Shown: positions 1 through 33,941 of the stretch, piece after piece
Position numbering within the stretch: the first letter of the stretch is position 1
How the letters are laid out: each line of letters opens with the position of its first letter
DNA from: Brevundimonas diminuta ATCC 11568
GTDB lineage: Bacteria; Pseudomonadota; Alphaproteobacteria; Caulobacterales; Caulobacteraceae
Assembly: GCF_000204035.1 (NCBI RefSeq)
Contig: NZ_GL883084.1
Location: 501,585 to 535,525, forward strand
Length of the DNA: 33,941 bases
Direction: 5' to 3'
Translations under genes and position numbers: made by a program
Notes under the pieces: model-generated
Seen by the model: only the letters and a program-made list of their open reading frames with translations
Told to the model about the DNA's origin: nothing
Databases searched by the model: none

Positions 1-752
1 GGGGCGGCGGCGGGCGGGGGAGCCGCCGGCTCAGCGCCGAACGCATAGCGCAGGCCCAGAGTCACGGTGTGCGACTGGTCGTAGTCGCCCGACAGGGTGC
101 CGAACGGAATGGCGCCGGCGCCCGATGTCGTGGTGTCGAACTCAGCGTCACCCGTCAGGTAACGGTAGGTCAGGTCGACGTTGGCGCGGTCGCCCACGGC
201 CCAGGCCAGACCGGCGATCGCTTGAGCGGCGAACTTGTAAGAGCGATCATCCGCTTCGAAATTCACAGCCGGCGTCTGGCGCAGACGGCCGATCGTGTCG
301 ACGTTGACGCGGTTCACGCCGACGCCCAGGCCGACGAACGGACGGATGGTCCAGTCCGGCGAACCGAAGTCGTACAGGACGTTGGCCATCAGAGTCGTCG
401 ACTCGATGTCGCCTTCCGGCGAGTGGCACGGGCCGGTGGCCGGCGTCAGGTTGCACAGGCCTTGCGGGCCGGAGACGGCGCGCACCTTGCCGATGTCGCC
501 CGAGCGGTAGCCGCCTTCGAGTTCGACACGCCAGTTCGGGTTGAAACGATAGCCGAGGCGAGCGAACGCCGCCCAGCCGTCGTTGACTTCCCAGTTCCAG
601 TGGTGGCCGGTCGCCGACGCTTCCGTGTTGATGTCGTCGATGATGTGGTAGCCGGCGTCGACCGCGCCGTACCAGCCATCGGGCTCAGCCGATGCAGCGC
701 CAGCTGCGAACAGCCCCGCAGCAGCGACACTGGCCAGAAGTTTCAGCTTCAT
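1..752 (-). CDS. OmpA-like outer membrane beta-barrel protein (C-terminus outside window)
   Basis: The reading frame opens with MKLKLLASVAAAG, a Sec signal peptide ending near ASA. About 215 residues of porin-like sequence follow, with alternating aromatic/hydrophobic strands (for example GWYGAVDAGYHIIDD, LGYRFNPNWRVELEGGYR, VDLTYRYLTGDAEF and TVTLGLRYAFGA). Just before the window edge it enters a Pro/Ala-rich linker (AEPAAPPPAAAP). A barrel followed by such a linker is the layout of OmpA-family proteins whose periplasmic C-terminal domain binds peptidoglycan, so that domain is probably encoded beyond base 1. The start at 752 is supported by GAGGA about 5 nt upstream. The frame has no stop inside the window, so it is easily missed. 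The family call rests on architecture; a stand-alone porin with a proline tail is the alternative. Confidence 0.8.
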   Translation of the reverse strand, partial: MKLKLLASVAAAGLFAAGAASAEPDGWYGAVDAGYHIIDDINTEASATGHHWNWEVNDGWAAFARLGYRFNPNWRVELEGGYRSGDIGKVRAVSGPQGLCNLTPATGPCHSPEGDIESTTLMANVLYDFGSPDWTIRPFVGLGVGVNRVNVDTIGRLRQTPAVNFEADDRSYKFAAQAIAGLAWAVGDRANVDLTYRYLTGDAEFDTTTSGAGAIPFGTLSGDYDQSHTVTLGLRYAFGAEPAAPPPAAA

Positions 753-1007
753 GGTGTCCTCACACTCTTAGTTGATCCGAAAGCCCATGCGATACCGCGA
801 AGGCGCTCGAAAGCCGAACGATATTGCAGTGCAGCGGTTCCCCATTTGAGCGTTGAATGTGTCCACTGTGGCGCCATTTCAACATAAATCGGGTTGCCGC
901 CCCGCACCGGGGCAATACGGCTTCACTGTGTCAGCAAGGATGAATGGTCGATGAACCGGCCCTTTCATCCAAGCGGCGATCATGGCGACGACCGCTAGCA
1001 AGAGAGC

Positions 1008-2405
1008 CTACTGCGACCCTTCTTTCGACTGCGACGCCGCCATCAGCGCCTGAACATAGTCGTCGCGCCAGCGGGCGACGTCAGTGTCGCGCACGACCTT
1101 CATCAGGGCCTTCCATTTCCGTATCCGTTCCTCCCGCGGCATGGTCAGGGCCTTCTGGATCGCCTCGGACAGCTCCTCGCGGCTGAAAGGATTGACTAGA
1201 AGCGCCTCCCCCATCTGTTCGGCGGCGCCCGCGAAGCGCGACAGGATGAGGACGCCGGGGTCTTCAGGATCCTGCGCCGCCACATACTCCTTGGCCACCA
1301 GATTCATGCCGTCGCGCAGGGGCGTCACCAGCCCCGCCTTGGCCGCGCGATATATCCCCGCCAGCTGGTCGCGGCGGAAGGTGCGGTTCAGATAGCGGAT
1401 CGGCTGCCAGTCCATGTCGGCGTAGGCGCCGTTGACCCGCCCAGCCAGAGCTTCCAGGCGCACGCGCATATCCTGATACGTATCCACCTCGTCCCGCGAA
1501 ATCGGCGTGACCTGCAGCAGGAAGACCTCGCTGCGCAGTTGGGGATTGTCCTCCAGGAACTGTTCATAGCCGAGCAGGCGCTGCTCCAGCCCCTTGGAGT
1601 AATCCAGCCGGTCTACGCCGACGATCATGGAACGGAAGGCCGCCGAAGCCGACATCCGATCATAGGTCCGACGCCCCAGCGGCGAGTCGCGCGCCGCCAG
1701 GAAGCCGTCCACATCGATGCCGATGGGGAAAGCTCCCGTCTGAACGCTGCGGCCGAAGGCCTCGACCCGGCCGTCGGCCCGCACCTTGCCTCCCGCCTCG
1801 ACCTCGACATAACGCTGGAACAGGCCCAGCCACTCGCGCGTCTGGAAGCCCAGCAGGTCGAAATCGAACATGGATTCCACCAGCCGCCGGTGATGCGGCA
1901 ACGTCACCAGCAGCTGACGCGCCGGCCAGGGCGTGTGCAGGAAGAAGCCGATGCGGTTCTTCACCCCCAGCCGCCGCAGATCCCGCGCCATGGGAATCAT
2001 GTGGTAGTCGTGGATCCAGATGACGTCGTCGGGCTGGAGCAGAGGCTGAAGCACTTCGGCGAAACGGCGGTTGGTGCGTTCATAGCCTTCACCGTAGGAC
2101 CGCTCATAGGCGGTCAGGTCGATACGATGATGGAACAGCGGCCACAGCGTCTTGTTGGCGTAGCCGTTGTAGTATTCGTCCACATCCTGCGGCTCCAGAT
2201 CGACGGTAGCGACGGCGACGCCCGCACGGTCCTCGATATTCAACTCGCCGGTGAAATGCTCGACCGTCTCGCCGGACCAGCCGAACCATAGACCCTCATA
2301 TTTGCGCAGCGCCGCCGACAGAGCCATGGCCAGACCGCCGGCCGAGCCCGCCGCCGGATCCTTGGGCGCTGAAACGCGGTTGGAGACGACGATCAGGCGG
2401 CTCAT
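1008..2405 (-). CDS. otsA: trehalose-6-phosphate synthase (GT20)
   Basis: Cytosolic retaining glycosyltransferase that joins UDP-glucose and glucose-6-phosphate to give trehalose-6-phosphate. It has 465 residues, normal for bacterial OtsA. Visible hallmarks are N-terminal SNRVSAP with Arg10, a GGLA loop, WPLFHHR around residue 88, IHDYHMIP around 131-138, GFFLHTPWP around 153-161, the donor-site GVDRLDYSKGLEQR with Arg266 and Lys271, and the C-terminal TPLRDGMNLVAKEYVA block. The frame extends 28 codons further upstream, but the ATG at 2405 gives the canonical MSRLIVVSNRV start. That ATG overlaps the stop of the upstream GH15 gene as ATGA, implying translational coupling. It is the last gene of otsB-GH15-otsA. 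Trehalose made here would serve osmotic, desiccation or heat protection. Confidence 0.95.
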   Translation of the reverse strand: MSRLIVVSNRVSAPKDPAAGSAGGLAMALSAALRKYEGLWFGWSGETVEHFTGELNIEDRAGVAVATVDLEPQDVDEYYNGYANKTLWPLFHHRIDLTAYERSYGEGYERTNRRFAEVLQPLLQPDDVIWIHDYHMIPMARDLRRLGVKNRIGFFLHTPWPARQLLVTLPHHRRLVESMFDFDLLGFQTREWLGLFQRYVEVEAGGKVRADGRVEAFGRSVQTGAFPIGIDVDGFLAARDSPLGRRTYDRMSASAAFRSMIVGVDRLDYSKGLEQRLLGYEQFLEDNPQLRSEVFLLQVTPISRDEVDTYQDMRVRLEALAGRVNGAYADMDWQPIRYLNRTFRRDQLAGIYRAAKAGLVTPLRDGMNLVAKEYVAAQDPEDPGVLILSRFAGAAEQMGEALLVNPFSREELSEAIQKALTMPREERIRKWKALMKVVRDTDVARWRDDYVQALMAASQSKEGSQ

Positions 2406-4186
2406 CGCGCATCCGTCCACGAACGACTGAGCAGGACCGCGCAGTTGATGATGCCCACCAGGGAATAGGTCTGGGGGTAGTTGCCCCACAGTTCGCCGTC
2501 CTGGATCGCGATGTCCTCGCTGAGCAGGCCCGCATGGGTGCGGCGGCTGAGCATCTCCTCGAAGATGACGCGCGCCTCTTCGACCCGACCGTTCAGGGCC
2601 AGCGCCTCAATGTACCAGAAGGTGCAGAAGTTGAAGGCGGTCTCCGGCTCGCCGAAGTCGTCGGGGTGGATGTAGCGGAACAGATAGGGGCCGCGCTTCA
2701 GATCGCGCTCGACCGCCTCGAAGGTCTTCACCTGACGCGGGTCATGGGCGTCGAGAAAGCCCAGGTCCGTCATCTGCAGCAGGGAGGCGTCCAGCTCCGT
2801 CCCGCCGAAGCTGGCGGCGAAGCGGCCCTCGTCCGGCAGATAGGCCTCGGCCTCGATGCGCTCGCGGATGATGCGCGCACGCTCACGCCACAACTCGCAG
2901 CGATCGTCCAGACCCAGATGATGCGCCGCCTTGGCCAGACGATCGCAGGCCGCCCAGCACATGACCGAGGAATAGGTGTGCACCCGCGCGATGGTGCGGA
3001 ACTCCCACAGACCTGCGTCGACCTGATCGTGCATGGCGAAGGCGCGATCGCCGACCTTCTCCAACGCGCGAAAGTCCTCGATCGTGCCGGGACGCAACAG
3101 CCGGTGATCGAAGAAGGCCTGCACCAGCGGCAGGACGATCTGGCCGTAGACGTCATGCTGAAGGTGCTCGTGCGCCTGATTGCCGACGCGCACCGGCTTC
3201 ATGCCGCGATAGCCTTCGACGCTGTCGACGATGTGCTCGACGATGGCGGGCTCCAGACCCACGCCATAGACCGGCTGAACATGACCGCCCGCCGAGGCGT
3301 CGACCAGGTTGCGCAGATAGCCGAGATAGCTCTCGAGGATGTCCACCGCGCCCAGACGGTTCAGCGCCCGCACCGTATAGTAGGCGTCACGAATCCAGCA
3401 GTAGCGATAGTCCCAGTTGCGTCCGCTCTCCGGAAATTCCGGCACGGAGGTCGTCATGGCGGCGACGATGGCGCCGGTCTCTTCATAGACGCAAAGCTTC
3501 AGCGTGATAGCGGCGCGGATCACCGCCTCCTGCCAGTCCAGCGGCAGATAGAGGGTGCGGGTCCAGTGCTTCCAATGGGCGATGGTCAGGTCCAGGGCGG
3601 CGGTGACGCCCGCCAGCACCGACTGGTCATAGCCCTCGTCCGGGCCGAGGAAGAAGGCCATCTCCTCCTCCAGGCGGAAGGCGCGTTCGTTCAACACGTG
3701 GCTGACCGGGCAGTTGGTGGTCAGGCGCAAGGTCACATCCCTGCACAGATAGCGGATGTGGTTGGAGCCCGAGGTGCGCTCAGCCGCCCGCGCGCCCCAG
3801 TCGGTCGACGGGCGCAGACGCATGGTGACGCGCGGCGCGCCCGACAGAGGCCGCATCACGCGCGCAAAGGCGATCGGCCGATAGATGCGCGAGTGCTTCA
3901 GATGCCGCGGACAGAAATCCAGCATCTCGACCGCCCCGCCGTCCGCCGCCGTCAGCACGGTGCGCAGGACGGCGGTGTTGCGGACATAGGCCTGTTCGAC
4001 CGCGACCTGCCCCTCCAGCTCCACAGCCCAGAAGCCGTGCTCGGGCGAGGCCCCGTCCATCAGGGCGGAAAAGACGGGATCGCCGTCAATGCGCGGCGCG
4101 CAGGCCCAGACGAACCGCCCCTGCCGATCGACCAGGGCGCTGACCGAACAATTGCCGATGGGGGCCAGGTCCAGGTTGGGGGTCAT
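2402..4186 (-). CDS. glycoside hydrolase family 15 protein (glucoamylase/trehalase-like)
   Basis: 594-residue protein without a signal peptide, therefore cytosolic. The first ~200 residues form the beta-rich N-terminal domain of bacterial GH15 enzymes (MTPNLDLAPIGNCSVSALVD, IDGDPVFSALMDG). The catalytic (alpha/alpha)6 barrel begins with SVPEFPESGRNWDYRYCWIRD, the most diagnostic GH15 block. It ends with the acidic LLSEDIAIQDGELWGNYPQTYS segment, where the second catalytic carboxylate is expected. It sits between otsB and otsA with ATGA overlaps on both sides, so the three are almost certainly one translation unit. Known GH15 members hydrolyse alpha-1,4-glucans, and some actinobacterial members are true trehalases. 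Context suggests trehalose turnover or supply of glucose from glucans, but the substrate cannot be decided from sequence alone. Confidence 0.9.
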   Translation of the reverse strand: MTPNLDLAPIGNCSVSALVDRQGRFVWACAPRIDGDPVFSALMDGASPEHGFWAVELEGQVAVEQAYVRNTAVLRTVLTAADGGAVEMLDFCPRHLKHSRIYRPIAFARVMRPLSGAPRVTMRLRPSTDWGARAAERTSGSNHIRYLCRDVTLRLTTNCPVSHVLNERAFRLEEEMAFFLGPDEGYDQSVLAGVTAALDLTIAHWKHWTRTLYLPLDWQEAVIRAAITLKLCVYEETGAIVAAMTTSVPEFPESGRNWDYRYCWIRDAYYTVRALNRLGAVDILESYLGYLRNLVDASAGGHVQPVYGVGLEPAIVEHIVDSVEGYRGMKPVRVGNQAHEHLQHDVYGQIVLPLVQAFFDHRLLRPGTIEDFRALEKVGDRAFAMHDQVDAGLWEFRTIARVHTYSSVMCWAACDRLAKAAHHLGLDDRCELWRERARIIRERIEAEAYLPDEGRFAASFGGTELDASLLQMTDLGFLDAHDPRQVKTFEAVERDLKRGPYLFRYIHPDDFGEPETAFNFCTFWYIEALALNGRVEEARVIFEEMLSRRTHAGLLSEDIAIQDGELWGNYPQTYSLVGIINCAVLLSRSWTDAR

Positions 4187-4968
4187 GCGCGGGCCTCCTT
4201 CTCCTCTACGGCGGCCGAGGCCAGAGCGCCGAGCCAGTCGAGCACCGCCTCCACGTTTTCGAGCCGATAGCGGGCCGCCGTCGGTCGATCCGGTCCGACC
4301 AGAACGCCGAAACCGCCCAGAGCTTCCGCCGCCCGAAAGCCCGCCTCATCGGTCAGGTCGTCGCCGACCATGACGGGCGTGGCGCCCACGAAAGGCGCCT
4401 CGGCCATGAAGGCCGCGACGGCCGTGCCCTTGTCCGCGCCAGGCGTCTTGAGCTCCAGCACCATCGATCCCGGCTGAAGCGCCAGACCGGTTTCGTCCGC
4501 CAGGGCGGTCGCCAAGGCCAGGGCCGCATCGGCCTGACTGGGCGCCTGGCGGAAATGCAGCCCGGCAGACAGGCCCTTATCCTCGACCAGGACGCCGGGG
4601 CGAGCTTCGGCGAAGTCGTGAAAGGCGGCCAGCGCCGTCTTTACCGAGGGGGCAGGGTCGCGGGCGCTCAGCACGCCGTCTGCCCGGCGACGTTCCAGCC
4701 CGTGCACGCCCGAGGCCGCGCGCGCCGCCCCGTCGACGATCCGGTCGATCTCGGCCAGGGTGCGGCCGCTGACCACCGCGACCCGGCCGCCCAGAGCGTG
4801 GGTCAATTGTTCGACCGTCCGGGTGCGGCGCGGTTCCGGTCCCACGGCGTCCGGCGTCGGCGCCAGCGGGGCCAGAACCCCGTCCAGATCAAGGAAGAGC
4901 GCCGCTCCGCTCAGACGTTCCGGCGGCGCAGGCAGTGGGGGGCGCGCAAACCCCTGTGCAGAAGACAT
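4183..4968 (-). CDS. otsB: trehalose-6-phosphate phosphatase (HAD family)
   Basis: Removes phosphate from trehalose-6-phosphate, the second step after OtsA. It has 261 residues, normal for OtsB. HAD motif I is LFLDLDGVLAPL with nucleophile Asp27 and acid/base Asp29. Motif II lies in VAVVSGRTLAEID. The cap region holds VHGLERRRADG and LELKTPGADKGTAV. Motif IV is MVGDDLTDEAGF. The frame stays open far upstream, so the start is a judgement: ATG at 4968 (MSSAQGFARPP) fits the family length, whereas ATG at 5040 would add 24 residues of unlikely sequence. Neither has a strong Shine-Dalgarno. It is the first gene of the minus-strand trehalose operon and diverges from kdsD across 177 bp, which must hold both promoters. 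Confidence 0.92.
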   Translation of the reverse strand: MSSAQGFARPPLPAPPERLSGAALFLDLDGVLAPLAPTPDAVGPEPRRTRTVEQLTHALGGRVAVVSGRTLAEIDRIVDGAARAASGVHGLERRRADGVLSARDPAPSVKTALAAFHDFAEARPGVLVEDKGLSAGLHFRQAPSQADAALALATALADETGLALQPGSMVLELKTPGADKGTAVAAFMAEAPFVGATPVMVGDDLTDEAGFRAAEALGGFGVLVGPDRPTAARYRLENVEAVLDWLGALASAAVEEKEARA

Positions 4969-5145
4969 GCGTTTCAGAGTGCTTTCTGTGCGTGGACCAT
5001 ACGGCAACGCATGACGCCTGGAATGGTTGTCGCTATTCATCGTTCGTTCACCCGCGACGGCGCCATTGTGCCGAACTCTCGAATGAGGCATTTGCCACTG
5101 CGCTACGATAGAGCCGCAGAAGCGGCCCCGGCGCCTGGAGCCGTC

Positions 5146-6141
5146 ATGACTGCTTTCTCCGTTCCTTCCTCTCCTGAACAACTCGCCGCCATGTCCGACC
5201 GGGCGCGCGAAGTCGTGCGCCTGAACATAGAAGCGCTGGAGGCGCTGGAACGTTCGCTGGATTCCTCGATCGCGCGCGCGGCCGACATCATCCTGTCGCG
5301 CCCCGGCTATGTCGTGGTGACGGGCATGGGCAAGTCGGGCCACATCGGCGGCAAGATCGCCGCCACCCTGGCCTCGACGGGCACCAACTCCTTCTTCGTC
5401 CACCCGGCCGAGATGAGCCATGGCGACCTGGGCATGCTGCGCCCCGACACCACCCTGCTGGCGCTGTCCAACTCGGGCGAGAGCCGCGAACTGCGCGATC
5501 CGCTGATCTTCTGCGCGCGCAACGACATTCCGGTGATCGGCGTCACCCAGCGGCCCCAGAGCTTCCTGGGCCGTCATTCCGCCGTATGCCTGACCATGCC
5601 CAAGGTGGCCGAGGCCTGCCCCAACGGCCTGGCGCCGACGACCTCGACGCTGATGTCCCTGGCCATGGGCGACGCCCTGGCCATGGTGCTGATGGACCGA
5701 CGCGGCTTCACGCGGGAAGATTTCGGCCTGCACCATCCCGGCGGCGCCCTGGGCATGAGCCTGCAGACCGTACGCGAGTGGATGGGCGACAACGCCGCCG
5801 CTCCGGCCAGCGTGCCCCTGGACGCCGACTTCGGCGCCGTCGTCTCGGCGATCACCGAAGGGCGCAAGGGGGCGGTCGCCGTCCTGGCCGCCGACGGGGC
5901 CCTGGCCGGCATGATCACCGACGGCGACCTGCGCCGCGCCCTCACCCGCGACGTCAGCGCCGTCCGGGCGGAAGACATCATGAGCCGCAGCCCCATCACG
6001 GTCGATCCGGACTCCCGCATGAGCGACGTGGTCGACCTGCTGAGCGCCAACAAGATCAGCAATCTGTTCGTGGTCGATGACCGCCGCCCCGTCGCCATCA
6101 TCCATATCGCCGAACTGATGCAGGCGGGCTATGTGTCCTGA
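5146..6141 (+). CDS. kdsD: D-arabinose-5-phosphate isomerase (KdsD/KpsF/GutQ family)
   Basis: Interconverts ribulose-5-phosphate and arabinose-5-phosphate, the first step toward Kdo for LPS (or capsule linkers). It has 331 residues. An N-terminal SIS sugar-isomerase domain (about residues 45-180) shows VVVTGMGKSGHIGGKIAATL, FFVHPAEMSHGDLGML and LSNSGESRE. The linker LHHPGGALG is followed by two CBS domains (about 205-330; DIMSRSPITVDPD, MSDVVDLLSANKISNLFVVD). ATG at 5146 has GGAG six bases upstream. The stop overlaps the next gene (TGATG), so it is coupled to the glycosyltransferase and the Wza-like exporter. That context slightly favours a KpsF role in surface-polysaccharide synthesis, but if no second copy exists it would also serve LPS. 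Confidence 0.93.
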   Translation: MTAFSVPSSPEQLAAMSDRAREVVRLNIEALEALERSLDSSIARAADIILSRPGYVVVTGMGKSGHIGGKIAATLASTGTNSFFVHPAEMSHGDLGMLRPDTTLLALSNSGESRELRDPLIFCARNDIPVIGVTQRPQSFLGRHSAVCLTMPKVAEACPNGLAPTTSTLMSLAMGDALAMVLMDRRGFTREDFGLHHPGGALGMSLQTVREWMGDNAAAPASVPLDADFGAVVSAITEGRKGAVAVLAADGALAGMITDGDLRRALTRDVSAVRAEDIMSRSPITVDPDSRMSDVVDLLSANKISNLFVVDDRRPVAIIHIAELMQAGYVS

Positions 6142-7406
6142 TGCCTGAGGACATTCTGTTCGACGCCAGCCGGCTGCTCAGCCGTACCGAACGCAGCGCC
6201 CCGACTGGCGTGGACCGCGTTTGCTTGGCCTACGCCGAATGGCTGATCGAGCACCCGACCTATCGGATGACGCCCGTACGGGCGCGAAAGGATCAACTGG
6301 CGCGCGTCGACAACGACTGGTTCCGCGAACGCCTCGCTGAACTGCGCACCCGCTGGACGGGCCCCGGCGCCGTGACGGAACTGGGCCCCGAAGCCCGCAA
6401 GCTGTTCGACGCCCTGCGCTCGCCTGACGACGGAGCCTCGATCATAGGACGCGCGCCCGAAGAAAAAGCGCCGCCCAAGACCAAGCCGAAACGGATCTGG
6501 AAGCAGTACTTCAGGTCGCGCCGCATCGCCGCACCTCCATCGGCGCGAGCCTATATAAATGTCGGGCATACGAGCCTGAACACGCCCGACATCCTTACGT
6601 CCCTGGCCGGCGGAGGTATTGAGCGGATCATCATGGTCCACGACCTGATCCCCGTGACCCATCCCGAGTTCTGCCGCCCCGGCGACGGCTTGAAGCATGT
6701 GCGACGGATGACCAACGTGCTGCGCCACGCCTCGCGGATCATCGTCAATTCCCAGTACACAGCCGACGAACTGAAAGGCTTCGCCGACCAGTCGAACATC
6801 GCCGCCCCGCCGATCGAAGTCGCGCATCTGGGGCTGGAGCGCACCTTCGACAGCCGCACGACGATTGCACCCGCTCGCCCCTACTTCCTGCACGTCGGCA
6901 CGATCGAGGCGCGAAAGAACCTGGCCTTCCTGCTGACCGTCTGGCGCCGGTTGCAAGAAACCATGGGCGCCGACACGCCGCGCCTGGTCCTGGTCGGCCG
7001 ATACGGCTGGGAAAACGAGGCCGTGCTGGACCACCTGCAACGCTCGCCCAATCTACGCGGCCTCGTGCACCAGGCCGAAAACCTGCCTGACTGCGCCCTT
7101 TCGGCTCTGATGCGGGGCGCACGCGCCATGGTCGCACCCTCATCGGTGGAAGGCTTCGACCTGCCCGCCGTCGAGGCCAGCGCCATGGGCGTGCCCCTCA
7201 TCGCCTCGAACATCGCCGCCCACCGCGAACTGGTCCCGCACGCCCGCCTGATCGATCCGCTGGACGGCCTGGGATGGCTGGCCGCGCTTGAGGACTGGAC
7301 CCGCAATTCGCCGGTCGCGCCGCCCTATTCTCCGCCCAACTGGGACCAGCATTTCGATGTCGTCCAGCAACGGGTGCTGTGCGCCTCTGGCGGCGCAGCC
7401 GCCTGA
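6141..7406 (+). CDS. glycosyltransferase family 4 protein
   Basis: 421 residues, cytosolic, no signal peptide or membrane helix. The C-terminal Rossmann-like donor domain carries the typical GT4 signatures HVGTIEARKNLAFLL (about residues 249-263) and SSVEGFDLPAVEASAMGVPLIAS (about 331-353), in which the E-x7-E pair holds the nucleotide-sugar. The N-terminal acceptor half begins LFDASRLLSRTERSAPTGVDRVCLAY, a form often seen in polysaccharide-locus glycosyltransferases. It starts on the TGATG overlap with kdsD and is followed by the export lipoprotein gene. I infer that it adds a sugar to a surface-polysaccharide repeat unit or Kdo-linked glycan. The sugar donor and acceptor cannot be read from sequence. 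Confidence 0.88.
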   Translation: MPEDILFDASRLLSRTERSAPTGVDRVCLAYAEWLIEHPTYRMTPVRARKDQLARVDNDWFRERLAELRTRWTGPGAVTELGPEARKLFDALRSPDDGASIIGRAPEEKAPPKTKPKRIWKQYFRSRRIAAPPSARAYINVGHTSLNTPDILTSLAGGGIERIIMVHDLIPVTHPEFCRPGDGLKHVRRMTNVLRHASRIIVNSQYTADELKGFADQSNIAAPPIEVAHLGLERTFDSRTTIAPARPYFLHVGTIEARKNLAFLLTVWRRLQETMGADTPRLVLVGRYGWENEAVLDHLQRSPNLRGLVHQAENLPDCALSALMRGARAMVAPSSVEGFDLPAVEASAMGVPLIASNIAAHRELVPHARLIDPLDGLGWLAALEDWTRNSPVAPPYSPPNWDQHFDVVQQRVLCASGGAAA

Positions 7407-7441
7407 AGGGTAAGCATCTGATGGAACTGCACCGAGGCCCT

Positions 7442-8590
7442 ATGTCCAGAACCGCCGCCAGCCTGCTCATCGTCGCTCTTCTGGCCGGATGCTCGACCCT
7501 GCCGCGCGACGGGCCATCCGGCCGCAACGTGGTTCAAGGCTCGTCCTCACCGGAGCGGGCGGGCGACTACGCGCTCGTCGATCTGGACTTCGCGCTGAGC
7601 GAACGGCTGAAGGCGGCGCCCCCGCCGTCCTTCTCGAGCTTGGCGCTCGCCTCCAGCGAAGCGCCCACGGATGTGATCGGCGTCGGCGACACCCTTGCCG
7701 TCAGCATCTTCGAACCGGGCGGCAGCCTGTTCGGCAGCGGCTCGCCACGCGACGGCGCCAGCAGCGGCAACCAGACCCTGCCGCCGCTGATGGTCAACCG
7801 AAACGGCTCCGTCCCGATCCCCTTTGCCGGCGAAGTGACCGTGCAAGGCCTTACCCCGTCGCAGGCCTCGGCGGCCATGCGCCGCGCCCTGGTCGGCAAG
7901 GTCGCCAATCCCCAGGTGGTCGTCACCATCGCGGGCAACGCCTCCAACGCCGTCACCGTGCTTGGGGACGTGCGCAGCCCCGGACGCCAGCCCCTATCAG
8001 CCAACAGCGACCGCATCCTCGACGTCATCGCCGCCGCCGGCGGCCCGTCGCGTTCGCTGCACGACATCGACGTGCGCATCCAGCGCGACGGCAAGGTCTA
8101 TACGGCCCCGATGTCGATCGTCACCACCGAGTTCAACGAGAACGTGCGCCTGCAGCGGGGCGATCAGGTCAACCTGGTCTACAAGCCTCGCCGCTTCAGC
8201 TCCTTCGGCGCCTTCAACGCCGTGGCGCGCAGCGAACTGCCGCCCGGCCCGCTGACCCTGGCCGAGGCGCTCAGCGGCGTCGGCGGCCTGGATTCCAACA
8301 TCGCCAACGCCCGTTCGGTTCTGGTTTTCCGTTTCGAGCGGCCGGAAGTGGCCCAGGCCCTGGGCATCCAGCAGCCCGTCACCTCGCGCGGGGTGCCGGT
8401 GGTCTATCGCCTGAACCTGGCCGAGGGCGAAGGCTTCTTCATCGCCAGCAATTTCCAGATGCAGTCGGACGATCTCATCTACACGCCGCGTGCAGGCGCG
8501 GCTGAGATGCGCAAATTCTTCGAAGTGGTCCAGAGCATCACCCGCGTCGTCTACGACGTCTCGGTCACCGGCAACCTGAGCCTGAACTAA
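7442..8590 (+). CDS. Wza-type polysaccharide export outer-membrane lipoprotein
   Basis: 382 residues starting MSRTAASLLIVALLAGC, a lipoprotein signal whose lipobox LAGC puts the lipidated Cys at residue 16-17. A Poly_export (PES) domain follows: GVGDTLAVSIFEPGG, then NRNGSVPIPFAGEVTVQGLTPSQA. SLBB-type repeats follow (VTVLGDVRSPGRQPLS; RILDVIAAAGGPSRSLHDIDVRI; a second set near LTLAEALSGVGGLDSN). Such proteins form the octameric outer-membrane channel for capsule, EPS or holdfast polysaccharide. In Caulobacterales HfsD is the holdfast counterpart. Two starts are possible: ATG 7421 (after AAGGG) or ATG 7442 (GAGG four bases upstream); I prefer 7442 because it gives a normal-length lipoprotein leader. 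The polymerase, flippase and Wzc-type kinase are not in the window. Confidence 0.9.
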   Translation: MSRTAASLLIVALLAGCSTLPRDGPSGRNVVQGSSSPERAGDYALVDLDFALSERLKAAPPPSFSSLALASSEAPTDVIGVGDTLAVSIFEPGGSLFGSGSPRDGASSGNQTLPPLMVNRNGSVPIPFAGEVTVQGLTPSQASAAMRRALVGKVANPQVVVTIAGNASNAVTVLGDVRSPGRQPLSANSDRILDVIAAAGGPSRSLHDIDVRIQRDGKVYTAPMSIVTTEFNENVRLQRGDQVNLVYKPRRFSSFGAFNAVARSELPPGPLTLAEALSGVGGLDSNIANARSVLVFRFERPEVAQALGIQQPVTSRGVPVVYRLNLAEGEGFFIASNFQMQSDDLIYTPRAGAAEMRKFFEVVQSITRVVYDVSVTGNLSLN

Positions 8591-8595
8591 AGGCG

Positions 8596-9102
8596 ATGCT
8601 GAGCCGCTTCGGACGCCGTCGCGACGACCGAGGCGGCGAGCAGGCTGTCGTTCCTTCTGACGCCTTGTCGGACGGCGTGGACAGCCTGCTTGCGGAAGTC
8701 GCCGCCATAGAGACGGCCGCGTGCGACGTCTATGGCCGTCACGGCCTACCCGCCCAGCCGGGTCAGTACCGTCGACAGGGTGAGAACGGCGCCCGGGAGA
8801 AACTGGCCGATCAACTCACCCCTGCCGAGAAATGGGCGATGATCCAGGCCGCGCCGTCCGAAGAAGGCTGGCGCTTCGCCTCGCTGGACGGCATAGGCGC
8901 GCGCTCTACGATCCCTGAGATACGACATGCCTCCGCCGTGCTGGCGGCCTGTCGCGGCCTGCGTCAGAGACTGACCGACGCCGAACCCATAACGCCGCAG
9001 GATCTGGCCGACGCAATCCGCCTGGGCGCCGCCTGGCGTCGCCTGGACGCCGAAAACGCCGCCTCTCCTCTGCTGTTCAAACCGCCCGCCAGCAGCCGCT
9101 AG
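8596..9102 (+). CDS. hypothetical protein of the polysaccharide operon
   Basis: 168 residues starting 5 bp after the export lipoprotein stop, preceded by AAAGGCG, so probably cotranscribed. The sequence is soluble, without signal peptide or membrane helix. It begins with a basic stretch ([15 protein letters not shown]) and is helical and alanine-rich further on ([57 protein letters not shown]). I recognise no family or catalytic motif. Position suggests an accessory role in polysaccharide synthesis or export, but nothing in the protein proves it. Its TAG stop shares the palindrome CTAG with the TAG stop of the convergent LLM gene, so the two coding regions overlap by 4 bp. Confidence 0.75.
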
Positions 9103-10094
9103 GCGGACGCCAGCCCGGTCGCCGCGGCGAGCAGCTCGAGCGAGCGCACGCGGGCGGCCGGATCCCATATCTGGCTGGTCAGCATCAGCTCGTCCGCGTC
9201 GGTCTGGGCGATGAAGGCGTCGAGGGCGGCCTTGGCCGTCGCGGGCGCGCCCACCGCCGAACAGGCCAGGGCGACGTCGATCATGCCGCGCGCCGCGCCG
9301 TCCAGCCGTTCGTAGTAGCCCTCGACCGGCGGCGGCAGCTTGCCGGGGCGGCCGGTTCTCAGGTTAACGAAAGCCTGCTGGACCGAAGTGAACAGCAGGC
9401 GCGCCGCCTCGTCCGTGTCAGCCACAAAGGCGTTGTAGCCCAGCATGACGTAAGGCTTCTCAAGATGCGGCGATGGACGGAAGGTCTGGCGATAGATGTC
9501 GAGGGCCCGCAGCATCTCGCCCGGCGCAAAATGGCTGGCGAAGGCGTAAGGCAGGCCCAGGTGCGCCGCCAGCTGGGCGCCGTAGGTCGAGGAGCCGAGG
9601 ATCCAGGTCGGCACGGCCTGGCCCTCGCCCGGATTGGCGATGATGCGCTGATCCGGCGTCGCGGGCGCGAACCACTGCATCAGCTCCATCACGTCCTGAG
9701 GGAAGGCGTCGTGGTCGCCCTGAAGCGTGCGGCGCAAAGCTCGCGCCGTCGCCTGATCCGAGCCAGGCGCGCGGCCGAGGCCCAGGTCGATCCGACCGGG
9801 GTGAAGCGCGTTCAGGGTGCCGAACTGCTCGGCGATGACCAGGGGGGCGTGGTTGGGCAGCATGACCCCGCCGGCGCCGACGCGGATGGTCTTCGTCGCC
9901 GCCGCCACCGCGCCGATGACGACCGAGGTCGCGGCGCTGGCGATGCCCGGCATGTTGTGATGCTCGGCCAGCCAGTAGCGATTGTAGCCCAGCCGTTCGG
10001 CGTGGCGGGCCAGATCAATGGTGTTGGCGAGCGCCTGCCCCACGTCGGAGCCTTCCGGCACGGGGGCGAGGTCGAGAATGGACAGAGGGATCAT
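9099..10094 (-). CDS. LLM class flavin-dependent oxidoreductase (luciferase-like)
   Basis: 331-residue TIM-barrel protein of the bacterial-luciferase superfamily, MsnO8-like in the shape of its N-terminus ([15 protein letters not shown]). Characteristic blocks are [63 protein letters not shown] and [27 protein letters not shown]. Members use FMN(H2) or F420; in a proteobacterium FMN is more likely. The substrate is unknown. The frame continues 18 codons upstream to 10148, but MIPLSILD matches the family start. It is transcribed opposite to the polysaccharide operon and downstream of the DUF3617 gene. The gap to that gene is 72 bp, so cotranscription is possible but not compelling. Confidence 0.9.
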
Positions 10095-10166
10095 CCGACC
10101 GATATGGGGGCCGCTTTTCAGCGACGCCATACCGGCCGTGACGATCAATCGTCTATGGGCGGGCGC

Positions 10167-10679
10167 TTACTGACCGGCGGGGCAGTCGCCGATGCGCTCG
10201 GCGGTCATGGTGACCTTGGTCTGGGCCATCTGCGGCGTCGGCGCCGGGTCCATCTTGGTCGTGACCTCGGTGACGTAGCGGCTGTTGAAGTCGCCGGTCA
10301 CGCGGATGGTGGAGTCGGCCTTCATATTGCCCGGCAAGGTGCAGGACGAGGTGGCGACCATGGCGTCGCCCTCACGCGCGAACGGCTTGGTCGTACAGTC
10401 GGCGCCCGGCTGCTGGGCGCTGGCCGGGGCCTCAAGCTTGGCTTCCTTGATGCAGACTTCCTGCGGCGGGACGGCGGCGCCGCCCGGCATGCCTTCCATG
10501 GCGGTGGACACGCGCCACAGGCCCGGCTTGGGCGCATCGAGCGTCGCCGGCGCGGCGGCCGTCGAAGCGGTCTCAGCCCCGTCAGCGGCCGGAGTTTCGG
10601 CCTTGTTGTTGTTGTTTCCGCAGGCCGACAGACCCAGCAGGCAGGCGATGGCGACGCCGCCGATGATCGCTGAACGCAT
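10167..10679 (-). CDS. DUF3617-like lipoprotein
   Basis: 170 residues. Residues 1-20 form a lipoprotein signal (MRSAIIGGVAIACLLGLSAC), with lipidated Cys20 followed by an Asn-rich GNNNN and a Thr/Ala linker. The globular part reads KPGLWRVSTAMEGMPGG, QEVCIKEAKLEAP, SSCTLPGNMKADSTIRVTGDFNS and ends TMTAERIGDCPAGQ. The PG-x-W start, paired cysteines and the C-terminal ER-x-G-DC block are typical of DUF3617 proteins, which are common in Sphingomonadales and Caulobacterales. Function is unknown; predicted location is the periplasmic face of a membrane. The upstream region (10680-10753) separates it from engB and contains an imperfect CCCCTC/GAGGGG inverted repeat. Confidence 0.8.
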   Translation of the reverse strand: MRSAIIGGVAIACLLGLSACGNNNNKAETPAADGAETASTAAAPATLDAPKPGLWRVSTAMEGMPGGAAVPPQEVCIKEAKLEAPASAQQPGADCTTKPFAREGDAMVATSSCTLPGNMKADSTIRVTGDFNSRYVTEVTTKMDPAPTPQMAQTKVTMTAERIGDCPAGQ

Positions 10680-10753
10680 GGAGCGCTCCCCTCTCGTTAA
10701 GAACCGAGGGGGACAACGCCGGTCTGGCTTAACGGTTCACGCGGATGTGAGAT

Positions 10754-11422
10754 TCAGTCGAGGACGACGCCCGTGGTGCGCATGATCTCGGCGCGCAGTT
10801 CGGGCAGGCCGAAACCCTTTTCCGACGAAGTGACGGCGACGTGGGGATAGGCGGCCGGGCGCTTGGAGATGGCCTTCAGCGTCGCCGCCTGGACCTTTTC
10901 GGCCTCGCCCTTCTTCAGCTTGTCGGCCTTGGTCAGGACGATCTGATAGGAGACGGCCGACAGGTCCAGTGCGTCCAACGCCTCGTCGTCGACCTTCTTC
11001 AGGCCGTGGCGGCTGTCGATCAGCAGATAGACGCGCTTCAGCGTCACCCGGCCGCGCAGATAGTCGCGGCCCAGATCCTGGAACTTCTTGACCGTGGTCT
11101 TGGACGCCTTGGCCCAGCCGTAGCCGGGCAGATCGACCAGACGCATCCGCCCGTCCAGGTCGAAGAAGTTGACCTCGCGCGTGCGGCCCGGCTCGTTGGA
11201 GGCCCTGGCCAGCTTGTGCATGCCGACCAGGCCGTTGATCAGACTGGACTTGCCCACATTGGAGCGGCCGGCGAAGGCGATCTCGGGCAGGTCCGGAGTC
11301 GGCAGCTGCTCGATCTTGGCGCAGCCCAGGACGAAGCTGGCCTGGCGCGCGAACAGGACGCGCGCCGCCTCGATCTCGGCGTCGGAATATTCCCCGACCT
11401 TGGGCTCGTCAGACGCGTCCAA
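10754..11422 (-). CDS. engB: ribosome biogenesis GTP-binding protein EngB/YihA
   Basis: 222-residue Ras-like GTPase required for 50S subunit assembly. G1 is [16 protein letters not shown] (about residues 50-65), a switch region [13 protein letters not shown] follows, G3 is [12 protein letters not shown]4 is [10 protein letters not shown] and G5 lies in [14 protein letters not shown]. Length and motif spacing are normal for EngB. It starts 4 bp after the yidC stop and is the last gene of rpmH-rnpA-yidC-engB, the usual alphaproteobacterial arrangement. The ~40-residue N-terminal extension with [19 protein letters not shown] is normal for the family. Confidence 0.96.
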
Positions 11423-11426
11423 CCGA

Positions 11427-13229
11427 TCAGGCCTTCTTGAAGCGGGCGAGGAAGGCGTCGATCGGGTTCTCGGCCTTGAAGCGATGCATGATCACATACT
11501 GCTGGATGATCGACAGCACGTTGTTCCACGCCCAGTAGATCAGCAGGCCGGCCGCGAACGGGGCCATGATGAAGGTGAAGACGATCGGCATCAGGGCGAA
11601 GATCTGGCGCTGCATCGGATCCTGCGCCGGCGGGTTCATCGCCATCTGCAGCCACATGGTGAAGCCATAGACCAGGGGCAGCACGCCCAGGTGCAGCGGG
11701 CCGTTCAGGATGCCGCCCAGGATCGGCAGGGTCGCCGGATCCCACGGAATGGCGCCGAACAGGTTCCAGATCGTCGAAGGGTCGCGCGCCGACAGGTCGC
11801 GGATCCAGCCGAAGAAGGGCGCGTGACGCATTTCAATGGTCACGAACAGCACCTTGTACAGGGCGTAGAAGACCGGGATCTGCACCACCATCGGCAAGCA
11901 GCCCGCCAGCGGATTGATCTTCTCCCGCTGATACAGGGCCATCATCTCCTGCTGCTGCTTCTGCGGTTCGGAGCCGTGCTTCTTCTTGATCTCCTCCATC
12001 TTGGGCTGGAGGTTCCGCATCTTCGAGAGGCTCTCGTACGACTTGTTGGCCAGCGGGAAGAGGATCAGCTTGACCACCACCGTCAGGGCCAGGATGGCCA
12101 AGCCGAAGTTGCCCAGGACGCCGTAGAAGAACTCCACCACGGTGAAGATCGGGCGCGTCAGGAACCAGAACATGCCCCAGTCGATGGCGTAGACGAAACG
12201 CGGCAGGTTCAGCGACTGCTCATAGGCCTTCAGCACCTCGGCGCGCTTGGCCCCGGCGAACAGACGCTGGGTCTCCTCGATCTGGCGGCCCGGCTGGATG
12301 GTGTGGGTGGCGCCCAGCATGGCGGCTTCGTGGATGTTCATCCCCTGGGCGTCGCGCACCGAGAAACGGCCCTCGATGGTCTCGTCCTGGGTGGGGATCA
12401 GGGCCGCCAGCCAGTATTTGTCGGTGATGCCCAGCCAGCCGCCGGTCGATTGGTTCTCGATGCGCGGCTTCTTGGCCCAGTCCTTGTACTTGACCTGTTC
12501 GGTCGAATAGCCGCCCCCGTCGCCGAAGGTGCCGATGGCGCCTTCGTGCAGGATCATCTGCTTGCCCAGGTCGACCGGAACACCCTGGCGCTCGACGCGG
12601 CCGTAGGGAGCGATGGCGATGGCCTGGGTTCCCAGGTTGGCGACCGTATCCTTGACCGTGAACATGTACTGGTCGTCGATCGAGACGACGCGCGTGAAGC
12701 GCAGGCCCGAACCGTTGTCCCAGGTCAGTTCGACCGGAGTGGTCGGCGTCAGGGTCGAGCCCTTGGTCAGGCGCCAGACGGTGTTGGGGCCGGGCACGCC
12801 GCCGGCGACGTTCGGGCCGCTCCAGCCGAACTGGGCGAAATAGGCGTGCTCCATGCCCTGCGGGCGGAACAGCTCGACCGGCGGGGAATTCTTGTCCAGC
12901 GTCTCGCGGTAGCGGGTCAGATACAGGTCGTCGATGCGCGCGCCCTGCAGCGACAGCGAGCCCTTCAGGGTCGGGGTCTGGATCGGCACGCGCGCGACCG
13001 TGCCCAGGGCCTGGGCGCGATCCTTGATGAAGACGCCCGGCGCGGCGCCCGACGGCGTCAGGCCGGCGTCGGCGGAAGCCTCGCGCGCCTTCTGCTGCTC
13101 GGCGGCGACGATCTGCGCCTGGCGGCGGCTCTCGGCCTGCGGGCGCATCACCATGAAGTAGTAGACGCCCATGATCAGGGCCGCGCACACGAAGAAGATG
13201 ATGGTGTTGCGCGAGTTCTCGTTCTGCAT
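11427..13229 (-). CDS. yidC: membrane protein insertase YidC
   Basis: 600-residue inner-membrane insertase/chaperone (Oxa1 family) that integrates proteins with or without SecYEG. TM1 is [20 protein letters not shown] at the N-terminus. A large periplasmic beta-sandwich domain occupies about residues 70-350. The Oxa1 core follows (about 370-590): [19 protein letters not shown], the cytoplasmic hairpin [13 protein letters not shown] through [21 protein letters not shown], and the last helices [20 protein letters not shown] and [14 protein letters not shown]. It starts 5 bp after rnpA. The small yidD gene often found between rnpA and yidC is absent here. Confidence 0.97.
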
Positions 13230-13234
13230 CGGGA

Positions 13235-13663
13235 TCAGCGGTCCTGGTCGGCGGGGCGCGGGTCGGGGGCGGCGCGGGCGGTCGAAACGGCCCGGTCTCC
13301 CATATCGGAAGCCGTGCGCGGGGTTGCGAGCCTTGTAAGGGCCGATTTCACATCGTCAAGCAAGCGGTCCCAGTCGCGGTCCGCCGTGCCCATGCGGGCG
13401 ATGAACACATAATCGCATCCCGCCCGCCCGTGCAGGGGCGTCAGCAGGCGCGCAGCTTCGCGTAGACGGCGCTTGGCGCGGTTGCGCACGACGGCGCCGC
13501 CGATCTTGCGGGTGGCGGTGAATCCCAGGCGCACCGTCGGGTCGCCGTCGGCGCGATCCAGTTGCTGGACCACCACGGCGCCGCGAGCCTGAGAAACGCC
13601 TTTGGCGGCCGCCAGAAACTGGGGCCGCCTCAACAGGCGATCGATTTTCATCAGATCGGTCAT
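13235..13663 (-). CDS. rnpA: ribonuclease P protein component
   Basis: 142-residue basic protein that binds the RNase P RNA and helps process tRNA 5' leaders. The RNR signature is [17 protein letters not shown], and the preceding [14 protein letters not shown] is the usual FTVSKKVG-type strand. A C-terminal tail of about 25 residues ([23 protein letters not shown] region) extends beyond the fold and looks disordered. ATG at 13663 gives [19 protein letters not shown]; the internal ATG four codons later (MKIDRLL) is an equally plausible start. It follows rpmH by 33 bp, as in most bacteria. Confidence 0.95.
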
Positions 13664-13696
13664 GCGCCCGCCCTGAAGGGTAATGGGCGCGTGACG

Positions 13697-13831
13697 TCAG
13701 GCCGTCAGGCGCTTGCGGCCTTTGGCGCGGCGACGCGCGACAATCTTTTGACCGTTCTTGGTGGCCATCCGAGAACGGAAGCCGTGACGGCGCTTGCGCA
13801 CGAGTCGCGACGGCTGATAGGTCCGCTTCAC
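13697..13831 (-). CDS. rpmH: 50S ribosomal protein L34
   Basis: 44-residue L34, starting (M)[20 protein letters not shown] and ending [12 protein letters not shown], a full-length match to the family. The initiation codon is GTG at 13831, with GGAG seven bases upstream. An upstream in-frame extension to 13927 exists but is not ribosomal-protein-like. It is the first gene of rpmH-rnpA-yidC-engB. The gene is too short for many automatic callers and is easily mis-started because of the GTG. Confidence 0.96.
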
Positions 13832-13892
13832 GGTCGGCTCCGGGTTACTGGGGTTGGCGACAGACACAAGCGTCAGCCGCGAGAGAGGCGGG

Positions 13893-13921
13893 CGTATAAG
13901 CGGCGACAGGACGGGAGTCAA
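13893..13921 (-). promoter_or_regulatory. sigma-70 promoter of rpmH operon
   Basis: On the minus strand TTGACT (13916-13921) is followed after exactly 17 bp by TATACG (13893-13898). This is a near-consensus housekeeping promoter about 60 bp upstream of the rpmH GTG. A GANTC site (13915-13919) overlaps the -35 element, so CcrM-type adenine methylation could touch it. Confidence 0.7.
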
Positions 13922-14010
13922 CGCCACAGCCGCTTTTCCGTGCAGTCGACAAGCGCGCGCGACAGCGCGAAATCCGCTAGGGATACAGAAGAAAGAGGAC
14001 GGAGCGCGGT

Positions 14011-14739
14011 TTGAACCGGGTCAAAAGATTTCTGCCCCTGGCCGTGCTGTTGGTCGCCGTCGCCGTGATCTTCGGCATGGGCTGGAATCGCTATCTGTCG
14101 CTGGACACCCTGCGTGAGCACGGAACGGCGCTGGAGGCCCTGACCGCCCAGCGCTACCTGCTGATGCTGGGCGCCCTGATGCTGATCTTCAGCCTGCTGA
14201 CGGCCAGCGTGGTGCCCGGCGTGGTCTTCATCACCGTGACGGCGGGCTATCTGTTCGGGCCGTGGGTCGGCGGCGTCGCCACCGCCTTCGCCGCCACCGT
14301 CGGCGCCCTGGCCGTCTATTATGTGGGGCGCACCGCCTTGGGCGATTCCCTGCGCCGCCGCGCCGCCGCCGATACGGGCCTGTTGAACAAGGTCTGCGCC
14401 GGGGTGGACAAGAACACCTTCTGGTATGTGCTGGTCGCGCGGCTGGTGGTCACCGTGCCCTTCCACATGATCAATGTGGCGGCGGGCGTGATGGCGGCGC
14501 CGCTGCGGCCCTATGTCGTCGCCACCTTCATCGGCCTTCTGCCCGCCCACACCATCTATTGCTGGATCGGCGACAGCCTGCACGACGTTCTGATCACGGA
14601 CCCGAATCCTGACATTCGGAGCCTGTTCGCGGAATTCTTCTGGCCCCTGATGGGAGTCGCCTTCCTGTCCATGCTGCTGCCCCTGCTGCTCAAGCTGGCC
14701 CAGAAGCTGCGCGCGCGCCCCCGCATGGAGGCGTCATGA
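14011..14739 (+). CDS. TVP38/TMEM64 (VTT-domain) membrane protein
   Basis: 242-residue inner-membrane protein. The N-terminal helix ([19 protein letters not shown]) is followed by [21 protein letters not shown], the SNARE-associated/VTT core with [21 protein letters not shown], a central [16 protein letters not shown] segment that corresponds to the conserved re-entrant region of this superfamily, and a last helix near [19 protein letters not shown]. Related DedA/VTT proteins are lipid or undecaprenyl-phosphate flippases/scramblases, but the substrate of this subgroup is unknown. The start is TTG at 14011, with GGAG about eight bases upstream; the next ATG would cut into TM1. The stop overlaps the histidine-kinase ATG (ATGA), so the two are coupled. 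Confidence 0.85.
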
Positions 14740-16239
14740 CGGAACGCGAGGCCCTTCCGACGGAGCTTCATACGCCCCTGACCCCGGCGACGACGGCCAG
14801 ACCGCCTGCGACATCGCCCGCCCCATGGCGCGCCCTGCGCCAGCGGCTGCAGCCCCGCGCGCCCGACGGCCTGTCCAGCCGCCTGCTGCTGCTGACCGTC
14901 GCCTTCACCCTGGCGGTCGCCGCCCTGATCATCGTGCCCAGCGCCGCCTCCTTCCAGGAGCGGTGGCTGATGGACCGGCTGCAGGCGGCTGAACTGGCCT
15001 CGGTCGGGGTCGAAGCCCTGCCCTATTCCGCCGTCGAGGACTCCACCGCCGAACAGCTGCTGAGCATCGGCGGGGTGCAGTCGGTCGTCATCGGCGAACA
15101 GGGGGTGCGGCGACTGCTGCTGCAAGCCCCCAACCTGCCGCGCGCGCCCGAACTGATCGACCTGCGCCAGCGCAACGTCGGGGCGCGGCTGCTGGACCCG
15201 TGGAAGACCCTGTTCGGCCACCCCGATCGTTCGCTGCGGGTGCAGGCGGCGCCGCGGTATCGCTCGGGCGATCTGGTCGAGATCCTGGCCCCGGCCCAGC
15301 CGCTGAAGAAGGAGCTGGAGGGCTTTCTGGTCAACAGCCTGATGATGTCGCTGCTGATCGCGGCGGTGGCGGGCGGCCTGCTCTACGCCTCCCTGTCGAT
15401 GCTGGTGCTGCAGCCCCTGCGCCGCGTCACCCGCTCGATCGAACGCTTCGCCGCCAATCCGGAAAGCCCGGCCGAAACGCCCTCGGATCGTCAGGACGAG
15501 ATCGGCCGGGTCGAACGCGAACTGGCCCGGATGCAGGAGGAGGTGCGCCAGTCCCTGCGCTCGCGCGCCCGCCTGGCGGCGCTGGGCGAGGCGGTGGCCA
15601 AGATCAACCACGACCTGCGCAACATGCTGACCTCGGCCCAGATGGCGTCCGAGCGGCTGTCGACCTCGTCCGACCCCCTGGTGGCGACCGCCCTGCCCCG
15701 TCTGGAGCGGGCGCTGGACCGAGCCTCGACCCTGGCGCGCAACGTCCTGGCCTACGGCAAGACCGAGGAGCCGGCGCCCCAGCTTCAGAAGATGCTGCTG
15801 GCCCGCGCGGTGGCCGCCGCCGCCGAGGACGCGGCTGGAGCCGGATGGCGTGCGGCTGGTGCGCGACCTGCCCGCCCGCTTCACCGTCAACGCCGACCCG
15901 GACCAGCTTCACCGCATCCTGGTCAATCTGATGCGCAACGCCCGCCAGGCCATCGAGACCGCGCCCCAGAGCAAGGACAAGAGCGGCAAAGGCGCCATCA
16001 CCGTCAGCGCCGAGACCCGCGGCGGCATGGCCGCCGTCACCGTGCGCGACGACGGCCCCGGCATTCCGCCGCGCCTGGCCGATCGCCTGTTCGAGCCCTT
16101 CGTCAGCGGCGGCGGGGCCGACGGCACGGGCCTGGGCCTGACCATTTCACGCGAGCTGGCGGCCAACCACGGCGGCGCCCTGACGCTGCTGGACACCGGA
16201 CCGCAGGGCACGCGTTTCGAGCTTCTGTTGCCGCTCTAG
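14736..16239 (+). pseudogene. sensor histidine kinase, frameshifted before the ATPase domain
   Basis: In the first frame (14736 to about 15833) the protein has TM1 (RLLLLTVAFTLAVAALIIV, about 49-67), a ~130-residue periplasmic sensor region, TM2 (SLMMSLLIAAVAGGLLYASL, about 201-220), a HAMP-like linker (LQPLRRVTRSIERFAA) and a HisKA dimerisation helix with the phosphoacceptor in AKINHDLRNMLTS (His292). The ATPase domain continues in the +1 frame from about 15832: LEPDGVRLVRDLPARF, N-box NLMRNARQAIE, G1 DDGPGIPPR, F-box LFEPFVSGG, G2 GTGLGLTISREL, stop 16237-16239. Restoring two bases (GCGG to GCGCGG near 15831) would rejoin the frames. This is either a recent 2-bp deletion in a GC repeat or a sequence error. 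It is coupled to the upstream VTT gene; no response regulator is adjacent. Confidence 0.88.
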
Positions 16240-16243
16240 GGCG

Positions 16244-16279
16244 CCGGACGGCAGCCTTACGCCGTCCCGGACGTTGTTT
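16244..16279 (+). terminator. possible terminator after the histidine kinase
   Basis: GGACGGC (16246-16252) can pair with GCCGTCC (16261-16267) across an 8-nt loop. T-rich sequence (GTTGTTTCC) follows about 6 nt later, so it is a weaker candidate than the one at 16875. Confidence 0.4.
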
Positions 16280-16341
16280 CCTTTGAACGCCGAAAGCGCC
16301 AAGCTTGCGGTCCTTCGTATTCCTCCCGCCAGGAGCGCTCC

Positions 16342-16860
16342 ATGACCCGCCCCCCGTCCTCGCAAACCCGCCCCGCCCGTCCCCTGGCGGCGCTGATGCT
16401 GACCACGACCCTGGCCTTCTCGCTGGCGGCCGGCTCCGCCTACGCTCAGGGCCAGAGCCAGACCCGCCCGCAACCGGCGCCGAAAGATCCCGTGGCCGAA
16501 ATGCTGCTGTCCAAGGGCGAGCGTTATCATCGCGCGCCGGATTCGGCCCAGGATCCCGACGAGCTGCGCCAAACCCAGGCCCTGAACGCCGAGATCGTGG
16601 CCCAGAACGACCTGGCCGAGAACGAAGACCGCGCCAATCAGGCCGCCCAGGCCGAGGCCCAGCGGCGCTGGCAGGCCGAAGTGGAGCAGACGGAGGCGCA
16701 GGCGCGCGCCGATCGCGAACGGCATGAGGCGGATCTTCGCGCCGCCGACGAGGCCCAGGCCCGCTATGAGCGCGACATGGCCGACTGGCGCGCCACCGCC
16801 GCCGCCTGTCAGCGCGGCGACACCGCGCGCTGCAACGCGGGCCGCAAGACGCCGAACTGA
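16342..16860 (+). CDS. secreted alanine/glutamate-rich hypothetical protein
   Basis: 172 residues. The N-terminus carries a Sec signal (basic Pro-rich start, hydrophobic LAALMLTTTLAFSLAAG, cleavage after SAYA around residue 35). The mature protein is almost entirely predicted helix/coiled coil, rich in Ala, Gln, Glu and Arg (RANQAAQAEAQRRWQAE, EADLRAADEAQARYERDM). A short C-terminal segment has two cysteines (AAACQRGDTARCNAG) that could form a disulfide in the periplasm. AGGAG lies about 7 bases before the ATG. No family recognised; by composition it resembles periplasmic structural or lysozyme-inhibitor-like small proteins, but I would not assign a role. It is followed by a clear terminator. 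Confidence 0.75.
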   Translation: MTRPPSSQTRPARPLAALMLTTTLAFSLAAGSAYAQGQSQTRPQPAPKDPVAEMLLSKGERYHRAPDSAQDPDELRQTQALNAEIVAQNDLAENEDRANQAAQAEAQRRWQAEVEQTEAQARADRERHEADLRAADEAQARYERDMADWRATAAACQRGDTARCNAGRKTPN

Positions 16861-16874
16861 GGCTTCAGATAAGG

Positions 16875-16911
16875 AAAGGGCGCCGCCGACCTCGCGTGGG
16901 GCGCCCTTTTT
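16875..16911 (+). terminator. rho-independent terminator
   Basis: AAAGGGCGCC (16875-16884) and GGCGCCCTTT (16900-16909) form a perfect 10-bp stem with a 15-nt loop, ending in five T. It lies between the convergent 16342 gene and nrdB; the minus-strand T-run is shorter, so termination of nrdB here would be weaker. Confidence 0.85.
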
Positions 16912-16932
16912 CTCGCTTGAGATCAGGCCGGA

Positions 16933-17979
16933 TCAGGCCCCGACGGATTCCGTGCGGCGCTTCATCATGTTGTCGAAGCTGTCCCAGACGCCGTCGGCGC
17001 CGTGCCAGGCGCCCTGCGTGGCGGCCTTGGAGTATTCGGTGGCGCGCGCCTCGAAGAAGTTGGCGTGCTCGACGCCCGACAGCAGGGCCTGCAGCCACGG
17101 CAGCGGATTCTCGGTCACGCCGTAGACTTCCGGCAGGTGCAGCTGACGCAGGCGCCAGTCGGCGATGAAGCGGATATAGGCCTTGATGTCGTCTGGCGTC
17201 ATGCCGTTCACCGGGCCCATTTCGAAGGCCAGGTCGATGAACTTGTCCTCCATCTCGATCACCGTCTTGCAGCAGTCGACGATGTCGTCGGCCACGGCCT
17301 TGGTGACGGCGCCCGTCTCCTTGTTGAAGGCGTGGTAGAGCTTGATGATGCCTTCGCAGTGCAGGCTCTCGTCGCGCACCGACCAGGACACGATCTGTCC
17401 CATGCCCTTCATCTTGGACTGGCGCGGGAAGTTCATCAGCATGGCGAAGCTAGCGAACAGCTGCAGCCCTTCCGAGAAGCCTCCGAACATGGCCAGGGTC
17501 CGGCAGATGTCGGCGTCGCTGTCGACCCCGAACTGGCCCATGTAGTCGTGCTTGTCCTTCATGGCCTCGTATTCCATGAAGGCGCCGAACTCGCTCTCGG
17601 GCATGCCGATGGTCTCGAGCAGCAGGGCGTAGGCCGCGATATGGATGGTCTCCATATTGGCGAAGGCGGCCAGCATCATCTTCACTTCGGTCGGTTTGAA
17701 CACCCGGCCGTAGCGCTCCATGTAGTTGTCCTGCACCTCGATGTCCGCCTGGGTGAAGAAGCGGAAGATCTGGGTCAGCAGGTTACGCTCGCCGTCGTTC
17801 AGATTGGCGGCCCAGTCCTTGACGTCCTCGCCCATCGGGACTTCTTCAGGCATCCAGTGGACCTGCTGCTGCTTCTTCCACATGTCGAAGGCCCACGGAT
17901 AGCGGAAGGGCTTGTAGGCGGCCGAGGGGGTCAGCAGACCGGGCGTGCCGGGACGAATGATCGTGGCGGGAGCGTTCAT
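16933..17979 (-). CDS. nrdB: ribonucleotide reductase class Ia, beta (radical) subunit
   Basis: 348-residue R2 protein that holds the diiron-tyrosyl radical used by NrdA to make dNTPs. The expected ligands are visible: Asp79 (FFTQADIE), Glu110 and His113 with radical Tyr117 in METIHIAAY, Glu170 (GGFSEGLQ), Glu204 and His207 (VRDESLHCEG). Tyr117 makes this a tyrosyl-radical enzyme rather than the Phe-containing Ic type. ATG at 17979 gives MNAPATIIRPG and normal length; the frame stays open 28 codons upstream without family similarity. It is transcribed away from nrdA, with three unrelated genes in between. NrdR-like boxes lie 76-122 bp upstream and a GANTC site at 17997-18001. Confidence 0.96.
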   Translation of the reverse strand: MNAPATIIRPGTPGLLTPSAAYKPFRYPWAFDMWKKQQQVHWMPEEVPMGEDVKDWAANLNDGERNLLTQIFRFFTQADIEVQDNYMERYGRVFKPTEVKMMLAAFANMETIHIAAYALLLETIGMPESEFGAFMEYEAMKDKHDYMGQFGVDSDADICRTLAMFGGFSEGLQLFASFAMLMNFPRQSKMKGMGQIVSWSVRDESLHCEGIIKLYHAFNKETGAVTKAVADDIVDCCKTVIEMEDKFIDLAFEMGPVNGMTPDDIKAYIRFIADWRLRQLHLPEVYGVTENPLPWLQALLSGVEHANFFEARATEYSKAATQGAWHGADGVWDSFDNMMKRRTESVGA

Positions 17980-18054
17980 CGAAGAAGACCTGGGGCGAAT
18001 CCGGAAAAAGTGCGTTTCACCATGCGTCCGCCGGCGCGCGGGGACAAGGGAAGA

Positions 18055-18101
18055 TGCGCACATCTAGCGATCACTTTTCAACCGACCGCTAGATATGGTG
18101 T
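18055..18101 (-). promoter_or_regulatory. paired NrdR-box-like operators upstream of nrdB
   Basis: Read toward nrdB, the distal box (18086-18101) is ACACCATATCTAGCGG and the proximal box (18055-18070) is TCGCTAGATGTGCGCA. The NrdR consensus is ACACTATATCTAGTGT or close variants. Box centres (18093.5 and 18062.5) are 31 bp apart, three helical turns, the spacing NrdR tetramers need. The distal box is good; the proximal one is degenerate. The divergent GST promoter lies on the other side. Confidence 0.75.
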
Positions 18102-18134
18102 TTCCGTGACAAGAAATTGGGGAGGAAGATGGGG

Positions 18135-18785
18135 ATGGTTTTCACGCTCTACGGCGCCGCCGGGTCCGGCTCGGTCCCGGTCGAGGCGACGCTGCGGCTG
18201 ATCGGGCAGGACCATCGCGTCATCGAGGCCCCGACCTGGGAGGGCGAGGCCGAGCGGGACAAGGTGGCGCAGGTCAATCCGATGCGCCAAGTGCCGGCCC
18301 TGGTCACGCCGGGCGGCGAGGTGATCACCGAAAGCGCCGCCATCCTGATCTGGCTGGCCGATTCCCACCCGCAGGCCCGGCTGTCGCCCGCGCTGGACGA
18401 TCCGCGCCGGGCGCAGTTCCTGCGCTGGATGAGCTTCATCCCCGCCGCCGTCTATTCGATGTTCTGGGTGCGGGACGAGCCGTCTCGCCTGGCCGGCGAC
18501 GATCCGCAGGCCCAGGCTGAAATCCAGCGCCGCACCATCGAACGCATCGCCGACTGCTGGCGGATGATGGACGCCCAGATCACGCCGGGCCGCTTCCTGC
18601 TGGGCGAGGAGATGACGGTGCTGGACCTCTATGTCGCCGTCGCAAGCCGCTGGACGCCTCGGCGTCGCCGCTTTTACACCGAAGCGCCCGGCATGGCCGA
18701 GGTCGTCCGCCGCGTGGACGCCCTGCCTGAGCTTCAATCCTTCTGGGCCGAGCGGTTCCCGTTCGACGAGGGCTGGGAGGGTTAG
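18135..18785 (+). CDS. glutathione S-transferase family protein
   Basis: 216 residues, cytosolic. The N-terminal thioredoxin-like domain (about 1-80) opens MVFTLYGAAGSGSVPVEATL and contains the cis-Pro glutathione-site block NPMRQVPALVTPGG followed by ITESAAILIWLAD, in which the Glu-Ser pair binds the gamma-glutamyl group. The all-helical C-terminal domain includes the N-capping/DLY motif EEMTVLDLYVAV. The catalytic Ser/Cys is not obvious (GSGS at 10-13 is the candidate). Three starts are close together (TTG 18117, ATG 18129, ATG 18135); GGAGG at 18121-18125 is best spaced for 18135. It diverges from nrdB and converges with the CoA-transferase with only 3 bp between stops. Confidence 0.88.
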   Translation: MVFTLYGAAGSGSVPVEATLRLIGQDHRVIEAPTWEGEAERDKVAQVNPMRQVPALVTPGGEVITESAAILIWLADSHPQARLSPALDDPRRAQFLRWMSFIPAAVYSMFWVRDEPSRLAGDDPQAQAEIQRRTIERIADCWRMMDAQITPGRFLLGEEMTVLDLYVAVASRWTPRRRRFYTEAPGMAEVVRRVDALPELQSFWAERFPFDEGWEG

Positions 18786-18788
18786 GGC

Positions 18789-20108
18789 CTAGAAGAGGCC
18801 CATCGCCTTCGCCTCACGCTCCAGCCCTTCGCGGAACTCGGGCGCGGCCAGGCTGATCAGGGCGCGGGCGCGGGCGTCGTCGGTCAGCCCCTTCAGATTG
18901 GCCGCTCCATGCTCGGTGACGACGTAGTGGATGTCGTTGCGCGGGGTCGTCGCCGGGCCGTCCAGACGCGCCACGATGCGCGAGGCCGTCCCCTTGGCCG
19001 CCGTGGAGTGGCAGGCGATGATCGACTTTCCGCCCTCGGACGCCGCCGCGCCGCGCACGAAGTCCAGCTGGCCGCCCGACGCCGTGTACTGCCGCCCGTT
19101 CAGGTATTCCGAGCAGCAGGCGCCGAACAGGTCGATCTGCAAGGTCGCGTTGACCGAGATCATCTTCGCATTGCGGGCGATGACCGCCGGGTCGTTCACA
19201 TAGTCGACAGGGCGGGCCTCGAAGGCCGGGTTCTCGTGCAGGAACTCATAGGTCGAGCGGTTCCCCATCGAGAAGGTGAAGACCGTCTTGCCGGGGTGCA
19301 GGGTCTTGCGCGCATTGGTGACGACGCCCGCCTTCATCAGTTCGACCAGGCCCGGCGTCAGCATCTCGGTGTGGATGCCGAGGTCGCGATGGTCGTGGAG
19401 CGCCGCGCACACCGCGTCCGGCAGGGCGCCGATGCCCATCTGCAGCGTCGAGCCGTCCTCGACCATGCCGGCGATCAAGGCCCCGATGGCCAGATCCTGC
19501 GGCTGCTGCGGCGCCTTGCCCGCCTCCAGCAAGGGGGCCGAATGCTCGACCAGGGCCGCGACCTGCGAGACATGGACGCGGCAATCGCCGAACACGCGCG
19601 GCATGTGCGGATTGACCTCCAGGATCACCCGTTCGGCGCTCTCGGAGACAGCCAGGGCGTAGTCGGTGTTGGTCCCCAGGCTGAAATAGCCCTCGGCGTC
19701 CATCGGCGAGACCGTCGCCAGCAGGGTGTCGACGCCGATTTCGCGCGTCAGCACGCGCGGCGTCTGCTGAAAGCCGGTCGGCACGAACCAGACGGCGCGA
19801 CGGCCCTCTTCGATCCCGCGCGCTTCCAGCTTCCGCTCGATGGCGCCGTGGAACAGGCTGTGCGGGCGGATGCGGTCAGTCAGTTCGAAGCGCATCACCG
19901 TCTCGCCCGCGATGGCGGTGGACAGCAGGTAGTAGAGGTTGACGTCCCCCACCTGCCGCGCCTCGGCCCGGTCGGCCAGGGCCTTCAGCAGGGCGGGCGG
20001 CTGGCCGACGCCCAGGGCCATGGCGACCTTGGCGCCCGACGGGATCAGGGCGGCCGCCGCCTGAGGCGTCGTCAGGCGTTCGGCGTAGAGGGCGGCGAAA
20101 TCGGTCAT
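18789..20108 (-). CDS. acetyl-CoA hydrolase/CoA-transferase family protein
   Basis: 439 residues, cytosolic, two-domain CoA-transferase (Cat1/4-hydroxybutyrate CoA-transferase type). The N-terminal half has SGAKVAMALGVGQPPALLKAL. The C-terminal half has MGIGALPDAVCAAL and then GIHTEMLTPGLVELM, whose Glu (about residue 245) should form the glutamyl-CoA intermediate. It also has the glycine-rich GGQLDFVRGAAASEGGKS and TEHGAANLKGLTDDARA blocks typical of the family. It probably moves CoA between acetyl-CoA/succinyl-CoA and a short-chain acid. AGGAG seven bases before ATG supports the start. It lies 124 bp downstream of the PAP2 gene on the same strand; no operon partner indicates the substrate. 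Confidence 0.92.
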   Translation of the reverse strand: MTDFAALYAERLTTPQAAAALIPSGAKVAMALGVGQPPALLKALADRAEARQVGDVNLYYLLSTAIAGETVMRFELTDRIRPHSLFHGAIERKLEARGIEEGRRAVWFVPTGFQQTPRVLTREIGVDTLLATVSPMDAEGYFSLGTNTDYALAVSESAERVILEVNPHMPRVFGDCRVHVSQVAALVEHSAPLLEAGKAPQQPQDLAIGALIAGMVEDGSTLQMGIGALPDAVCAALHDHRDLGIHTEMLTPGLVELMKAGVVTNARKTLHPGKTVFTFSMGNRSTYEFLHENPAFEARPVDYVNDPAVIARNAKMISVNATLQIDLFGACCSEYLNGRQYTASGGQLDFVRGAAASEGGKSIIACHSTAAKGTASRIVARLDGPATTPRNDIHYVVTEHGAANLKGLTDDARARALISLAAPEFREGLEREAKAMGLF

Positions 20109-20232
20109 GGGAAACTCCTGAAGCGTCGTCCTTGAGGGCGTCCGTCGCTTGCGTGGCGACGGCTTCTGATCGCCTTTATCCGACAGCCGCGCGCCTTCGC
20201 GGCGCTAGACCTTGGTCTAAGAAACCATACGC

Positions 20233-20970
20233 CTAGGGCGCGTCCTGCAGGGGCGCGTCGTGCAGGCGCTGGCGCCGCTCGGCGGCGTAGGCGATCAGCC
20301 ACAGGGCCATCGACCAGGCGGCGCCCACGCTCCACCCCGCGAACACGTCCGACGCCCAGTGCGCGCCCAGATAGATGCGCGTCAGCCCGATCAGCAGGGC
20401 GATCGCCACCGCGCAGCCCAGAACATAGGCCTTTAGCCGCTTGCGTGGAAAAGCGCGCGTCAGCATGACCCCCAGCGTCAGATAGAAGACGGTCGACAGC
20501 AGGGCGTGGCCCGAGGGGAAGCTGGCGTTCAGCGTCTCCACCGCCTGATAGATTTCGGGCGGCCGTTCGCGCTCGAACAGGGCTTTCAGGCCTTCGCTCA
20601 GGGCCACCCCGCCCGCCAGGCCGACGACCAGCATCAGCGCCGACAGCCGCTTGCCCATGATCAGCAGGAAGCCGATGGCGATGACGGCGAACAGGGTCAG
20701 CACCGATATGCCGCCGAGCGAGGTCAGATCCGCCGCCGCCTCGTGCAGCCACCACGGCCCCCAGGGGCGCCCCGGATCATCGGCGAAGGGCCGCACCGCC
20801 GCCAACACCGCATGGTCAAAGGCCTGGCCGTCGGCTTCCTGAATGTCGTCGGCCACCTCGATGAAGATCAACACCCCCAGGGCGACCACCAGCATGGCGG
20901 CCACGGCGGCGATCTCCGTGCGGGCGACGCGCAGGGCGCGGGTCAGGAAGGCGGTGGGATGCGGGGCCAT
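20233..20970 (-). CDS. PAP2-family membrane phosphatase
   Basis: 245-residue integral membrane protein with about five or six helices. The three-part PAP2 signature is complete: KALFERERPP (motif 1), PSGHALLS (motif 2, catalytic-site His) and TRIYLGAHWASDVFAG (motif 3, nucleophile His and its Asp). Such enzymes dephosphorylate lipid phosphates such as undecaprenyl pyrophosphate, phosphatidylglycerol phosphate or phosphatidate on the periplasmic face. The substrate is not decided by sequence. The N-terminal ~50 residues include TM1 and a periplasmic acidic loop (EVADDIQEADGQAFD). The start at 20970 diverges from nrdA across a 277-bp region. Confidence 0.9.
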   Translation of the reverse strand: MAPHPTAFLTRALRVARTEIAAVAAMLVVALGVLIFIEVADDIQEADGQAFDHAVLAAVRPFADDPGRPWGPWWLHEAAADLTSLGGISVLTLFAVIAIGFLLIMGKRLSALMLVVGLAGGVALSEGLKALFERERPPEIYQAVETLNASFPSGHALLSTVFYLTLGVMLTRAFPRKRLKAYVLGCAVAIALLIGLTRIYLGAHWASDVFAGWSVGAAWSMALWLIAYAAERRQRLHDAPLQDAP

Positions 20971-21150
20971 GGGGCGCTAACGGCCAAGCTGTTGCGGTGT
21001 TCCCTGTCAGCCCTCGCAGAAATCGACGACGGTTCGGTGAAAAATGTGATCCCGCATTTCCTGAGTCATTTCCACAGGGTGTGATCAGCCGCCCACCGAT
21101 TCGTCAGAAAAGCTCCCGTCAAGAGCTTTACCTGCGGTTAGGGATATGCA

Positions 21151-21197
21151 CCCATATATCTAGCCGAACACCGGCAAGCAGCCACTAGATGTAGTGT
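21151..21197 (+). promoter_or_regulatory. paired NrdR-box-like operators upstream of nrdA
   Basis: Box 1 (21151-21166) is CCCATATATCTAGCCG; box 2 (21182-21197) is CCACTAGATGTAGTGT, differing at two of 16 positions from the reverse form of ACACTATATCTAGTGT. Centres are 31 bp apart. The arrangement and even the weaker-box sequence mirror the pair upstream of nrdB. Box 2 ends about 50 bp before the nrdA ATG, so a repressor here would overlap the promoter. Confidence 0.85.
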
Positions 21198-21247
21198 CTC
21201 AAACCGGTACGGCCTTCTAATCGCATTTGTTCGGGACAGGGACGAAA

Positions 21248-23131
21248 ATGGCTGGCGGCGAAGCGTTGCAGACGACGGAATTCTCTACGGTTTCCTCGGC
21301 GTCGCCCGAGACCAAGCCGGAGCTGACGGTGGTGAACGGCCTGAAACTGGACCGCACGCGCGACGCCCTGCTGACCGAATTCGGCAAGAAGACGCTGGAA
21401 GACCGCTACCTGCTGGCGGGCGAAAGCTATCAGGACATGTTCGCCCGCGTGGCCACGGCCTACGCCGACGACGCGGATCACGCCCAGCGCGTCTACGACT
21501 ATATGTCCAAGCTGTGGTTCATGCCGGCGACGCCGGTGCTGTCGAACGGCGGCGCCGATCGCGGCCTGCCGATCTCCTGCTTCCTGAACTCGGTCAACGA
21601 CAGCCTGGACGGCATCCAGAACGTCTGGAACGAGAACGTCTCCCTGGCCTCGAACGGCGGCGGCATCGGCACCTATTGGGGCGGCGTCCGCTCCATCGGC
21701 GAGAAGGTCAAGGGCGCGGGTCAGACCTCGGGCATCATCCCCTTCATCCGCGTGATGGATTCGCTGACCCTGGCGATTTCGCAGGGCTCGCTGCGTCGCG
21801 GCTCGGCCGCCGTCTATCTGGACATCCACCACCCGGAAATCGAAGAGTTCCTTGAGATCCGCAAGCCGTCGGGCGACTTCAACCGCCGCTCGCTGAACCT
21901 GCACCACGGCATCAACATCACCGACGCCTTCATGGAGGCGGTCCGCGACGGCAAGCCCTTCGACCTGATCTCGCCCAAGAACGGCGAGGTCCGCAAAACC
22001 GTCGACGCCCGCAACCTGTGGACCAAGATCCTCGAAATCCGGATGCAGACGGGCGAGCCATATCTGATCTTCTCGGACACGGTGAACCGGCAGATGCCGC
22101 AGCACCAGAAGGATCTGGGCCTGTCGGTCAAGCAGTCCAACCTGTGCTCGGAAATCATGCTGCACACGGGTCTGGACCATAAGGGCGTCGAGCGCACCGC
22201 CGTCTGCTGCCTGTCGTCGGTCAACGCCGAGACCTTCCTGGAGTGGCGCGAAGAGCCGCGCTTCATCGAGGACATCATGCGCTTCCTCGACAATGTGCTC
22301 GAGGACTTCATCACTCGCGCCCCGTCGTCCATGGCCGCCGCCGTCTATTCGGCCCAGCGCGAGCGTTCGGTGGGTCTGGGCCTGATGGGCTTCCACTCCT
22401 TCCTGCAGTCGCAGGGCGTGGCCTTTGAATCGGCCATGGCCAAGAGCTGGAACATGCGCCTGTTCAAGCACCTGCGTCGCGAGGCCGACAAGGCCAGCCG
22501 CACCCTGGCCGAAGAAAAGGGCCCCTGCCCCGACGCCGCCGATCGCGGCGTGATGGAGCGGTTCAGCCACAAGCTGGCCATCGCTCCGACCGCCTCGATC
22601 TCGATCATCTGCGGCGGCACGTCGGCGGGCATCGAGCCGATCCCGGCCAACATCTACACCCACAAGACCCTGTCGGGCTCCTTCGCGGTCAAGAACCCCT
22701 ATCTGCAGGATCTGCTGGGCGAGAAGGGCATCGACACCGAGGCCGTCTGGTCTTCGATCCTCGAGAACGAAGGCTCGGTCCAGCACCTGGACGCCCTCAG
22801 CGACGACGAGAAGGCCATCTACAAGACCGCCTTCGAGCTGGATCAGCGCTGGGTCATCGAACTGGCCGCCGACCGCACCGGCGACATCTGCCAGGCGCAG
22901 TCGCTGAACCTGTTCATCCCCGGCGACGTCAACAAGTGGGATCTGCACATGCTGCACTGGTCGGCGTGGGAGCGGGGCCTGAAGTCGCTGTATTATCTGC
23001 GGTCCAAGTCGGTGCAGCGCGCCGCCTTCGCCGGCGCCGAGGACAAGAAGGAAGAAGAGATCGATCCGAACCAGCCGGACCTCTTCTCCATCGCCCGCAC
23101 CGACTATGACGAGTGCCTGGCCTGCCAGTAA
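21248..23131 (+). CDS. nrdA: ribonucleotide reductase class Ia, alpha (catalytic) subunit, no ATP-cone
   Basis: 627-residue large subunit. Substrate-site Cys111 is in LPISCFLNS. The glycine-rich LASNGGGIGTYWGG follows, then SLRRGSAAVYLDIHHPEIEEF. The radical site NLCSE gives Asn298-Cys300-Glu302. A second redox cysteine lies in AVCCLSS, PTASISIICGG follows, and the C-terminal shuttle cysteines are CLAC (623, 626) two residues from the end. The protein begins directly with the helical ten-stranded-barrel entry (LDRTRDALLTEFGKKTLEDRY), so the ~90-residue ATP-cone that gives overall activity control is absent. ATG at 21248 with AGGGA upstream is the start; a TTG 21 bases earlier is unlikely. A terminator follows the gene. 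Confidence 0.96.
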   Translation: MAGGEALQTTEFSTVSSASPETKPELTVVNGLKLDRTRDALLTEFGKKTLEDRYLLAGESYQDMFARVATAYADDADHAQRVYDYMSKLWFMPATPVLSNGGADRGLPISCFLNSVNDSLDGIQNVWNENVSLASNGGGIGTYWGGVRSIGEKVKGAGQTSGIIPFIRVMDSLTLAISQGSLRRGSAAVYLDIHHPEIEEFLEIRKPSGDFNRRSLNLHHGINITDAFMEAVRDGKPFDLISPKNGEVRKTVDARNLWTKILEIRMQTGEPYLIFSDTVNRQMPQHQKDLGLSVKQSNLCSEIMLHTGLDHKGVERTAVCCLSSVNAETFLEWREEPRFIEDIMRFLDNVLEDFITRAPSSMAAAVYSAQRERSVGLGLMGFHSFLQSQGVAFESAMAKSWNMRLFKHLRREADKASRTLAEEKGPCPDAADRGVMERFSHKLAIAPTASISIICGGTSAGIEPIPANIYTHKTLSGSFAVKNPYLQDLLGEKGIDTEAVWSSILENEGSVQHLDALSDDEKAIYKTAFELDQRWVIELAADRTGDICQAQSLNLFIPGDVNKWDLHMLHWSAWERGLKSLYYLRSKSVQRAAFAGAEDKKEEEIDPNQPDLFSIARTDYDECLACQ

Positions 23132-23166
23132 GGCAAGCCTTCACACTCAACGCCATCGCCTTTGAG

Positions 23167-23200
23167 CCGCCCGGGGAACCCTCTCCGGGCGGTTTCGTTC
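23167..23200 (+). terminator. terminator after nrdA
   Basis: CCGCCCGG (23167-23174) pairs with CCGGGCGG (23185-23192) over a 10-nt loop and is followed by TTTCGTTCGT. It starts 35 bp after the nrdA stop. Confidence 0.65.
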
Positions 23201-23290
23201 GTCATAAAGGAATGTGGCGTAAAAGAGTCCGTTGCGGTTCCCCGGCGTTCGTGCACAGTGGAAGCGTTAACGGATCGGGAGGCACCGTTG

Positions 23291-24148
23291 ATGCGTCGGA
23301 TGGCATGGGCAGGATGGATGATCGCGGCGGTCGCCCCGACGACCGTTTTCGCCATGCCGCAAACCGTTGTGGAAGGCCCCATCGCCGCGCGCGGCGGCGA
23401 CGCCATCCGGTTCGAGGACGCCGCCGCCCGGCTGGACAGCCGCCTGCCCTTCACCGCCGAACCTGACGCCGCCTTCGGCGCCCCGGTGCAGTTCAACGAT
23501 GTCGCCCGGCTGAGCGCCGATCAGGGCGAACTGCGTCAGGAAGCCTGGTTCGCCGGCGACGGCTTCACCGACCGACTGCGGATCACCACGACTGGAGAAC
23601 TGCGTCGCGCCGACGGCTCGCCCGCGCCGCCGCGCGCCCTCGACCCCGTCGCCTTCTCGGGCGAGAGCTATGACGTCACCTATACGCGCGGCTGGACCGC
23701 CGCCAAGGGCCGCACGGCCTCGGGTCTGGAGGTGTCGCTGACGCCCCACGCCGGCTTCGGCGTCGGCAGCGACGGCCCCTCGGCCGAGGCGGGCGCCACC
23801 CTGCGCATCGGCGAGAACCTGGACCGCCTGGCCCCCAACGGCGACGAGGCCTTCGGCGAGCGGCCGCGCTGGTATCTGTACGCGGCCGGGTCCAAGCGGG
23901 CGGTCGGCTACAACTTCGCCCGCACCCGCGACGGCGACTTCGCCCGGTCCGGGGTCAGCCAGGACGCCGGAACCTACCTGGGCGACGCCTCCATCGGCGT
24001 GGCCTATCGCCGGGGCTCAGTGCAGAGCTCCTTCGGCGTCGTCTATCGCGAGATCGAGGCCAAGGGCCTGCGCGGCTATCAGGGCATCAGAACCGATGTG
24101 TCGGAAGGCCTGGTGGCCTTCCAACTGACGATCCGCCCGCCGCGCTAG
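23291..24148 (+). CDS. LpxR-like (DUF2219) outer-membrane protein
   Basis: 285 residues with a Sec signal (MRRMAWAGWMIAAVAPTTVFA). The mature part is rich in alternating beta-strand sequence. The C-terminal third, RPRWYLYAAGSKRAVGYNFART, DAGTYLGDASIGVAYRRGSV and SSFGVVYREIEAKG, resembles the end of LpxR lipid A 3'-O-deacylase family barrels (pattern G-D-x-x-x-G-V-A then VYR-x-x-E). The N-terminal catalytic Asn/Asp/His cluster of true LpxR is not evident, so it may be a non-catalytic relative. GGGAGG nine bases upstream supports ATG 23291; the frame continues upstream to 23162 but across the nrdA terminator. It converges with ggt with 15 bp between the stops. Confidence 0.6.
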   Translation: MRRMAWAGWMIAAVAPTTVFAMPQTVVEGPIAARGGDAIRFEDAAARLDSRLPFTAEPDAAFGAPVQFNDVARLSADQGELRQEAWFAGDGFTDRLRITTTGELRRADGSPAPPRALDPVAFSGESYDVTYTRGWTAAKGRTASGLEVSLTPHAGFGVGSDGPSAEAGATLRIGENLDRLAPNGDEAFGERPRWYLYAAGSKRAVGYNFARTRDGDFARSGVSQDAGTYLGDASIGVAYRRGSVQSSFGVVYREIEAKGLRGYQGIRTDVSEGLVAFQLTIRPPR

Positions 24149-24163
24149 GCGGCCCCGCGCCCC

Positions 24164-25942
24164 TTACTGCGTCCGCGCCACGCCCTCGCGGCGGCTGTCG
24201 GCCGCCCCGTCCCAGCGCCCGTTCCGCCACAGCCCGCCATGCAGGCCCGAAGTCTCGGTCGTATTGGGCCGCAGCTCGACGCCCCGCTCCGCCATGCCGT
24301 CGCGCACCGCCTCGGGGAAGCCTTCGGTGTCGGCGCCGAAACCGTCGCCCTTGGCCACCAGATTCGGCAGGTCGAAGGCCTGTTGCAGCGGCAGCCCCCA
24401 GGCCAGGGCGCCGATCAGGGCCTTGGCGTTATAGGCCAGGATGGACGATCCGCCCGGCGAGCCCAGCAGGCCGATCAGACGTCCTTCGCGATCCAGGATC
24501 AGGGCCGGCGACATGGACGAGCGCGGCCGCTTGCCCGCCGCCACGGCGTTGGCCGCCGGCGTGCCGTCCGACGCCGTCGGCACCATGGAGAAGTCGGTCA
24601 GCTGATTGTTCAGGAAGAAGCCGCCCGCCATCCGGCCCGAACCGAACAGGCTCTCGACCGTGGTGGTCATGCTGACGGCGTCGCCCTTCGCATCGACGAC
24701 GACCAGGTGCGAGGTGCCCGCCGGTTCGCGCGTGGCGTCCGCGCCGACGTTCGGCGCCCCCGCCGGCACGCCATAGGGCGCCGCGCCGCGCAGAGCCGGC
24801 GCCAGAGCCGCCCGCTCAGCGACATAGGCCGGGTCCAGCAGGCCTGCGACCGGCACGGAGACGAAGGCCGGATCGCCGAAATAGCGGTCGCGGTCGGCGT
24901 ACATCAGCCGCTGCAGCTGGCCGAAGGCGGCCCAGGCCTCGGGGCTGTCCGGCCCCTTGTCGATGTCCGGCGTCTGCTCGGCCATGGCCAGCAGCTCCAG
25001 GATGGAGGCGCCGCTGGACGGCGGCGGCGGCACGCAGATGGTGTAGATCTTATAGGGACCGCACACGGCCTCGCGCACCACGGGGCGATAGCCGGCGATG
25101 TCGGCTGCCGTCAGGGCGCCGGGTCGCGGGCCTTCGTTGACCGCCTCGACGATGGCCTCGGCCAGCGGGCCCTGCTGCAGGGCGGCCGCGCCCTCGCGCG
25201 CGATGCGGCGCACCGTCTCGGCGTAGGCCGGATTGCGCAAGGTCTCGCCCGCCTGATAGCGCGCGCCGTCCGGCTTGGTGAAATACTCGGTCGCCCAGCG
25301 CGTCTTCGCCTGGGGGGCATCGCCGTTGATCATGCCGGCCAGACGCGGGCTGACGATGAAGCCGTCCTGCGCCAGTTTCTCGGCGTCGCCGAACAGGTCG
25401 GACCAGGCCAGGACGCCGTGCTGCTGCTGAGCCAGGGCCAGCATGGGCACCACGCCCGGCGCCCCGGTCGAGCGTCCGCTCAACACCGCATCGACAAAGG
25501 CCAGCGGCTTGCCGTTCTCATAGAAGAGCTCAGGCGTGGCGGAGGCGGGGGCCGTCTCACGTCCGTCATAGACGGTGATCGCGCCGCTTCCGGCGTCATA
25601 GAACATCATGAAGGCGCCGCCGCCCAAACCCGAGGACTGCGGCTCGGTCAGACCCAGCACCGCCTGGATCGCCACCGCCGCGTCCACGGCCGAACCGCCT
25701 CGGGCCAGCACCTTCATCCCCGCCTCGACCGCCAGGGGGTTGGCCGCCGACACGAACGGCCCCCTGGCGACGGAGGCCTGCGCCGCCGCAGGCGCCTCAG
25801 CCGAAACCGGCGCCGCCTCGGCCTGAACCCCTTCCGCCGTCGTCGTGCATCCCGTCAGCAACAGGGCCGCAAGCGCCGTCCCGGCCGCGAGAGAGGAAAT
25901 CCTGCGCGCAGGGCGCAGATGGGAGAAGGAAAAGGCGCGCAC
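24164..25942 (-). CDS. ggt: gamma-glutamyltransferase, lipoprotein form
   Basis: 592-residue Ntn-hydrolase that cleaves glutathione and other gamma-glutamyl compounds in the periplasm and autoprocesses into large and small subunits. The leader is a lipoprotein signal with LTGC, lipidated at Cys32, which differs from soluble E. coli Ggt. Large-subunit blocks: NPLAVEAGMKVLARGGSAVDAAVA, EPQSSGLGGGAFMMFYD and VYDGRETAPASA (the Arg binds the gamma-glutamyl carboxylate). The small subunit begins at the nucleophile Thr (about residue 408) in GTSHLVVVD, followed by DAVSMTTTVESLFGSG, GFFLNNQLTDFS, RPRSSMSP and the oxyanion GSPGGS. All key residues seem present. Confidence 0.94.
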   Translation of the reverse strand: MRAFSFSHLRPARRISSLAAGTALAALLLTGCTTTAEGVQAEAAPVSAEAPAAAQASVARGPFVSAANPLAVEAGMKVLARGGSAVDAAVAIQAVLGLTEPQSSGLGGGAFMMFYDAGSGAITVYDGRETAPASATPELFYENGKPLAFVDAVLSGRSTGAPGVVPMLALAQQQHGVLAWSDLFGDAEKLAQDGFIVSPRLAGMINGDAPQAKTRWATEYFTKPDGARYQAGETLRNPAYAETVRRIAREGAAALQQGPLAEAIVEAVNEGPRPGALTAADIAGYRPVVREAVCGPYKIYTICVPPPPSSGASILELLAMAEQTPDIDKGPDSPEAWAAFGQLQRLMYADRDRYFGDPAFVSVPVAGLLDPAYVAERAALAPALRGAAPYGVPAGAPNVGADATREPAGTSHLVVVDAKGDAVSMTTTVESLFGSGRMAGGFFLNNQLTDFSMVPTASDGTPAANAVAAGKRPRSSMSPALILDREGRLIGLLGSPGGSSILAYNAKALIGALAWGLPLQQAFDLPNLVAKGDGFGADTEGFPEAVRDGMAERGVELRPNTTETSGLHGGLWRNGRWDGAADSRREGVARTQ

Positions 25943-26011
25943 TCAAGCACTCCGGGACGTTACAGGGAGGCTTTATGCCTAGGCCCGCAGGCCTCCGAGG
26001 CCAACCCCGCA

Positions 26012-26035
26012 TTTTCTCAAGATTTTCTGAGAAAA
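26012..26035. repeat. perfect AT-rich inverted repeat upstream of ggt and tRNA-Arg
   Basis: TTTTCTCA (26012-26019) and TGAGAAAA (26028-26035) form a perfect 8-bp dyad, centres 16 bp apart, in an otherwise GC-rich context. It lies 70 bp upstream of the ggt start and just before the tRNA promoter. It could be an operator for either, or a small terminator-like hairpin. Confidence 0.5.
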
Positions 26036-26040
26036 CCTGC

Positions 26041-26069
26041 TTGCCAGCACGAAAGCGACCCGCTAGATA
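26041..26069 (+). promoter_or_regulatory. sigma-70 promoter of tRNA-Arg
   Basis: TTGCCA (26041-26046), 17-bp spacer, TAGATA (26064-26069), placing transcription start about 20 bases before the mature tRNA 5' end. Confidence 0.65.
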
Positions 26070-26094
26070 CCCGGCCCTGCCCGCAAGGCGGTGC

Positions 26095-26171
26095 GCACCC
26101 GTAGCTCAGCTGGATAGAGCACCAGACTACGAATCTGGGGGTCAGGAGTTCGAATCTCTTCGGGTGCGCCA
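26095..26171 (+). tRNA. tRNA-Arg (anticodon ACG)
   Basis: A 77-nt cloverleaf. Acceptor stem GCACCCG pairs with CGGGTGC (26161-26167), followed by discriminator G and an encoded CCA. The D-arm is GCTC-AGCTGGATA-GAGC, the anticodon arm CCAGA-CTACGAA-TCTGG with anticodon ACG, the variable loop GGGTC, and the T-arm has TTCGAAT in its loop. A34 would be deaminated to inosine by TadA to read CGU/CGC/CGA. No integrase or element boundary is seen beside it. Confidence 0.97.
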
Positions 26172-26413
26172 TCTCTCCTTATCATGATGATGTAAGGCGA
26201 AACGGCCGTAATATGCGCCGTTCGCTCTGGCTGCGCGACGCACGACCCACGCCCTCCATCGCCAAGTTAATATAAAATCAACGTTTCTGCGCCTTGGCAG
26301 GAACGACCGTCGCATTGTGGCCGTTTCTTGTCCGGAGGAACGCCTGAGATGGTGTGCGAGAGGGACGGAAGCCGGACCGCCGGAGGTGGTGGGTCGCGCC
26401 TGCCCGCAAGGGC

Positions 26414-27169
26414 ATGGTGACGCGCGCGGTCAGCGTGCGCCGTTCCGTATCCGCGCCGGCCGATCTGGCCGCCCTGCGCAATCTCGCCTCCATCACCCGA
26501 CTGAGCGATGAAGAACGCGCCCTGATCCGACGGTTGTGCGTGTTTCAGGAGGCCGTGCCCGCGGGCCAGCCTTTCGATCCCGACGGCCGAGCCGCCTCGC
26601 CGCGCCTGATCCTGAGCGGATGGGCGTGCCGCCAACGCATCCTGGCCGACGGTCAGCGCCAGATCTTCGGCTTCCTGCTGCCCGGAGATTCCGTAGGGCT
26701 GAGCCTTGATCCGCGTCCGCTGGACGAGACGACCATCATCGCCCTGACGCGGGTCGAATATGTCGACGCCCTGATGCTGCGCGAGATCCTGGCGCTTCAA
26801 GACCCGCGCCACGATCGGCTGCGCCGCGCCCTGGCGACGTCGCGCCGATACGAGGAAACCTGCCTGCTGAACCATGTGGTGCGGCTGGGCCGGCAATCCG
26901 CCCAGGCGCGTCTGGCCCACCTGCTGCTGGAGTTGCGCGACCGGCTGCAGCGCGCCGGGCTGTGCACCAGCGACCGCCTGCACCTGCCGCTGACCCAGGA
27001 GACCCTGGCCGACGCCCTGGGGCTGAGCCTGGTCCATGTCAGCCGCACGCTGGGCCAGATGCGGCGCGGGCGGCTGATCGCCATGCAGAGCGGCTGGGTC
27101 ACCCTTCTGGACGAGGCCCATCTGCGCGCCGCCAGCGACTATGGCGTCGACGACCACGCCCTTCACTGA
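26414..27169 (+). CDS. Crp/Fnr-family transcriptional regulator
   Basis: 251 residues from ATG 26414. The N-terminal cyclic-nucleotide-binding-like beta-roll (about 15-130) includes LSGWACRQRILADGQRQIFGFLLPGDSVGL. A long dimerisation helix follows, then the C-terminal winged helix-turn-helix (about 180-235) with LTQETLADALGLSLVHVSRTLGQMRRGRLI as recognition unit. There is no N-terminal four-cysteine Fe-S cluster, so it is not an O2-sensing Fnr, and the cAMP-site Arg-Ser pair is not evident, so its signal is unknown. The frame is open to 26354 upstream; GTG 26417 is another possible start. It precedes the FapF-like gene by 31 bp on the same strand and probably shares its transcript, so it is the natural candidate regulator of the amyloid locus. 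Confidence 0.88.
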   Translation: MVTRAVSVRRSVSAPADLAALRNLASITRLSDEERALIRRLCVFQEAVPAGQPFDPDGRAASPRLILSGWACRQRILADGQRQIFGFLLPGDSVGLSLDPRPLDETTIIALTRVEYVDALMLREILALQDPRHDRLRRALATSRRYEETCLLNHVVRLGRQSAQARLAHLLLELRDRLQRAGLCTSDRLHLPLTQETLADALGLSLVHVSRTLGQMRRGRLIAMQSGWVTLLDEAHLRAASDYGVDDHALH

Positions 27170-27200
27170 AACCCGAACGAAAAGAGAGAGAGCGAGCGTC

Positions 27201-28550
27201 ATGAGCCCCCACCGACAACCGTCTCGGCCCCGCCCGCCTCTTTCACCGCATCGACCGCCGCGCCGGACCGGGTCCACGCTGCGAATGATCGGCGCCTCGG
27301 TCGCCATGGCGGCCCTGCTGGCCCCCGGCGCCGCCCTGGCCCAGGACGAAGAGCTGGCGGCGCGGGTCGCGCGGCTGGAAGCTCTGGTCATCGAGCAGCA
27401 ACGCCGTATCGAGGCGCAGGAAGCCCTGTTGAACGAACGCGCCGCCATGGCGCCGCCGTCCGTCGATCCGCGCTGGCAGGTGCAGACCGACGCCTCGGGC
27501 CGAGCGGTCTTCGCAGATCGAACCCTGAACCAGTTGCGCGCCGGCCAGCAGGTCGCCAGCACCATCGCGCCCAACGGTCCGGCCCAACCGACCCTGCCCC
27601 CGAGCGAAGCCCCGCCGCCGCCCGCGCCCGAGGTGCGGCGCGAGCAGCTGGCCGCCATTCCCGAAGGCATCGCCGTGCTGAGCCAACCGGGCAAATTCAC
27701 CCTGGACGTCTCGACCGAGTACACGCGCTCCAGCGCCAACCGCCTGGTGTTCCGAGGCATCGAGATCGTGCCCGGCGTGCAGATCGGGGTGATCGAGGCC
27801 AATGAGGCGGATCGCGACACCGGCGTCGTCACCCTGGCCGGGAAATACGGCATCGGGCCGCGCATGGAAGCGGAGCTGCGCGTGCCCTACGTCTGGCGCA
27901 ACGACACCATCACCACCGTGCAGCAGCGCGACGAAGCGGTGACGCGGACCATCGACCTGAGCGGCGACGGCGTCGGCGACGTCGAAGCGGCCCTGCGCTA
28001 TCAGATCAACGGCGGCGAGCGCGGACGCCCCATCTTCATCGCCGGCCTAAGGGTCAAGAGCGACACGGGCGAAGGACCGTTCGACATCGATCGCGACGAG
28101 TTCGGCATCGCCACCCGCCTGGCCACAGGCTCGGGATTCTGGGGTGTCGAGCCCAGCATCAGCTTCCTGTACCCCAGCGATCCGGCGGTCATTTTCGGCA
28201 GCCTGAGCTACTTCGCCCACCTGCCGCGCGACATCAACAAGACCGAGGGCGAGATCCGCATCGGCGAGGTCGATCCCGGCGACGCCATCGGCCTGTCGAT
28301 CGGTTTCGGCTTCTCGCTGAACCCGCGCTTCTCCTTCTCGCTGGGCTACAAGCACAACTACATTCGGCCGACGACGAGCGAGTTGAACGACATCACCGAA
28401 AAGTCCGATGCGCTTCAGGTCGGCGCCCTGCAGTTCGGCATGTCCTACCTGCTGAACGACCGCTACAGCCTGAACGGCAATTTCGAGTTCGGCGTGACCG
28501 AGGATGCGCCGGACATGCGCTTCATCCTGCGCCTGCCGATCGTCTTCTGA
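27201..28550 (+). CDS. FapF-like outer-membrane secretion barrel with N-terminal coiled coil
   Basis: 449 residues. A basic, Pro/Arg-rich n-region leads into a signal peptide (MIGASVAMAALLAPGAALA, cleavage near residue 47). A short coiled coil follows (about 50-82: ELAARVARLEALVIEQQRR) and then a Pro/Ala-rich linker (about 122-145). The rest is beta-barrel (about 165-449), with strands such as GKFTLDVSTEYTRSS, RMEAELRVPYVWRND and FGFSLNPRFSFSLGYKHNYI, and a terminal Phe (RLPIVF) as BAM signal. Coiled coil plus linker plus barrel is the architecture of FapF, the trimeric channel that exports Pseudomonas Fap amyloid subunits. The start could instead be ATG 27285, giving a shorter leader. It follows the Crp/Fnr gene and converges on the C39/amyloid operon. 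Family call is by architecture, not by alignment. Confidence 0.72.
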   Translation: MSPHRQPSRPRPPLSPHRPPRRTGSTLRMIGASVAMAALLAPGAALAQDEELAARVARLEALVIEQQRRIEAQEALLNERAAMAPPSVDPRWQVQTDASGRAVFADRTLNQLRAGQQVASTIAPNGPAQPTLPPSEAPPPPAPEVRREQLAAIPEGIAVLSQPGKFTLDVSTEYTRSSANRLVFRGIEIVPGVQIGVIEANEADRDTGVVTLAGKYGIGPRMEAELRVPYVWRNDTITTVQQRDEAVTRTIDLSGDGVGDVEAALRYQINGGERGRPIFIAGLRVKSDTGEGPFDIDRDEFGIATRLATGSGFWGVEPSISFLYPSDPAVIFGSLSYFAHLPRDINKTEGEIRIGEVDPGDAIGLSIGFGFSLNPRFSFSLGYKHNYIRPTTSELNDITEKSDALQVGALQFGMSYLLNDRYSLNGNFEFGVTEDAPDMRFILRLPIVF

Positions 28551-28559
28551 CATGAAGAA

Positions 28560-28581
28560 GGGGCCGCCCGACGGCGGCCCC
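28560..28581. terminator. hairpin between the convergent FapF-like gene and the C39 operon
   Basis: GGGGCCGCC (28560-28568) and GGCGGCCCC (28573-28581) form a perfect 9-bp stem with a CGAC loop between the two convergent stops. On the minus strand it is followed by TTCTTC. Neither side has a long T-run; it may act in both directions. Confidence 0.6.
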
Positions 28582-28603
28582 TGAGAGACTCGAACGCTGC
28601 GGC

Positions 28604-29296
28604 CTAGAAGCCGCCCAGACTTCTGAGTCCGGCCCAGTCAATGTCGCGGGCGATGTTCGATCCGTAGTTGTGCATCTGACTGTTGGTCTGGATCGTCGCC
28701 AGGTCAGGCAGGACCAGGTTCAGCTCCATGTCCTGGCGGATGTTGCGATTATCGGCGTTGTTGATGATCAGGTTCTGCAACTGGCTGGTCGTGATGTTGT
28801 GCAGGATCGCCGTCGCGCCCGAGCCGTCCACCACCGCCACCCCGCCGGTGTTGCTCAATCCGCGAAGGTCGATGCCGCCCGCCACCAGGCTGGCCATAGC
28901 GCCTGCCAGATCAGCCACGCCGGGGACGTTGTGCTGAACCTGCTGACTTACGGGTCCGGTCGGCGTCCAGGTCAGTTGCGTCTGAAGAGCCAGCTGATCG
29001 TTCACATAGGAACGGACCACCACGCCGAAACCGAAGGTGAAGCCTCCCGCCGTCATGAAGCCGCCACGCGCCTCGGACATGTCCGCGTCCGTCATGATCT
29101 GAGGCCCGCGCATGACCTCGACCGGCGTAGCAACCGGCGATGGCGCCGCCGACGGCGGGGTCGCGAAGGGCTCCAGAGAGGCGTCACCGACAAGCTCGGC
29201 GGCGAAGGCGACGGATTCGGCCGAGACCGGCGCCGCCAGACTGACCGGCGCCAGGCAGGTCATGACGAGCAGAATGCTTGAACGCGCGCGTCTCAT
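28604..29296 (-). CDS. secreted protein of the amyloid locus with GG-type leader motif (FapE-like position)
   Basis: 230 residues. The signal peptide is MRRARSSILLVMTCLAPVSLAAPVSA. After a Pro/Ala-rich stretch comes IMTDADMSEARGG (residues 67-79), which fits the double-glycine leader pattern (hydrophobic at -12, acidic at -8, hydrophobic at -7, small/hydrophobic at -4, GG at -2/-1). The remainder is glycine- and beta-rich (GGFTFGFGVVVRSYVN), then NITTSQLQNLIINNADNRNI and RQDMELNLVLPDLATIQ. This last part resembles the N-x-G/D-N-x-N-x-x-Q motif of the other secreted proteins in the operon. GAGG eight bases upstream supports ATG 29296, 5 bp after the C39 gene. Gene order (fibre, small protein, C39, this) parallels fapB/C-D-E, so FapE is the closest analogue. 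No catalytic residues seen. Confidence 0.7.
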   Translation of the reverse strand: MRRARSSILLVMTCLAPVSLAAPVSAESVAFAAELVGDASLEPFATPPSAAPSPVATPVEVMRGPQIMTDADMSEARGGFMTAGGFTFGFGVVVRSYVNDQLALQTQLTWTPTGPVSQQVQHNVPGVADLAGAMASLVAGGIDLRGLSNTGGVAVVDGSGATAILHNITTSQLQNLIINNADNRNIRQDMELNLVLPDLATIQTNSQMHNYGSNIARDIDWAGLRSLGGF

Positions 29297-29301
29297 GGTC
29301 G

Positions 29302-30033
29302 TCACCTCAGATAGGGATCGAGGGAGAAACGCGTCGTCACTTGATACAGCGGCGGCAACTCCCGCGTCAGTTCCGCCAAGGACATGGGCTGAAGCGCCTG
29401 CCCCGGCCGCGACCGGTTCCAGATGCGCCACTCCTCGGCGTCGTTGAAGGTGTCCGCCGGCTGGCGGACGACGAAGGCGACTCCATTCCACATGGCGGTG
29501 AACTGGTCGCGCGAATAGATCTTCAGGCCCAGGGCCGGATCGCCGACCAGGACATGGCCCGCGTCATCGCCCTTGAAGACCACGAAATGTTTGTAGCCGG
29601 CCGTGTCGATCATCACGATGGCCGGAGCGTTCATCTCGATCAGCTCGTCCAGGCTGAGCCGGAAGCCGTCGGCGGGATAGCCGCGCGCGTCGAGGTAGCG
29701 CTTCATGTCCAGCAGGGAGAAGCCGACGCGGCGGATGGTCTCCTGATCCCCGTCGGCGAACATGGCGCGGAACACCTGAGCCTCGCCGACATCGCGGCCG
29801 TAGTGATGGCGCAAAAGGGTGGCCAGAGCCGCCGAGCCGCAGCTGAAGTCGTACTGCTGGCGCACCACGGTGCGGAACGGCAGGTCGCGATAGCTGACCA
29901 CCTTCACTCGGCCCGCGGCGGGACCGTTGTTCAGCAGGATCTCGGCCTGGGCCGAAGCCGCAGACAGGGCCGGCAAACCCGCCACGGCGGCCAGGCCCAG
30001 GTTGAGCAGAAGCCGGGCGGACGAGCGTGTCAC
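29302..30033 (-). CDS. periplasmic C39-family cysteine peptidase (FapD-like)
   Basis: 243 residues with signal peptide (LNLGLAAVAGLPALSAASAQA, cleavage near 30), so exported rather than fused to an ABC transporter. The papain-like core has the nucleophile Cys in QQYDFSCGSAALATLL (about residue 65) and GFSLLDMKRYLDARGYPADG. The catalytic His is in GYKHFVVFKGDD and the Asp in HVLVGDPALGLKIYS. This combination, including the GFSLLDMKRYL block, is what I expect of FapD, the C39 protease of fap operons. It should cleave after double-glycine-like motifs in secreted partners. The start is GTG at 30033, overlapping the preceding stop as GTGA, so it is translationally coupled. About 40 extra residues (from PADTFNDAEEW) follow the core. 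Confidence 0.9.
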   Translation of the reverse strand: MTRSSARLLLNLGLAAVAGLPALSAASAQAEILLNNGPAAGRVKVVSYRDLPFRTVVRQQYDFSCGSAALATLLRHHYGRDVGEAQVFRAMFADGDQETIRRVGFSLLDMKRYLDARGYPADGFRLSLDELIEMNAPAIVMIDTAGYKHFVVFKGDDAGHVLVGDPALGLKIYSRDQFTAMWNGVAFVVRQPADTFNDAEEWRIWNRSRPGQALQPMSLAELTRELPPLYQVTTRFSLDPYLR

Positions 30034-30431
30034 GGGTTCGGAGCCGTCGTCACGATATTGATCGTGATCGCGCCTTGCAGGTTGTTGTTGTTGCCGCTGT
30101 TCATGACGAAATTGCCGATGCCGTTGAAACCGGAAAAGGCGTTGGCGTCGATACGCATCCCGCCCGTCGTCACGGTGTTGGCGTTGACGCTGTTGCCGCT
30201 GTTGGTCGCCTGCAGCAGTTGGTCGCTGGCGATGACCACCGACGACGCGCCCTGACGGCCGTGCAACGCATCCAGTTCGTCAACAGCCAGCGACCGCGGC
30301 CCTGTGGCGGCGGTTGAAGCGTCAACGGGAGCCGGAGCGACAATGATGAAAGGCGGAGGGGGCGTCGGCGGAGAGGCCGAATTCGGATCGGCCGCCCCCA
30401 GCAACGCCAGGGTCGACAGAATGCTGAGCAT
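30030..30431 (-). CDS. small secreted Asn-rich protein of the amyloid locus
   Basis: 133 residues. A short hydrophobic N-terminus (MLSILSTLALLGAA) is followed by a Pro-rich segment (SPPTPPPPFIIVAPAPVD). Residues 48-61 (LAVDELDALHGRQG) fit a C39 leader if the cleavage pair is GR instead of GG: Leu at -12, Glu -8, Leu -7, Leu -4. The C-terminal half is Asn-rich and beta-prone: LLQATNSGNSVNANTVTTGG, then DANAFSGFNGIGNFVMNSG and NNNNLQGAITINIV. The last block matches AFAGFAGIQTVSNNTG of the putative fibre protein. GGGAGGG lies just before ATG 30431. It overlaps the C39 gene by 4 bp. It could be a minor fibre subunit, nucleator or chaperone; no known family is recognised with confidence. Confidence 0.78.
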   Translation of the reverse strand: MLSILSTLALLGAADPNSASPPTPPPPFIIVAPAPVDASTAATGPRSLAVDELDALHGRQGASSVVIASDQLLQATNSGNSVNANTVTTGGMRIDANAFSGFNGIGNFVMNSGNNNNLQGAITINIVTTAPNP

Positions 30432-30454
30432 GGTTCCCTCCCAGGAAAAAGGAG

Positions 30455-30482
30455 TTCGGCGGCCGGAGGACCGGCCGCCGAA
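30455..30482 (-). terminator. hairpin/attenuator between the fibre gene and its accessory genes
   Basis: A perfect 12-bp stem TTCGGCGGCCGG/CCGGCCGCCGAA (30455-30466 with 30471-30482) with a 4-nt loop starts 8 bp after the 30491 stop. On the transcript strand it is followed by CTCC and five T (30446-30450). The T-run is offset by four bases, so termination is probably partial. This would give much more fibre mRNA than downstream mRNA. The stem may also protect the upstream 3' end. Confidence 0.75.
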
Positions 30483-30490
30483 ACGAAGGC

Positions 30491-31168
30491 TTAGTTACCG
30501 CCGCCGTTGCCGAAGGTGACGTTGGCGTTGGCGCTGATCGCCGTGGCCGCCTGACCAACCGAAGCCAGGCCGGTGTTGTTGCTCACCGTCTGGATGCCCG
30601 CGAAGCCTGCGAAGGCGCCGCCGCTCTGGTTGATGTCGCCGGTGCGAATCCGGCCGTTCTGCCGACCGTCATTGTCTTCCGACATGTCGAAGCTCAGGTT
30701 GCTGACGTTGGCGCTGAGCTCCTGCATGTTCAGGGACACACGGATGTCGCCGATATTGGTGGAGTTGTCGTTACCCGAGTCATTCACCGAATTGTCGTTG
30801 AAGGAGTCAGAGACCCCCAACTCCAGGTTGGTGTTGGTCGAGTTGTCAGTATTGGTCGAGTTGTCCGTATTGAACGAGTCGTCGACGCCCAGCTCCAGAT
30901 TGGTGTTGGTGGAGTTGTCCGAATTATCGTTCAACGAATCCGAAATGCCCACATCCAGGTCCGTGGAGTTGTCGGTGTTGAACGAGTCATCAACGTCCAC
31001 GTCCACATCAGTATCGGTGCTGTTGCCGCCGCTGTTGTAGGAGTCGGTCGCCGTGGTGTTGCCGCCGACCGCACCGTTCGGACCGCTCGAGGACTGAGCC
31101 TGAGCCATGCCCGCAAAAGCCAGAGCCCCAGCCAGGACCGCAGCAGACGTCATTAGTTTGGCACGCAT
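30491..31168 (-). CDS. repetitive acidic secreted protein, candidate functional-amyloid subunit
   Basis: 225 residues. Signal peptide MRAKLMTSAAVLAGALAFAGMAQA (cleavage about 24/25). The mature chain has no Cys or Trp, one Tyr, and is dominated by Asp, Asn, Ser, Thr and Gly. Residues 41-144 form about five imperfect repeats of 16-25 residues with consensus (S/D)DS(F/L/Y)N..NSTNTNLELGV. A spacer with SLNMQELSANVSNLSFDM follows. The C-terminal block DINQSGGAFAGFAGIQTVSN, then NTGLASVGQAATAIS, is shared in form with the small protein next door. Secreted low-complexity repeats beside a C39 peptidase and a FapF-like barrel are the profile of FapB/FapC. The start at 31168 has GGAGG seven bases upstream. 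That SD lies in a hairpin. Amyloid formation itself is inferred. Confidence 0.8.
   Translation of the reverse strand: MRAKLMTSAAVLAGALAFAGMAQAQSSSGPNGAVGGNTTATDSYNSGGNSTDTDVDVDVDDSFNTDNSTDLDVGISDSLNDNSDNSTNTNLELGVDDSFNTDNSTNTDNSTNTNLELGVSDSFNDNSVNDSGNDNSTNIGDIRVSLNMQELSANVSNLSFDMSEDNDGRQNGRIRTGDINQSGGAFAGFAGIQTVSNNTGLASVGQAATAISANANVTFGNGGGN
30737..31048 (-). repeat. tandem imperfect repeats coding the Asp/Asn/Ser/Thr units
   Basis: The repeats correspond to residues 41-144 of the fibre candidate. Units in order: TDSYNSGGNSTDTDVDVDV, DDSFNTDNSTDLDVGI, SDSLNDNSDNSTNTNLELGV, DDSFNTDNS-TNTDNS-TNTNLELGV, and SDSFNDNSVNDSGNDNST. The DNA is also repetitive (recurring TTGGTGTTGGTSGAGTTGTC and AACGARTCRTC on plus), so unit number may vary by slippage between strains. 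Confidence 0.85.
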
Positions 31169-31175
31169 TTCCTTG

Positions 31176-31201
31176 CCTCCAATCAAAGGTGATTAAGGAG
31201 G
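31176..31201 (-). promoter_or_regulatory. hairpin sequestering the Shine-Dalgarno of the fibre gene
   Basis: On the transcript CCTCC-TT-AATCA-CCTT-TGATT-GGAGG can fold into a 10-bp stem with a 2-nt bulge and a CCTT loop. The 3' strand GGAGG (31176-31180) is the ribosome binding site, seven bases before ATG 31168. Opening of this stem by temperature, a protein, an sRNA or the ribosome would gate translation. Confidence 0.6.
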
Positions 31202-31314
31202 CTCCTCCACCTCCGAAGGCCGAAATCGTCGAATGACACGGGTCGTTCCCCTTAAGAGAACCCCTGATTTTCCTCGAGAATTCGTACACTCCGGCCATCT
31301 TGCGGGAGAAGATC

Positions 31315-31371
31315 TGATCAAATGGAGTGGAGCCCTGAGGCCAGGACGCTCGACATCCCGTCATTTGATCA
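31315..31371. repeat. inverted pair of TGATCAAATG sites in the fibre-gene/lepA intergenic region
   Basis: TGATCAAATG (31315-31324) and CATTTGATCA (31362-31371) are exact inverted copies, each containing the palindrome TGATCA, with 37 bp between the arms. They lie in the 330-bp divergent region between the fibre gene and lepA, about 150-200 bp upstream of the fibre ATG and 130-180 bp upstream of lepA. They could be operator half-sites for a looping regulator. Apart from these and the SD hairpin I see no gene in 31169-31498. Confidence 0.55.
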
Positions 31372-31498
31372 AAAGACCACCCAGAATAAAGTTGGCGAAG
31401 TCGTGACTTTTTTAAGGCATGCGCGCCGTAGCGGTTCGAGTCTCCGCTCAACGGCTCCCGTGGCGCAATCGCTCCGGCCGTGCTACGCGCGCCGAACC

Positions 31499-33307
<1,809 letters not shown>

Positions 33308-33310
33308 GGA

Positions 33311-33941
33311 TCAGTCCAAATCTCCGGCATTACGAAGAAGATTCAATTCCTCGTCCGACTTGGGCTTCACAGCGACGAAATCGTCGGTCGCCAGCTGAAA
33401 ACCGAGTTTTCGGGCCAGTGGCGCATCATAACGCCCTGACAACAGCGCAACTCCCAAAGGTCGCAGAACATCGGGCGCGCCGCCGTTCGCCCGAAGTCGC
33501 TTCATCGGGTCTTTTTGGTCGAAGAGCAGCGCTGCAAGAACCGTCCGGTGCGTGACCCGTCGATCATTTTCGAGAAAGAACATCGCGGCTCGCCGCTTCC
33601 CGATCTTTATCTGACGAAGTTCACGAAAGCGCTTCATATCGAGACCCGCCCAGCGATTGGGCGGCCAGGCGACACCCGATGCCAGCCAGAGGATGTTGCC
33701 GTAAGCTGAGGAAAGCACCCCGCGTTTGCCGTCCCGATTAGGCGCACCGAGGTACGCTTCGCGCGCCACCATCAACCCCATCCAAGATTTGCGCTCGTCT
33801 TCATCGGCTGCAAGCAGGATGACGGGCTCCTCATCGCGATAGGTTTCCGGCGGGATCATCCAACTCCATGATCGGCTGACCGTATTCTTTATATCCACGT
33901 CGTGATCCAAGAGCGTGAGGTCACGAACGCCTTTAGGCGCA
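33311..33941 (-). CDS. NaeI-like PD-(D/E)XK restriction endonuclease, C-terminal part (start beyond window)
   Basis: 210 residues are visible; the frame is open to the window edge, so the N-terminus lies past 33941 (a TTG at 33910 is only an internal codon). The segment VRDLTLLDHDVDIKNTVSRS contains an Asp nine residues before the Asp of D-I-K, the spacing I recall for NaeI active-site Asp86, Asp95 and Lys97. SWMIPPETYRDEEPVILLA, APNRDGKRGV and NILWLASGVAWPPNRWAG follow, then a basic winged-helix-like C-terminal half (IKIGKRRAAMFFLENDRRV, DPMKRLRANGGAPDVLRPLG) that fits the second, DNA-binding domain of NaeI. The gene is visibly less GC-rich than its neighbours, with more AT-ending codons, which suggests transfer. 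A cognate methyltransferase would be expected beyond the right edge. A different PD-(D/E)XK nuclease family remains possible. Confidence 0.6.
   Translation of the reverse strand, partial: APKGVRDLTLLDHDVDIKNTVSRSWSWMIPPETYRDEEPVILLAADEDERKSWMGLMVAREAYLGAPNRDGKRGVLSSAYGNILWLASGVAWPPNRWAGLDMKRFRELRQIKIGKRRAAMFFLENDRRVTHRTVLAALLFDQKDPMKRLRANGGAPDVLRPLGVALLSGRYDAPLARKLGFQLATDDFVAVKPKSDEELNLLRNAGDLD

Follow-up and report, generated by a model that had tools for sequence, protein, structure and literature searches.

The closest described counterpart of the locus reported here is the Fap amyloid system of Pseudomonas (fapABCDEF), whose make-up varies among the genera that carry it: FapA is absent in 6 of 16 genera, and a split-off fapF has already been recorded in 4 of the 16 (PMC3792158). 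According to the excerpted text of a 2017 study (PMC5557850), secretion in Pseudomonas depends on the catalytic Cys of the peptidase FapD, the N-terminus of FapE is missing in vivo, and FapE is put forward as the likeliest FapD substrate; for UK4, no FapE peptide was recovered over the first ~70 residues, a stretch that exceeds the leader alone. The same excerpts call the FapD target unclear and report that no canonical C39 sequence was recognised in Fap proteins, and those of a 2018 paper (PMC6173800) describe the target as yet to be determined. A 2025 review states only that FapD is thought to process the FapE N-terminus and FapF (PMC12822426). For C39 peptidases of the PCAT type, the leader consensus given in excerpts of PMC6959990 is L(-12)xxxE(-8)L(-7)xxxxG(-2)G(-1), with a helix at -10 to -4. 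FapE has been a suspected FapD target since 2017; measured against the main text of open-licence papers in PubMed Central, the candidate recognition site and the second candidate substrate described below are new.

We analysed a stretch of 33,941 nucleotides from Brevundimonas diminuta ATCC 11568 (the window), in which six genes code for a FapF-type barrel, a FapD-type C39 peptidase, a FapE-type protein, two proteins here called P133 and P231, and a Crp/Fnr regulator (Table 1). We consider it likely, with a probability of roughly 0.7, that this locus encodes outer-membrane export machinery of the Fap type (FapD/FapE/FapF) that handles non-Fap substrates of its own. Sequence comparison shows the homology of FapF, of FapD and of the FapE N-terminal module, the conserved gene set, the leader in two proteins and the unit common to P133 and P231. 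An initial annotation of this DNA had read it as a rearranged Fap locus in Caulobacterales. Its assignment of the host stands (the genus is Brevundimonas), as do the FapF and FapD homologies in the profile searches and the presence of a Crp/Fnr regulator.

Table 1. Features of the locus, in window positions
Feature	Positions	Strand	Details
Crp/Fnr-type regulator	26414..27169	+	PF13545 4.9e-16; directly upstream of fapF-like gene
FapF-type barrel exporter homologue	27201..28550	+	NF058560 2.4e-38; alternative starts 27141, 27285
GC-rich 10-bp hairpin	28559..28582	.	between convergent fapF-like and fapE-type genes; from sequence
FapE-type protein	28604..29296	-	signal peptide, then variable linker, leader and beta-rich mature domain
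Double-glycine-type leader in FapE-type protein	29060..29095	-	MTDADMSEARGG, residues 68-79
FapD-type exported C39 cysteine peptidase	29302..30033	-	NF058616 1.2e-47; PF03412 2.3e-19
P133, small exported protein	30030..30431	-	leader motif; one C-terminal unit in common with P231
Leader motif in P133	30255..30290	-	LAVDELDALHGR, residues 48-59
12-bp GC-rich hairpin followed by CTCCTTTTTC	30455..30482	-	between P231 and P133 genes
P231, putative major surface/fibre subunit	30491..31168	-	Asp/Asn/Ser/Thr-rich region, then conserved C-terminal unit
Conserved C-terminal module of P231	30494..30748	-	residues 141-225; related to P133 C-terminus

Judged by eye, the product of the barrel gene consists of a signal peptide, a heptad-rich coiled-coil-like stretch and a Pro-rich linker, followed by the barrel. 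The latter matches the FapF structure 5o67 in the PDB at 5.3e-30 (residues 182-469 in the frame that starts at 27141), and both PTG-motif positions are retained, as DTG and ATG; the NCBIfam FapF score of 132 bits lies far below the equivalog cut-off of 700. A rival reading takes the protein for a barrel that takes up hydrophobic compounds and has unrelated neighbours. The corresponding family model, PF13557 (Phenol_MetA_deg type), does match the window barrel at 5.5e-6, and FapF structurally resembles such uptake channels (excerpts of PMC6173800), but the FapF profile match is at 2.4e-38, and FapD is present in 18 of 18 sampled Caulobacteraceae genomes that have a barrel match at E<1e-10. The co-occurrence with FapD already counts against the uptake reading, which we consider very improbable.

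Specifically, FapD (E<1e-25) and FapF (E<1e-10) occur in the identical 18 of 119 sampled Caulobacteraceae genomes; four further genomes of the family have barrel matches that are weak and partial (1.5e-7 to 3.6e-4) and lack FapD at E<1e-25. All five genes are present in 13 of these 18, with those for P231, P133, FapD and the FapE-type protein following in the same order. The earlier expectation that the genes travel together holds. Furthermore, when up to 10 candidates were scored per genome in 289 sampled alphaproteobacteria, the 9 genomes with strong FapD (E<1e-75) were the only 9 with a FapE-type match.

The peptidase retains the catalytic residues Cys65, His149 and Asp165, a triad that is invariant in 16 of 16 sequences, and its NCBIfam score of 162 bits is again far below the equivalog cut-off (330). 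In a FapD tree the Caulobacteraceae loci fall inside a well-supported clade that is scattered across Proteobacteria, with members in Sphingomonadales, Rhodospirillales, Burkholderiales, Halomonas, Marinobacter, Nitrosomonas and others. We therefore do not retain the earlier view that the system is special to Caulobacterales, as FapD proteins of the same clade have leader-bearing neighbours in these other groups. To compare loci, we used 80 named loci that were fetched through this clade's FapD among the matches listed and are not a random sample; at least L115, L116, L120 and L121 are contigs encountered already among earlier loci, and the simple home-made gene caller missed fapD in 9 of the 80. 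A FapF match is present in 59 of 71 named loci of the clade and absent in 12, some of which are short contigs. The convergent position of fapF, which the initial annotation saw as a relocation, is real here but not peculiar to this genome, being found in 31 of the 59 named loci that have a FapF match.

The minus-strand genes are tightly packed, with a 4-nt overlap between P133 and fapD, 5 nt between fapD and the fapE-type gene, and 59 nt between P231 and P133. Among the genes that the home-made caller finds at the locus there is no further small exported one, and no FapA was seen. A Crp/Fnr orthologue also adjoins fapF in both relatives from the same genus (L043 and L044). The gap between the convergent fapF-like and fapE-type genes folds with -24.5 kcal/mol, and its hairpin, which lacks a T-run, is possibly a terminator common to the two. 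The hairpin between P231 and P133 is one of four terminator-like sites, of which 3.3 are expected by chance, and has the longest stem of the four. Of 12 loci compared (L053 and L054 excluded), 11 have a stem of at least 10 bp between these two genes, as against 0-7 of 100 shuffles for each. This hairpin is a candidate attenuator or mRNA-stabilising stem and, lying behind the P231 gene, it may let the P231 message exceed the message downstream.

The initial annotation had also counted three secreted low-complexity proteins. Signal-peptide-like N-termini are seen by eye on the products of 28604-29296, 30030-30431 and 30491-31168 (all minus strand), but the first of these is not of low complexity: AlphaFold2 predicts a confident beta domain for the FapE-type protein at residues 91-190 (block means 85-94). 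In an hhalign comparison this protein aligns with canonical FapE at 94% probability (E=9.1e-8). The 32 aligned columns include the leader, and homology to FapE is supported by profiles for the N-terminal module only. The NCBIfam FapE model NF058559 matches 7 of 72 FapE-type homologues, at best at 2e-4, and does not match the window protein itself.

The leader motif, which we regard as the most informative feature of the locus, was overlooked by the initial annotation. Both window leaders fit the C39 register L-12, E-8, L-7, G-2, G-1 with conservative changes (M-12, D-8 and M-7 in the FapE type, R-1 in P133), and G78 and G79 of the FapE-type protein are invariant in 12 of 12. The helix predicted by AlphaFold2 at residues 70-76 of the latter, corresponding to about -10 to -4, has a block confidence of only 66-68. 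Across the 80 named loci, scored with a pattern fixed only after earlier loci had been viewed, a leader with a score of at least 4 occurs in 64 of the 68 downstream neighbours of fapD that were tested (shuffle mean 3.1), in 46 of 66 upstream neighbours (1.6), and in 13 of 420 other genes (16.8); it is missing from 4 downstream and 20 upstream genes. The motif was also counted in FapE-type and P133 homologues, in each case in the best 120 listed (of 141 and 820, respectively); these lists contain many near-copies as well as the window's own protein. A strict pattern was found in 44 FapE-type and 61 P133 sequences (shuffle means 0.4 and 0.2), a middle pattern in 104 and 71 (4.0 and 2.1), and a loose pattern in 118 and 114 (47 and 27). 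Canonical FapE bears the leader too, in 11 of 12 sequences picked for high FapD scores, with Arg or Lys at -1. By the strict, middle and loose patterns, respectively, the counts are 1, 0 and 4 of 12 for FapB (3.7 by shuffle for the loose pattern), 0, 0 and 1 of 11 for FapC, and 0, 1 and 1 of 11 for P231.

The residue at -1 bears on how FapD might act. In P133 it is Arg, both in the window copy and in 81 of the 114 best homologue motifs, and -2 is Ala in 43 of the 114. Such residues, like the Arg or Lys at -1 of canonical FapE, are unusual at C39 cleavage sites, so the leader could be a docking site only, with FapD serving as a chaperone or docking platform and any cut falling elsewhere, for example in FapF, whose cleavage the excerpted 2017 text leaves open (PMC5557850). 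We judge this rather unlikely given the invariant catalytic triad, the need for the catalytic Cys in Pseudomonas noted above, and the Gly-Gly ending that 117 of the 118 best FapE-type motifs retain, although the choice of the best match per protein favoured such ends.

P231, whose listed open frame begins at 31186, had been described as a strongly repetitive acidic Asp/Asn protein. It is indeed acidic and of low complexity (mature pI 4.05, with a single Lys/Arg within residues 36-145). The repeats are irregular, though: identity does not exceed 33% at any lag between 2 and 44, and at the DNA level there are only three short arrays, the top-scoring one being 18 nt x 2.8. In 52 of 70 aligned members (the other 18 misfit the FAGIQT motif pattern and were dropped), Asp, Asn, Ser and Thr make up 49-92% of the variable region, and the end is constant at 35-42 residues from the FAGIQT motif. 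AlphaFold2 gives P231 a mean pLDDT of 44 and predicts disorder. For the Asp/Asn-rich region, the role of a spacer is more probable than that of the fibre core. These features might also befit a non-polymerising adhesin or matrix protein that FapF exports as an unfolded, acidic and possibly calcium-binding surface brush. We regard that alternative as unlikely: the P231 end is constant in length and common to P133, which suggests a subunit contact, and homologous machinery exports amyloid in Pseudomonas.

The relationship between P133 and P231 is seen by hhalign both in whole alignments (67% probability, 5.1e-5) and in the cut-out C-terminal units (92.5%, 4.9e-7). None of 13 aligned P133 members has a Pfam or NCBIfam match. 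The initial annotation had cast the secreted proteins as FapB and FapC, and it is conceivable, if improbable, that the locus encodes a true Fap amyloid in which P133 is FapB and P231 is FapC, their repeats having diverged past recognition around the same cross-beta fold. FapB and FapC are likewise mutually related, one Caulobacteraceae locus (L058) does bear Fap repeats, and hhalign aligns P133 units with FapB repeats at E=4e-4 with 14 columns in register, and with all Fap repeats at 0.001, where 12 column-shuffled controls (six P133, six P231) gave at least 0.054. However, P133 units reach only 0.021 against FapC, P231 units only 0.0077 (FapB), 0.38 (FapC) and 0.034 (all Fap repeats), and hhalign probabilities are at best 35%. 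Moreover, each protein has a single unit rather than three, the NCBIfam FapB and FapC models match 0 of 70 P231 and 0 of 13 P133 members, and the Fap repeat pattern (X15GX4NX3GX6NX7) is found in 0 of 13 P133 and 0 of 11 P231 sequences, whereas the same script gave 34 hits in 12 FapB and 33 in 11 FapC. Because the Fap repeat is absent from the P133 and P231 relatives tested, we view the locus as a sister of the Fap system and not a plain member.

If this reading as a Fap-type exporter of non-Fap substrates is right, all components would leave the cytoplasm via Sec, and periplasmic FapD would bind both the FapE-type protein and P133 by their leader helix and cut each after the Gly-Gly (or Gly-Arg) site. 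The cut may free or license these two proteins for export, together with P231, through a trimeric FapF barrel. Outside the cell, P133 and P231 would assemble, P133 as a minor or nucleating subunit and P231 as the major one, with their common C-terminal unit paralleling the repeats common to FapB and FapC and the acidic region of P231 acting as a spacer of variable length. Points that weigh against this reading are the low FapF and FapD scores relative to the equivalog cut-offs, the residues at -1 and -2 of the leader, the long FapE stretch not recovered from UK4, the fapD neighbours that lack the leader, the loci in which no FapF match was found, the absence of Fap repeats and the low pLDDT of P231.

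On a broader proposal our judgement is evenly balanced. It holds that the locus represents a second widespread surface-fibre pathway, a sister of Fap. Substrates exported by Sec would be matured in the periplasm by a C39 peptidase, at double-glycine leaders of the bacteriocin type, before FapF exports them; FapD would recognise canonical FapE by the same leader (degenerate in FapA), and P133 and P231 would form a new fibre type. The conserved leader offers a precise candidate FapD site, Pseudomonas included, and P133 a second candidate substrate. Double-glycine processing is known from the cytoplasmic face of ABC exporters; if the proposal is true, such processing shifts into the periplasm, in a non-ABC pathway, and surveys based on the Fap repeat would miss the P133/P231 fibre type. 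The finding also points to a sizeable group of putative surface proteins that belong to no named family; where the listed sources name them, the name is hypothetical protein, a few stray names aside.

Several known systems share parts of this arrangement. Curli (csg) resembles it in outline, with an outer-membrane pore for an unfolded surface subunit; one CsgG-family gene lies elsewhere in the genome, and Pfam curlin models match neither P231 nor P133 of the window (E up to 1) and none of 13 P133 members. Bacteriocin leaders and the C39 domains of PCATs have the register described above, whereas the window peptidase is free-standing and Sec-exported, with no ABC transporter among the six genes. 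The putative Fil pilus of Acinetobacter combines a C39 peptidase (FilB) and a FapF-like barrel (FilC), which the window proteins match at 7e-41 (NF050078) and 5e-17 (NF050079); both scores are weaker than those to FapD and FapF and do not reach the equivalog levels (140 of 475 bits and 62 of 630 bits). Pseudomonas Fap has in common with the window the FapF barrel, the periplasmic C39 peptidase FapD, a FapE-type protein with the same leader, and a FapF that is sometimes located outside the operon. It differs in that its FapD sits across a well-supported tree split from that of the window clade, and in that the window lacks the Fap repeat, P133 and P231 take the place of FapB and FapC, and P133 itself bears a leader.

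Six genes were called between a tRNA-Arg gene and the next large gene on the 722-kb contig (3.37-Mb genome) that holds the window. A Crp/Fnr regulator gene and the gene for a FapF-like barrel occupy the plus strand, and the genes for P231 (the putative major surface or fibre subunit), P133 (a small exported protein), FapD (an exported C39 peptidase) and a FapE-type protein are closely packed in that order on the minus strand. The two blocks are convergent, with a GC-rich hairpin at their meeting point. The Crp/Fnr gene adjoins fapF in all three Brevundimonas loci, and regulator-like genes of other kinds, recognised by eye, adjoin it in several other loci. P133 homologues of Brevundimonas diminuta and B. 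vancanneytii share 96% identity with the window's P133 over their full length, which places the host in Brevundimonas. Elsewhere in the window, a gene for an LpxR-like outer-membrane protein (PF09982, 5e-11) neighbours a gamma-glutamyltranspeptidase gene, and the genome carries a CsgG-family gene (E 1.7e-15) that we take to be, perhaps, a holdfast-anchor gene.

Coordinates of the genes and sites discussed, by source
Feature	Source	Coordinates	Strand
LpxR-like protein	window	23318-24148	
tRNA-Arg	window	26095-26171	
Crp/Fnr regulator	window	26414-27169	+
FapF-like barrel	window	27201-28550	+
FapE-type gene	window	28604-29296	-
fapD	window	29302-30033	-
P133	window	30030-30431	-
P231	window	30491-31168	-
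Next large gene	window	31499	
CsgG-family gene	G000 contig 3	2017-2631	
Fap-repeat locus	L058 (G081)	6682-11851	
Tandem duplication	L106 (G254)	5988-11370	
Canonical Fap operon	L103 (G204)	6092-11500	
Extra exported protein	L097	8001-8327	
Extra exported protein	L098	5452-5754	
FapA-position site	L092	9062	
FapA-position site	L093	8300	
FapA-position site	L094	4547	
FapA-position site	L095	8789	
FapA-position site	L097	7468	
FapA-position site	L099	10648	

Profile searches bear out the initial annotation of a FapF-type barrel and a FapD-type C39 peptidase. The barrel protein matches the NCBIfam FapF model at 2.4e-38, and the only solved structures that it matches (E up to 1) are four distinct FapF sequences, the best at 5.3e-30 with the entire barrel covered; at both positions of the FapF PTG motif (PMC5557850) it has the variants DTG and ATG. 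The peptidase matches the FapD model at 1.2e-47, among PDB entries it matches PCAT peptidase domains (best 2e-8), and its Cys65, His149 and Asp165 are invariant in 16/16 aligned members. Both model scores fall below the NCBI equivalog cut-offs, as those of a distant group would be. As a single sequence the FapE-type protein gave no family match, and the NCBIfam FapE model hits 7 of 72 homologues (best 2e-4); an alignment of 12 FapE-type members matches one of 12 canonical FapE proteins at E=9.1e-8 over 32 columns in the N-terminal module.

The proposal that P133 and P231 are FapB/FapC subunits had to be given up. The Fap repeat pattern was found in 0/13 P133 and 0/11 P231 sequences, and the FapB/FapC models matched 0/13 and 0/70; as controls, canonical operons yielded FapB and FapC model matches, and all 23 FapB/FapC sequences carry two or three pattern repeats. 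P133 and P231 have a C-terminal unit in common (5.1e-5 for whole alignments, 4.9e-7 for the cut-out units). The P133 units show a weak likeness to FapB repeats (4e-4) and to all Fap repeats (0.001, with 12 shuffled controls at 0.054 or worse), and the P231 units give 0.0077 to 0.38 against Fap repeats, with no stand-out. Remote kinship is possible.

Among 52 aligned P231 members (18 of 70 fall outside the motif pattern and were left out of these counts), Asp, Asn, Ser and Thr together account for 49-92% of a variable region of 74-223 residues, while the length of the protein's end does not vary. AF2 gives block pLDDT values of 32-36 for the Asp/Asn-rich region and 44-71 for the C-terminal part. 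FapC has a core of fixed repeats joined by linkers of variable length (PMC12392863). From these features together we take the Asp/Asn-rich region for a spacer and consider the C-terminal unit the likelier assembly part. Fibre formation by P231 or P133 is putative.

3' of P231 lies a 12-bp hairpin whose tail is T-rich (terminator-like sites: 4 found, 3.3 expected). Stems of at least 10 bp occur at the P231-P133 junction in 11 of 12 loci (11 Caulobacteraceae and L107), a length that shuffled junction sequences reach in 0-7 of 100. The T-run is weak in several loci, which makes stabilisation of the mRNA no less likely than attenuation.

As the initial annotation had supposed, the genes travel together. 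FapD-model matches occurred in 31 of 119 sampled Caulobacteraceae genomes; in 13 of them every match was weak (5e-10 to 1e-4) and lay in an open frame of the ABC-exporter kind, 635-1170 codons long, and the remaining 18 (E<1e-25) are identical to the 18 with FapF at E<1e-10. In 20 stretches from 17 of these genomes, together with the window, P231, P133, FapD and FapE-type genes in the same order plus FapF were present in 13/18 genomes, one of which (G003) has the set split over two contigs. The five that deviate comprise one (L058) that has FapD and FapF together with Fap repeats in three proteins and a FapE-like protein bearing the leader EQRGGY, three (G019, G050, G093) in which a 353-373-residue protein adjoins fapD, and one (L061, G025) with a 119-residue protein bearing a leader-like stretch. 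The Caulobacteraceae loci L056, L059, L060 and L062 represent another FapD/FapF locus type, in which the gene 5' of fapD encodes a 353-373-residue exported protein with a leader such as LTDAQLGTVTAG. Occurrence is patchy within the genus: 3 of the 17 same-genus genomes listed are positive, that of the window among them. Across 289 alphaproteobacteria, FapD reaches E<=1e-15 in 17. In 9 of these its E-value is below 1e-75, and the same 9 genomes, against 0 of the other 280, have a FapE-type match (at most 10 candidates scored per genome).

At least 590 FapD relatives came from scanning the genome contigs of GTDB; 80 loci were retained, and fapD was called in 71 of them. Their genera include Phenylobacterium, Caulobacter, Asticcacaulis, Sphingomonas, Novosphingobium, Magnetospirillum, Massilia, Halomonas, Marinobacter, Nitrosomonas and Geotalea. 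Of the 71 loci, 59 have a FapF match in the fetched flanks; it lies within 5 kb in 56 loci, and in 31 it is downstream in convergent orientation. Fap repeats occur anywhere in the flanks of 2/71. When 105 FapD proteins were placed in a maximum-likelihood tree (midpoint root, two long branches), a split with support 100/98 separated 87 proteins, 73 with a P133 match nearby, from an opposite side that holds 5 others and all 13 whose fapD gene has Fap repeats beside it. L106 carries a tandem duplication of the P231-P133-fapD-FapE-type set with identical FapD copies. The fapD/fapF pairing itself is already known, since a 2018 report describes co-location in five further phyla (PMC6173800). A 2025 GTDB survey required the Fap repeat (PMC12392863), so its filter would not list the window's FapD clade. 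In a 2013 survey (PMC3792158) Fap was confined to the Beta-, Gamma- and Deltaproteobacteria. The alphaproteobacteria, without Fap in that 2013 survey, include L103, with a canonical operon (FapB 6e-16, FapC 2e-20, FapE 2e-22, FapD, FapF), and L102 (G243), where a Fap-repeat protein accompanies FapD and FapF at the least.

C39 peptidases of PCAT exporters recognise L(-12)xxxE(-8)L(-7)xxxxG(-2)G(-1), in which -10 to -4 form a helix that rests on a groove of hydrophobic character (PMC6959990). The FapE-type protein (MTDADMSEARGG) and P133 (LAVDELDALHGR) carry leaders in this register, and AF2 places a helix at residues 70-76 of the former, about -10 to -4 (block pLDDT 66-68). The motif occurs in the gene downstream of fapD in 64/68 loci (shuffle mean 3.1), in the upstream gene in 46/66 (1.6) and in 13/420 genes more than two away (16.8). 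It was found in 118 of the 120 best listed FapE-type homologues, with Arg at -3 in 118/118, Gly-Gly in 117/118 and Phe at +1 in 112/118. P133 homologues have Gly (71/114) or Ala (43/114) at -2 and Arg at -1 in 81/114. Canonical FapE has the motif in 11/12, with Arg or Lys at -1, and canonical FapC in 0/11 (strict and middle patterns).

FapA is reported to be unprocessed; in 6/11 canonical loci scanned (raw count), proteins taken for FapA by position only have a leader-like stretch, such as LSDRDIGGISSG, in the same register and mostly ending in Ser-Gly. Extra exported proteins of about 100 residues beside the canonical fap genes of L097 and L098 each bear a leader, RGR or TGR, and share a WDE motif.

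In the open-licence PubMed Central text searched, we found no paper describing a double-glycine-type leader in FapE. What appears to be new is the leader, how widely it is spread, and the addition of P133 as another candidate substrate of FapD. The leaders are candidate cutting sites, and Arg at -1 is unusual. The locus yields one broad prediction that can be tested on the known Fap system. The leader in canonical FapE fits what is reported in vivo for Pseudomonas, where the catalytic Cys of FapD is needed, the N-terminus of FapE is missing, and FapE has been proposed as the most likely FapD substrate.
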